From assembly GCA_963971425.1 (NCBI GenBank), contig OZ020517.1, forward strand, positions 11,906,501 to 11,970,500: DNA of 64,000 nucleotides, read 5' to 3'. Below, piece by piece: positions 1 to 64,000 of the stretch. This DNA comes from Bryoerythrophyllum caledonicum. Its lineage: Eukaryota > Streptophyta > Bryopsida > Pottiales > Pottiaceae. The stretch's first letter is position 1. Each line of letters begins with the position of its first letter. A model generated the notes under the pieces. It did no database searches. It worked only from the letters and a program-made list of their open reading frames with translations, and was not told the DNA's origin. The position numbers were made by a program, and so were the translations under genes.

Positions 1-1
1 T

Positions 2-844
2 TGGGAATTTGCCGCCAAATTGTCCAACCAATCGGAGACACGGCCGAATTTGACAAAAGTTGAGCATCAGAATGAGTCGATGGCTGTGAGGATTCCACAT
101 GCGGGTATCATCCGTTTCGTGGCCATTCATCCGGACATGTACGAAGGCTATGCGTATTGGTGGAATGGCGGGACAGTTTGAGAGATGTTGAACCGGGATA
201 TCGAGTTTGGTGACGATGTCATCACACATTTGAACTATGGGAGATTCCCCGATGATGAGATTATTCGAGTTCAACATTTGGTTCGTTTTCGCAAGAAACG
301 GACCGAGCTTGCGTGGGCGTTGTTGCGCATCATGAACGAGGTCCACAAGAGCAACAATCTCCACAATGACTTGTCTCCGGACAATATCCTCCTCCACTTC
401 CCTCTAGATGAATCGCGAGTGTATATTGGAGTATGCGATTGGGGCATGACCACGAAGGTTAACGAACCAATGCAGTCTCTTTATACGTTCACAAAGCGTG
501 AAGACATGGCCGAGACTCTGCGAAAGCGATGGTGGGTCGATCCGCGGATTGCGTATTTGCACAAACTAGATGCGGATGTACAAATGATTCCGAAGTTATC
601 GATGGCTTCGGAGGAGTTCCCTACGGCCCGAATAGCGCAACGAATCAACGCGCGGACAATGTCCATAAACTACGAGAATCTGCAACGGGAATCTCGAAGT
701 TCCGTAGTATTCTCAAATCAAGAATTTGCGGATACATTTCATATGTACATGGAGAGAGTCTGCAACGAAAACCGAGAAAGCGCTAGAGGGTTGTTTCATA
801 TCATTACACGCTTTAGCGACACAGAACTGGCCTATGCCTCATGA
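2..844 (+). pseudogene. Divergent protein kinase-like gene, 5' part off the window, in-frame TGA
   Basis: The frame is open from the window edge, hits TGA at 179-181, and continues in the same frame from 182 to the TGA at 842-844. The part before the stop reads like the end of a kinase N-lobe (YWWNGG). After the first downstream Met (185) there is a catalytic loop HNDLSPDN (D62 and N67 counted from that Met) and DWG in place of DFG at residues 85-87. The tail is not a standard C-lobe, and I see no clear APE motif. A kinase fold is therefore supported but activity is doubtful. The TGA could be a real nonsense mutation or a base error. The gene lies alone, followed by AT-rich repeat remnants. 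Confidence 0.6.
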
Positions 845-1159
845 GCATTATCGGTCAACGTATTAGTAATACATAGGTTTTACTTTATTCCTTTCGGCAT
901 TATTAGACTATACTAGATAGCATGCACATTTTGAAGTGACTATAGCAATAGTCTTAGATTAATATGTATTGCATGCCTTTAAAATTTGGGCACAAGAAGT
1001 AAAAAAACCTTATTTCATATAGCCGTACAAAGAGCGGCATTTTTTGAATTTTATATGGTTTAGGTTGTGGCATAGTTCCGATTTTTTAACTTATCAATGT
1101 GTTCTATTTGAAAATTCCTGTATTTCAGAATTTTTGTTAAAATTACCTCAAAATATCCT
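845..1159. other. AT-rich spacer, no gene seen
   Basis: AT-rich sequence after the kinase-like stop. No coding region, RNA gene or recognisable element end was found. Confidence 0.4.
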
Positions 1160-1450
1160 AATCCAACCTTATGATGAGATTTCCCTACACACCAACTTTT
1201 AGAGGTAGAAAAGAACTGTAGCATATTCAAATCAAGTGCGCAAATACTGGAGTTTAAAAATTGCCATTCCATGTTTTATTTTTTAGTAAACTGAATAAGA
1301 TTTCAAATGATAATCCAAATCTAGATTTAGGAAGGTTTAGGATGTTCACTACATGTTGAAAAAGCAAAATGTGTAAAATATGATGATCTCTAGGTTTTAT
1401 GTAGAGAAGACGTATATCAAATTTTACAAGTTTGGGTTTGAATTTGTGGG
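1160..1450 (-). repeat. Interior fragment of the TTAA element family
   Basis: Shares phrases with the interior of the TTAA elements at 18.3-19.3 and 21.5-23.7 kb (TTTTAGAGGTAGAAAAG, GTAGCATATTCAA, AAAAATTGCCATT), in reverse orientation. No intact ends remain. Confidence 0.45.
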
Positions 1451-1593
1451 ATAGATCATAGTGCCCATGGCACAAAATCATACATAATCTCAACCATTTT
1501 ATGTTTCTTGAATACAATTTAGCATTTATAGAAAATACCCCCATTTGAAACGCCTCCTCATGCCCTACTCATACAACATGTCTCCTATATCCC

Positions 1594-2300
1594 CAAAAAT
1601 ATCGTGACAATTTTGTACCGGAAACACTTCAAAGTTGTTGGATTCTAGTGCAATGACCATAGAAGGAAACCAAAAGTTTGATTTCTAGTTCTGACCGTTG
1701 GATCTCAATTAAGACTTATTAAAAAATATGTTTACAAAATTTCAAAGACTTTGACCGCAGAGATTGAAAGATTATAGTGTGTGAAGTGAAGCAAATGGTT
1801 TAGGGTCTTCACTGTGTTTAGTGGATCCGCAGACTTTGACTTTACCTGGCGTCAAAATTTTGAACTACACAAGGTCTAAATCCACTACCTTAAACATGAT
1901 GGTAGTTCCTTAGACATCAATTTCTTGAGGTAGACGACAAGTGTAGCGTATTCAAAACAACTATGGAAGTAGTGGAGGTTCAAACTTTGCCAATTCAAAC
2001 TTCTTTTTCTTGTGAACTTCATGTGTTTTGAATTACTAATCCAAATGGTCAATAAGAAGGTTTACACCACATATTAATGTAGAGAAAATAAAATGTAACA
2101 AATACAAAGATATGTAGGTTTTATGTGAAAATTAATAAGATCTTTTGGTACCTCGCCCGACAATGAGTGACAATGTGTGAAAATGTTTGACTTCGGTTGG
2201 TATGCTATTTTTAAAAATTTCAATAAAGAGAAGACTTGTTTTTTCAAGGGAACGGTGAAAAACTTCGTTTCTCATAAGGTTTTCCATGACATTGTCATGT
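1594..2300 (-). mobile_element. Decayed copy of the TTAA element family
   Basis: From about 1594 the sequence follows, block by block, the reversed element at 18327-19340: a segment like GACAATTTTGTACC, then GTTGGATTCTAGTGCAATGA, CCGTTGGATCTCA, GATTGAAAGATTATAGTG and GACTTTGAC. The terminal CCCC is followed by a mutated end and the right end is lost. No coding potential is seen, so this is a non-autonomous relic. Confidence 0.5.
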
Positions 2301-2795
2301 TCATTCTTCTAAATATTTACACCTGAATCAGATGCATAGAAAAGTTAAAAGTTTGATTCAAACTTTGCATGTTTAGGGTTCATGCACGCTTTGGCGACGT
2401 CCCCTTCCATCCAATTGCATTCTTTCCGTGTCCATCATCATATTATTGTTTCAAATGAGATTTCAAACGAGACACCTTACATGTCTTGTAAATGAATATC
2501 GCCATATATAACAAATTTGAAATCACAACCAACACTAACACACAAAAAACATGCATGAGATCAAATGTGATGAACATATTCTCTAGCCATAATCTACATC
2601 CAAAGTTTAGTCCCTAAAATGTTATTTTTAAATACACTCCAAAATGTCAAATTTTCAAAACTTTTGTAACAATTTTTTTGCTTACGTACTAGATGAAAAC
2701 GCACCTAAAAAGCCCAAATCCAAAGTCGGAATTAAAAAATAAATAAAAATTTGGAAGTTATTAAGTCGCTGTTATGTTAATTCTGCCAAAAAAAC
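2301..2795. other. AT-rich spacer, no gene seen
   Basis: No coding region or element end recognised. Confidence 0.35.
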
Positions 2796-2799
2796 ATTT

Positions 2800-3126
2800 T
2801 CATCCACTGTGGATGAAATAATAAATTCTATGCGGCAGAAGAAAAATCCCGCAGTGGATGAAAATGTCCACAACGGATGAAAAACAGCGCAACAAATTAA
2901 AAACAAGTTGCGCATGGAAAAAAAACTGCGGATGAAAAATCAGCATGCGGAGGAAAATCAGAGTGCGGTTTAAATGTTTGCAGCGGATGAAAACATTCGC
3001 AACGGATGAAAACATTCGCAGCGGATGAAAGGTAGACTGCAGATGAAATTTTGAAAACCTATTTATAATATTAAACTACATTACAATGGTTGGACTAATG
3101 CATTGCAAAACAAGCGCCAACCGCTA
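2800..3126. repeat. Element X: conserved right end with minisatellite interior
   Basis: Degenerate repeats of GCGGATGAAAA and relatives run from about 2800 to 3050. They are followed by a conserved end (reverse complement starting TAGCGGTTGGCGCTTG) that finishes at 3126. The same end occurs at 58721, 59389 and 60278 next to different interior repeats. The left end of this copy was not found. Confidence 0.4.
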
Positions 3127-3148
3127 ATTTGCATCTATAGAAGTTTGG

Positions 3149-3460
3149 TAGTGGTTCTTGCTTGTTTTGCAACGCATTATAACAACCACTTTAATGAATT
3201 CTCTATATTATTTGATATTAAGAAAAACATTCATTTCAAAATTACTTTTAAAAAACTGGAAGACTAGGGAAGGAGCGGGTTACAAACATTAAGTGTTTCT
3301 TAATAGTGTTCGTGATGATTCTTAACACTTTGCCATAGTCATTCGCGGACGATTTTTCTTCTGCAGATTGTTTTTCGTCCAGAGACTGTTTTCTCAACCA
3401 AGGACTGCTTTTCCATCCTCTGACTATTTTCATCCGCAGTGGATGAAATTGTAATTTGGC
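3149..3460. repeat. Element Y: second copy of the same end, facing the other way
   Basis: Begins TAGTGGTTCTTGCTTG at 3149, a diverged version of the end at 3126, placed back to back with it. Downstream (3340-3450) lies a palindromic version of the same interior motif (CATCCGCAGTGGATGAAA). The right end is not identified. Confidence 0.35.
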
Positions 3461-3839
3461 CACATTATATTAATAGTGGATATCGGCTCTCTAAGTAGGG
3501 TTATATTTAGTAGAAAAAATAAATTGTGTAGGAGGTTTTCCAAAAACCACATTCTTGTGTGTGTTTATAAAGCATTTTAAGGAAGTTCAATGCCTAACTC
3601 CGTAGGTAGATTGCTACGACATATTTACTCGGACATCTAGAACCATAACAATTTAAAGCAATGAAGTATATGCAATCATTAATACAAACATGCATACATT
3701 AAATTCTAGAGGCATTCAAATATGAATAGCAAAAATGCTTATAGGAAGATTTTGTTGTATTCATTGATATTGTATAATGTATTTGGTATACCATTTCGTG
3801 TACTCTATAGAGTAATTTCCACACACTAAAATATCCTTA
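3461..3839. other. Spacer, no gene seen
   Basis: AT-rich. Nothing recognised. Confidence 0.3.
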
Positions 3840-5258
3840 GAGCATAACTTATGGCCATACACAAAACATGACAAATCATCACAACACAGTACAACAACTA
3901 ACCCGCACACATATTCACTGACTGTATCAATGCACTTTATCTACTAAACATCCAAATAACAAACCCTATCCTCTACAATAGCCAGCTCGACCAAACTATT
4001 TTAATGTCGTTGATCCACATGTTACAAAACTGAACACATATAACAATCCTTCACAAAATTCTGCTCAAGCAAATATCGATGGAAACGAACTAGCAAATAA
4101 ACTTGGGAAAGAGGTCTGTAAAAAAACGCATGAAAATGCCAAAGACTTGTACGAACATCCACATGCTACCCCATACCACTTCCAAAAAGTATATTGGCCT
4201 CCTAAAGAGGATACCCCCATTAAGGTTCCGGTGTTATTCTTGAACATCTCAAGAAACAAGACCTCTATAACAACCTTGACACAATCAAATAAAACTTCCA
4301 TAATATAGAATAATGGGTTCGCAACAACAAAATAGACTATGAACTCTCTACGAATTCTTCGAAAAATTCCATCATCCCGAACTCACAAATAACATGTGTC
4401 ATCAAATTCCGTAATAGTCGATATTTGGGAAACGCCCGAAAACAACTCTTATTTCGAATAGAATTCTCATATGTAACATGCCCCATATGCACTTTCTCAG
4501 ACGCCGACAAATCACTCCATGTTCTACCGAAAATGCCAAAACCATCACATACACTCCTTAATTGTCACAAGACATAACAAAGCAGTACGGGAAATTCGAT
4601 AACTATTTACCTCCCATAACAAATCACGATGATTTATCCTCATGAATGCCGGCACCTTTAATAACAAGTTACAACCCACAAGGAAATACGGCCCCCCCTT
4701 GGCTACTCCCGAGTCCCATGTACATGCGCAACATAGCGCTGTCTTTGTAACGCTAGACTCAAAGCCGACATACTTTGCATTCGGGGCCTACCATACAACG
4801 ACTCTGCACCCGACCACATTAACCAAGAGTATACCATTCAATTCATCGAATTCACATATTGTAATGATAGATTCTCCCCGGAAACAATTGAAAACAAAAT
4901 AAATGAATACCAACCCAGCAACCCCTTATTAATGACATCGTTGCCCTCGGATGGAAAATGGACCCGCTTATTGTAATCACTGCCGATGCTCGTGCCACCA
5001 CCTTTATCCCATCTATAAATATCCTTTTGAGATACCTTTAAAATCTCCATCGAAACAATTTCACACACTTTCAATATTATTAACACTGTTGCCATTCAAC
5101 AGGCCATGTCCATTCTACTACACCAACACAAAATGGAAAAGAAACCAAGCCCTCCTTGACAGGGTGTCCGGTGGGCATGGTCTTAGTGATGAAACGAACA
5201 GATTCTTTATTCACGCCGGCCCCTTTGCGGAGCGGCGTTTCTCTTCTTGCTTTAACTT
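3840..5258 (+). mobile_element. Non-LTR retrotransposon (LINE), 3' part with RNase H and endonuclease-like domain, decayed
   Basis: Broken coding blocks in order. First is the end of an RNase H domain (ANIDGNELANKLGKE, about 4060-4115). Next is a cysteine motif TCPICTFSDADKSLHVL near 4475-4525, typical of the zinc-binding region after the reverse transcriptase. Last is a block starting MNAGTF at 4642. The better-preserved copy at 25.5 kb shows that this last block carries a PD...ExK pattern, as in restriction-like endonucleases of LINEs. Several stops and frameshifts interrupt the frame. A short 3' tail follows at 5158-5258. The reverse transcriptase core is missing, so this is a 5'-truncated copy. 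The endonuclease assignment is inference from the motif. Confidence 0.6.
5158..5258 (+). repeat. LINE 3' tail, copy 1 (ends in CTT-rich sequence)
   Basis: Shares CTTTATTCAC and neighbouring blocks with 26228-26325 (+), 18693-18754 (-) and 45156-45223 (-). It directly follows the LINE coding remnant. Copies 3 and 4 end in a clean (CTT)n run, and this one ends TTTCTCTTCTTGC. Confidence 0.6.
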
Positions 5259-5262
5259 CTGG

Positions 5263-5639
5263 GTTAGAAATACTCAAGGAACTTTAGAGGTACAGGTTGT
5301 AAAAAAAAATTATTTAACATGTAATGATATGAAATACTCTTTAACTTTTATGAGGTGAATGAAAAGTTGGAATGTATAAAAATTTCTCATTCCACACATC
5401 CACTTATACTAAAAAATTATCAATAAAATTCATTTGGAAACATGTAGCATGCATTGTACATTCATCATCCACATTGACATGGCCGCAACGTAGAAATATT
5501 TAATAAACATCGATTTGAAGATCTTAAATAATGACCTTCTAAATTTACAAAATAGTCAACATTGTTCTCGCATGAAGACATTATCCACATGGATTACATT
5601 ACACAAAGACCATGTATGATTAATCGGAATCTGAGTCAG
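5263..5639. other. Spacer, no gene seen
   Basis: AT-rich. Nothing recognised. Confidence 0.35.
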
Positions 5640-6535
5640 TATCACGTCTTTGACTTGGCCCAGCGCCACTTGAGTACGGCCCGCTTGAATAAACATCATA
5701 GAGGTTATTGTATTGCCTGTTCATGTAGCGAGATTCATCTTCGAGCCTGCGGATGTACTCGTTCTGGCTTTGTATTGTGGCTTCATGCATTTGTCTTTCA
5801 AACTCGGCATCTTCGTTCTGACGAGGTAGAAACGTTGATGGAGGTGTGTTGTCTCTTCCATCTAAACTCTGGCCATATCCATCGTAAGCATGGCCATATC
5901 CGTCGTAATAGACGGGTCCATGATTTGGAGTGTCGTGTTCTTCCTCTTTTCCGGGGAATTACGACCAGACTCGTACGGGATCCCTTGGATGCGTTCGCGT
6001 ATAGCTCTGAGGGGGATTGGTCCCTGTACCACATTGGCCGCCATCCAAAGAACGGCCATATGCATGGTAAGAACCGCCATATCCGTCGTGATAGACGGGT
6101 GTAGAGTGTGGGGTGTTATGTTCTTCCTCTTCTCCGGGGGAATTACGACGAGACTCGTACGTATTCCTTGGATGCGTTGGCGTATAGCTCTGAGGGGTGT
6201 TGTCCCTGTACCACATTGGCCGCCTTCTAGTAATGGCTGCCACTCCCCCCACCAAATGTTACAGGCGCGGAACCCATATCATTGTCACGGTTGTAGTCGG
6301 TTGTAGTTATGTCCCCCGTACTCTTCTGGAGGTGTCCGTTGTTGTTGGTGGGCATCGAGATCGTCCCCGGATCTTCGGTTTGACCAACGTGGCCAACAAT
6401 CACTCGGTTGATTCCAGGTGGTTGGTATAAAATGGGCAGTTCGATCCATCAGGCTGACATTGCGGCCCGCCACGGTGCGCCAGTCCACATCCTTGTGTAG
6501 GACGATTTCCGCCCCAAACCATCGCCATGTCGAAT
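5640..6535 (-). pseudogene. Unrecognised coding-like stretch with a 182-bp tandem duplication, cut by the gap
   Basis: Higher GC than its surroundings and coding-like on the minus strand, with segments rich in Tyr, Ser, Pro, Gly and Arg (for example MWYRDNTPQSYTPTHPR). Two tandem copies of a 182-183-bp unit lie between about 5850 and 6230: TCCCTGTACCACATTGG starts at 6021 and 6203, and AGACGGGT recurs at a spacing of 183. The second copy is frameshifted against the first, and stops interrupt the upstream part. The region runs into the assembly gap, so the 5' end is unknown. I do not recognise the family; a transposon-borne low-complexity protein is possible. Confidence 0.35.
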
Positions 6536-6735
6536 NNNNNNNNNNNNNNNNNNNNNNNNNNNNNNNNNNNNNNNNNNNNNNNNNNNNNNNNNNNNNNNNN
6601 NNNNNNNNNNNNNNNNNNNNNNNNNNNNNNNNNNNNNNNNNNNNNNNNNNNNNNNNNNNNNNNNNNNNNNNNNNNNNNNNNNNNNNNNNNNNNNNNNNNN
6701 NNNNNNNNNNNNNNNNNNNNNNNNNNNNNNNNNNN
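6536..6735. other. Assembly gap, 200 Ns
   Basis: A run of exactly 200 N, the usual placeholder for a gap of unknown size. Confidence 0.99.
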
Positions 6736-6769
6736 GGCCGGGACTGCGGACGCCTATTTACCCTCGGGT

Positions 6770-6870
6770 AAATTGACAAAACTGGTTATGTCACCGGACG
6801 TCCTGATAGGCCGGAGGACGTCCTCCATCCTGACGTCCGGACGTTAGGGACGTCGAGCGTCCTGACAACC
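6770..6870. repeat. Cluster of ACGTCC/GGACGT motifs
   Basis: The motif GGACGTCC and close variants occur about six times in 80 bases on both strands. Function unknown. Confidence 0.4.
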
Positions 6871-6931
6871 CTGAGGTCCAGTGCATAGTAGTCATGTTGT
6901 ACCAAGGTCGAGGGAAGAAATTAGGTTCAAG

Positions 6932-7165
6932 AGGCTTAAATGGCCAATAAACTCACTTGATCTCAACCCTATAGAGAACTTGTGGAAGGTTTGTAATGAT
7001 TGAGTTTAAAAAAAGTCCCGACCAAAAAATAAGGAATGAATGCGGAAGCACGTCAATGCAGCTTGGGTAGCTATATCTCAAGAGACTCTACGTAATTTTG
7101 TTTCATCCATGCCAAGTCAAATAGAGGCAATGGTCGAAGCCCAAGGTCATAATACCAGATGGTAG
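6932..7165 (+). pseudogene. Tc1/mariner transposase, C-terminal fragment
   Basis: One frame reads WPINSLDLNPIENLW, the last catalytic region of Tc1-type transposases, and runs to an ending like GHNTRW before TAG at 7163-7165. The intact transposase at 37.0 kb ends in GGHTRW and has WPANFPDLNPIENVW at the same place. Three in-frame stops lie between these blocks. The N-terminal part may be in or beyond the gap. Clearly non-functional. Confidence 0.75.
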
Positions 7166-7216
7166 AGATGTTCATTTTTTTGGTGCAAATCGTAGAGTAG
7201 AGAAGAAGATTACATT

Positions 7217-7290
7217 AGGACCAAGCTATTTTGCGTGCCCAATTTTGCGAGCCGCGAGCAGCGAGCCTACCGTTGCGAGCCTTGTGGGTA
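7217..7290 (+). repeat. Left terminal inverted repeat of the 7.4-kb element
   Basis: Starts AGGACCAAGCTATTTTGCG, followed by repeated GCGAGC units. It pairs with 14535-14598. Confidence 0.65.
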
Positions 7291-8800
7291 AATATATTGT
7301 TCTTAATTTGAAAAAGCCCAGAAAAAGTGAAAGTTTAATGGGATTTTTTTTTGTGGGAATGGTTTAGGGTAATAAATTAATGGACCTATTACCATGGGAG
7401 ACAGTGTAGAAATTGAACGCAAGAGGTTGAAAAATTGAAAATTTGGCTAATATTATTCTAAGAATGAACCTATGGCCGTGGATACTTTGCTTTACCAATA
7501 AAGAACAGATAGGATTTCTGAAGACATGCAGCTCTCAAGTGGGGTTCAGTATAGATAAAAGTGTTGTGCAAGAGTGGAGGATAAGGAGGTTGTAGTTAAG
7601 GTTTAGGTTGAGGATTTCCAATATCAAAATTTAGAGTACTCATAGTTAGCATTTAGGGTAGTGCTAACTAGAGCTTGAGACACAACGTTGATTTAGGGTA
7701 AGAGTGAGAGATTAGGCTAGGTGGGATTAGGCGAGAGTTACAGATAACGTTAGATTTACGGTTTAGAAAAAAAGCCCCCACGTCTCATGGGAGTCCAAGA
7801 CGAAGTAGTTCAATTAGGAGATAAACATTTTAAGTTGGTTAAGGGTGATAGATAGAAAACTCGGTGAATTTAAAAGAGCTAGGGAGTTTTAGGAGTTCAG
7901 AGCGACTGCGAGAGAGGATAAAGAGAGAGAATCACGAGCGGTCTTCGGGTTTAGAGAGAGGTTCAATTAGGTTTAGAGTTGACAGTGAAGGCAAATTAGA
8001 AGCGATGGATCACCTCTATCTCCACTTTTTTGCAAGTATAGAATTGGAGATGGACACGATGTAGTACGGGGAATGCTATCTTGCGTGCGGTGAGCGGTGA
8101 GCTGTAAGCTGTAGGCGGTGGTAATAAAAGTATATGGGCATTAACAAGTACAAAAAGTAGAAAGAAGATAAATAAAAGGTACAAGGGGACCTATATCCGT
8201 GTGAAATATGATTACTAAGCTGGAAAATTACAATCCTATTTCCGCAGAAACCATTATAAGACTTTGTAAAAATGGTAAGAATAGAAGCAAGGAATTTTTT
8301 TCAGAATACATATGTAGAATGATGACCGGGAATACCCGCATGATATCCGCAACGAAATGTAGGGTATCGGCGGATATCGCAACCTTCTTAAAAGTGAGTG
8401 GCAAGGACAGCGTATTTTACAAATGATAGTCAATAGATACAACATTGAATGAACAATATTCAAATAAGACAATTGATATGGATCTTGATGAAGTGTTAAA
8501 GAAAAACCAAGAATACTCACTATGAATTTGCAATACTGAATATGAATTCAACTCAGTCCTACTATCAGTTAGATGTAATGCCGTTAACCGCAGTCATGGC
8601 AACAAGGGAGTACATTTGGATATAGTCGGTTTAGGCAAATTAAAATGAATGAAAACAAATTCTTGGAGGACAATGGACATTCTCATGAGGATGAATGCAA
8701 AATAGTGATACTCATAGGTGAAAAAAGAATAAAGAAAACAGTGGATGGTTGTCCATGTGGGAGTAATCCACAAAGAATCATGAAAATGGGAAAATTTACA
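7291..8800. other. Left interior of the 7.4-kb element, no gene recognised
   Basis: Contains scattered TTTAGGG-like words and, at 8068, a further left end (GGGGAATGCTATCTTGCG then GGTGAGC repeats) that closely matches the end at 35275. This suggests an older, truncated insertion. Small open frames exist here, but none shows a known domain. Confidence 0.4.
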
Positions 8801-8804
8801 TGAT

Positions 8805-10440
8805 CTAGGCAAAAGAGTTGCAAGAACTATCCGAAGACGACAATATAACCACAATTTTCTCAACTGCCACTATGTCAAGAAATCCATGAGCACGAAATTC
8901 AGAAGATGAGGAATTCAAAGTTGTTGAAGGAGACACAACATTGGTGAGCAAATCTGCCGCCTCAATAGTATACGAAGGAAGTTGAAAATTACGTTCACGA
9001 GATGAAACCAATGACATCAAGCTACAAAACAATGAGTACGAAGGCATATTAGAGAATCAATTAGAAGAACATATGAATAGAGAATAACGCCAACTTCACT
9101 TACTTACTCAATTGGTTTCTCTTAGTGACCTTCTGGATCGGAGCATCGTCATTGAGGGAGGGGTCCACTGTGGAATTAGGGTCGGCGTTGAACGTGAGCC
9201 TTTGGAGTGAAATGCCGCCTGTAAATGTTGCAAAGCATCAAATACACATTTGTCTTTTTCAAATGCCACGAAATGACGACCGATGGAACGCCAAGCTTGA
9301 ATGGAGTTTCTTTAAAGTAGACTATCAATTACAATGACAACAAAATGCAAATTGGAATTGAATGATGTGAAAAAGCATCGTACTAGCAGAAGCAAATGCA
9401 TCAACAATGACGGCTTGGGGCTTTGTTAACGTGTGAAAGAGCATTGAAAAGGAGAAGACGCTCCGTTCACGGCCAACCCGCCAGGGAACACTCCCCCACA
9501 TAGGCATCGTATCCTTGCCCGTATGATTGACCAAAATGACAGTCTCTTCAACGCTCCAACCAAGAAATGACAACTCTTGAGTGGAATTGAACTAGAATAC
9601 CTCTACTTCATTGGAGACCTGCACAAACAGCAACACACGCGATCGATGCTTCTAAAAATGATCACTGAGTTAGCTAGGAGAACAACAATGACATGAAATA
9701 TGAAATACACTTAGTGAAATGAGGAATGTTGATGAGGATGGCGACAGAGACCGAGGAGGATCCTTTCGCTTCAACATAGGGGCAGTAAGAAGCTCCAAGG
9801 CTGGAGTGACCTCTGCATTGGGTTTGGAGCCGATGCATAAGAAACAGAGGCAATGATAGGATTTGGAGCCGACAACATACCTGAGTCTTCCAAGTGGCTT
9901 TATGAAGCCAATCAGGAAACTCACTGCCGACAAAACGGCCCTTAGAAAATCTTAGAGCCTCACGGAAGGAGCCGCCACGATTCCAACGCTCAAACCACTT
10001 AGATGAGTTACCTTCATCTAAGCCTCCATCGACAAAGTTGCGAGCATATGGAGCTTCTCTTGAGTCATCTCAGCACCTTCTTCATGAGCTTCGTAATGAC
10101 GCTTGACTTCCTCGCAGGATCATGGAGTATTCTTCGGGTTAGTTGACGATAGTCGCTTAGAGAGCTCCGAACTGCAGTGCGACTTTGTTTTATCAGCGGC
10201 CGCCAAAACAAAGTCCATTGCATCTACAGAAGTCTAGTCAGTTGGGTCAAAATACTTCTCCATGACCTTGATTTGCGCCTGAACCGTAGAGTTGCCAATC
10301 TTATGCTACAAAAAATAATAAATAAAAGACCATAAGTATAGCTCTGTCACCTACAGGGAACAGAACGAAGAGCACAATTTATGGTCTTGCCATAAGGCAA
10401 AGTAAATCTGAAAGGGAATACTCCCTCCATCTGTACCTCT
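8805..10440 (-). pseudogene. Broken multi-exon gene with DNA-methylase-like block
   Basis: Read on the minus strand. An upstream block near 10.0-10.3 kb (EKYFDPTD, RHYEAHEE) contains stops. It is followed by a clean exon ending FPDWLHKATWKTQ with a GT donor at about 9881. After an intron ending in TTTGTGCAG comes a block with one TAG. This leads to ELSFLGWSVEETVILVNH and KPQAVIVDAFASAS, then, after a probable intron, GRHFVAFEKDKCVFDAL. The DAFAS motif followed by a GRHFVAFEKD-type strand resembles the DPF(A)G and cofactor region of amino-DNA methylases, with Pro changed to Ala. A possible last exon lies at 8805-9024. The stops mark a pseudogene. The methylase reading is inference. Confidence 0.45.
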
Positions 10441-10499
10441 GCCGCTCACGGCAATCCACATCAAAACATACAAAGGAGGCGATCCCTAGACACTACCAA

Positions 10500-11850
10500 T
10501 AACAACAGTGCTTTTGTGGAAGCAAAAATGCACTGCCGTCAATGGCACTGCCGTTAACGGCAGTGTTTTTCAGGGAGCTCCAAGCTGTAGCACTATCGTC
10601 AATGGTAGTGCTTTTGAGGGAGCAAAAAAACTCCCCAAAAAGCACTGCCGGTAACGACAGTGCTTCAGATTGGAGCTCCCTTAATTGCAATGCCATGAGA
10701 GGCAGTGTCTTTTTGAGAGCAAGATTGCTCCTTCAAAAGCACTGCCATTAACAACAGTGCAGTTAAAGATGCATCACGGCTCTCTCAATAGCACTTCCGT
10801 TAACGCTAGTGCTTCAATATCGAGTTTTTAGCGGAAGCAATGTCGTTAACGGCAGTGCTTTTGAGAGAGCGGATATGCTCCCTTAGAGGCAATGCCGTCT
10901 GCATCAAAGCATTTGAGGGAGTGACAATGCTCCCAAAAATGCAGTGCCGTTAACGGCAGATCTTTTGACAGAGCATTTTTGCTCCCTCAAATGCACTACT
11001 GCTGATGGCAGTGCTTAAGATGTGCATTTCCACATGTAGGATTGCCGTTAGCGGGAGTGCATTTTTGGGAGCGCCAATGCTTCCAAAAAGACATTGCCGT
11101 TAACGGCAGTGCATTTGAGGGAGTGACAGTCCTCCCAAAAAGGCATTGCCGTTAACGGCAGTGCATTTGAGGGAGTGACAAAGCTCCCAAAAAGGCACTG
11201 CCGTTAGCGGCAGTGCTTTTTTGGGAGCTTTTTTGCTCCTTCAAATGCACTGCCGGTGACAGCAATGCTTTTGGTGTGAATTTCTACTTGTAGCACTGCC
11301 GCCAACGCCAATACTCTTGGGCACTTGAAGCTCACCTCCTCCCAAAAGACTGCCGCTAACGGGAGTGCTCTTGGGCAACGGCTTGAAGCTCTCATTAGAG
11401 CTTTGCCGTAGGCGGCAGTGCTCTTAAGGGAGCTCTCATGCTCATCTTCATTGTACGATGGAGTATACTCGAGAGCTTGTTGCAGGGAATTGTCGTCGGT
11501 GGCACTGCTTAACAGTTCCTTCGTCAATTCAGAATATGGGCAGGTTGGTGGGGAGTGCCTTTGGCAGCACTCCTTTGGAGCAGCTCTTAAGCTCGCTCCA
11601 AAACCGTGCCCACATTGGAAATTAGTTTACACGAATTCCAAAATGGTGTGGCATGTTAGATATGGAGCTTGGAGAAGAGTTGTACGCATGGTTGAAGGAT
11701 TGCCACCTAAAACTTCATCCGCTCATAACTTTCAAATCCTTGATCCGATTGTAAAGTGCCATACCATTTTAGAAATGGCATCAAATTTCCAATCTTGAAC
11801 AGTTGCTTCTAGGGGCATGCCGTTAACGGCAGTCCTTTTGGAGGGGCTGC
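10500..11850. repeat. Array of about 20 palindromic units, 50-52-bp spacing
   Basis: Core palindrome CACTGCCGTTAACGGCAGTG (perfect at 10546-10565) recurs in intact or mutated form about 20 times. Most copies are flanked by TTTTGAGGGAGC on one side and GCTCCC-like sequence on the other, so each unit can form a hairpin of 40 bases or more. Units starting near 11092, 11144 and 11196 are exactly 52 bp apart. Spacing is 45-55 bp elsewhere, with one outlying unit near 11817. Because the motif is palindromic, both strands give similar short open frames; I do not treat these as genes. The array lies inside the 7.4-kb Mutator-like element between its two genes. Confidence 0.85.
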
Positions 11851-13260
11851 AAGAACCTCCAAGGCAATTTCCAAAAGGATGACGTCAACAATAATCTTGG
11901 GAGTGGTGCAAAAGTTCAAAAGCATTCCTTCATGTTGTTGAGCATTCTCTAAATATTTCAAAAGGTTTTGGCTTATATGCACCTTCTACAAGAGGGTTGT
12001 ACCAAAATTTGTGTCTTGTGTAGTCTCATTGAATGATTTGAAAGTTCTATAGTTTTAAATTTTTTTTAAGATTATTTTCAAAGTTGATATCTACGTATAC
12101 CACTTAAATAGAGTTATCATTGTCAGCATTGTTTGTGAATATATTCATTGTATACTCTGGCCACATTATTAAGATATTCCTAGATTCTGAGTGTATAGTA
12201 TAATTTTCCATTTGAGCTCTGTAAAGAGCATGCTAAGTGTTGCAACATATTGTGTTGAAAGGGTGATTACAAGAATAATTTTTATATCTAAGCTGTACTA
12301 ACACTTAATATACTAGTTTGTGTGAGCTCATAATGCATCTTTATAAGAGTGCATGGTGATTGAAAAATCTTGGAACAATAAGTTTCTCTTCTTGATTCGT
12401 AATGTTGGTGGGAAAAATGAAAAGTAGTGAAATCATTTCATGATTCCCACAAATGTCCATGTTTTTCATATACTTCTTTGATATCTAATGAAGAGGGGCG
12501 CATATGGTGCGTGAACAACTTCTCACCTAAATATTAAATACTGTAATCCCTGTTATACAATGAAAACAAGGAATTTGTAAGCATCTATATTACTACAAAC
12601 ATAGAAGCAACATGCAAACATTTAGACGTAAAATCCCATTTAGAGATGACTTACTTTTTTAGGAAATTAAATTTCAGCTAATGCCTCATTTCTTGGAGCA
12701 AATAAATTATTACCAACAAATGTTTTGCCTCATTGACTACATATGTACTACACTTTTCTCTCTCTATAGTGTAGACCATACAAATTTTGAAATATCTACA
12801 CAAATTGAAAATGTACATCCAATTGTTGATTTGCACACACTTGCTTGAGATTGAATACCCAATCAAAACTTGACATGCATGTGCTTCATGTAAAGTAGTA
12901 TAGATGGATCTACATCAATAATGAATTTACACTAGATAGAGTGAATGGTGTAGTATGCCTTTGTTCCATTTACAGAAAACAATGGTTACATGTCCATAGC
13001 TTCTATTGCTGCAGCTTTGTTGCACACCATGGTACATGTTTTGACAAAATTTTGACTCCCAAACAATTTTTTCTAATAATAAAACCACGATCATAGGTGT
13101 CTATATTTTACTTTTTTATAATCAAATCATTTAACAATAAGAACTAACTTTCACTCCCATTGTCTATTTTTGGGTAGTCACACTATGGAGGTGGCCCTTT
13201 TAGTCTCACCGCCTTTTCAATGGAAGGAGTGACTTAGTACAAGGTTTTTCTAGTGGGAAC
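11851..13260. other. AT-rich interior of the 7.4-kb element, no gene seen
   Basis: No domain, RNA gene or repeat end recognised. Confidence 0.35.
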
Positions 13261-13265
13261 AGCAA

Positions 13266-14075
13266 CTATGCACCGTAGAACTTAAGGAGCAGAATTTGAA
13301 GAATTCGCTTGATCTCATTCCAGCTGAAACTAGGTGCGTGAATAAACACATCCACCTCCAAATCTAAACCACAGACAATGGTGAATACGTAATACATGTG
13401 CTTACAGTAAGTCCATGAACCGCGTTTGCCGAGTGATCTTTTGGACATCTCTGTAAAAGATAGGCAGTCGCAGCTTGGAAACAGGCCGATTGTTACAAAA
13501 TACGGTGAAACTGTGGAAATGTTCCGAGACTCTAGAGTGACAATGCAAGCGAGGGCAGGAGGCTGAACCATCAGAATTGCGCAGAGTTTTCCCACAACAG
13601 AGAGAGCAGAAGCGCAGCAGTTATGGTGTCGAGTAGTTGGAGCAGCTCCGTTCCTTCGAATGTTTTTCTCATATCGCTTGGTTGGATGCTCTGCAGGGTT
13701 AGGAGGAGCGAGGTAATCGTTCAAGTTCACAGAGACACCTTCACCAAATAACTTTCGAGGAGATAAAACCTCACGCTCATGAAGACGGAACCCGACATTT
13801 TCAAAGGCAAGTATCTCCGTTCTGCTAAGGTTAGTACCCATTTGAACATGCCAGAACTCGGGGGGAGGTGGCATACTTTTAACCCATTTGCGGCGTGTAT
13901 CCATGACACAACGATGAATGCCGTCGTTGCAAAAGAAGAATCGATGTCTCTCCAACCTAGTCTTCCTGTAATTGTCCATAAGACCAATGTACCTGTAGGG
14001 GCAGCTGTGGGTCAATTGTTGCGCACAATCGTGGCAATACACTTCTGCTTTGTACCGACTTGTAGAGCAAAACAT
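13266..14075 (-). CDS. SWIM-type zinc-finger protein, transposon-borne
   Basis: An open frame of 269 codons. Near residues 202-227 it holds CDC, 19 residues, then CKH, which is the CxCx(n)CxH pattern of SWIM zinc fingers. After it comes YVFTIVCGLD and an Asp/Ser-rich helix. SWIM domains are DNA- or protein-binding modules common in Mutator-type transposases. The N-terminal third has several Cys/His (CHDCAQQ, FFFCNDGIHRC) and may be another metal site. No DDE core is visible. Upstream coding-like sequence (14012-14260) is in another frame, so the start is uncertain and the gene may be 5'-damaged. It shares orientation with the methylase-like pseudogene in the same element. Confidence 0.55.
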   Translation of the reverse strand: MFCSTSRYKAEVYCHDCAQQLTHSCPYRYIGLMDNYRKTRLERHRFFFCNDGIHRCVMDTRRKWVKSMPPPPEFWHVQMGTNLSRTEILAFENVGFRLHEREVLSPRKLFGEGVSVNLNDYLAPPNPAEHPTKRYEKNIRRNGAAPTTRHHNCCASALSVVGKLCAILMVQPPALACIVTLESRNISTVSPYFVTIGLFPSCDCLSFTEMSKRSLGKRGSWTYCKHMYYVFTIVCGLDLEVDVFIHAPSFSWNEIKRILQILLLKFYGA

Positions 14076-14100
14076 TTCTCAGCAGATGTCTTGGGAAGCC

Positions 14101-14220
14101 TTGCAATATGCCATTCATTCTCATCACACACTGTCACTTGTACAACTTTCACGTGTGGAATTGCAATATGCCATTCATTCTCATCACACACCAAAATCTG
14201 TAGACTTTTACTCGGTTTGA
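14101..14220 (-). repeat. 60-bp tandem duplication upstream of the SWIM frame
   Basis: TTGCAATATGCCATTCATTC plus the next ten bases recurs exactly at 14101 and 14161. On the minus strand it encodes VCDENEWHIA twice. Confidence 0.7.
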
Positions 14221-14534
14221 ATTTACCACAGTCCATCCAAATCAACGGTCCACACCCCACGGCCTTAGGGTACCTAAAATATTGTTGTTGTAAAGGTCAC
14301 CTCCATTTCAATTATTATTTTGGACTTCGTTCATATTCAGGCCAGCTATTGACGAATTTCCACGGCTATAGGGCCCTCCCCTTTTCTCTTTGACTTTTAT
14401 CTTTATTTTTTTGTCCTTTTTTTCATTTTTTTCCAAAAAAATTTTCCCTGCATTTTTTCTTACTTTTCGAACACTTTATCTATGCTCTGTTACTTTTACT
14501 TTATCTCTAAAAATTAACAACATTTTTAATTTTA

Positions 14535-14598
14535 CGCTCGCAAACCTAGGCTCGCAACTCGCAGCTCGCAAAATTAGGCACGCAAAATAGCAATCCCC
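14535..14598 (-). repeat. Right terminal inverted repeat of the 7.4-kb element
   Basis: Its reverse complement starts GGGGATTGCTATTTTGCG and matches the left end at 7217. It is followed by the 9-bp duplication GATTACATT at 14599-14607. Confidence 0.65.
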
Positions 14599-14775
14599 GA
14601 TTACATTGTAGATTTTTGGTATAGTATGATATCAAAGACTCCAGCTCCGTTGTGCTACCTTGTGCTCTAAGAAATCTATGATGTTGCAATAAATTCAACT
14701 GTATCTTCTTTGCAGTGTATTGCCTTTGTTGAATGAAAAGTCATGTAGTTAAAATACATTCTTACGGATAGTGTA

Positions 14776-15931
14776 CAATAGGGTCCAAGGCAGAATGGCG
14801 TTTTTGGTTTCCCAGTGGAAAAAAATCCAAGTCTGCCCACTTTGAAAGCCTCTAGAGAGATCAAAAATTGGTATTTTACCTTGAATTTTTTACCATGAAT
14901 CTGAAATCAAGTTGATAGTATGCCTACCAAACTTCAAAGCCAAATAATTCACCAAAAAAAAGTTATTCAAAATCTACCAATATAGGTAGCTGTGGAAAAA
15001 GTTTCACTTCTACCAACTTCGACAGCCTCCCAAGAATTGAAAAAAAATTCCAAGTTACTTTGATTTCTTTTTGGTAGAAAACAATTTGTGATAGTAATAT
15101 ATGGTAAAAATCTCAAGTCTAGAAGATTAGTAAAAAAAAAGATATTCCCAATCTACCAACATGTGTTATTATGCGGTATGCTCGTGGAAATCATTTTCAC
15201 TACAACCAACTTTGACACCCTCCTAATGGCTTTTTGAGAAGCATTTCTTTAAAGGTACTGTATTATGTGGACAATTTCATACCATAAGCTAATTATCCAT
15301 GCTTCTTAGCATGAACATTCCTAACAGGCTCTTAAATTGCTTTTCACAAATACACATGTCAGTAGATTGTGAGTTATTTTTTTTGTGTAAGATTTTTGAG
15401 CTTCAATTTTGGCACACTTGTCATTAACATGTAGCTTTTCTTGTGACAAGAATTTCATGGAAAATGGGCCATTTTTTAGCCATTGGGAGGGTGTCAAAGT
15501 TGGTTGTAGTGAAAATGATTTCCACAAGCAGACCACGTAATAACACATGTTGGTAGATTGGGAATATCTTTTTTTTACTAATCTTCTAGACTTGAGATTT
15601 TTACCATATATTACTATCACAAATTGGTTTCTACCAAAAAAAATCAAAGTAACTTGGAATTTTTTTTCAATTCTTGGGAGGCTGTCAAAGTTGGTAGAAG
15701 TGAAACTTTTTCCACAACTACCTATATAGGTAGATTTTGAATAACTTTTTTTTGGTGAATTATTTGGCTTTGAAGTTTGGTAGGCATACTAACAACTTGA
15801 TTTCAGATTCATGGTAAATATTTCAAGGTAAAATACCAATTTTTGATCTCTCTAGAGGCTTTCAAAGTGGACAGACTTGGATTTTTTTCCACTAAGGAAC
15901 CAAAAACGCCATTTTGCCTTGGACCCTACTG
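14776..15931. mobile_element. Foldback MITE with Tc1/mariner-type ends, 1156 bp
   Basis: TA dinucleotides flank it (14774-14775 and 15932-15933). The ends are CAATAGGGTCCAAGG and, reversed, CAGTAGGGTCCAAGG. Two arms of about 450 bp are near-exact inverted copies and enclose about 240 bp of unique sequence (roughly 15230-15480). Each arm is built from diverged units containing CCAACTTTGACACCCTCC, the same units as in the 3.7-kb Tc1-like element at 36.1 kb. No transposase frame is present, so it is a non-autonomous relative of that element. Confidence 0.8.
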
Positions 15932-15933
15932 TA

Positions 15934-16500
15934 CAAACATATGGACAAAAACACTTTCAAACATAGGATGTCAATATCTTCTTAATTGCATCCACCAAAA
16001 CATCTCCTAGAAAAATTTGTACTTTGAGCATAACGGTTCGTTTCAATTACTATTTTCCATATCAAAACCTTGTGCCAAAATAAATGAAACAATTACATGA
16101 ATGATGGGAAGAAATGCCATGCTACTATAGGCCCAAAACACCATCAAAATCCATTGGCATAGGAGAATAGATTGAAAAATTGTCATCTCATATTGATTCT
16201 TGATATAGATGTTTTATGCTTTCTTGATGTGTTTCGCCTGGAATTATATCATTGTCCTCACTTGAACTCTCGTGAATATCATCAGTACCATCATGCAAAA
16301 TTGGAATGTTCACTCTTTCCCCATCAATACTTTGTTGCAAAATATATCCCAAATCTAGTGGAATTGTCCGCTCATGCATTCCATCCTCAGCATATGCCTC
16401 GTCCTCGATATCATTGGAATCCTCATAATTTGAAATGCTCATAATGATAATTCTTGTCACAATTCTTGTCCCAAGTATCTCTTAGAATCCTCCCCGCTGG
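15934..16500. other. No gene confirmed; one short acidic open frame
   Basis: A 90-codon minus-strand frame (16188-16460) rich in Asp/Glu/Ile has no recognisable domain. It may be a remnant of a transposon gene continuing to 17.2 kb, but nothing supports expression. Confidence 0.2.
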
Positions 16501-16517
16501 AGGTATGTCTCCCTCAA

Positions 16518-16840
16518 ATGAGGAGACCAATCTCCCCCCAGCTCCTCCCCAATCTCTGCTTCAACCCCCAGCTCAAATTCTTCTTCAACTCACCCGATCT
16601 CTCTCCTACCCCTCTCCAAAATAGTCATTGTCCTCCTTCTAAATCTCCCAATCCTTCCCCTCCTTCCTCCAATACTCCCTCCATGCCCCCATACCCCCCT
16701 TCCCTCCCTTGATATCCCCCTTTCTACCTCGATATCCCCCCTCCCTCCTCGATACCCACCTTCCTTCCCCTGATACCCCCCTCTCTCCTCCAATACCCTC
16801 CTCCCTTTCTCACCCAATACCCCTGCACGAGACACTTGCC
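16518..16840. repeat. CT-rich degenerate minisatellite
   Basis: Strong strand bias (C and T on the plus strand), with the phrase GATATCCCCC or GATACCCCCC repeating every 20-30 bases, clearest from 16690 to 16830. Confidence 0.6.
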
Positions 16841-16865
16841 TCCCGCCAACACATTTGCGCCCCCG

Positions 16866-17210
16866 CTAGTGCATATACGCCTCCGTCAACGCAGTTCCGC
16901 CCCCTTGCCTATCAATCTCCCCAACGGTACGTACCGAAGAAGCCGCGACGTCTTGCGTGTTGCTATCACTTCCTGCATATTCCTCCTCCTCCTTCTCCAC
17001 ACCAAGCTCTTCCTCCTCCATGTATGAGGTACCAGAACGCTTTCTAACAGTATCATGTATGTGTAATCTCATTCTTTTGAATCTGTTTTTACTACTACAA
17101 TCAATGGTGTGCAACAACTCTGGAGGCCAACATAGCTCTTCTACGCTCACCTCATTAGGAGCGTACATACCTTTCTTTGCTTGTACAGTCTCCATGCATC
17201 TTCCCAACAA
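16866..17210 (-). other. Unrecognised 114-codon open frame
   Basis: Contains a basic stretch (KNRFKRMRLHIHDTVRKR) followed by a glutamate-rich run. No known domain is recognised. It could be a fragment of a transposon-encoded DNA-binding protein. Confidence 0.2.
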
Positions 17211-17959
17211 TACTCACCTGCAATACCTTCAAGCAATACTCTCGCTCAAGCTCCTCAGATATGCTAGCGAAGCTCAGCTCTTCCTACTACCAAAGATGTA
17301 TGATGCATGAGTGATTCCCCAGATACAATGGAAATATATGGGATTGTATAGGTGATGCTTGTATGTGGAAGAAGAGGTGTTGAAGTAGCATTATTGAGCC
17401 ATAGAGTAGCATTGTATGCTCATGCATTGTATCCTTGCAGGACGACCAAGTCTTCCTACGTGATACTAGTTTCAGGAGGTCTAGTTGACAATCCAGCCTA
17501 GTCAGTTTTGACCTGGTGAAGCTACACGTGATGCGGGTTGGTGAAGCTGCAGGTGATTGTTGATCCCAAAAGAGCAAACGACAAAGCACCGATAGTATGC
17601 ATGCTGACGGCATTGAAGGATGAGACGGTTGTTTCATTTCCTGATGGTGTTGATGGATGTTGATATTCTTGGAAGAGTCTTTTCCAGAAATTGGATGGTA
17701 TCAATCTCAGACGCAACTGTTCTTTGATATTTTCCTTCCCAATAGAAATCATCCATGTATGTTGTCTGGTTTTGTTTGCTAGTGCAAAATTATTTTTAAT
17801 GGTTTTTTCTTTTTTAAATAATTATTTCTAAACTCAAGATCTCTTGGACTTCAAACTCAAGAACGCAGACTTGGTCTTCTCTTCCTTCCTATCCATGAGT
17901 TTAGCTACCCTCCTTTCCTCTCCCTTTCTAACCCAACATATTGCCCCATTTTTATCCTC
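17211..17959. other. Spacer, no gene seen
   Basis: Short open frames only, with no domain or repeat end recognised. Confidence 0.3.
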
Positions 17960-18212
17960 AAATTCCATTGGTTCACATGGCTGCCCCTATAGCCCAAACT
18001 CCCCATTTTGACCTTTGAAGGCCCAGACTCTCCATTTTTGGTTCAAAAATCAAAAACAAAAATCCAAAAACATTTTTGAAAAGTGCCCCATAAAGATTTC
18101 ATCAAAGACAATTTAGTGTAAATTTTTCATAAAAATTGGAGTTTCTTTCCACTCAAAGGTACATGCCCAAAACCCAAAACGTATGTCCCACGTATACTTG
18201 GGTTGTTAGGGG
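17960..18212 (-). mobile_element. TTAA element, 5'-end fragment
   Basis: Ends TTAGGGG at 18212 followed by TTAA (18213-18216). Its reverse complement (CCCCTAACAACCCAAGTATA) matches the start of the element at 26786, including ACGTTTTG and TTTTGGGCA blocks. The other end is lost. Confidence 0.6.
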
Positions 18213-18326
18213 TTAATCCACAAATGGAAAATGAATCCATGCTTGAATCCATATGTTATGCGGAAGTTCAAAGTTGAGTTTACATTGAGATTGGACAATT
18301 CATTTGTTAAATTCATATATAATTAA

Positions 18327-19340
18327 CCCCTAAGGTACCATGACATTTTCACACCAAAAACACTTCAAAATAGTTGGATTCTAGTGCAATGATTAAAGAA
18401 GGATACTAAAACTTTGATTTCTAGTTTTGACCGTAGGATCTCAAAAACGACTTATTCAGTAACATACTCAAAAAACATTTCACAAACTTTGACCGTACGG
18501 ATTGAAAGATTATAGTGTTTAAAGTCAAATAGATGGTTTATTTCCTTCCTTGCGTTCAATGGATCAACAGACTTTGACTTCACTTGGTGTCAAATTTTTG
18601 CACTACACAAGATCTAAATCCATTCCTATCGTGTTGAGCATGATGTTAGTTCCTCATACTCCAAATTTTAGAGGTAGAAAAGGGGTGTAGCAGAAGAAGA
18701 AGAACGACGGTTTCCGAAGGAGGCCGGCGTGAATAAAGTGTCTGTTCCTTCCACGGGGTGTAGCATATTCAAAAGAATCGTGGAAGGAGTAGAGGTTCAA
18801 AAATTGCCAATTTGTGTTTAATTTTTTTGTGAAATTAATATGTTTTAGATTGATAATCCGAATGATCAATAAGAAGATTTACACTACATATTGTTGTGGG
18901 AATTTTTTTTATTTTAATGAAAAACCTCTAAGTTTTATGTGGAAAAGAAGAAGTTTTTTTGATACCTTGTAACCTTGCCCAACAATGTGTGAAAATGTTT
19001 GACTTGGGTTCATATGTTATTTTTCACTAAAGACAAGAATTTTTTTCTGTCATTATGAATGGCAAAAATATTACTTGCTAGTATTGAAAATCTCACATTC
19101 AATAGAGTGTCCTAGCAAAAGTTTTTGGAGGTCTCCGAAGTGCCCGCTCTCCCTGTTTGAAATTCAAAACCCTATAAATTTTTCATTATATATCGGATTT
19201 AGGAAAAAATTCTTCTTCCACTGAGGTCTTAGTAATGTCCTTCTACAGTAAAATTCCAAAGTCAAATGTTGGAAATTGACACCATAATAACTTGACCGAA
19301 CTTTCAAAAAGCCCATTTTTAACACTTGGTCCTTTAGGGG
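18327..19340 (-). mobile_element. TTAA-flanked inverted-repeat element, 1014 bp
   Basis: TTAA lies at 18323-18326 and 19341-19344. The ends are CCCCTAAGGTACCATG and, reversed, CCCCTAAAGGACCAAG. The reversed 5' end matches the element at 24368 for over 60 bases. A 62-bp retroposon interrupts it at 18693. The related germin locus near 23.7 kb has a similar flank without this element. No coding sequence is recognised. Confidence 0.7.
18693..18754 (-). mobile_element. 62-bp retroposed LINE/SINE tail with 11-bp target duplication
   Basis: GGGGTGTAGCA occurs directly on both sides (18682-18692 and 18755-18765). On the minus strand the insert runs from AGACACTTTATTCAC to a (CTT)n end, matching the LINE 3' tail at 5158 and 26228 and the SINE tail at 45156. 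This is an extremely short, 5'-truncated retroposition product. Confidence 0.8.
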
Positions 19341-19344
19341 TTAA

Positions 19345-19716
19345 CATCATGATAACTTCGACTTCTACGCAATAAAACTGAAAGAATTTCTACACAGGGC
19401 AAATTATATAATACATTGCCGTAAGTCCGGCCAATAAGAATTGAACACTGGAGTCAATCATCGTGTTTTAAAAGGAAGTTGAAAATTGCATCCGCTCACC
19501 ATTTCACAGGATGGGTTTCCACCCTACCGGCATGCGAGTAGAAGTCATCAATTAAGTTCCATGTCCACCGAATCAACTGTACAGTACTGTACTGTGTCTG
19601 AAAGTCAGCCGAACGTTCCAGACTCCCTGTCTATATTTGCGCGCTGCAACAACAACTTCGTCACGCCAATTTCGGGTCTTTTGGCGACAATCCTTGCAGC
19701 TCAGCCCCGTCATGGG
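19345..19716 (+). repeat. Far upstream part of germin gene 1, duplicated at the second locus
   Basis: 19345-19560 matches 23712-23930 (for example AAGAATTGAACACTGGAGTC). 19590-19710 matches 28450-28570 (CTGAAAGTC, CCGAACGTTCCA, AACAACTTCGTCACGC). The two halves are split by about 4.5 kb of insertions in the second locus. Confidence 0.65.
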
Positions 19717-19992
19717 CGATTTGACTGGAAACCCCCCACGCTCGGACTTACCGGGTTGGGGAGGAGGTGGTGGGGCCAAAACCTGGCCCCTGTTTTGTTT
19801 TTTGGATGGGGCCCTAAATTTAGCAAGGGGTCTTCTACATTAAACTCGGGCCGTAGGTCCTAATTTAGTAAAATCAAAGCCAAAAAAAAGCCTCTGACCC
19901 CCCAAAATGGAAGGACCAGAAAAATGAGCCCATGCAATTAAGACGGCCCCACCTCGGGTAAGTTCGAGTTTGGGGGGTTTCCTGTCCGTCCC
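19717..19992. mobile_element. Small MITE (276 bp), 9-bp target duplication, in the germin gene 1 promoter region
   Basis: Flanks are CGTCATGGG (19708-19716) and TGTCATGGG (19993-20001). The left end is CGATTTGACTGGAAACCCCC and the right end is a similar inverted repeat with GGTAAGTTCGAG. The paralogous site near 28.57 kb has one uninterrupted GTCATGG, so it is an empty site. A 9-bp duplication suggests Mutator superfamily, non-autonomous. Confidence 0.7.
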
Positions 19993-20001
19993 TGTCATGG
20001 G

Positions 20002-20400
20002 AGGTATCGTAATCCTCACCATTTGAATACTCCCGCATGCGAAGGAACTCAACATTCACATATCTGGTCACATCCGCAGATTTTCGTCATTCCATAGATA
20101 TCATAGTTGCATCATCTATGTTATCCACAGAGGCGAACCGGCGAAACACCTACTCAAGAGGCCGTCGTTCCGAAAGTCAACGACTGAGTTTGTTCCAGGT
20201 TGCGAAGTGGTTAGGCTTTTGTCCCGATCCGCGTTCAGCTTGGACTCCGAGTTAATGCTTCTTGTGCACTGTAACAGAATTCGCGGCACTCTATCAATAG
20301 AGTCTCCATATGATCGTGGTTGAGTGCTTTCCTACATCTGTGTCACTTGCTCGTGAAGAGCTTCGCCGACGCGTCATGGGCGCTTGACTCATTTGAATCG
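20002..20400 (+). promoter_or_regulatory. Germin gene 1 upstream region, duplicated at 28.57-28.95 kb
   Basis: Shares long blocks with the second locus (GGTCACATCCGCAGATTTTC, GACTGAGTTTGTTCCAG, TCACTTGCTCGTGAAGA), but with many more differences than the coding regions show. No specific operator could be assigned. Confidence 0.4.
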
Positions 20401-20405
20401 AAGTG

Positions 20406-20415
20406 TATATATAAA
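20406..20415 (+). promoter_or_regulatory. TATA box of germin gene 1
   Basis: TATATATAAA, 165 bases before the ATG, conserved at the same distance class in germin gene 2 and reversed upstream of gene 3. Confidence 0.6.
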
Positions 20416-20579
20416 CCCTGGCACGCAGCCAGTTCCAGTATCCAACACCAACAACTCGTCCTCGAAGTTTCAGTACGAGATTCACTCTCCAACTACTAGT
20501 TTCTCTCTCCAACGTCTACATAGATCGATCTTGAGCTACACTCATTTTCACTCTGCAGCCCAAATTAGTTGAGACCAAG

Positions 20580-21239
20580 ATGTTGGTTCGTTCCAACATG
20601 TGGGCGGCGGTGGCGGTGCTGCTGGTCGTGGGGCTGGTGCCCATGATCGCCATGGCAGCGGACGAGGACCCGCTCCAGGACTTCTGCGTGCGCGACGCGG
20701 CCTCGCAGCAGACCATCAACGGCTTCCCCTGCAAGCCCGCAGCGCAGGTGTCCGTTCACGACTTCAAGTTCGAGGGTCTCAAGAACCCGGGCAACACCAA
20801 CAACCCCAACAAGGCCAGCGTGACCGCCGCGTCGGTGATCCAGTTCCCGGGGCTCAACACGCTGGGCATCTCCGCGGTGCGTATCGACTTCGCCAAGGGC
20901 GGCATCAACCCGCCCCACACGCACCCGCGCGCCACGGAGCTGCTCATCCTGGTGAAGGGGGAGCTGTACGTCGGGTTCGTGAGCACGGCGAATGTGCTGT
21001 TCGCCACCACTATCTACCCGGGCGAGGCGTTCGTGTTCCCGAAGGGCCTCGTGCACTTCCAGCTCAACGTGGGGAAGGGGCCGGCGCTGGCGTTCGCGGG
21101 GCTGAGCAGCCAGAACCCCGGAGTGCAGACGATCGCGCCCGCGCTGTTCACGCCTGACATCAAGGACGAGGTGCTGGAGAAGGCATTCCGCATCGACACC
21201 AAGACCGTGGACATGATCCAGAAGCAGTTCCGCATGTGA
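20580..21239 (+). CDS. Germin-like protein 1 (secreted cupin)
   Basis: 219 codons, no intron. Residues 1-27 are a signal peptide with a hydrophobic core (AAVAVLLVVGLVPMIAMA), so secretion to the apoplast or cell wall is expected. Cys at DFC and GFPC fits the conserved N-terminal disulfide. Germin box 1 is GGINPPHTHPRATE (His, His, Glu metal ligands) and box 2 is FPKGLVHFQLN (fourth ligand His). Germins form manganese-binding hexamers; oxalate oxidase or superoxide dismutase activity varies between members and cannot be told from sequence. Start chosen at the first ATG, followed by the signal peptide. The codons are strongly GC-biased against the AT-rich surroundings. Its protein is identical to that of the gene at 29143. 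Confidence 0.95.
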   Translation: MLVRSNMWAAVAVLLVVGLVPMIAMAADEDPLQDFCVRDAASQQTINGFPCKPAAQVSVHDFKFEGLKNPGNTNNPNKASVTAASVIQFPGLNTLGISAVRIDFAKGGINPPHTHPRATELLILVKGELYVGFVSTANVLFATTIYPGEAFVFPKGLVHFQLNVGKGPALAFAGLSSQNPGVQTIAPALFTPDIKDEVLEKAFRIDTKTVDMIQKQFRM

Positions 21240-21444
21240 ATGTCGTCTACATGATTCCTTTCTAGATTATCGATTCTTTGGCGCCGCCCATTGGATTAGT
21301 TTCTGAAGAAAGAAGTTGTACGTGTGCATGCGCATGGAGCACTGATGATGCTACATGCATCAAGTTCGGTGCCAAATAACATGAAGAAATCTTCCGTCAC
21401 ATGAACAGTGTGCGGGACGTTGGTTTTCGAAAGTCTACTTGCTT
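21240..21444. other. 3' flank of germin gene 1
   Basis: Short conserved stretch shared with gene 2 (GATTCCTTTCT versus GATTCTTTTCT, GATTAGTTTCTG), then diverged sequence. Confidence 0.4.
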
Positions 21445-22855
21445 TGTTAGAGCCTTCTTATTCACAGAATGGTTTATCATTCTAAACCATATTAACCCCT
21501 AAAGGACTAAGAGGACCAAAACGGTCCTCTGGTGAATTTGGGCAGGTACCTACGATTCGAAAAAAAATCCTTTTTAATTGGAATTTTTTTTCAAGATAGG
21601 ATCTGATAAGAGCTTCATGGAGATATTTATTTATTTATTTTTGGATTTGTGGTTTGAAAGTTAGTACCACTTAAGCCAAAAGTGGGGACTCCGGGCACCT
21701 CCAAAAATTTTGACAAAAGTTTCTATTGACATTAAGATTTTTCACACATATAAAGAATATTTCCTTCTTTAGAAATTTTCCAAAAAAATTCTTGTCTTCA
21801 GTGTAAAAAGGCATTTTATTCCAAGTCAAACATTTTCACACATTGTCGGGCAACCGGGAAAAAAATTTCATCTTTTCTACATAAAACCTAGAGATCTTCA
21901 TATTTTTCACTTTTTATTTTTTCAACAACAATATGTGGTGAAAACCTTCTTATTGACCGTTTGGATTATCATTTGAATACATATGTAGTTCACAAAAAAA
22001 TAAAACGTGAAATGGCAATTTTTGAACCTCCACTCCTTGCACACTTGTTTTGAATATGCTGCACCACTTTTTTATCTCTAAAAATTGGTGTGTAGGGAAA
22101 TAACATCATGCTTAAGACAATGGTAAAATATTTCAACCTTGTACAATGCAAAAATTTGATACAAAATGAAGTTAAAGTCAGCTGATCTACTCAATGCAGG
22201 GATGAAAATGAACCATTGTTTTGACTTTAAACACTAAAATCTATCAATCCGTGCGGTGGATTGCAACCAAAATTTGATGGCATGTTTATATGGAAGTCTA
22301 TTTTAAGATCTCACGGTTGAAAATCCGAAATTCACTTTAAAATGTGATTTTCATGTCTCTTTTTGACAGTGGCAGTTTTGGACTGGTTTTAGAGCGAAAT
22401 AACTCTTAGTCCTTTAGGGGTTAAGTTCACACAAATCTAAATGTGAAATGGCGATTTTTGAACCTCCACTCCTTGCACTCTTGTTTTAAATATGCTACAC
22501 CCCTTATGTACCTCTATCGATTGGTGTATAGGGAACTAACATCATGTTTAACTCACTGGTAAAAGATTTAGACCTTCTGTAGTGCAAAAATTTGATATCA
22601 AGTGAAGTCAAAGTTTGGTGATGTACTCAACACAAGGAAGAAAATGCACAATCTTCTTGACTTCAAACACTATAATGTTTCAATCTGTGTGGTAAAAGTT
22701 CTTGAATATTTGCGAATACCTTACTAAGTAAGACTTAATTGAGATCTTACGGTCAAAACTATAAATATAAGATTTTGTTTCCTTCCTTAGTCATTGCAGT
22801 GGAATTAACAATTTTGAAGTGTCTTTGGTGTGAAATTGTCATAGTCCTTTAGTTG
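21445..22855 (+). mobile_element. Older TTAA element split by a younger copy
   Basis: 21445-21491 (CTTATT...TATCATTCTAAACCATA) and 22425-22855 (GTTCACACAAATC... to GTCCTTTAGTTG then TTAA) are the two parts of one diverged copy. Removing 21496-22420 plus one TTAA restores the order seen in other copies (TATCATTCTAAAACAT, GTTCACAAA). Its 5' end is lost. Confidence 0.55.
21496..22420 (+). mobile_element. TTAA-flanked element, 925 bp, nested
   Basis: TTAA at 21492-21495 and 22421-22424. An 18-bp perfect inverted end CCCCTAAAGGACTAAGAG occurs at both termini. A subterminal palindrome (AGAGGACC...GGTCCTCT) lies just inside the left end. No coding sequence seen. Inserted into an older member of its own family. 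Confidence 0.8.
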
Positions 22856-22859
22856 TTAA

Positions 22860-23697
22860 CCCCTAAAAGATAAAGTGTCCCTTGATGGGACGATTTTTAA
22901 TTTTTGGCAGATTTCTAAAATTGGAAAAATACATATTTTTTAAAAACTTTACACTAGATTGTCCTTGATAAGGACTTTGAGGAGGTATTTTATAGTTTAT
23001 TATGGATTACTAGTTTGAAAGTTTGTACCACTCAAAGTTAGAAATGGGGACTCTAGGCAGCTTCAAAATTTTGCCAGAAGTTTCTATTGACATTGAGATT
23101 TTTCATGCATATAGAAAATATTACCTTCTTTGAGGATGTCTTAAAAAAATACATGTGTATTGTGTAATAAAACATTTTAACTCAAATCAAACATTTTTAC
23201 ACATTTTGGGTAAGAGAAGAAAAAAACTTCATCTTTTCAACAAAATCAAGAAATCTTCATTTTCACTTTTTATTTTTTTGACAACAATATGTGGTAAGAA
23301 CCTTCTTATAGAACGTTTGGATTATCATTCTAAAACATTTTTAGTTCACAAAACAATAAAATGTGAATTGACAATTTTTGAACCTTCACTCCTTGCACAC
23401 TTGTTTTGGATATGCTACACCCCTTCTTTACCTTTAAAAATAAGGTGAAGTCAAAGTCTATTGATTCACACAACATAGGGAAGAAATTGCACCATCCTCT
23501 TACTTCAAACACTATCATCTTTCAATCTTTGTGGTCACAGTTTTTAAAATTCTGTGAGTATTTTACTTAGTATGTCTTAATTAAGATCCTATGGTCAAAA
23601 CTACAAGTATAAGGTTTTGTTTCCTTCCTTACTCACTGCACTAGAATCAACAATTTGGAAGTGTTTTTGGTGTGAAATTGTCACGGTCCTTTAGGGG
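22860..23697 (+). mobile_element. TTAA-flanked element, 838 bp
   Basis: TTAA at 22856-22859 (shared with the end of the older copy) and 23698-23701. Ends are CCCCTAAAAGATAAAGTG and, reversed, CCCCTAAAGGACCGTGAC. Subterminal inverted GTGTCCC/GGGAC just inside the left end. No coding sequence. Confidence 0.75.
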
Positions 23698-23701
23698 TTA
23701 A

Positions 23702-24367
23702 ATTTGCATATATGATTATAATCATGATAACTTTCACTTCTATGCAATAAAAGTGAAAGAATATCTACACAGTGAAAATTATATAAAAGATTGCCGAAAG
23801 TCCAGCAAATAAGAATTGAACACTGGAGTCAAACATTGTGTTTTGAAAGGAAGTTGAAAATTGCATTTGCTCGCCATTTCACTAGAAGCCCTTCCACCTT
23901 AATTGATGACTTCTACTCACATGTAAGGTGGAAGCCCGGTGAAATGGCTTCCATTTCACTGGAAGGGCTTCCACCTTACATTTTTTTCATAAAAATATTT
24001 TGATTTGACAAGATCTCAACCGTTTAATTAAAATCGTAACTTATTTTATTCTGAAATATTTTATCCAAATTCTTTATCTAGATGTTTTATCCAAATTTTT
24101 TCCCAATTTTTTACCCAACTTTTTACTCAACTTTTTTGTCCAACTTTTTTGTCCAACTTTTTTTACCAGAAAATTTTTATTCAAATTTTCACTAAGATGT
24201 TTTTACCTAAATTTTTTTGTGCTAGTGCATATAATGCTCAAATTTCTTTTCGTGTGATGAGCATTTTGACCATTTCCTTCATTTTTTTTACCAAAAATGT
24301 GTTCCCTTGTAGACTTTAGTGCTAGAGAATGTGGGAGAGGAAAATTTCATAAAAGTAAGACTCTTAA
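23702..24367. other. Duplicated germin upstream flank, then low-complexity T-rich sequence
   Basis: 23712-23930 duplicates 19345-19560. Then comes a short foldback (GGAAGCCC...GGGCTTCC, 23885-23980). From about 24060 to 24215 there are degenerate repeats of TTTTTGTCCAACTTT. No gene. Confidence 0.45.
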
Positions 24368-25052
24368 CCTCTAAAGGACCAAGTGTCAAAAATGGGCTTT
24401 TTGAAAGTTTGGTCAGATTCCTATGGTGTCAATTTCCAACATTCCTCTTTGAAATTTTTAGTATTTACTATAGAAAGGTGTTACTACGACATTAGTGGGA
24501 GAAAAATCTTTTTATAAATTTGACATTTGATGAAAAAGTTATAGAGTTTTGAATTTCAAATGGGGAGAGCGGGCACCTCGGGCACCTCCAAAAACTTTTA
24601 CAAAGACACTCTATTGAATGTGAGATTTTCAATACTAGCAAGTAATATTATTTCCATTCATGTTGTCTCATCAAAAGTTCTTGTCTTAAGTGAAAAATAG
24701 CATATTAACCCAAGTCAAACATTTTCACACATTGTCGGGCCAGGTACCAAAACAACATCTTCTTTTCCATACAAAACTTAGAGATCTTCATATTTTTTAC
24801 TTTATATTTTTTCCACAACAATATGTGGTGTAAACCTTTTTATTGACCATTTGGATTATCAATGTAAAGCATATTAAAGTGTGAAATCGGAAAATTTTGA
24901 ACATCAAGTCCTTTTACAATTGTTTTGAATATGCTACACCCCTCGTCTACCTCTGAAAATTGGTGAGTATGGAACTAAATCATGCTTTATAAGATGGTAA
25001 TGGATTTAGACCTTGTGTAGTGCAAAAATCTGACATCAAGTAAAGTCAAAGT
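24368..25052 (+). mobile_element. TTAA element, 3'-truncated
   Basis: TTAA at 24364-24367, start CCTCTAAAGGACCAAGTG. It follows the reversed element at 18327-19340 block for block, then breaks off near 25052 where Tc1-type repeat sequence begins. Confidence 0.65.
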
Positions 25053-25054
25053 CA

Positions 25055-25240
25055 TAGCTACACATGTTGGTAGACTTTGAATATCTTTTTTGTATCCATC
25101 TTCTGGCCTTGAAATTTGGCACACATGTTGTCAACATAGAGATGATCTTGTGCCCAAAATTTCATGGTAATATAACAAATTTTGAGCCCTCATGAGGTGT
25201 CAAAAAAAAACGTATTGTATACAAGAAAAAACTTATTGAA
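25055..25240. repeat. Single unit of the Tc1-type long inverted repeat
   Basis: CTACACATGTTGGTAGA, GGCCTTGAAATTTGGC and CCAAAATTTCATGGTAA, as in the arms of the element at 36.1 kb (reverse orientation). Confidence 0.55.
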
Positions 25241-25449
25241 TGGTACTATACAGTTAACTCCGTGGACATGGACCTTAGGGGGGGTTTCACACGCGGACCG
25301 TGGACTGAACCATGTCAAAGACCAAATTATGTCCAAACGCCAAGTTTTGGAGTTGGAAAAAAATATTAAAATATGTAATTTGCGGAGTTTGGACCCTTGT
25401 AGTGTAAAAGCCCCAGAGGCCGAGACCCAATAATCACTATTCACTCCCT
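25241..25449. other. Spacer, no gene seen
   Basis: A short open frame spans it, but no domain or element end is recognised. Confidence 0.3.
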
Positions 25450-26325
25450 AATCGTCACTTCCTAATTGTCAAAAGGCACAATGAAGTGGTATGGAAAATT
25501 TGTAAACTAATAATGTCCTCCAATAAATCACGATACTTTATACTTATGAACGCTGGAACCTTCAATAACAAACCACAAGAAAATACTATCATGTCATGGC
25601 TACTTCCATGCACATGTAGAACCCAAAGGTGCCACTGTAATGCTCGATTTAAACCAGATGTACTGTGCGTCAAAGGACTACCATATAAAGACCCCCCACC
25701 GGACCACATCAATCCAAATCTCACTATCCAATTTTTTGAATTCAAATACTGCAATGATAGATTTTCTCCAGAAGCAATCGAAAACAAAATTAATAAATAC
25801 CAACCACTTATAAATGACATTACAACCCTTGGATGGAAGATTGACCCCCTTATTGTCATTGCAGCTGGAGCTAGAGCTACTACCTTTATTCCCTCTATGA
25901 AAAGTCTTGTAAAAACATTCAACATCCTCACTAATCCGATTAAAAATACATTTACAAAAATTAACACCATTGCTATCCAACATGCAATGTCCATACTTCT
26001 ACATAAACGCAAACTAGAAAATAACCAATCTCTCCCAAATTTACATGATACACCTTAAAACCTCTCAGTACACACACATAATCTATATAGATTAATTCTT
26101 TGAATAGAGCCCTATGGGCCTGTGGCTCTCATTGGTCCTTGGTCTCTAGTTACTCGTTACTGGCTACTGGTTCTCGGTTACATAGTGTCTATCCTCGAGA
26201 GAGGGGAGTAGTTCCATACTACTAAACCTATGTCTGGTGGACATGGATTTAGTGGTGGAACGAATAGACACTTTATTCACTTCGACCCCCTCTCGGAGAC
26301 CAGAGTTCTTCTCTCTTGTAGCTAT
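25450..26325 (+). mobile_element. LINE 3' part, copy 2, with open endonuclease-like domain
   Basis: An uninterrupted frame from 25486 to 26058 (190 codons) has MNAGTFNNK, then CTCRTQRCHCNARFKPD, then FFEFKYCND, and KYQPLINDITTLGW followed by PLIVIAAGARA. The Cys/His cluster, the PD and the E-x-K together resemble the restriction-like endonuclease at the C terminus of some non-LTR retrotransposons, where it nicks the target. Reverse transcriptase and RNase H are missing (5'-truncated copy). After the stop there is a 3' region of about 170 bp and the shared tail at 26228-26325. Colinear with 4.6-5.26 kb. Confidence 0.6.
26228..26325 (+). repeat. LINE 3' tail, copy 2
   Basis: GACACTTTATTCAC and CTCTCGGAGACC followed by CTTCTCTCTTG, aligned with the tail copies at 5158, 18693 (-) and 45156 (-). 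Confidence 0.6.
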
Positions 26326-26329
26326 GAAA

Positions 26330-28300
26330 AGTTTCACATCTATCAACTTTGACACGCTCCTAAAGATTGAAAAAACGAACTTTTTCCATGGGATTTTGGG
26401 AATGAGACAATATCTGTGTTGATTACAAGTGTGAAAAATTTCAGATCCAAAAGATCCACACAACAAAAGAAAATATATACAAAATCTACCAACATGTGTA
26501 GTTGTGAGAAAAATTCCACTCCTGCCAACTTTGACACACTTCTAAAGATTGAGTTTATATTTTTTGCCCACAGAATTTTTGACGTGAGTCCATCTCTATC
26601 TTGAGTACATGTGTGCCAAATTTGAAGGCCTAAATAACTACATAACAAAAGATTCTTGAAATCTACCAACATGTGTAGTTGTGAGAAACATTTCACTCTT
26701 GTCAATTTTGACACCCTCCCAAGGATTGAATATTTTATTTTTGCCCATGAGATTTTGGACATGGGACCATCTCTATATTGATTAACCCCTAAAAGCCCAA
26801 GTGTACATGGGGCGTACGTTTTGAATTTTGGGCACGTTCCTAAAAAAAAATTAATTAAAAAATAAAAACTCTTATGCTAGATTTTCCCTGATAAAAGCTC
26901 CACGGAGATATTTTTATTATTATTTTTGAATTCATGGTTTGAATGTTAGTACCACTCAAAGTTAGAAATTGGGACTCCATGCAGCTCCAATTTTTTTCTA
27001 GAAGTCTCTATCGACATTGAGATTTTCCATTCATGTAGAAAATATTAGCTTCTTTGAGGATGACAATAAAAATTCGTGTCTTTAGTGTAAAAAAACATTT
27101 TAACTCAAGTCAAACATTTTTACACATTTTGAGCAAGCGGGGAAAAACCTTCATCTTTTCTGCATAAAACCTATAGATCTTCATATTTTTCACTTTTTAT
27201 TTTTTCTACAATAATATGTGTTGTAAAACTTCTTATTGACAATTTAGATTATCATTCTAAAAACATATCAAATTCTCAAAAAAAATAATCGTGAATTGAC
27301 AATTTTTGAACCTCCACTCCTTGCACACTTGTTTTGAATATGCTACACCCCTTCTCTACCTCTAAAAATTGTTTTATATGGAACTAACATCATGCTCAAC
27401 ACAATGGTAAAAGATTTAAACCTTGTGTAGTGCAAAATTTTACCAAGTGAAGTCAAAGTCTGCTGATTTACTCAACGCAAGGAAGAAAATGGACCATTTT
27501 CTGGACTTCAAACACTATGATCTTTCAATCCATACGATCAAAGTGTATGGAGTTTTGTGAGTATGTTACTTAGTAAGTCTTTATGGAGATCCTACGTCAA
27601 AAGAATAAATATAAGGGTTTATTTCCTTCCTTACTCATTGCACTAGAATCAACAATTTTGAAGTGTTTTTGGTGTGAAATTGTCACGAGCTTTTAGGGGT
27701 TGAATGTGTGATTAATTTCAAGTCTAGAAGACTCACAAATGAAAAGAAAAGAAATCAAAATCTTCAAACATGTGTAGTTGTGAAAAACAATCAAGAAATC
27801 ATTTCACTATTGTCAACTTTGGCACCCTCCCTAGGATTGATTTTTAGATAATTTACCATGAAAGTTTTGGCATAAGATTACTTCTATGTTGACAACATGC
27901 ATGCCAAATTTCAAGGCCAGAAGATGAGTACAATAAAATATATCCAAAATCTACAACCATGTGTAACTATTAGAAATAACTTGGAATAACTTTTTTTGTA
28001 TTCATCATGTGGCCTTGAAATTTGGCCCAGATAGTACAAACATAGAGCTGATCTTGTGCCAAAAATTTCACCGTAAATTATAAAACTATGAGCCCTAGGG
28101 AGGGTGTCAGAATTGGCAACAACTACACATTTTGGTAGATTTTGAATATTTTTTCTTGAATCTATCTTCTGGCCTTGAAATTTGGCATGCATGGTGTCAA
28201 CATAAAGATGATCATGTGCCCAAAATTTCATGGTAATTTAGCAATTTTTCAGCCCTTAGTTGAAAATTTTTGCCAAAGTTGGCAGCAAAAATGGAAACGT
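26330..28300. mobile_element. Tc1-type foldback repeat array split by a TTAA element
   Basis: Left arm units (CCAACTTTGACAC, ACATGTGTAGTTGTGAGAAA) run to 26781 and resume at 27704-27985. From about 27995 to 28260 inverted units follow (GGCCTTGAAATTTGGC, GGGAGGGTGTCA). The units match the arms of the complete element at 36.1 kb. Outer ends and TA flanks were not identified, so the extent is approximate. Confidence 0.5.
26786..27699 (+). mobile_element. TTAA-flanked element, 914 bp, inserted in Tc1-type repeats
   Basis: TTAA at 26782-26785; the right flank is TTGA (27700-27703, one change). Starts CCCCTAAAAGCCCAAGTG, ends CTTTTAGGGG. Removing it restores the Tc1 unit order ATTGATTA...TGTGTG seen at 36.4 kb. 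No coding sequence. Confidence 0.75.
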
Positions 28301-28439
28301 AATGTACATAAGAAAAAGTACGTAAACTTATTGAAGGGTACGTTACTTTAGTAGGACGAAAGTTAGATCGATCCAGCAACCCGTGCTCGTGTCGCGAACA
28401 GTTAGGAGCATCGCAAACGTGACTTGGTCAGTCACATTG

Positions 28440-28960
28440 ACGCAAAAGTCTGTCTGAAAGTCGGCCGAACGTTCCAAACTCCCTATCTATTCATGCGCAA
28501 TGTCGTAACAACTTCGTCACGCAAAATTCGAGGCTTTTAGCGACGACCCCCGCCGCTCGGCCCAGTCATGGCAGGGTATCATTATCCTCACCATTGCGAT
28601 GTTCCCGTATGGAAAAGGAACTCAACTTTCACATTTCTGGTCACATCCGCAGATTTTCGGCATTCGGGGTACCATCGTTGCATCACCATCGTAACCACAG
28701 AGTCGGACCGGGTACACGCCTACTCAAGAGAGCTTCGTTCCGAAAGTCAACGACAGAGTTTGTTCCAGATTGCGAAGTCGTTAGGTTTTCGTCTCGATCC
28801 GCGTTCAGCTTGGACTCCGTGCCGAAGCTTCTTGCACTGGAATTCGCCTCTCTCTACAAATAGACCCGCCATTTGTTCGTGGTAGAGTGCTTTCCTACAT
28901 CTGTGTCACTTGCTCGTGAAGATCTTCGCCGACGCGTCATTTTGACTCATTTGAATCGAA
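28440..28960 (+). promoter_or_regulatory. Germin gene 2 upstream region
   Basis: Duplicate of 19.59-20.4 kb without the 276-bp MITE. Roughly four-fifths identical by eye, with small insertions and deletions. Confidence 0.5.
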
Positions 28961-28963
28961 GTG

Positions 28964-28973
28964 TATATATAAA
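28964..28973 (+). promoter_or_regulatory. TATA box of germin gene 2
   Basis: TATATATAAA followed by CCCTGGCACGCAGCCAG, identical to gene 1. Confidence 0.6.
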
Positions 28974-29142
28974 CCCTGGCACGCAGCCAGTTCCAGTATC
29001 CAACACCAACAACTCGTCCTCGACGTTTCAGTACGAGAGCCACTCTCCTACTACAAGTTTCTCTCTCCAACTAGTTCGATCCTGAGCTACCACCTCTCGA
29101 GCTTGGATTTTCACTCTGCAGCCCAAATTAGTTGAGACCAAG

Positions 29143-29802
29143 ATGTTGGTTCGTTCCAACATGTGGGCGGCGGTGGCGGTGCTGCTGGTCGTGGGGCTGG
29201 TGCCCATGATCGCCATGGCAGCGGACGAGGACCCGCTCCAGGACTTCTGCGTGCGCGACGCGGCCTCGCAGCAGACCATCAACGGCTTCCCCTGCAAGCC
29301 CGCAGCGCAGGTGTCCGTTCACGACTTCAAGTTCGAGGGTCTCAAGAACCCGGGCAACACCAACAACCCCAACAAGGCCAGCGTGACCGCCGCGTCGGTG
29401 ATCCAGTTCCCGGGGCTCAACACGCTGGGCATCTCCGCGGTCCGTATCGACTTCGCCAAGGGCGGCATCAACCCGCCGCACACGCACCCGCGCGCCACGG
29501 AGCTGCTCATCCTGGTGAAGGGGGAGCTGTACGTCGGGTTCGTGAGCACGGCGAATGTGCTGTTCGCCACCACTATCTACCCGGGCGAGGCGTTCGTGTT
29601 CCCGAAGGGCCTCGTGCACTTCCAGCTCAACGTGGGGAAGGGGCCGGCGCTGGCGTTCGCGGGGCTGAGCAGCCAGAACCCCGGAGTGCAGACGATAGCG
29701 CCCGCGCTGTTCACGCCTGACATCAAGGACGAGGTGCTGGAGAAGGCATTCCGCATCGACACCAAGACCGTGGACATGATCCAGAAGCAGTTCCGCATGT
29801 AA
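29143..29802 (+). CDS. Germin-like protein 2 (secreted cupin), identical protein to gene 1
   Basis: 219 codons, no intron, with the same signal peptide, disulfide cysteines, and box 1 (HTHPRATE) and box 2 (GLVHFQLN) metal ligands as the gene at 20580. By eye the coding sequences differ at only three sites, all synonymous (GTG/GTC, CCC/CCG, ATC/ATA), plus the stop (TGA versus TAA). The 5' leader differs more, including a longer stretch just before the ATG. The promoter with TATA box is conserved, so both genes are probably transcribed. Recent gene conversion or strong constraint on GC-rich codons could explain the contrast. Confidence 0.95.
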   Translation: MLVRSNMWAAVAVLLVVGLVPMIAMAADEDPLQDFCVRDAASQQTINGFPCKPAAQVSVHDFKFEGLKNPGNTNNPNKASVTAASVIQFPGLNTLGISAVRIDFAKGGINPPHTHPRATELLILVKGELYVGFVSTANVLFATTIYPGEAFVFPKGLVHFQLNVGKGPALAFAGLSSQNPGVQTIAPALFTPDIKDEVLEKAFRIDTKTVDMIQKQFRM

Positions 29803-30114
29803 AGGGCATCTAGATGATTCTTTTCTCGATTTCGATTCATTTACGCTGCCCATTGGCGGCTGTGGCCTTAACCAGGATTAGTTTCTGTAACATAGAAGTA
29901 CACTAAACATCGCATTTAGTGTAGCGCCCAGTAAATGACTTGTAAATGTTATAAGTTTTTACTTTAAGTGAATATTTTTACCAACTATGTTAAAGGCTGC
30001 ATTGAAGGTAAATTCATAATCAAAGGTAAAGGCTGCATTGAAGTAACGGGGCCCTTCTTTTGCGAATTGAAATTTTTGTGCCCTTCTTCTTTGACCCTTG
30101 ATTTGTCATACAGT
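29803..30114. other. 3' flank of germin gene 2
   Basis: Contains a short direct duplication (AAAGGCTGCATTGAAG twice near 29990-30045). No gene. Confidence 0.4.
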
Positions 30115-30123
30115 TGAAAAACT

Positions 30124-30401
30124 GGCGCGGACAGGACATCCCCCACGCTCGGACTTACCCGAGGTGGGCCCTGTCTTAATTGCATGGGCTCATTTTTTTG
30201 GCCCTCCCATTTTGGGGGGGTCAGAGGCTTTTTTTGGCTTTTTTTAAAACAAAAATGAGGCCTACGGTCCCAGTATAGTCTACAAGTCCCCCTATGACTA
30301 AATTTAGGGCGTCATTCAAAAACAAAATAGGGGCCAGGTTTTGGCCTCACCACCTCGTCCCCACCCAGTAAGTCTGAGAGTGGGGATGTCCTGTCAAATC
30401 G
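30124..30401. mobile_element. Small MITE (278 bp) with perfect 9-bp target duplication
   Basis: TGAAAAACT flanks it at 30115-30123 and 30402-30410. Inverted ends share GACAGGACATCCCC and (C)TCGGACTTAC. Interior words (GGGGCCAGGTTTTGGCC, ATGAGCC, GGTCAGAGGC) match the element at 19717 in reverse orientation. Confidence 0.8.
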
Positions 30402-30410
30402 TGAAAAACT

Positions 30411-30930
30411 ACTCTGACGAGTTCCAACCACTGAAGTCAATTCTGGTGGACTGTGTAAGCAGCCCCATTATGTAATTTCCTTAGCCGGATGAACCTTCTC
30501 GTTTGGCATTACATGACATTCATTTAGCTGGATTTACCTTCTATGTTGCGATGGTGACTTGATCTGGGGGCGGAATTGAGTTATTCTCTTGATTCTATTT
30601 TTAATGTGTCTCATGTTCAACTAAAGTTGACACAAGATGAAGGGGGTAATTTGATGGATTCCACATTCTATTCGTTTTAATAGGGCCCTTGTCTTTCGTC
30701 TCCCTCTTTCAAATTTACTCCCCTTGTACTGCGTTATGGACCTGAATACAAGTGCTAAACTCGTTAGCAATACACAAAAAATTATGTTTAATGTCGCCAC
30801 ACTATATGACTTATAGATGTTATGTGTTTTACTCTCGAAGAATAATTTTACCAACAATGTTGACAATGATCACCCTCTTTGAGTAGTTTTGATAGTTCAC
30901 CTCTTAGTAAACCATCATTTGAGGAAACAA
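30411..30930. other. Spacer, no gene seen
   Basis: A stretch at 30780-30860 resembles 29925-29985 (GTTATG/GTTATA, TTTTACT, ATTTTACCAACAATGTT), so a small diverged duplication is likely. No gene. Confidence 0.3.
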
Positions 30931-30934
30931 TTGA

Positions 30935-31270
30935 CTCCTAAAGGACCGGGCCTTGTGCTTCACCAAAACCACCCCAAAATTGCCACATTGAGATGAGATA
31001 TTATTAAACTTATTCAAACACGTTTTTACTATTTTCAACCGTTGGATCTTATGCTAACTACTACCAAAAGATATCCTAAGATTTTTGTAAGCTTTGATCG
31101 TACGGATTTAAAGATATATGCATTTGAAGGGTGCAAAATTGGTTTTTTCCTACTATGCCCGCACAGGATCAATGTATTTTGACTCAAGCAACATGGAATC
31201 TCCGACGGTTGCGCAATAGTACTCGAGGAATCGGGGCGATATTGGCAAATTCTTGTACTATACATTGCAT
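30935..31270 (-). mobile_element. TTAA element fragment
   Basis: TTGA (30931-30934) then CTCCTAAAGGACCGGGCC, ACCCCAAAATTGCCA, CCGTTGGATCTTA, GATCGTACGGATT: the reversed 3' half of the element at 41245. The other end is missing. Confidence 0.55.
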
Positions 31271-32269
31271 CAACTCAATGGATCCATGTTTTACCTTGTG
31301 ATAGGTCATTGCACGCCAAGAATCACAAGTAATGGAGGTGACAAGTGTTTACAATAAAAAAAATGGACCTGCAACGTCTAGGAATATAGAAAGTGACCCT
31401 CTACTTCGGAAAGAGCAATTCTATATTTTGAATAGAATTTTTTTTGTTGGATCTAGAATCTCAACGGTGAATAGAAGTATTATGACTTGTTCTAACAACA
31501 TAAACAAATCATTTTAAAATAAACTAAAAAATCCTTAATTTCCATATGTTTTTACGTGAAAACAATGAAGGTTGCAGCGAACTTTCCTTTACCACTACCC
31601 GCCTCAAATAGTGCAATTGTCAACTCTAGAGTAGCACTATTCAACTCTACAGTACCCTGCCCAGCTGCCAAAAGAGTTGAGCTTTTTGTGTTTTAAGCAC
31701 CATAACTTTTTAAACCCTGAATCTCAAAAAAAAAAAAAGTATTTCCTCCATAAATAACCCATATTCCTCTTCTCACAAAAAAAATTCAAGAAGTTATTTT
31801 CAAAAACGGATTTCTAGGAACCTGCTCAAAATCGATTTTTTCCGCAGGGAGAAATTGTCTAAGCACTTTGAAATCATGTAGTACCACTGCACTAAACATA
31901 AGTTTTAGTGTACCACAGGCTGCTTGCACATTACGTATCCATGACATCCAGTGACGGTCATTTTACAGAGACGGGTGCGAACCAACAAAGTAGTGTATTT
32001 ATTTAGATCAGAAACCAAGTTTTTTAAGCTACACCAGAGCTGCTTTTAAAATTATGAGCCCTGCCCTTGAACACAGCAATGTCTCTAAAGCTTCTACTCG
32101 CAAGGTACGTTGCAGCTGTGCACTTTTGTGGAAACCAGATCATGTAATATTGTTAACTGTTACCTAGAGATAATCGTTTTAAAATTCAACGTTCGACCCA
32201 CGTATAGTCTCCTCAATAAGTCTACGTCTGAGTGCCATACGATCAATCACCCATGAATTGTACATATCG
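31271..32269. other. AT-rich spacer, no gene seen
   Basis: No domain, RNA gene or element end recognised. Confidence 0.3.
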
Positions 32270-32389
32270 AGATATTGGGAACTTTGGCGGCATTTCAGAA
32301 ACGTTGGCGGAGAAGTATGTCTCCAAAGGGATGCTGGACACCCTTCTCCGCCAAAGGTTTATGAAATGCCGCCAAAGTTCCCAATATCT
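32270..32389. repeat. 120-bp near-perfect hairpin
   Basis: Arms of about 46 bases beginning AGATATTGGGAACTTTGGCG are inverted copies with only a few mismatches and one single-base indel. They enclose a loop of about 27 bases. It could be a very short MITE or a hairpin-RNA precursor. No flanking duplication is evident. Confidence 0.8.
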
Positions 32390-33167
32390 AGATAGATGAG
32401 TGCATCTCAGGTACAGGTGCATCTTTTAGCCAACTGTATCAACCTCCCTCAGTGCTTTTGTTTCAACAAGGACCAAGGTCCTTCTGGAAATAGTCATCAC
32501 TTTGGCAGAATTATGCTTGGAAAGCGTTCAACACATAGTGTTAGTGAAAACATCTTCCGGTATATGAAATTCACATAATCGATGTTTACAGAAACAATTA
32601 TTAGAAGAGCCACCACTGAGAAGAGCCACCGCTGTCCATAATGGTGGCCAAAGACAAAGTTCTTAGACTATACTACCACAAGACATAGACTATTCACATC
32701 ACCTACTTGGGTTGGAGACATCAACATGGCTAATTTATTAAAAAGTCTGTATCTATGAAAATTTCAGATTAAAATGTGAAGTTTTCATACTACAATGCAC
32801 ATGTTTAGTGAGAACTTCCGAAATCGCTAGAGCTACAAGATTTAATCGAATTAATAATAAACAACTCCATCTTTCCACTCATGATGCATACGGGTACTTG
32901 GAGCACAACGTGTGGAGGCCCACTAGAAGAGCCGTTACAACCTCTTGCAACAGTTAAAAATCCAACTTAATACGTGAATATGAGTCCATTTTATTAAAGA
33001 CATGATAGTGCACGTACACACGAGATCAGTGGACCCCAAACTCAAACAGACCAGCTCATAATCCCCTGCTACACCTCGGAACCGAGCCACTTTTTCTAGA
33101 TTCGGATACTCGATAAGGACTAGCTAGTCTACTTCGTCACCTTCGCAAAAAGGCATCGGAGATACAT
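32390..33167. other. Spacer before germin gene 3, no gene seen
   Basis: Includes the 3' flank of the minus-strand germin gene. Nothing else recognised. Confidence 0.35.
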
Positions 33168-33818
33168 TTACTTGCGGAACTGCTTCTGGATAAAGTCCAC
33201 GATCTTGGTGTCGATGCGGAATGCCTTCTCCAGCACCTCGTCCTTGATGTCAGGGATGAACAGCGCGGGCGCGATCTGCTGCACTCCGGGGTTCTGGCTG
33301 CTCAGCCCCGCGAACGCCAGCGCCGGCTCCTTCCCCACGTTGAGCTGGAAGTGCACGAGGGCCTTCGGGAACACGAACGCCTCGCCCGCGTAGATCTTGG
33401 TGGCGAACAGCGCATTCGTTGTGTCCACGAACCCGACGTACAGCTCCCCCTTCACCAGGATGAGCAGCTCCGTGGCGCGCGGGTGCGTGTGCGGCGGGTT
33501 GATGCCGCCCTTGGCAAAGTCGATGCGCACCGCGGAGATGCCCAGCGTGTTGAGCCCCGGCAACTGGATCACCGTCGCGGCGGTCACGTTGGACTTGTTG
33601 GGGTTGTCGGTGTTGCCCGCGTTCTTCAGCACGTCGGTCTTGAAGTCTTCGACGGAGACCTTGGCTGCAGGCTTGCAGGTGAAGCCGTTGATGGTGACCG
33701 CGGAGGCATTGTCGCGCACGCAGAAGTCCTGGAGCGGGTCCTCGTCCGCTGCCGTGGCGATCATGGGCGCCAGGAGCAGCACCGCCAGCGTCGCCCACAT
33801 TGCGGCGTTGCTCACCAT
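33168..33818 (-). CDS. Germin-like protein 3 (secreted cupin)
   Basis: 216 codons from the ATG at 33816-33818; the open frame extends upstream only through a non-ATG codon. A signal peptide (MWATLAVLLLAPMIATA) is followed by DPLQDFC and GFTCKPA disulfide cysteines. Box 1 HTHPRATE and box 2 ALVHFQLN carry the usual metal ligands. Likely N-glycosylation sites lie at NKS and NVT, which the other two proteins lack. Most of the second half is near-identical in DNA to genes 1 and 2, while residues 40-75 differ, so it is an older paralogue. It lies inverted relative to the pair, intronless and GC-rich. Confidence 0.94.
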   Translation of the reverse strand: MVSNAAMWATLAVLLLAPMIATAADEDPLQDFCVRDNASAVTINGFTCKPAAKVSVEDFKTDVLKNAGNTDNPNKSNVTAATVIQLPGLNTLGISAVRIDFAKGGINPPHTHPRATELLILVKGELYVGFVDTTNALFATKIYAGEAFVFPKALVHFQLNVGKEPALAFAGLSSQNPGVQQIAPALFIPDIKDEVLEKAFRIDTKIVDFIQKQFRK

Positions 33819-33922
33819 GATGAATCTAGTAACTTGCAGAAGAAAGGGCAATGTGGAAGATGTGTCTATGCAGGTGGAGGAGCTTGTGAGACTGGTTGTG
33901 TTGGATGTTCACGTTGTGACGG

Positions 33923-33930
33923 TTTATATA
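33923..33930 (-). promoter_or_regulatory. TATA box of germin gene 3
   Basis: Reverse complement TATATAAA, about 105 bases before the ATG. Confidence 0.55.
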
Positions 33931-34845
33931 CTGTTTCCCTCAGGACACTCAATTATTGAAGCTCCGATTATCTGATAGATGAAATGAATCAGAGCTGCGT
34001 CCATGGTGACGTTGCAAAAGGATGCGACCACGTCAGGTCGTCGTGCACGAGCGCGAATTTGTCAACCGGCTACTTTGGCGTAGTCATCGACGAAGTTGTG
34101 GCTTTGGAAATTCGAGAGGAACTGTTCGGGTCTAACATGATCTCTGCTGCTTCTGGACATTACTAGACTTCAGTGACAGTGGAATGATTGATGAGATTGC
34201 TGGACGAAGATATTTGTGTGCGATGTCATGCTTCGTCGGTCATGCACGTGGTTGTGAGTTTGAAAACTTGGTGGAGTTGATGGTACAATCTGCCCCGCAT
34301 TTCCACAAAGATGTGTGAGAAGTTACGACAATGCGGCACTGTTTTGTGTCAGGGTCGAGCAAAGTGCCGGAGAAGTTGATGACGTGTCCGCGCCTGGGAT
34401 TTGACTGGTGCAATGAAATTTTAGCGCACTTGATATTCAGCTTAGCCCTCGATCAATTGGAAATAGTTTCGCCGGGCGTGATTAAAAATGAAGGGGTCTT
34501 CATTGACTGAAGTGTAACTCGTATGATTCATCACGAGCGCCTCCTTACATTTCGTACTTCAAGCACTACGGCTTTGGAGTTTGGGGTTGAGGGTTTGCTG
34601 ACCACGTGCCACTCTACACCCTTTTCCTTCAAATATACCGCTTCTTTGAAGTTTGAAAGCTTAACATTTGAATATATGATCAACTTAGCCCATGACCGCT
34701 GAGATATGTTATTTCGCCGCGCGTGGTTGAAGATGAAGCACTCTTAAATTGACCGAGTTTGAAGTATCATCGTAAGCCTCGATACGTGCATAAGTACCAT
34801 GAGAAAATATTAGACCTCATAACGAACCCTGTCATTTTTCATTTA
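33931..34845. other. Upstream flank of germin gene 3, no gene seen
   Basis: Higher GC than the repeats, with no recognised domain or element end. Confidence 0.3.
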
Positions 34846-34969
34846 CTATTTTGAGGATTTTATGAGTGGGGGAGTCAGTTTGGACAAAATCGGAAACGCT
34901 TTTCCGATTTTCAATGAGCAAAGAGCGACACTTTTGAATAAAAAACGACGAGGTTCCTTGTAGTGCGGA

Positions 34970-35272
34970 ATGAAAAACGATGTTGTTTGTAGTAGTGCCT
35001 GTTCCGGAGCAACCACAATAGAGAAATTTACAATGTCTACATGTGGCAATTCTTTTGCTACGATGGCCTTTGCCACCATGAATCCTGAATATGGAGCTCG
35101 ATTAGTGGCATTTGAGGTGCCTCTCATGATTATCCATATAGGGAATGTAAAGCCATGTATGAATCCATACATTATACGAAACTTAGGAGTTGATGAAGTT
35201 GCTCAATTCTACCATGAGAGGACATTGCCAACTAATCAAACCATTTTTGGAACTCAATTAGTGGATTTATGA
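34970..35272 (+). pseudogene. Unrecognised open frame interrupted by the 22.7-kb insertion
   Basis: A 100-codon frame with no recognised domain stops just at the 9-bp duplication (35266-35274). Beyond the right copy of that duplication (57998-58006) a plausible continuation reads HDAASDVAQAKIKAF and ends at a stop near 58071, if one or two bases were lost. This suggests one reading frame split by the insertion. Function unknown; could itself be transposon-derived. Confidence 0.35.
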
Positions 35273-36086
35273 TGCAGGAATGCTATCTTGTGAGCGGTGA
35301 GCTGTATGCGGTGAACACTAAATTTTTCAGTTTTTTTTCCACATGTATTTTCAAATTTTGAAATCAGTGCCTATGGCCATGGGTTAAATTTAGTCTATCT
35401 TGACATATGATTAAAGACTTCTTTATTTACATTGATTTGTTTTGCTCCTTTTCCACTTGGCAAACTATCTATTTCTATCAAGGTACTATTTACAGCACCT
35501 CCTTATTTCATAATTTTACTACTTCATTTTGTCTTATTATTTCTCTCTGCATTTATAAGCTCCAAGGAGAAGATTACTCCTACACTCAAAATATTGACTT
35601 ATTTGAACTAATTTTATTTGAAACCCTTTACAAGTTTACACTTTGCTATTCACATACAATAACTTTGAGTTTCCACATAATCTGCATAGAATGGCTGATA
35701 GTGATTCTTTTCTATATGCACAGACCTCCCTAGGAGACTAAGGGGCTGTTCACACCTGAAGCCCATAGACACAAGTGGTACCCCGCTTGAAGGATGAAAC
35801 CATTGTAAGTGGGGTACCTTCTACCAAACAAGGGAGTTGTAAGTGGGTTGTGGCTCAAAGTTTAGGTGTAAACCCGAATAGAAGGGTTGTGACCCATTGT
35901 GCACTTGGGCTGAATTTCTAAGTAATTGTATGAAAACGGGCTCATTTTAGAATTACCTCATAGTGAAAGAAAGATAAAGCAGTTCTAGTACATCCTCGAA
36001 TTGTTGTTGCCATACGCACCTATACCTTCAACCAAGCATTTTGACCTTGACCAAAAAGTAAGTAAATTGTTAGTTATGCTCATGTA

Positions 36087-37037
36087 CAATAGGGTGACAT
36101 TCAAATTGGCGTTTGGGCAATTCCAGGGATGGTGTCCCACACTGCTGCCAACTTTGATGCCCTCCACAGGGCTGAAAAATTGTTCTTTTACCCTGAAATT
36201 TTGGGAACAGCATCACCTCTATGTTAAAAACATGCATACCAAATTTCAAGTCCAGAGGACTTTTAAAACAAAAGATATTAAAAATTAACCACCATGGGGT
36301 AGCTGTGAGAAAAGTTTCTCAACCGCCAACTTTGACACCATCCCAAGGATTGAGGAATTTTTTTTTGCCCATGGAATTTTTGGAGTGAGAACACCTTTAT
36401 GTTGATTACATGTGTGGAAATTTTCAAGTCCAAAAAATGCACAAAAAAAATCACATCCCAAATCTACCAACAAGTGTAATTGTGAGAAAAAAAGGGAAAA
36501 ACCATTTTACTACTTCCAACTTTGACACCCTCCCTAGGATTGAGGGTTTGTTATTTCAACATGAAATTTTTGACACATGGTAACCTTTATGTTGATAACA
36601 TGTGGGAAAATTTTCAAGGCCAAAAAATGTATTCAAAAGAAGATATTCAAAATCTACTAACATGGGGGTTAGTTGTGAGAAAAGTTTCACAGCTGCCCAC
36701 TTTGACACCCTCCCAAGAATTCAAAAAAATTTATTTGTCCATGAAATTTTGGGTATGAAGTCACCTTCACGTCAAATACAAGTGTGGAAAATTTCAAAAT
36801 CCAAAAGATTTACACAAAAAAACATATACCAAGTCTACCAACATGTATTGTTGTGACAAACAAAGGGGAAAGTTTACCACTACTTCCAACTTCAACACCC
36901 TTCCTAGGATTGAGTTTTTGTTGATACATAATGAAATTTTGGCCACAAGATCATCTCTATATTGGTAACATGTGAGATAGATTTCAAAGCTAAAAGATGT
37001 ATATACAAAAAAAAATTATTCCATATCTACCAACGTG
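36087..37037 (+). repeat. Left inverted repeat of the Tc1-like transposon
   Basis: Tandem, diverged units of about 180 bp. Pairs with 38817-39766. Confidence 0.85.
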
Positions 37038-38034
37038 TATGTCCTCCATTAGCATCAATCACCGCTTGTAACCTTGAGGGCATAGAATGACCTAGTTGAA
37101 GGAGCTTTGTATCACTAACCAAATTCCACTCTTTTTCAAGAACTACCTTCATCACTTTTAAGTTTCTAGGGCATTCCTTGCCATGTTGCACAACATCTTT
37201 TAGCATCCTCCAGACATTCTCGATTGGATTGAGATCGGGAAAGTTTGCAGGCCAATCGAGCTTTTCGAGTTGGTGGGTTTGTCTCCATTCTTCACATGTT
37301 TTGCTACGATGAACAGGTGCACCATCTTCCATTAGCACTCCTTCTAGAAGTCTACTCAAGAAATGAATCAGTTCGCCATCGTAGACCACTTCAACAAAAT
37401 CTTTAGCAAAACGTTGAGTTTTTGGCATAAAGACAAGTTGTGACTTTTGTCCTCCAGCAAATGCACCCCAAATCATCAAAGATGTCCGTCCACTTTTAAA
37501 AGTAGGAACTATACAACTTGATGAATAACGCTCATATGCACTTCTCCAAACATGAATTTGCCGAGAACTTTTTCCAATCTCAAAAGTAGATTCATCTGTC
37601 CAAACAATACGCTCCCACTCTTCTGGACTCCATCCATGGTACTTCTGAGCAAAAGCTAACCGTTGAGACATGTGATGGAATGTCAAAAAAGGTTTTTTGA
37701 CTGCAATTCGACTAAAAATACCACTTTTATGTAATACCCTTTGAATAGTACGTCTACACACTTGAGTACGGCACATATTAGTAATCTCTGAGAGCGAGGA
37801 ACGACGATGAGTTTTTGCATAACGCACAATATTATTCACATCTCTCTCACTAAGTTTTTTAGCGTGACTTCCACCGCAAGGTTTGCGCTTATAAGTTCCA
37901 TCTTCTTTAAACGTTTTTAGTAACCTCTGAACTGTTCTAACAGAAACTCCAGTAATGGCTGCAATTTGAACTCCTGTATTTCCTCCCTCACTCAAACCTA
38001 TAATGCGAGCACGGATTTCATCTGAAATTGCCAT
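37027..38034 (-). CDS. Tc1-family transposase, DD34E, apparently intact
   Basis: 335 codons from ATG (38032-38034) to TAG (37027-37029), a normal length for the family. The N terminus has two helix-turn-helix domains: TGVSVRTVQRLLKTF in the first, and a second around RRTIQRVLHKSG. They bind the inverted repeats. The catalytic triad is in VWTDEST, LMEDGAPVH and PDLNPIEN; the spacing from the second Asp to the Glu is 34 residues (DD34E). A basic stretch KRKPCGGSHAKK lies between the two halves. The stop overlaps the inner edge of the left repeat arm. No frameshift or nonsense mutation is seen. It would cut and paste the element at TA sites, and could also move the related foldback elements. Confidence 0.92.
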   Translation of the reverse strand: MAISDEIRARIIGLSEGGNTGVQIAAITGVSVRTVQRLLKTFKEDGTYKRKPCGGSHAKKLSERDVNNIVRYAKTHRRSSLSEITNMCRTQVCRRTIQRVLHKSGIFSRIAVKKPFLTFHHMSQRLAFAQKYHGWSPEEWERIVWTDESTFEIGKSSRQIHVWRSAYERYSSSCIVPTFKSGRTSLMIWGAFAGGQKSQLVFMPKTQRFAKDFVEVVYDGELIHFLSRLLEGVLMEDGAPVHRSKTCEEWRQTHQLEKLDWPANFPDLNPIENVWRMLKDVVQHGKECPRNLKVMKVVLEKEWNLVSDTKLLQLGHSMPSRLQAVIDANGGHTRW

Positions 38035-38194
38035 TATAGACTATTTTTTATGATGTTGATACAATACTAAATGCTCTTCAATAAGTAATCAATATAACAC
38101 TCAACCTATGGCAATTGGATTATATAATTCAGTAAACACAAAGGAATCAGTTTATGGCATGTGCACTAAATAAATCAATCAACAACATAACACT

Positions 38195-38347
38195 CACATT
38201 GACATGTGCATTAGGTGATAACCATGGCATGTGCATTAGATGATAACCATGGCATGTGCATCAATTGAGTGAACCAAAAAATACTCTTGGATATACTCAT
38301 GCCACATGTGATTCGTCAACACTCAGTAAACTAGTCAACAACACTCA

Positions 38348-38392
<45 letters not shown>

Positions 38393-38520
38393 ACTCAACA
38401 AATCAGCCCATATGTGATATGCCCACTCAATTGATCAGCCCATATGTGATTTGTCTACTCAATCAGTCAACAACACTCAGCCCATATCTAATATGTCCAC
38501 TCAATACCATCTCGACATTC
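38195..38520. repeat. Short direct repeats upstream of the transposase
   Basis: CATGGCATGTGCATTAG and ATGATAACC recur at 38195-38270, and CAGCCCATATGTGAT recurs at about 38404 and 38447 with a diverged third near 38478. Confidence 0.6.
38351..38390. repeat. (AT)20 microsatellite
   Basis: Forty bases of uninterrupted AT dinucleotides, inside the Tc1-like element upstream of the transposase. Confidence 0.98.
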
Positions 38521-38816
38521 ACTCTATTACAAATCACATGACAAAATACACACAACATTTCCTTTACATAGTGCTCAACAGATATTTGGAAGAGAAAACT
38601 CGTCATACGTGCATAATGCACACCAAACCTTATGTCAAGTGGATTCTTCTACACAAAACAACTCTGCAATTCTACATGTAGATTTCATTGATCTTTTCAA
38701 GATGCATTTATGTTTGGTAGCTTAGTCACATGAATAAAATCAATGAAGAGTACAAGGTGTCAAAGATAATTTGACATTCTCAATATGCCCCTTCAATGTA
38801 GTTTCTCATTGTTACA

Positions 38817-39766
38817 AACATTGGTAGATATGGAATAATTTTTTTTGGATATACATCTTTTAGCTTTGAAATCTATCTCATATGTTACCAATATAGAGAT
38901 GATCTTGTGGCCAAAATTTCATTATGTATCAACAAAAACTCAATCCTAGGAAGGGTGTTGAAGTTGGAAGTAGTGGTAAACTTTCCCCTTTGTTTGTCAC
39001 AACAATACATGTTGGTAGACTTGGTATATGTTTTTTTGTGTAAATCTTTTGGATTTTGAAATTTTCCACACTTGTATTTGACGTGAAGGTGACTTCATAC
39101 CCAAAATTTCATGGACAAATAAATTTTTTTGAATTCTTGGGAGGGTGTCAAAGTGGGCAGCTGTGAAACTTTTCTCACAACTAACCCCCATGTTAGTAGA
39201 TTTTGAATATCTTCTTTTGAATACATTTTTTGGCCTTGAAAATTTTCCCACATGTTATCAACATAAAGGTTACCATGTGTCAAAAATTTCATGTTGAAAT
39301 AACAAACCCTCAATCCTAGGGAGGGTGTCAAAGTTGGAAGTAGTAAAATGGTTTTTCCCTTTTTTTCTCACAATTACACTTGTTGGTAGATTTGGGATGT
39401 GATTTTTTTTGTGCATTTTTTGGACTTGAAAATTTCCACACATGTAATCAACATAAAGGTGTTCTCACTCCAAAAAATCCATGGGCAAAAAAAAATTCCT
39501 CAATCCTTGGGATGGTGTCAAAGTTGGCGGTTGAGAAACTTTTCTCACAGCTACCCCATGGTGGTTAATTTTTAATATCTTTTGTTTTATAAGTCCTCTG
39601 GACTTGAAATTTGGTATGCATGTTTTTAACATAGAGGTGATGTTGTTCCCAAAATTTCAGGGTAAAAGAACAATTTTTCAGCCGTGTGGAGGGCGTCAAA
39701 GTTGGCAGCAGTGTGGGACACCATCCCTGGAATTGCCCAAACGCCAATTTGAATGTCACCCTACTG
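38817..39766 (-). repeat. Right inverted repeat of the Tc1-like transposon
   Basis: Inverted copy of 36087-37037; the outer end is reversed CAGTAGGGTGACATTC then TA. Confidence 0.85.
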
Positions 39767-39997
39767 TACAATCTTCATGCAACAGGTGTGCTCTAAAATG
39801 CTCAAAAACATCACTAAAGGCCTGAAAATGGACTTGAAAATGTTTGGACAACACACAATAAATCACAAAAATAGTAGTATAGGAAGGTTTTTATCCAACA
39901 ATTGCACACCGAAAGCTACACTGTTCACTGAATATATTGTGGAGGTATAGGTAATGTGGATGAAAATTGAGGTGGACCACATCAATTTTGGTTATTA

Positions 39998-40215
39998 CAT
40001 ATAGTATTAATATGTTATTATTACATGTTATTATTATGTTATTATGTTATTATTATGTTATTATTTTATTATGTTATATTCTTATGTTAATATTATTTTA
40101 TGTTATGTTATATTATAATATTATGTTAATATTATTATGTTATATTATTTTATTAGGTTATTATGTTATTATGTTATTATTATATTATTATTATGTTATT
40201 ATATTATAATTTTGG
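39998..40215. repeat. Low-complexity TTATTATG tract
   Basis: Over 200 bases of degenerate TTATTATG/TTATATTA repeats. Confidence 0.9.
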
Positions 40216-41240
40216 TTTTGAGTACAATTTGTAAAAACTTATCCACATCAATTGCCGTGTCTTTTATTTTGAAACAAGCCACACTATTTCTAATGGACAT
40301 GATTTGATGTGGATGGAAAATTCAAGTGGACCACTTTAATTTGCGTTTAATGAAATTATTGTAGGAAATTTCAAATAGTCTAGTCTACACTATATTCAGG
40401 GAACGGTGTAGTAGGCTTGGTGGCTAGAGTAGTGTAAGGGCTTGAAAGGGAGGCTAGAGGTGGCTAGTAGGCTCGGTGGCGCCATTTTGGTCACCACACG
40501 GGATCCGGCCGGAATTTGGGGGGAAAGGGGGGCCTCAAGGGGGCCCAATTGGCCCTTTTCGGCCCCACGCAAAGGCTCAAGAAGGCTCAAGCACTTTTTC
40601 TCCTCAAGATTCCTCTAAGCCCCAAAATATTGCAAATATGTAGATCCTCTAGAAAATTGATACATACCTTGTTTTTTGGCCGCCTTGGAAAATTCTTCTT
40701 CCAATTCTCACGCCATGAGCAGTAAATGTAACTTCTTTCTTTGATGAACAAAACTAACGGGAAAGAAGTTGTCAAAAAACTTCAGTTCTAAAATAGTCAA
40801 AATCCAGCATTAAAATATTATAAGTGATTGGCTGAAATTCGTTTTGAAAAATACTCTCCCGGCCTTCCGGAAATACAACCTCCTAGAGGTTGTAGGAAAT
40901 AAGTCTCCTTAAGTTCCGTAAAACACTATTCAAATCTGCCATGTAGGATTCCAACTAGGTTTCTCATCCACGGAAAACACTTTGGGCCACAGCCCGCATT
41001 TTGCTTGATGTAAACCCATTTCCAGGGTACCAATTCTTTACTCCAATCAAAACTCGGGAATTCTTTGGACTCCAGCCCAAACCATCTAGATGTAAATAGC
41101 CCCTAACTTATGCTTCGAACTTGAGGTACTTAACTCAGACCAAGTGCATGCAACAATTTTATTTTCCTAAATTCTTCTCAATGCAATATTTCATATCAGA
41201 CTTATACACATACTTATACTATCATACACAGATGGAGGTA
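40216..41240. other. Spacer, with a G/C-rich island at 40400-40620, no gene seen
   Basis: The island has runs such as GGGGGGAAAGGGGGG-like sequence and repeated GGTGGCTAG words. No domain recognised. Confidence 0.3.
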
Positions 41241-41244
41241 TTAA

Positions 41245-42053
41245 CCCCTAAAGGACCAATGTCCCCTCGGGGGACATTTTGAGTTTGGGTAAGGTACCAC
41301 GTTTTCAATTCTAGGCATTATTTTTTGAGATTTTTTACAGAATGGACAACTTTTGATGAGCTTTGCGTAGACACAAATCTCGTAGAATTCCAACTTACAG
41401 TTCAAAAGTTACAATTTCTTTTCACTTACATATACAAATAGTGCAGCAGTTTAGTGTGACATATCACAAATACTGTCACCAAACTTTAATAACTTCTAAA
41501 TTCAATAGATATTCGAGTTTTTGTCCATTTAAAAGAAAGAAAATGTCCTCTTGGAAAGGAGATTGAGACCTTTGCATCTACCGTACGGATTTGTGAATTT
41601 CAAATATTTGAGAAGGATATGATATATGCAAAATATAAAGTGTATTGTTGATTCTCGGCACATAGTTGCATTGCAGGATTTTTTAGGACATCTTCTACAC
41701 CTCTTCTACTTCTAAAATTTGGTGCACATGTGCCTAACATGATCCTTCTCAAGTTAACACAATAAATTCACGGCCCGTAGTGCAAAAAGTTGCCATAGAA
41801 GGTGGTCGAAGTTTGTTGAAGGTGTATAGTATGACCTGAAAAAGAGAGTACGTCGCTCCTCAAAGGCTAATATCTTTCAATCCGGGCGGTCAAACTTACC
41901 AAAAATTTTACCACTCACTCGCATACAAGTCTAGTACAAGATCCTACGGTTAAATTTTCAAAAAAAATGATTTTGTATCATTTTGTGCTGAATGTGCTGA
42001 AAATGGCAGTTTTGGAGTGTTTTTGAGGAAGAATTGCCTGGGTCCTTTAGGGG
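41245..42053 (+). mobile_element. TTAA-flanked element, 809 bp
   Basis: TTAA at 41241-41244 and 42054-42057. A perfect 13-bp inverted end CCCCTAAAGGACC occurs at both termini, with a subterminal palindrome GTCCCCTCGGGGGAC just inside the left end. The interior contains the family blocks CTTTAATAACTT, CTACACCTCTTCTAC and GGGCGGTCAAAC. No coding sequence. The clearest copy of the family in the window. Confidence 0.85.
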
Positions 42054-42057
42054 TTAA

Positions 42058-42970
42058 CTCTTTAATGTTAGTTCGTTCACACTGTAGGTTTCATTTTATT
42101 ACATACTTTTTATACACTCTAACTATTGTTTACTCACCTTTCCCTGTTAGGCTATTGTTATGGTAAATCTTCTCTCAAAATTTAGTTGGTGAATAGTTTA
42201 ACTTCTGAAATTTGCATAGATGCAGTAAGTATCCCTTATATCCAAACATGCATCCTATTCTATCCTCTCATTATTTTTTTGTTTTCAAATCTGTCAATCT
42301 CCTTATCGTCTCATTAGAGTCTCATAGACACAGATAACCTTATGTGCAGCCAAACTCTAATCCACTTTCAAAAACATATATTTTGGCAATCGTAGCAGTA
42401 GATTGTATTTTTGTAATTAATCTCTTTTGTTTAGATGCACTCATCAAGGAAGTTCGAAAAAAACTTGATGTTTTAATTTAACCAAGAGAATTTTTGCTAC
42501 CAATTTTCTTTCACACAAAACACAGTCATCATCTACAAAGCAAATAACCTCCATGGATTTTGTTTTTTAATTAAATTCAAGAAAGGTAAGATATGGAAAT
42601 TGATATTTCTATCATCGGCCTCTTTATCACAAACTGCAGCATCACTAATAGTTTTTTCTGCAATTGACGTCTAGTATCTCATCAATAAAAGTTATGCACA
42701 TTGGCTGACTTTATTTTGAGCTTTAATAGTCATAACAAGTTGAAATTTCCAATTGCCACATATAATTGTTTTCAACTAGACTTGACATAACCTCTGTTTA
42801 ACTTAATCTTAACTAACCACGGTATGATTTCCTCATTCTTAGGAGCTAAACTGACCTCTATTTACCTAAAAAAAATTCCTTTGCGGTTTTAGGTCTTATT
42901 GATGTCTGTGCACACAGATTATTAACTTCAACTAAACCACGTTTCAGTCACAAGGAGTTTCCAGGAGCAG
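42058..42970. other. AT-rich spacer, no gene seen
   Basis: Nothing recognised. Confidence 0.3.
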
Positions 42971-42974
42971 CCTA

Positions 42975-43233
42975 TTGACCCCGGTCGAGAGGTGCATCAA
43001 GCCACAGGCTCGGCGGGGCTTGGGAGGGGTGGGACAAAACCTACCCCTATTTTTGTGTTGGAGTGGGGCCCTACTTGATCCATTAGGGTACTCCGTAGGG
43101 TAATTTTGGGCCACAAGCCCCAATTCTAGCAAAAAAAATCCAAAAAAAAACCTCTAGGATCCTAAAACGGGTAGGGCCAGAAAAATGAACCCACGTGAGG
43201 CTGAGGTTTGGTGCACCCCTCGACCGGGGTCAA
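42975..43233. mobile_element. Small MITE (about 259 bp), third relative of the 276-bp family
   Basis: Inverted ends TTGACCCCGGTCGAG and GGTGCA; the interior shares GGGGCCCTA, CAAAACCT.CCCCT and CCAGAAAAATGA with 19717 and 30124. No clear target duplication. Confidence 0.65.
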
Positions 43234-44440
43234 CAAGGAGATCCGAGTTTCCACAATAGCGTTGAACCTCACAATGATACATCCCTAAGCAACCTATGCA
43301 TATACAAATTTTGGAAAGATAAAAGATATCTACAACATCAAAGTAGGGTTTTTTGCAACAAATCATTTATGAATTGGAAGCTATTTACTGCAATACATGC
43401 AGCAGATTTCTTCAGTCCCATTGCGATGGTCACTCAGTCAAAACTGCACTGCTTACAAATAATCTCATGCTTCTTACACCATGATCCCGCATTTTCATTC
43501 TCACTATAGTGCAATTTAGACTCACTATTTTCTTCAAAATTTCTACGTTTTGCGTTGTACTTCATTGGCATGCTCCCACCTACAATAATAGCAACTACAT
43601 AAGACTACATTGTAATCATACATGCACCTTTATGGCTAAGTCATTAGGGAACACTTCTCATGGCTTCATCTACGTGAAATTTTCTTGCAAAACCATAATT
43701 TGCTCGTTGTTACATTTCTTGATATGGAATCATGTCCTGCAACTACTTTGATTGAACACATATCCGCAAGAAGTGAAGCCGACGCCTTCCTACTTTTACT
43801 TTCTTTCTTTCCTTTAATCATTAACCACAAGACTTAGTACTTCAAGCTTAAATCTTCCATTTATTAGTTCTTTTCTACAACGGTCTTGTCATTTCACATA
43901 AATGTAGCCATATAAGTATAGCCATGAGAAGCTACTTAATATTATTACTTAAAATTATAGGAATTTCTTTCTTGGTAACTTCTTTTAGATGATACTAACT
44001 TATTTCTCTACTTTGAAATGCATTTTCCAAGACATCCACTCTTTGGGTTGATTTACTTCCTTAAGTTAATACTTTCATTTAACATTTATGTTATATATTA
44101 ATAAGGGCAAATCATTTTATTTATTTATTTTTTAGGCTATATAAAAAATAAAGAAGTAATAGTATTTTAAAGAGGTAATTTTAAGAAAGAATATGGCCCC
44201 TCTATAAAACATTACTTGCCTTCAAGTTATTTACTTCTTTAACCTATAGTCATTGTAGCGTGTAGCATGAACATTATCCGCAAAATCTTGCAATCCTACT
44301 GAGCCATTATGATAAGATTTAAGTATATAATAAGGTCCAACCACCGCATCTTAAACTTATCCAATTTCTTTTGAAATCAAGTGCCGCACAATAGTACTAA
44401 GTCATTTTCTTTCAAAATTGTGGGTTGTAACTTACTATCG
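43234..44440. other. AT-rich, possible 3' part of the gypsy element, no gene seen
   Basis: A pyrimidine-rich stretch at 43785-43815 could be a polypurine tract on the minus strand, but no matching LTR was found. Confidence 0.25.
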
Positions 44441-44499
44441 TAATTAGTTTTTTGTTGGCGTTGAATGACCTCCATGTTCATGAAAGCTCAACAACCTCT

Positions 44500-45693
44500 A
44501 ATTTCATCCAAACGCTCTAAAGTATCATAACGCTCTTTTAAAGATGCACCATTGCCTAGTTTTTCTAATATGGCTACTCTTAAAGACGGTCACTCTACTT
44601 CGATAGGGAGCATGGCTTTTAGGCCATAAACTAATTGAAATGGAGTAGCCTTGGTAGTTGTCTTAATAATGCATTTATATGCCCAATGCATTATTTAGTT
44701 TATAATCAGAATTGGAAGCATTCATTTTTAATGTTTTAGTTAAATTTTTCCAAAGAATGTAATTTGTCTTTTCTATTTGCCCATTAGCTTTAGGATGATA
44801 AGGTGATGACTTTTTATGTTTTATTAAATAGTTTTGCAACATTTTTTCAATAGTGTCATTAATGAAATGGATCCCCCTATCGCTAAGAATTCCCTTAGAA
44901 CACCCAAATCTAGTAATAATATTTTCAAAGACAAAGTTTGCAATTGTGTCTGCATCATTGATTTTTTTGAGGCAAGATCTTCTACCGATTTAGTGACATA
45001 TTTTGTAGCAACTAATATGTAACATTTTTTACCTTCACAACTAGGTGGTTTGATCCCCACTTTTCAAAAGGTACCTAAGCCAAAATAGGTGTGAATGGCA
45101 TAACTTTGGTAGCCTTTAGTTTACCAACCCGTCGACAAGGATCACGCTTCCTTAAAGAAGAAGAAGAAGAAGAACTCCGGTCCCCGAAGGAGACCGACGT
45201 GAATATAGTATTTGTTCATTCTCTTTACTAAGCCTACAGCCACAGGACATAGATTAATGTAATAGAACTACTTCCCCCTTTCAAAAATAATTACTTTTCT
45301 ACACTATATGTTTCTTTACACTAAGTGCTTTAGAGACAATCGACATGCCATCCTCCAAGGTCTTTTCGGGTACCCATACAAGAGGTCTTAAGATCCCCAC
45401 CATAGTGTAATGGACTATGGTGGTAGGCACCACGCCGCCACGGGGATTTCAACTCACACCATCTTATTGGTGTGCCATGACCCAAACCACTAGACCAAGG
45501 CACTGATGCCTTCACAAGCCTTCACATAACTAGTGGTATCTGCAAAAAGTGTAGGCCACCAATATCCTGCCCGAAACACTTTTAGTGCAGTTGCCCAATC
45601 CGCAAAGTGCACGCCACAAGCATCATTATGACAACCCTTTGAAATCATAGGCATTTGAATCAGTAGGATCAACACGATATCTAAGTATGTCAT
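44500..45693 (-). pseudogene. Gypsy integrase remnant, split by a SINE
   Basis: The zinc-binding start reads VFRAGYWWPTLFADTTSYVK. It breaks at about 45510 where the SINE starts and resumes beyond 45155 with KRDPCRR. Downstream are KCYILVATKYVTK, the core GIHFIND and SPYHPKANGQIE. Several frameshifts and a stop occur. Confidence 0.75.
45156..45505 (-). mobile_element. tRNA-derived SINE with LINE-matched 3' tail, about 350 bp
   Basis: On the minus strand the head has an A-box-like TGGTCTAGTGG and, about 40 bases on, a B-box-like GAGTTGAAATCC, the two internal RNA polymerase III promoter boxes of tRNA-derived SINEs. The 3' end (45223 down to 45156) is the same tail found on the LINE copies: ATATTCACGTCGG, a GGTCTCC/GGGGACC hairpin, then (CTT)n. 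It separates two adjacent pieces of the gypsy integrase, so it is one insertion unit. A clean target duplication was not found. Confidence 0.7.
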
Positions 45694-45723
45694 CTTTACC
45701 CCTTCTATGTAGAACTTTATTGA

Positions 45724-46293
45724 TCATAGTGTATTAATCATAGTGTATGATAAAGATTGATGAACTAATCTAATTTTATCTCTACTAGTATATTCTATAG
45801 GAAATGTTCCCTTAGATAAATAATAAATGATAAGTGAATATCTCTTAGGAATGTTATCAAGTACATCAATACCATCTTTAACTTCAAAAATATGCGCATC
45901 TCCTAAACTATCATCTATAGATTCTAGATTGATAGTCTTGCTAAGACGTGATAGAAAATCTATGTTTTGATGAATTTTCCTAGGTCGTACATCAATTGTA
46001 AAATCAAACTCTTGTAATAATAAAACCCACCTTGCAATTAGTCTACTCAAGTGAGGTTTAATCATCAGGTACTTGAATGCATTATGATCGATATAAAAGG
46101 TGAATTTATATCCCAATAAATAATGTCTAAACTTTTGAACAGAGAAAATCATTTCTAAACCTTCTTGTTCAGTAATAGAGTAATTCCTTTTAGAGGCACT
46201 CAATTGCCGAGTAGCAAAATAAATAGGTCTATCATGGCCTTTAGAATTCTTCTGGCTCAAAACACTTCCAATTGCAACATTGGAAGCATTCAC
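45724..46293 (-). pseudogene. Gypsy RNase H remnant
   Basis: A 189-codon open block with YFATRQLSASKRNY, QKFRHYLLGYKFTF, DHNAFKYL and a tail like DFLSRL. It degrades the RNA strand during reverse transcription. Adjacent blocks are frameshifted. Confidence 0.8.
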
Positions 46294-48100
46294 ATATACT
46301 TCAAAAGACTTAGTCCACTCTGAGGGAATTAAGACGGGTGCCTTGTTAAGACAACGTTTAAATTTATTAAATGCCTTAGTGCAATCATGAATCCAAACCC
46401 GTGCTATAAGAGTTTTTTTGTTAAAGTATTCAAAGGGGCTGCTGTTACTGCAAATCTATATATGAATCTCCTATAATAACCTGTAGCACCAAGAAATATT
46501 TTAAAAATATTTAACAAAATATTTCCATTTAAAAAATAATAACTACTTAATCTAGGTCAATTGGTGTCCCCTCTATTGAGACAAGACAACCAAATAATTT
46601 ACAACAGACAGTGGCAAACTTAGACTTAGCAGCATTTATGATTATTTCATATTCACAACAATAGTCAATACATTTTTTTAATGCATCTAGGTGGTCTTCT
46701 TAGAACCAAACACACAAAAATCATCTACAAATATCTCCATAAATTTCTTAAGATATTTTATGAAGGCTTGAGTAATAACTCTTTGGAATATTGCTAGAGC
46801 ATTGCACAATCCAAAGGACATGACATTATATGCAAAAGTCCCCCTAATTAGTTGTGAAAGTGGTTAATGGTCTATCTTTTGGGGCTGTTTGCACCTTATT
46901 ATACCCCAAAAATCCATCAAGGAAGGAATAACATTCATGTCTTGCGAATCCATCTAAGACGACATCAGAAAATGGTAAAAAAAATTCATTTTAAGTAGCT
47001 TTATTTAGCTCCCAAAATCCTTACACATATAAAATTTACCATTCTTTTTAGGCACAATGACTATAGGTGACACCTACAATCCCACTCACTAAATGATACT
47101 CGATAAATGAGATTAGACTCTAGAAATTTATCAACTTCCTCTTTAGCCATTAAAAAATACCTAAGGTTTAATATATATTGTCTTTGTCTGACAGGTTTAG
47201 CATCAGCTTGTAAAATAATACAATGTTGACACACATCAGGAGGTATGTCTTTCATGTCTTAATAAGTCCAAGCAAATGCATCTTTATCCTTTTTAAAGAA
47301 TTTAATCCACTCATCATATTCTTGAGAGCTTAATCCATAATAAATTTTTATAGGCTTAGAATCTTCCTTAGTTTCTAAATTCATTTCCATAGTATGTTTT
47401 ATTAAAGGACGGACACTAGGTGTTTTCTTATCCCCTAATAACTCATCAGAATTTTAAATATGGAGGTTCTTTATGAGATCCACTCTCAACATTAACATCA
47501 AACGCAGAATCATTTTGCCATGCCTCAATGGCATCATCCAAGTCATCCACCTTACTAGGACGGACAAAATATTCTCTAGGGCCTAAACTCTTGAAAGTAG
47601 GCATGCATATCCTAAACAACATTAGTGTCTTCTAGCTCAAATTCAAAATTTGGTTCAATGGTCCAATCGGAATCATCATTTTAGTTTCACCATGATATTC
47701 TACAGGAAACATAGCTTCAAGAACAATTTTACTCTTTCCTTTCCTAGTTGTCAATGTTTTTTATCCCAATCATCCTTAGCTTTGGCTACTGATAATCAAG
47801 GTCTTCCAAAGAGTACAGGGTATGTAGAGATAGACTCACTCACTTTTAAAATAATATAATCATTTTGATAATCTATTCCCCCAATATTGTACTTCATTGT
47901 GTGAACTTATCCAAAGGTTTTACTCTACTTTGATCAACCATTCTGAAAATAATAGGAGTATGCACTATGTTGGTTATGCCCAACTCTTCCATAGGTAAAC
48001 ATTCATAAGGTTGACACTACTTCCACTATCAATTCGTACTCCATCAATTAAAGTTCCATATATGATTACGTCAATTGTAGGTGCTCCGGGATCTAAAGAA
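46294..48100 (-). pseudogene. Gypsy protease and reverse transcriptase remnant
   Basis: Near 48.0 kb the frame gives DGVRIDSGSSVNLM, with the DSG of an aspartic protease. At 47061-47255 is the start of the reverse transcriptase (PVRQRQYILN). Near 46.72 kb is FVDDF at the catalytic Asp-Asp. Interrupted by stops and frameshifts. Confidence 0.7.
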
Positions 48101-48730
48101 ATATCATGAACATTTACAACTTCAGGCTAAAGGTTACTTTTTCCCTTATTTTCTTTTTGTTTAGGATTTTTAACATTGCCCCCTTCAATTGTTGTTGTTC
48201 TCTCAGGAATTAAAGAGGATATTAATTCATTCTTACAATGAAGTGACAATGCAAGTAATTGTCTCAATGAAATTTGAGGCTATAATCTATCTAAATCATT
48301 GAAGAGATCATACGGATGCATTCCCACAACTAATCCTATAATCCTAATATGTTTTCTCTTTTTCAAAGACAAAGATGGTTCATCTACTATTTTCTTTGAA
48401 GGCTTATAAAAAGTAGTTTGTTTCAATGGTTTCATAGAAGTACTTGGTTTATTCACATCTAGAGTTTTGGATACATCTTTCTCGAATTTTCAAGCTTTTT
48501 AAGTATAATTGGTATATTTCTACTGAGCACAAAATTAAGTTTTACTTTGCTATAATCACTTTCTGAGCTACTTGCAGATTCTTTTTCAAGAGCTTTCTTG
48601 GCTTTGGACCTATTGATAAAAACATCATGTAGTTTATCAATGGCCATATTGTTTATATTTCTAGAGTTGAAAGACTCTAATTCTTGAATTTAAACTTTTT
48701 TCTAACATTAGAAACTCAATAATTATACCA

Positions 48731-51463
48731 TTGCAAAAGATAAAAACATGCCATGATTGTCAACTTCTTCTACACAAGGGATTATATCCAACTTGTTGCA
48801 ACACATTAGTTCATTTTTTGAATGATGTCCCAACATTCGACACCTATAGCATGTCACTCCTATATTTCTATCTTAGATACGTCCTTTCCAAACTTGATGT
48901 TGCCTATACTCATTATTCCCTTGCAAATGTCTATTTCCATTGGGTTGTCATTTATTTGGTTTTACAAATGATTTTTTAGATGTCACATGATAGGATGTTT
49001 TTTTATTATTAGTTTGGAAAGATTGTTCTTGTATTCAGGCTTTGACTTTCTTGATATTTCATTTGTGGAGCAAAAGGTCATGATATTACCTTTTGCTCCA
49101 CAGTAAGCATATTTAAGCCTAGGTACACTTCCAATAGGAGCTCCACATTCAGTAGTATCCATGATCCTTAAAGTTACTACACCATATATTAGTCCTTTGA
49201 TTAGTAGCCTTAGGTCTCTTATTCTTTCCTTCATTAACTTCGACTAAAATTTCTTAAATTATTTCCGTCAGGCTTGTATTTCAGTTTTGTCACTACTAGG
49301 AGGCATCAATGCAAGCTGTTGTTCCCTAGGTTGAGGTGGTCGTTGTGTAGTTAGTTGAGGTTGAGCAAGTACTAACCTAGGATAATAATATTTTCGACTA
49401 TTGTCCATTCCAAATTGATTAGGTATAGGTAAAAGAGATCGAGCATGATATGCTTTGGCTCTAGTTTGAAATGATATATTTGACCTTTGCATAGCAGCTT
49501 CCAAATTTCTTGCAGCTTCGTAAGCTTTAGTTAAATTTTCAGAATTGGAAAGTTTAACTTGGTAAATACACAAAGGATCCAATAGTCCTCTAGTGAAGGT
49601 ATTAGTAATCCATGCTTGTGGCATATTATGATCTTGCTATCTTTTTGACAAGTTTTTGAGTCAAGTATAATATTTTGCTATACTTTTAATGGGATATATT
49701 TGGAAACTTTGCAATTGATCTTGCAACGTATCATGATAAGATTGAGGTCTAAAGTTAGCTAAAATTGATTATTTCAATGCGTCCCAATCAACAAATCTAT
49801 GATTTAAAGTTGCATACTACCTTTGAGCTTTCCCTAGTAGATTATAAGGAAAACAAGTGATATATTTATTTTGATCTAAATCGTCAGTTGAGGCTAAAAC
49901 TTGGAATCTTTTCAGGTAGGAGAATGGATCCTCTCCTATCTTACCATAAAATATGGGAAATGAAGCTATATTCAACATTCTATGATAGGCCATAGCAAAT
50001 GAATTAACCAAAGGTTTGTCATGAGTAAGATGGATTGAAGGCGGACCAAGATTTGGGTATTTCCTTGGGAAAGAATTAATTGAAGAAGTAATAGAAGAAG
50101 ACCTTCTAGAAGGAGCTGATGAATATCCAGTTGAGCCTCTATCTGATGATGAAGATTCAGAATGTTCTTCTTTTCCACTAGTTCTATTAAAGTTATTTAT
50201 ACTACCTTCAAATTTACTAGGTTCACTCCTTTCTCCACTTACATTCCTCTCGTCTAAGTTATTATATCTTCCTTCATCTCCTTCTACACTAGATTGATCA
50301 ATCTCTTCCTGTGTATTAAAATTTAATGTAGTTGGTGTAAGGATTTGAAACTCTAGTATATTTTAACAAAACCTAATTGTGAATCACTATCTTCATTTCT
50401 TGTTCTTACTTCCTTAAGAAATTGGTCTGTAGAATCCTTAGCTTCACTATAAGTGTATACAAGTACCTCCCCATGCCACTCCTTTGTGCCTAGTTCCAAT
50501 CTTTGTACAAAAGAATCTCAATATGGGGTTCTAAATTCACTCTGATGTGAAGAATTGCCAACTTCAAAAGTATTCTTTATTACTTTTAAGGGTGCTGAGG
50601 GTATTAAAAAAATTTGGTCTACATCATAAGGTTGAGGATTATGAAAGACAAATGTGTTTTCTTGTTCCTCAACCTCTGAAGACTCTTTTAATTTTGAAGT
50701 ACAAGACCTAAGTTTTTTTACTTTGAACTTTCCTATTTAACTCTTTCAGACTATTTGAACAACAAAAATGTGTAGTACAAAGTTTATTCTTATGTTTTTC
50801 AAGATATTTATTTTGATTTTGTAGAGTTGCTAAAACCAACTCTTCAGTTGTAAAGGTTGACTTTAGTAGACTTATTGGAGGAGTGGGAGGAGGTTTAGGA
50901 AGTGTCTTTTATTTCCGCTCATATCTAAAAAGTCTTAAATCCCTTGATGGCTGTACTTTTGAATTTAGCGTCAAGGTGTTGTATTAATGTTAAATGTAGA
51001 TTATTAATTGCTAATACTACAAATGCATCTTTTTCTCTGTCTAGTTTCTGTAAGGTTTTGCTCTTTCTACTTTTTGTATTTCTGTTTTTTCCTTATCCTT
51101 CCCTAACATTGATAGGTGCCATGAAAAATTTAATCATTCGGGATGTTCTATTAATTCACATTTGATAAGAATTTTTTAATCAAACAAAGGTAGTTCGTTT
51201 CCTTTGACAACTTCATTTTTTGGATATCTTTTTGAGTATCTCTAGGATATTCAAATAAATTTAAATATTCTCCCATTTCAAGTTTACTTAACCACTCACT
51301 TGCTAATCGAATTAATCAATCTATATCGGCTTCTGCTATATCTAAGTACTCTTTATCATCAAGTCAATGTTGTGGTAATACTAGATTCTTGCACACAGTC
51401 CTCTAATTGTTTTTGTTTAGCACTTCTAGGGTTGGGGTAATTAGGATTATTTTGTTGATCCAT
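48731..51463 (-). pseudogene. Gypsy gag remnant
   Basis: Begins MDQQNNPNYPNPRSAKQ at 51463. Typical gag core blocks follow: FPIFYGKIGEDPFSYLKRF at about 49.95 kb, and ITNTFTRGLLDPL and ARNLEAAMQRS at 49.5-49.6 kb. Broken by stops. Confidence 0.65.
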
Positions 51464-51470
51464 ACATAAG

Positions 51471-51486
51471 ACGATGATGACACCAA
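51471..51486 (-). other. Possible primer-binding site of the gypsy element
   Basis: On the minus strand TTGGTGTCATCATCGT, just before the gag ATG, resembles a mutated tRNA-complementary site of Tat/Athila-type elements. Confidence 0.35.
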
Positions 51487-53830
51487 TTAGTTAAGGTGAA
51501 AAACTCTACCTTATGATTTGGTGTCAATGGTTCTATCTATAATTCTCTCAGGTACTTAAAATTTTGCAAAAGTCTATTTCAGTTAATATTTTTCTTATTA
51601 AATTTTTGTTTATTTTTCCTAATGTGTACTATTTCTTCTTCCAAAAGGTTAAATTTTTTTAACTTGTTAGAATTAATTTTTGTACCAACTATTAATAGAT
51701 TTTTTAGCCAAGTTCTTAGTTCCTTAGTAGTCCCACTTGAGGAACTCATTTTTCACATGCATAGTAAATCAAAGTCTACTTTATCTGAGCAAACAACATT
51801 CATTGATAAAAGATTTGGCTCATAGATTTTACTTTCAAAGTTTTGTTGGCTATACACAAAAAGGTTTGACTCTTAAACTTATTACCATTCTATGATCCCA
51901 CTCCTTTAGAGATTATAGGTTGTGTTAAATATTTTAACCTATCCTTTGGAGCAAAAAAGCATTGTAATTGATATTTGAGATACAAAGTACCCTTTTAAAC
52001 AATTACTTCATTATATCCTTCCCCTTCATTCCAAATTTTGTTTAGAACTATCTCTTAAATGTCAATCGGGAGTTGCTCAAACTTCTCTCTAAAGAATTTA
52101 TCAATTCGTGGGTGAACTCCGTAAAACTAGAAGCCCCAATCGTAGTAGCTTGGTCTATAAGTAAAATATAAAGCACCATATAGATACGGTCCCAAAAGAG
52201 CCTTCTTCATTTATTTCCCAAGGAAATGTTGACATGTTGTGCCAACATGTCTTTCCACATAATTAACATTCAACTATAGGTTTAACTTATGATCCTTTAT
52301 TTTGTGGTTTATTAAATAAATTCAATGTTTATTAATTTCACAAAATTTTAAGATACAATGCTATATTCAAGCAGCCAACATAGTGAAATATAATTTTAAA
52401 TAAAAATTACTATCACTCGGCAATACCGTCCCCAATACGATTGGCAATTTTTTTGTAAAGTGGAAAATTGCAACTCACAAAACACCCAAGTTATCCACAC
52501 ACAATAGGATTTGCTCTAGGGGCCAGTCGTTTTGTCCAATGTTAGGTAATTTTAGTCTAATTATGATGCAAAAGCTAACTTCTATTGACAATACTTGAGT
52601 TTATGTCTTAATTTTAGGTTCCATGACATTTTATGCACGACTCTTTAAGGGATTCATTCTTATGTTAATACCCAAGGTTCTAAGGCCTAGAAGAAGCCTT
52701 GCTTCTTTATCACTTATGCTTGTGCCTACAGCATGACTCTTAATATAGCCATATTTTGCAAATAGAATCTTTCCATTTGAAAATCATTGCTTAATTCCTT
52801 AAATAGATTGACAATAATAATTGAAATCTAACCTTAATGCAATGAGCTTTACTCCAATCACGCCCAATGACTCACGTTCCTCAATCACAGACGTTAGTTA
52901 CAAATAGAGTTTACACACAATTAATTTAAGAGTTTATCTTATTAGTAAATGTTTGAGACTAACGTTTGTAACTGAGTTTATCTTATTAGTATCTTGACCT
53001 GAATCTAATTTCTCCAATACATATATCACAACATTCAATGCATCAAATCTAACGCTCTTGATGATTATATGACTCACTTACACTATTAAGAATATAGCTT
53101 TATACTCTATTACTTACACTAAGTAATAGAATATATTAGTTTCCACATTAGTACTCTAAATTAGTTTCCACATTCTAACTCAATGATCAATCACAAACTT
53201 ATGCAATTCACTCATTATTGCATTTTAATTCCACATTGACTCACATAAGTCTCACACGCTTATGTTTAAGTCATTTAATACTCTAGGTCATGAGGATTTG
53301 ACCTAATTAGCATATTTTCCTAATTTCTACAATGAAGACCTAATTATTACTTACGTACATGATACTTACACGGCTAAGCAAAACCTAATGTATGCAAATA
53401 ATAACAATAAGGACACACAAATATAAACATAAACATAGACTAGGGACTCACATACACTTAGAGCTCCTTTGTTTTTAATACTAGCTTCAAGTGAGCTAGG
53501 ACTCACACTCTATTCCTTGTGTGATAAATAATGATTACATAAGTACTATTTATACTCTCAAATATCTAAAGGTTGCACTTTTTGGCAAAAGGTTTCTACA
53601 AGTCTCAACCAAGGTACCATTCTAAGTTATTTCTAACATCATTTCATGAAAAAATATGCCCCTACTAAAAGGTGTGATTTTAACTTTTTTCTCATTGTTT
53701 CTTAAGTCTTTGGTATAAATAGATCTTTTTCAATTAATTAGATATTTAAAGTGGATATTACCACTAATTATCTAGTTCTTAATATATCTACAATCCTTTT
53801 TACACTATTAAATTTGAAAAAATCTATTTT
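51487..53830. other. AT-rich, possible decayed 5' LTR or flank, no gene seen
   Basis: Expected position of the 5' LTR, but no matching copy was found at 42-44 kb by eye. Confidence 0.25.
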
Positions 53831-53989
53831 TTACAATTTGGCTCTACAAAGAGATTCTGCAATGGAGAGAAGTGAATAATGGACAGTATTATGGATCTGT
53901 AAGAGTCCTCCAAGTTTGTCTTCATCCACAAAAATAAATTCTTGAGCTAGTCCAAGGATAAAGTTTTTGTTCTTAAGATATTTGTGGAT

Positions 53990-55000
53990 TGGCCTAGGAG
54001 TAATGTAGACCTTGTTAGGCATATACGACCCAGGAATGACCTCAAGATTGTTGGTTGATGTTTGATCATGTCAAGCATATTAAGGGCAAGACTACTATGG
54101 TATGTCACGTGTATGATAGTAAATATTGTAAAGTCATCACAATTGCCATGTGCAATATGCAACTGGAGGATGCTCTAGTGCAGGAGCTATTCTGGAAAAA
54201 CCTGAATGGAATCATGAAGAACCATGGAATATAGGAGACAAACTTCAAAGGCTTCATGGCTGACAATGCTAGAGAAAACTGGCAGGCCGTACATCCCGTT
54301 TATGGATACAACGACAAGGACAAGTCCATGGATAATAGAGAAGGAGCATGCTTATTCCATTGGACTAAGTGTCTATAGCAAGCCGCCACAAGAAACATTC
54401 TTCTCAACTTTCAATAGTAGCACATTGCCCTCTAGAAGATCTAAAAAATGCGAAGACACAAGAAGAGACAAAAGCGCAATACAACGTAATTTGAGCATGG
54501 TGGATGCCCTCCGGTGCTACTACTTAAATTGGGCGTCGTGCTCTAGAAGACTCGATGGCACTTTGGCACTTCCCTTTGGCCAAGGATTTGCTGACCATAA
54601 CAGACAACCTAGAGGGTGCAAAGAATTTTGGATCCACGAGGGGGGAGCTTGACATGCCACCCGGGTACAGCCACGATATCCACTGATCCGATATGGTAAA
54701 CTATTCTATTTCCCCTGATGGCAGAAAGGTGACTCGGGCGCGTATCAAAGAGGTCCTTAGTGGATAAAACTCTAGAGTCCAACACACAATATCCGTGTTG
54801 GAATCAAACTGCAATCCATCCAAATAGCACATTGCTCCCTTCCCGAAGAAGTCCGCTCGAAAATGCCAAGCATTGCAAGCTCACAGTAGTAAGCAATGCA
54901 ACACCAAAGTTGGATGTGGAAGTCATGAAATCCAACCACTACATTTACTGGTATGAAGAACAATTATAAATTGTCAGAGAATGTTGTTGTTGAATTCTTA
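53990..55000 (+). pseudogene. Mutator-type transposase remnant
   Basis: One frame reads VCHVYDSKYCKVITIAMCN, a stop, then FKGFMADNARENWQAV and ACLFHWTKCL. The Asp block followed by a CxxHW motif is the pattern of the Mutator DDE domain. A later block at about 54.58-54.66 kb (EGAKNFGSTRGELDMPPGY) lies in another frame. Stops and frameshifts abound. It is the only Mutator-type catalytic remnant in the window and fits the surrounding element ends at 35275 and 57997. Confidence 0.5.
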
Positions 55001-55567
55001 TTTTGTCCCAATGATATTGATCGCTTTGTGGAGGGGGCAAAGAAATTGTTTGTGGTAGATTGGCTAGCAGTTCCAATGATGGGCCTGTCAAACTTGGCAC
55101 TAATTTGATAGTGCAAGGGGTATTAGTGCAGGAGGAAGCAGGTTTCTAGTTGCAACAACGTGGAGCTCTTTCACCGCAAAGACAATTCCAAGTGTCTATG
55201 GAGATACAGTAATTGACAAAATCCGATCAAACATTGGGTACTCACAACTTCGATTGTCATTATTTGCAAATTGACAAGTGGCATGCTCTAGTTCAAAGGG
55301 TGATCACCTTCTATTTCAAGCTGAGATTCTTTAAAAACTAACTGTACAAATGGGAATGCATTTGTGTGGACAAATGGATGGCTGCTTGTCATCTCTCTCA
55401 TTTGATCACTATTGGCGACCTATAAAATGCAAAAGCTTATAAATAGATGTGCACAAATTTGTGAGAGATCTTCCACTAGCACTTGTATAACTTTGATTTT
55501 TCTAGTCTGTAATAGTCGTGTGCATAATTATTGCTACTGCATAGGCTTTCTTCTTTAGTGTTTCAAG

Positions 55568-56590
55568 ATGTCCAAAGCATTATCTCGACAGACTCAAGAT
55601 AACGTAGTTTTGATGCTCCGGAGAGGATGTTCACACAAGGAGATAGCAAATACTTTGCATATGAGTGTAGGAAGTGTCCATAACCTTTGTCGAGGATATG
55701 TTTCCGATGTAAACCGTTTGTGTAGAGATAGACCTCAAAAGTTGAATAGACCACAAGAACAAAGGTGTGTGTTAGAAATGGTGAAGGGAAGAATGGGTAC
55801 TTGTGTAGATGTAGCAAGGTCTACACAACAAGTATTGGGAATGATAGTGAGCTCTCATACTATCAAGCGTGCACTTCATAGAATTTGTTTACGTTTGCAA
55901 ACAAAGGTAAAAAAAACCACATCTTTCTTTCACAAATGTGACGGCACGTTTAGAGTTTGCTAGAGTCCACAAACACTAGACTGTAGAGGATTGGAGTCGA
56001 GTAATCTTCTGAGACGAGAGTAAAATCAACTGCTTCAATTGAGACATAAGGGTTTGGAGTTGAGCACGAGAGGCGATGCCGCTTTCAGAACAAACTATCA
56101 ATCAAACAGTTAAACATAGAGGTGGGAGGATTGTAGTTTGGAGTGTATAAATGTCCATGGACGAGGATTGATATGCAAAGTAGAGGGGCACATTAATCAA
56201 ATTTGTTATTATGACATTCTAGAAGAAAATGTCCACATGGTAATTTCCAAGTTCAACTTAGACCCTTCTTGTGTCATCTTCCAAGAAGACAATGCTCCTA
56301 TTCAGACAACAAAGATGCTTCAAGAGTGGTTCTCATGGAAACCTTTTACTCTTCTACCTTGGCTTGCTCAATTGCTTGATTTGAATTCCATTGAACACCT
56401 TCGGTTAATTCCCAAACAGCGACTCAATTGATATGAGAGACCTACAACTGGAAAAATAGAATAGTGAGATCGTGTGGTAGAAGTTTTCCACTCTGCTACT
56501 CCAGATGATTGTAGGAGGCTTGTAGAAAGTATGCCACATAGGATTGCAACTGTAAAAGCAACAAAAGGGAGGTGGACAAAGTATTGAGAC
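55568..56590 (+). pseudogene. Second Tc1-like transposase, broken
   Basis: The N-terminal 131 codons are open and carry helix-turn-helix sequence (GCSHKEIANTLHMSVGSVHN). Then a frameshift leads to SRVIF, a stop, and DESKINC (first catalytic Asp). Further on are VIFQEDNAPIQ (second Asp) and LLDLNSIEHL (third region). At least two in-frame stops and frameshifts occur. The sequence is clearly a different lineage from the intact transposase at 37 kb. Confidence 0.8.
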
Positions 56591-56599
56591 ATCATCTTT

Positions 56600-57950
56600 C
56601 ATGGGTTGGCAAAACTGATTAAATGCCTAGGCGGACTTTGGATTATTCTTGGTCTTTTCAGAGCTCTAATTTGAAGGCATTTTTCCTCAAATATGTACTA
56701 TATATATTGCATAGTATGTCAATAGAATTTCAAGTTCCAATTTCATGTATTAATTTTTTGTCCAGAAGAATTAAATGAAGTGTTTGCACGTGTTTGATCG
56801 GATTTGACAATCACTATACCTCTTCCGCATTTGCATTTCCATATTCTAGCAAATTCAAAAAAAATCCACACCTTCCAAAATAACTACATGATTTGCATAA
56901 CGACATATATTTTCACTATTGAGCAATGCAATAAGTGATCAAGCGTTGCTCTTATGAATAACTGCTACGTCTCTAACTTCTTTGCCATACCATACCCATG
57001 TTGGAGATGTGTTATCACTATTTGTACGGGGAAGAACAAGTCTTATTGCAACAGATCATACCCGGGGTGTCTGTGCCCTAATATCTAAAAGATGCAATTG
57101 GAGGCATTGGAGAAGAAGGGGTAGTGGAAGTATTGCAAGCAGGTGTACTACATCTTACAATACTTAAGTAAGATTGACTACAAAGAGGACTTACTCATGT
57201 ATGCTCCAAGCTACAGCTTCAACAAAGTCAAGCCCATTCTCAAGCTTGCCAACATCGCCAAAGAAGCGCGAGAAAGGCAATGAAGTCGTAGTTCTCATAA
57301 ATATCTATGTTTCTAAATTGCTCATGTGTAGTGTCATAGGATACACTTTGAATCACTGTTGGATTTCATGACTGTAATTAATAGTCATGAATTTTGTTAA
57401 TACATCTAATGATAATTTTGTACCTAATTCAATATGAAGTCTATTAAACATTTTGGAAAATTTTAATAGATTTGTGTAGGTGATACGCATGTCATGCTCA
57501 AGTGATATATGTGTAATACATGGGCAATATCCATGTAAATCTAAGGTGATGTCTATTTAATACCTACTCAATACATAGGTGTAACCATTGTGTCCAAATC
57601 ACTTGGATTTTAAAAATAAGTTATTTTGGCAAGTTATGTTTGGTAGTGAGCACTTTGTGCAATTTTTTAGCACAACGTTGTCATTTGCATATCAATAAAT
57701 CTTCCTTTTCTCTAGATATGCCCCCCTATAAATGTAGAAAGCTTAGAAAACAAAAATTAGACTTAGATTATAACCCAAGCCAGGAAGAGAAGAAGGTCCA
57801 AAAGAAAAAGTATAGTACAAGTGTCTACAATTACAAGCTTATTTCTTAATTTAGTATGTTTCCAAAAAATGTCTCCGAAATTTGTAGTTCTACCCAAATT
57901 GCCTACAATTTCACATTTTTCCGAAAAAACACAACATTTTTTCCATTTTT
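56600..57950. other. No gene confirmed
   Basis: Short open frames (for example 56982-57167, Arg-rich) have no recognised domain. They may be further remains of the Mutator-like gene. Confidence 0.25.
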
Positions 57951-58074
57951 GAGTTTTTTACGCTCACCGCTCATTGCTCACAAAACAACGTCCTTGATTC
58001 ATGATGCTGCTAGTGATGTTGCTCAAGCAAAGATTAAGGCTTTCAAAATCAAATTCAACAAGTTTGCCTAAGTT

Positions 58075-58720
58075 GTGACCAATTCAAAGCATGGTAAAAA
58101 ATTCTTGGAAGCCCGTAAGTGCACTGCTTGGTCAATGTCAATTACCTTTTGCACATTCATTTTTAAAATTTAATTGTGTTATATTCTTGACCTCAAATTA
58201 ACCATCATTGGAGCCATATTGAGAAGTGGGAGATGACTTTGGAGAAGCTCCAAAAGATCTATGCTTCTGTTTATCAGCTGCTAACAAGGTCAAGTGGCTC
58301 AATTGGTCGAATTCAAGTGACCTATATAGGATGACTTTGAGATTTCCAACACGAGGTGTAATTGATGAGAAATTAGATGCTTGATTGCCTAAGGCAACAT
58401 TTTAGGCAAAGGTTCCTTGATTCAACTCTTTGTAAATGTCATGATGTCTTTTTGATTGTTTGCTTGCATATATTAATTGTTTACTTACTGTTAAGCTTGT
58501 TTTAACTTGATCAATGTATATTGTTGCATCAATACATAAATTACACTAATTATTGCGTGTGTGACCCTAATTCCCAAAGCATAAGCAATTTTTATAAAAT
58601 TTCAAAATCAGTGAAGACCAACCAAATTTAGCCTCATTTTTATGCTTAAAGAAAATTTAATGCCACCTTCAATATTAATACATTCTCTTGCTATAAGCCC
58701 AATCTCTTTAGATTAACAAC
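58075..58720. other. Spacer, no gene seen
   Basis: Nothing recognised. Confidence 0.3.
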
Positions 58721-59388
58721 TAGCAGTTGGCGCTTGCTTTGCAACGCATTAGTTTAACCATTTTAATGTAGTTTTTGTGTCACAAAATATTTAAAAAAAG
58801 GGTAACAACAATCTAGATAAAATATAAAATTGTCTTTGAGACCAATGCATGGATTTTAATAATGTGATAGAATAGAATAGAATAAAAAATTAGGTTTTAG
58901 TTTTTTTGCATTTTAACATGGAATTTCAAAATGTTTTGAACGTCAAGTTTGTAGTAAAGAGTTTCAAATTTGTTTTGGATAAGCACAAATTGCAACACAG
59001 AAATGCAAATTTCACACACCTACAAACTCAACTTGCAATTACAATCTCAATTTCACACACCCACAAACTCAATTTGCAATTACAATTTCAAAACTTGCAA
59101 TCTCACCTCAAAACTTGTAATTTCAATCTCCACAACTCAAATATGCAATTTTGCAACTCCAACTTTGTATGCCAACCTCCAAGATCACAACTCCAACTTC
59201 ACAACTTTTGTACTCCAAGTTTACAACTCATAATTTACAATTCAATCTTTAAGTGCTTAACTCAAAAAATATTTTGAACGTCAAATTTGTAATCAAGAGC
59301 ACAAATTGCAACACACAAATGCAAATTTCACACACCAAGAAACTCAAGACCCTAAATTTCAAAACCGCGCAATAAACCACACAATAAT
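58721..59388 (+). repeat. Element Z: conserved end plus CA-rich minisatellite
   Basis: Starts TAGCAGTTGGCGCTTGC at 58721. From about 58980 to 59250 there are degenerate repeats around AACTTGCAATTACAATTTC and CACACACCYACAAACTCAA, with a further piece at 59290-59345. No right end identified. Confidence 0.45.
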
Positions 59389-60278
59389 TAGCAATTGGCG
59401 CTTGCTTTGCAACGCAATAGTCCAACCATTTCAATATAGTTTTCATTTTACAAACAAAAAAAAAAAACATGATTCACTACACGGTTGGCTGCGCAATTCA
59501 CTGCGCGGTTGACTGCAGCGTTTCTACAGTTCACTGCACGGTTCACTGCGTGGTTGATCGTTGCGTGGTTCACTGCGCGGATTATGATTTTAGTAGTATG
59601 ATAATTAGTATACCAAGAAACCAAAACACTTTTCCAAAACCACCTGAAAGCATAGTTACAACATTCAATTTATATTTTTGTATATCGAAAAGGTTCGCGC
59701 CTATTGAGTACTTAGTCCCTCTTTTAGTGAAATAACTTGCCAAAAGAGACTCACGAAACCTCATGACAACTTTCTTGCTCGAGGGGGATTCATGAAACCT
59801 CATACCTATTTCTCCTACACATATAGTAAATATAGATACCCATCAAGGTGTTATGCCAGGAGAGGCCCGCATGAGAGGGCCTTGCAGGAGGTAAGGAATC
59901 CTCCTCGCCAGGCCGAGTTGCCGCCTTTGCCCTCCTCGTTGAGTCCTTCACCTCCCATAAGGCTACGACCTCTTCCTATGCAAACACATGCATTTCAGCA
60001 CATCCATTATCAAGCATTTGTGGTCTTCTTAGAATTTTCATTATTTCTATCATACTACTAAAATCATAATCTGCGCAATAAACCACGCAACAATCAATCG
60101 CGTAGTCAACCATGCAATGAACTACAGAAAAGTTGCAATCAACTGGGCAGTGAACTACAAAATCACTACAATCAACAGTGCAGTGAACTACGTAACCTTT
60201 TTTTTTTGGTTATTTTGAAATATAAAAATACATTATAATGGTTGGGCGAATGCGTTGCAAAGCAAGCGCCATCTGCTA
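59389..60278. mobile_element. Inverted-repeat element with GTTCACTGC minisatellite arms, 890 bp
   Basis: Left end TAGCAATTGGCGCTTGC, right end reversed TAGCAGATGGCGCTTGC; both continue TTTGCAACGCA and, after a few variable bases, CCAACCAT. Inside, GGTTCACTGCGCGG-type repeats (59470-59580) face inverted versions (GCAGTGAACTAC, 60070-60190). No transposase and no clear target duplication. Confidence 0.6.
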
Positions 60279-60629
60279 GTTGATTTAAAAAATAAAAAAT
60301 ACTCTCTAGTCCACAATACAATGTAGTGAATGGTGTATCATCTACACATAACGTACATCCCTCCCACACGCATAACGGCTTTCGGCTGTGTGCCTGAACC
60401 TCAGTAAAACGCCACGCCACCTAAACCGTTACCATCTACAGTCTTTGTACAGTCGTAACACAAAGTCTAAAACTTCACACCCAATAACGGCTTTCGGGTG
60501 TATTCACCACAAACCGCCACACCATCGCAATCTACTTCTATGTAGATACCTCTCCGTAGAATCTATGAGTTCGAATTTCCACGTTTTTTGCGTCCAGAAC
60601 GAGGCTGCTGTTGTTTTGGGAAGTGGAAG
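60279..60629. promoter_or_regulatory. Upstream region of the E1 gene
   Basis: Contains a direct repeat of AACGGCTTTCGG with GTGT (near 60375 and 60486). No TATA box obvious. Confidence 0.3.
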
Positions 60630-60665
60630 ATGGCGATGGCGATGGCGATGGCGATGGAGTCTTGA
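60630..60665 (+). other. Upstream open frame 1 of the E1 leader
   Basis: ATG then GCG-ATG repeats, encoding MAMAMAMAMES and a stop; made by a GATGGC hexamer repeat (60629-60657). It may reduce initiation at the main start if the leader is transcribed. Confidence 0.35.
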
Positions 60666-60684
60666 TCAATTTTTGCAGAGGTCG

Positions 60685-60720
60685 ATGGCTACGGAAGAAG
60701 GCGGAGTGCGTTCGTTTTGA
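60685..60720 (+). other. Upstream open frame 2 of the E1 leader
   Basis: Encodes MATEEGGVRSF, ending in TGA 102 bases before the proposed main start. Confidence 0.3.
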
Positions 60721-60821
60721 CCATTTCTGGTGCAGGAATTGAAGTGGAAGTCGAGGAGGGTCACGGAGGATCGGGTCATGAGGGAGAGGAGCAAGTGAGG
60801 GGAGGAGGCGAGAGGTTGAGG

Positions 60822-63800
60822 ATGGTGAACATGGAGGTGGACAATGCGGGAGACGGCAATGCGGAGGGGATAGGGATCGGGCGGGAGAAGGCGACGGCGA
60901 TGAGCGAGGCGACGATGAGCGACGCGACGGAGCTGCGGTACTCGCGGCTGATATACACGCTCGGGCGCGACGCGGCGGTGGCGCTGAGTGCGGGGCGCGT
61001 GTTGGTGCTAGGGTTGCGCGGCCCGGGCGCGGAAGTCGTGAAGAATTTGGCGATGTCGGGCGTGCAAGGGTTAGGGTTGGTTGACGAAGAGGTGGTGGCC
61101 GTGGCGGATCTCGGCGCGCAGTTTCTGCTGTCCGAGGGCGATGTCGGGCGCAACCGCGCTGTGGCGACGGCTCAGCGCGTCAAGGAGATTTATCCGAGCG
61201 TGGAGGTCGCGACAGTGGCCAGCGGTGCCGTGGAGAGCGCTGTCGGGAGCTACGGGTGTGTGGTGGCGACGGCCGGGACCGTTGCGGAGCTGGTGCGGCT
61301 GAATTCTGTGTGCCGGGCGCTCGGTGTGCCGTTTGTGGCCGCGAATTCGCGCGGCGTGTTCTCGTTCGTGTTCGTGGATTTTGGCGACAGTTTCTCCGTG
61401 TTGGATGAGACAGGGGAGCCGGCGGGAGCCGTCCTTGTGGAAGGGATAACGCAGGACTTTCCGGCCACGGTGACGGTCGTGGAGGAGCAGCGGCACGGCC
61501 TGGAGAATGGCGACGAGGTTTTGCTGAGCGGCGTCAAGGGGATGGAGGAGTTGAATCGCGAGACGCCTTACTCGGTGACTGTCACGGGCGTGCATTCTTT
61601 CACAATTCAGGAGGATACGCGGGCGTTCGGGCGCTACTTGTCCGGCGGCTATTTTAGGAAGCTGAAGACAGCGAAGAATATGGAATTTCTGTCGCTGGAG
61701 AAGGCGCTCTTGGCTCCTAAGTTTTGCATTAGCGATCCTGAGAAGACCGCGCATGCGCTGCACCTGCATGTTGGATTCCAGGCGGTTGATGAGTTTGAGA
61801 GACGTCATGCAGCGGAGACTCCGTCTCCGGCTGTGATCGGGGCTGATCAATTGCATGAGGTTGTGGCGATTGCGAGAGAGATTCGGTCCAATTTGCAGGT
61901 CGCAGGGAACGTTGGCAAAGGGGCTACGAATGGGAGCTATGCGATGGAAGCGACTGCGGATGAGGAGTCCAATGAGGCTCTGCTCAAAAGTCTTGGCGAG
62001 AGGGAGGGTTCGCATCAGGATGGATCTGGATTCATAAGCGGGGAGAGCAGTAGTGCTGGTGAAGCTAGCGGGGCGACTTCGACTGGATCGGTTGATAGTT
62101 TGGAGCTAGACGAGGAAATTGTGCGCCTCATTGCGTTAGGTGCGAATGTGGAACTGTGTCCCGTAGCTGCCGTCACGGGAGGAATTGCCGCACAGGAGGC
62201 CATCAAGGTAAGCTGGATATCGTTTTCGATTTGACTTCGCTGTTATCATGTTTGAAATGACATAGTATTATGATTGCCTTCACTCGAGTTGTGAATTATC
62301 CATTCCATTGTATGATGCTGGAAGAGAATTGCCAGTTACTGCCACTCTGCATAATGTGGCTCGCCTGGATAATTACTAATACCGTCAAGGCAGAAACTGA
62401 TGCCAGTTCTGTTTGCTACTTGCAGGCTTTAACTAGAGTATTCTCGCCTATACAGCAATGGCTTTACTTCGATGCTGTGGAATGTCTGCCTAGCGCGCCA
62501 CTTGCTCCTGAAGATAGGTTGCCTTGTGGCTCTCGCTACGATCATCAGATTGCTTTATTTGGCCGAGAATTTCAGGATAAGCTGGGTAGTCTTCAGGTAC
62601 TGCAGAGTATTTTGACTACTTTGCTGACATTGATGCGAGAAAGTCCGTTAATACATGTTCCACCGGGAATTTTCTGTTTCGATCATTTTCTTTTGTGTGA
62701 CGCAGTCTGACATCATGCATCAATGAGTGCGACGAATCATTCATTGAGGCTGTTTCTGGGTGTGCAGTGGCTTGTGGTGGGTGCAGGAGGAATCGGTTGT
62801 GAAGCTCTAAAGGACTTAGTGTTGATGGGTGTGGGCTGTAGCTCAAATGGCAATATCACTGTTACGGACATGGATACAGTGTCAAAGCCTAACTTGATTG
62901 ATCAAGTGCTGTATCAGCCTGAGGACGTGAGTCGCGCGAAGGCACCAACTGCCGCAAGAGCCTTGCGCACCATCAACCCTGCGGCACAAATACATGCCCT
63001 GCAGGTATTCCTTTTGTTCATATAAGCGCCTCTTAAGTTGTAATCACAACCCGTAAGCGCAGGGTCCTTGCCCGCCCGTTGTCTTCCTTGAGCTTGATGA
63101 CGCATGAAAATCTTGTAGTGACTAAACCTCTTCTGTCAGTCTGTCATCCTGCCCATTCTCTTGCCCTGCCTTATCTGTCATCCTGCCTACTCTTTCATTC
63201 TGCCCATTCTGTCATTCAAAAGTATTTTATCAGAGGATGAACCTGCATCTGTGCAGGAGAGGTTTGATCCAGAGACGGAGACTATATTTGACTCCTCATT
63301 CTTCAACTCCATAGCAGGTATATTAGTACTGGCTAGCAGTCTGTAGTACATTATGATGACTTGCGTCTATAATTAGAAGACCTGTAACAAATCTCCCTCT
63401 CCTTGCACACGAGCTCCTAGCTAACGGACTTGTTTGCGGTGCATAGGTGTGTTCTCGGCCGTGGACACTTCGTCATCTAGACTATATTTGGATGCTCGAT
63501 GCGTTTCCTACAGAAGGCCTATGGTTGATGGTGGCAAGCACGGGACCAAAGGCAGTGTTCAGGTTTGATTTTGACGACTTGCAAAACCCTTATTTTCAAC
63601 GAGTTTACTTTTCTGCGGAAGTTTAGAGGTTCTTTCTCCAGCCGAAGCTGAAGGGCCCTGGTTTTAGACACTGTTTGTACGGAGTGCTTCTTTTTGAATT
63701 GGAACTAATAATGAGAAGGTAGAGCGTATTTGAAGTTGTGCTAGCGTTGGTCTTGGGTATCGGATGGCCTGTCTTAGGCACTATAGAACTTAGTATTTGC

Positions 63801-64000
63801 AAGCTGCTAGTGCATTCGACTTCAAACGCTTGGTACACTTATTCCGTGCATTGGTACACATTTTTAAAGTAAATAGTACATCTCCTTATTAATGAAGAAA
63901 GGAATGAATCTTTGTGCAAACTCTTAAATCTAAGTGTCTTGTTGCAATTGCAGGTATTTGTACCATTTCAAACAGAAATGTACGCATCTACTCGGGACCC
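60822..64000 (+). CDS. Ubiquitin-activating enzyme E1-like, divergent, 3' part off the window
   Basis: Exons by splice sites and homology: 60822-62207, 62426-62596, 62768-63004, 63257-63317, 63447-63562, 63954 to edge; all join in frame with GT/AG borders. ATG 60822 is the first in-frame ATG; the frame is open further upstream only through non-ATG codons. Residues 40-80 hold YSRLIYTLGRDA and GLRGPGAEVVKN of the inactive adenylation half. The first catalytic-cysteine half-domain follows (GITQDFPATVTV, EQRHGLENGDEV). Exons 2-3 start the active adenylation half: SRYDHQIALFG, VVGAGGIGCEAL, VTDMDTV. The usual NLxRQ reads NLIDQ, losing an Arg that contacts ATP in known E1s; the downstream Lys (RAK) and the Asp of AVDTSSSR remain. 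E1 activates ubiquitin by adenylation and thioester formation in cytosol and nucleus. The catalytic Cys domain lies beyond the edge. Confidence 0.85.

Follow-up and report, generated by a model that had tools for sequence, protein, structure and literature searches.

The window analysed here, a stretch of 64,000 nucleotides of Bryoerythrophyllum caledonicum contig OZ020517.1, contains a genuine Mutator-like insertion at 7208-14607 (Table 1). Over 56 nt, its inverted arms (7225-7280 and 14536-14591) show 88% complementarity. A perfect 9-bp duplication, GATTACATT, flanks it, and the window has a single further occurrence of this sequence, at 5592. Genome-wide, the outer left end gave 332 first-look candidates, and 40/40 of those scored match. 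Among 21 copies in all, the seven that were read to both ends have paired terminal inverted repeats (7/7); besides the window element, two copies have their outer ends paired about 8.0 kb apart. The duplications at these seven end pairs fall in the MULE range of 8-11 bp: 10 bp are exactly duplicated in four (L009, E19, E27 and E28), 9/10 positions are identical in two (L010 and the window element, GATTACATTA/GATTACATTG), and that of E21 is uninformative because the site sits in a CAA repeat. A sequence-only reading of the window had proposed an insertion bounded by inverted ends and a duplication, possibly of a little-described Mutator lineage, and was borne out in this, several copies being present; the outcome it had set against itself, that the ends never pair at this distance, did not hold.

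Where that reading saw one element, there are two, one nested in the other. A second end-like sequence lies at 8068, and 8068-13173 is therefore a separate insertion; four relatives (L015-L018) show the insertion site uninterrupted. This second end had been overlooked in the sequence-only reading. A search around 12600-13300 for the inner end in inverted orientation found none, and because no inverted repeat can be recognised at its right end, the inner insertion is probably truncated there. The outer part belongs to a large Mutator-like family and has suffered an internal deletion. As a whole, the window element seems to be a dead composite of this internally deleted element and the truncated relative inserted in it, and the two would have moved together after the inner insertion. 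A second, degenerate member of the family, 22.7 kb in length, is also present, in which no palindrome stood out except AT repeats. Scanning the window with Rfam and for tRNAs yielded no match. Open reading frames read as germin-like, ubiquitin-activating enzyme, Tc1 and Ty3-type suggested a bryophyte-like plant.

Table 1. Features of the Mutator-like elements in the window
Feature	Position	Strand	Basis
Left target site duplication, GATTACATT	7208..7216	.	perfect copy; 10th base A differs from right copy
Outer element, left terminal inverted repeat	7218..7280	+	genome matches
Outer left flank, taken as non-coding	7281..8067	.	adjoins gene 1 3' end in relatives; partly aligned in 18/18 longer relatives (matches wholly within the array, element positions 3270-4230, omitted before listing)
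GTAGTAC, left copy of presumed inner-insertion duplication	8061..8067	.	site uninterrupted in L015-L018
Inner insertion, related subfamily member	8068..13173	.	own left end; right end without recognisable inverted repeat
Inner-type terminal repeat (GGGGAATGCTATCTTGCGTGC...)	8068..8120	+	same type at both ends of L038 element
Broken gene 2, exon h relative (GRHFVAFEKD)	9114..9308	-	tblastn E 3e-4
Broken gene 2, exon g relative, methyltransferase motif I half (VPWRVGRER...IVDAFAS)	9346..9657	-	tblastn E 1e-11
Broken gene 2, exon c relative	9872..10191	-	tblastn E 4e-13 and 1e-13; internal stops
Near-palindrome array TGCCG-N4-CGGCA, mostly 52-bp spacing	10440..11831	.	site count
GTAGTC, right copy of presumed inner-insertion duplication	13174..13179	.	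pairs with GTAGTAC
Gene 1 C-terminal remnant with SWIM motif, DDE part missing	13269..14161	-	open SWIM frame and comparison with relatives
Outer element, right terminal inverted repeat	14536..14598	-	pairs with left arm
Right target site duplication, GATTACATT	14599..14607	.	perfect copy
Second degenerate family member, inner-type ends, 10-11 bp duplication with one mismatch	35276..57996	.	end matches
Degenerate gene 1 of second element	53876..57247	+	tblastn E 2e-49, 3e-20, 5e-13

Four relatives read end to end span 12.8-16.1 kb, and each carries two divergent genes. Gene 1 is transposase-like with a C-terminal SWIM motif, and gene 2 encodes a large protein ending in a domain that resembles beta-class amino-DNA methyltransferases. 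When the best 142 SWIM matches were compared with the best 150 matches of gene 2 exon c, 94 of the 142 had an exon c match divergently upstream within 25 kb, with gene 2 on the wrong side in none and on the same strand in 6; the other 48 had no gene 2 partner among the matches listed, a point against the proposal made below. Both genes are under purifying selection, with dN/dS values of 0.10-0.17 for gene 1 and 0.02-0.22 for exons a-h of gene 2; these values leave out gapped alignments, and dS exceeds 1, near saturation, in several exon comparisons. One T2 value for E27 (0.39 over 76 codons) stems from a fragment that lies outside the element. Considering that five copies are 99.3-99.9% identical across about 5.9 kb, the family has been active recently.

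The SWIM frame of gene 1 is open over 13266-14078 in the window, and the CxC...CxH residues are kept in 19/19 scorable loci. A candidate DDE spacing of D-66-D-about 133-E was assigned by eye, with the CxxH that MULE transposases have between the second D and the E; both D and the C are kept in 12/12 loci and the H in 11/12 (12 of 18 aligned loci were scorable without gaps), and the E in 16/16. The SWIM and DDE tallies count L020, a repeat of L019. A profile search of gene 1 gave no Pfam match, neither to MULE nor to SWIM, and the structure model of its core (pLDDT 33) was too poor for fold comparison. The SWIM protein had been taken for cargo of an element with no DDE core seen. The motif itself was correctly recognised, but the frame is what remains of the C-terminal part of a transposase-like gene that belongs to the family itself; the core is not seen in the window because the DDE part is deleted there, and longer relatives have the candidate residues.

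The methylase-like motifs of the window, DAFAS (9388-9402) and GRHFVAFEKD (9252-9281) on the minus strand, match exons g and h of the conserved gene 2. Exon f was not found in the broken window copy, so its motif IV is unreadable. While the window's own fragments gave no profile match, a result that the sequence-only reading had named as counting against it, their relatives do match. The Pfam profile PF01555 matched two of the four members of alignment A1, namely E27 gene 2 at E 7.4e-6 and 26.5 bits, just below the cut-off of 26.7, and E19 gene 2 at E 1.7e-4 and 22 bits; exon a of E27 contains 200 masked bases. A PHROG DNA methyltransferase matched gene 2 at E 9.5e-6, and in a PDB search to E 10 all matches (5/5, best E 0.011) were amino-DNA methylases, among them DpnA, RsrI and CcrM, which belong to the beta class. 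The methyltransferase link thus suggested comes mainly from the motif I half and stays just under the Pfam cut-off. The relationship claimed earlier therefore stood by way of the relatives, and capture by this particular copy did not, since the second gene recurs across the family.

In beta-class amino-DNA methyltransferases the catalytic motif IV has the consensus [DNS]PP[YFW]. The corresponding position of gene 2 reads DLKD, DVKD, DIPD or DIPE; the first D is kept in 27/27 copies and the aromatic residue is absent in 27/27. The copies are related, in part closely, and all but one (26) were found through their likeness to E19. In a tally of 20 copies, 18/20 were read by a script pattern and two (L056 and L059) by eye. 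The motif I GSG present in 4/4 phage relatives reads SVG or STG. Gene 2 therefore seems to be derived from a methyltransferase, its catalytic PP-aromatic having been replaced by an acidic motif. A ParB-like label was considered for its N-terminal exon, whose DGNHR motif we take to resemble a ParB-like N-terminal domain, and was rejected, as no Pfam, PHROG, NCBIfam or ParB-like PDB match accompanied this resemblance; the structure model of the exon (pLDDT 40) was too poor to compare its fold.

The palindromic array that had been noticed in the window element was confirmed: at up to one half-site mismatch the element has 16 sites, all but one (15) within 10440-11831, against 2 in the remaining 56.6 kb of the window. 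Across the family, the palindromes accompany the two genes. Exact TGCCG-N4-CGGCA occurs at 146 sites in 210 kb of element DNA (18/20 element sequences, 13 of which are ten-kb stretches treated as inside with their right ends unread; L020 was left out) and at none in 83 kb sampled outside. TGCCG ranks first among all 5-mer half-sites with gaps of 0-10, and genome-wide there are 4180 sites against 164 for the control. Clusters chosen by the palindrome alone contained pieces of both genes in 3/3 fetched; of the first seven clusters on C1, as delimited by eye, four had no gene listed, and these three are the four less the one at 2.619 Mb, and the genome scan shows the outside through the first listed places. 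The sites occupy the central intergenic region and introns of both genes, so that dense arrays lie in non-coding parts of the elements and are rare in the sampled outside, as is the case for VANC. Two observations count against the proposal, namely that no exact palindrome was present in the 10 kb read of L015 and L017, nor in the 22.7-kb element of the window.

Based on these observations, we propose that the family moves by a DDE-type transposase, presumably gene 1 with SWIM at its C-terminus, and that the gene 2 protein, no longer methylating and probably dimeric, would read TGCCG-N4-CGGCA. The site arrays would load this protein and thereby keep both element promoters open, an anti-silencing effect like that of VANC for VANDAL elements, which are also Mutator-like. 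Taken jointly with the composite nature of the window element and the methyltransferase descent of gene 2, we give this explanation, in which binding and effect are inferred, a probability of about 0.55. More tentatively, and somewhat short of even odds, a phage-type DNA methyltransferase may have become a non-catalytic, palindrome-reading anti-silencing protein that co-evolves with its site arrays as an independent counterpart of VANC.

The palindromes could instead be transposase sites, for enhancer-like binding or assembly, with gene 2 as a MURB-type accessory transposition factor that has no link to silencing. They share elements with gene 1 and also lie in its intron, and the two genes are paired in a constant orientation, but the sites' central and intronic location is away from the ends, near which transposase sites are expected, and we consider this unlikely. 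A minisatellite origin, in which the palindromes would be a by-product that slippage and hitch-hiking spread and that no protein binds, seems quite unlikely: most sites do lie in tandem arrays with lineage-specific units, yet unit, spacing, spacer and location vary around an unchanged half-site, single sites recur in introns, exact palindromes occur in 26 distinct flank contexts, and diverged subfamilies keep the half-site. It is very unlikely that gene 2 encodes a working methyltransferase with an altered active site, marking the element by methylating the palindromes for protection or as an epigenetic signal, given that the PP-aromatic is replaced in every copy and the phage GSG is changed, even though the motif I half, the first D of motif IV and purifying selection have been kept. 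The original suggestion that a single element had captured both a methylase gene and a SWIM gene is hardly credible, as the two genes, which do lie within one end pair in the window, L009 and L010, match parts of the family's own recurrent genes, and it is contradicted by the uninterrupted sites, the independent inner-type ends and the two-gene relatives.

It has long been asked how transposons overcome silencing by their hosts, and VANC is an example found in the literature. With a large, recently active family, a recurrent partner apparently derived from a methyltransferase and a defined candidate site, TGCCG-N4-CGGCA, the hypothesis is directly testable, namely whether anti-silencing has arisen again, from a DNA methyltransferase, and what role a methyltransferase fold plays after its catalytic motif is replaced. 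If true, a counterpart of VANC would have evolved independently, from the very type of enzyme whose action it opposes. No description of this combination was found in the parts of open-licence PubMed Central papers that were seen. In a survey of Mutator-like elements (PMC6446971), the terms methyltransferase, ParB, moss and Physcomitrella are absent from the main text by term search, and the table part examined has no such second gene.

The family resembles the surveyed Mutator-like elements, a group list that includes VANDAL, in its terminal inverted repeats and duplications of 8-11 bp, probably in a SWIM motif, found in many groups, and in extra open reading frames, found in some (PMC6446971, in part). 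Like VANDAL with VANC in Arabidopsis, it has an extra gene beside the transposase and carries a dense short motif in non-coding parts, upstream regions and introns, in arrays that differ between subfamilies; in VANDAL, motif arrays lie upstream of VANA21 and, for VANB21 and VANC21, in introns (PMC5735166, in part). The motif here is a 14-bp interrupted palindrome, in contrast with the directional YAGTATTAY there (PMC5735166), and unlike VANC, the second protein appears methyltransferase-derived. Recruitment of a DNA methyltransferase by a transposon has parallels in DIRS retrotransposons, which carry Dam-like methylases, and in charophyte or dinoflagellate retrotransposons, which carry DNMTs, whereas the present case is a DNA transposon with a beta-class-like domain in which the catalytic motif is replaced (PMC5890265, in part). 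Phage DNA methyltransferases (Orisa03, KPhi1, phiNP and BT-TP2) share with gene 2 the order of motif IV before motif I, at 22-25% identity to E27 in alignment A4, and unlike the transposon protein keep D[LPI]PY and GSG in 4/4.

The left end of the window element was used as a query against the window's own genome (437 Mb), and all 40 that were scored among 332 candidates carried a match. Of the 20 best-matching sites elsewhere, each retrieved as a 10-kb stretch, two (L009 and L010) have the entire 7.4-8.0 kb structure, with 96-97% identity outside the array and, for part of the array, about 90%. The ends thus pair in other copies too. The remaining 18 places had the same left end with the SWIM region close behind, and the segment 8068-13173 matched none of them in a comparison from which hits wholly inside the array were excluded. 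Four relatives (L015-L018) have an uninterrupted site where the window carries this segment, and a second end-like sequence lies at position 8068. The 7.4-kb structure is therefore not the single insertion proposed in the sequence-only reading, but one element inside another. GTAGTAC and GTAGTC flank the inner insertion, one on each side. Among the 40 scored of 149 candidates for the inner-type end, matches included the three composite copies and three further places matching nearly all 120 bases at 88-92%; in another locus, L038, an element is bounded on both sides by such ends. Since no recognisable repeat was found at the right end of the inner insertion, this copy is probably truncated. 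Just beyond the composite copy in L010 (reverse complement, 8740-9999) lies a further gene 2 fragment comprising exons d and f; its identity to the relative E19 is 42-56%. Two short contigs, C841 and C846, agree over the first 10 kb compared, both in the element copy and in its left flank; they probably represent alternative haplotypes, or else a duplication in the assembly.

The inverted arms of the window element span 56 nt with 88% complementarity, and GATTACATT is perfect at both flanks, in agreement with the ends and duplication originally described. For seven copies both ends were available. Four of them have an exact 10-bp duplication and two, including the window, match at 9 of 10 bases; the seventh sits in a CAA repeat and is uninformative. 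Considering the 10-bp duplications in other copies, the perfect 9-mer is best seen as a 10-bp duplication in which one base has changed.

For four relatives the complete element was examined (E19, E21, E27 and E28; 12.8-16.1 kb). In these, the transposase-like gene 1 points to the left and consists mainly of two open stretches, about 720 and about 490 residues long, with a D-66-D spacing, then CxxH, then E about 133 residues past the second D, and a SWIM motif near the C-terminus. At loci scorable without gaps, these residues were conserved in 12/12 (D), 12/12 (D), 12/12 (C), 11/12 (H) and 16/16 (E), and each SWIM residue in 19/19. The 270-residue frame of the window corresponds, by comparison with the relatives, to the gene 1 C-terminus; it carries the SWIM motif and is part of the family's own gene rather than cargo. 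As gene 1 had no match in Pfam and no usable structure model, the Mutator-like label rests on the ends, the duplication length and the motif spacing. A near-palindrome, TGCCGATATCGGAA, occurs inside the gene 1 coding sequence at about 2385 of the copy L019 and at the corresponding place in many copies, where it encodes FRYRQW (assigned by eye).

Gene 2, which is probably methyltransferase-derived, points to the right and has at least seven coding stretches (a, b, c, d, f, g and h), with a possible, less constrained eighth, i. The broken methylase gene of the window matches exons c, g and h; it is thus a copy of the family's gene 2 and not a captured one. A first pass over the genome yielded 3411 candidates for the SWIM region (best 142 scored), 1834 for exon c and 1576 for exon f (best 150 scored for each). 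Exon c lay upstream on the opposite strand within 25 kb in 94 of the 142 scored SWIM matches, on the wrong side in none and on the same strand in six, counted against the best 150 of exon c. The 48 unpaired matches may reflect the scored lists being the best 142 of 3411 and 150 of 1834. Measured against E19, dN/dS was 0.10-0.17 in gene 1 and 0.02-0.22 across exons a to h of gene 2; stretch i gave 0.47-0.52. One fragment value, 0.39, was set aside. Among five copies the identity is 99.3-99.9% across about 5.9 kb, which indicates recent movement of the family.

The C-terminal part of gene 2 matched a phage DNA methyltransferase family (E 9.5e-6), and PF01555 in E27 at E 7.4e-6, just below the cut-off (26.5 bits; cut-off 26.7), and in E19 at E 1.7e-4; two of four aligned members matched. 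The probable methylase kinship is thus seen in the relatives; the window's own fragments gave no match in Pfam. All five PDB matches up to E 10 were amino-DNA methylases (DpnA, RsrI and CcrM; best E 0.011), which we take to be of the beta class. When aligned with four phage enzymes, motif IV was D[LPI]PY in all four and DLKD in the transposon. In 20 further copies picked across the identity range of the 150 scored, it was DLKD in 16, DVKD in two and DIPD in two, and in L039 it was DIPE; the aromatic residue was replaced by an acid in 27/27 copies (these 20, six earlier ones and L039). This uniform replacement, together with purifying selection, argues that gene 2 may have taken a new function rather than decayed. 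DGNHR is invariant in the N-terminal exon and presumably resembles ParB-like domains; profile searches gave no support for such a domain in this exon, and we keep it as a possible lead only.

The window array is built on the palindrome TGCCG-N4-CGGCA. Sites with at most one half-site mismatch numbered 59 in five elements (64.6 kb) versus two in 79.4 kb outside. When all 5-mer inverted repeats with gaps of 0-10 were counted without bias, the same palindrome ranked first, with 146 exact sites in 26 distinct flank contexts, spread over 18 of 20 element sequences (209.8 kb), and none in 83.1 kb outside; it was not found in the part of L015 and L017 that was read. Introns of the two divergent genes contain sites, as does the intergenic region that separates these genes. 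Genome-wide, 4180 exact sites were counted versus 164 for the pattern read backwards. When clusters on contig C1 were chosen by the palindrome alone, three of the first seven coincided with copies already in the gene lists, and the three fetched from the other four all contained diverged parts of gene 1 and of gene 2, the identity of the individual parts being 34-83%. Their sites lay in the intron that separates exons b and c of gene 2 (3/3) and also in the gene 1 intron (2/3); spacers and units differed, and the half-site was the same, as the exact search requires. This shows that palindrome sites fall in this transposon family.

The window also contains a degenerate relative and other genes. 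No TGCCG palindromes were found in the relative, which, by labels we assigned from reading, holds a Tc1-type ORF and Ty3-type fragments. Tc1-like elements in plants are reportedly treated in one paper (PMC4054914).

Further features of the window, with presumed identities
Feature	Position	Strand	Remarks
Degenerate relative, 22.7 kb	35276-57996		inner-type ends; 10-11 bp duplication with one mismatch
Broken gene 1 of this relative	53876-57247		
Uninterrupted 337-residue ORF	37027-38040	-	presumably Tc1-type transposase
Three related ORFs, two of them nearly identical	20535-21239, 29086-29802, 33168-33908	+, +, -	local gene cluster; presumably germin-like proteins
Long ORF in a GC-rich stretch	60666-62234	+	presumably first exon of a ubiquitin-activating enzyme

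Our searches of open-licence PubMed Central papers turned up no account of a DNA transposon that carries these two genes together. One survey of Mutator elements gives duplications of 8-11 bp and lists extra ORFs; the terms methyltransferase, ParB, moss and Physcomitrella are absent from its main text (PMC6446971). Retrotransposons with DNA methyltransferases are already known, as stated in excerpts of PMC5890265. In Arabidopsis VANDAL elements, as described in excerpts of PMC5735166, VANC binds arrays of the motif YAGTATTAY in the element's non-coding parts and induces methylation loss; these arrays lie upstream of VANA21 and within introns of VANB21 and VANC21. The array placement in the moss family, intergenic and intronic, is similar, which led us to propose that the gene 2 protein could read the palindrome and counter silencing. 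We infer from this analogy with VANDAL that the palindrome may be bound at all, that gene 2 rather than gene 1 would bind it, and that binding would affect silencing.
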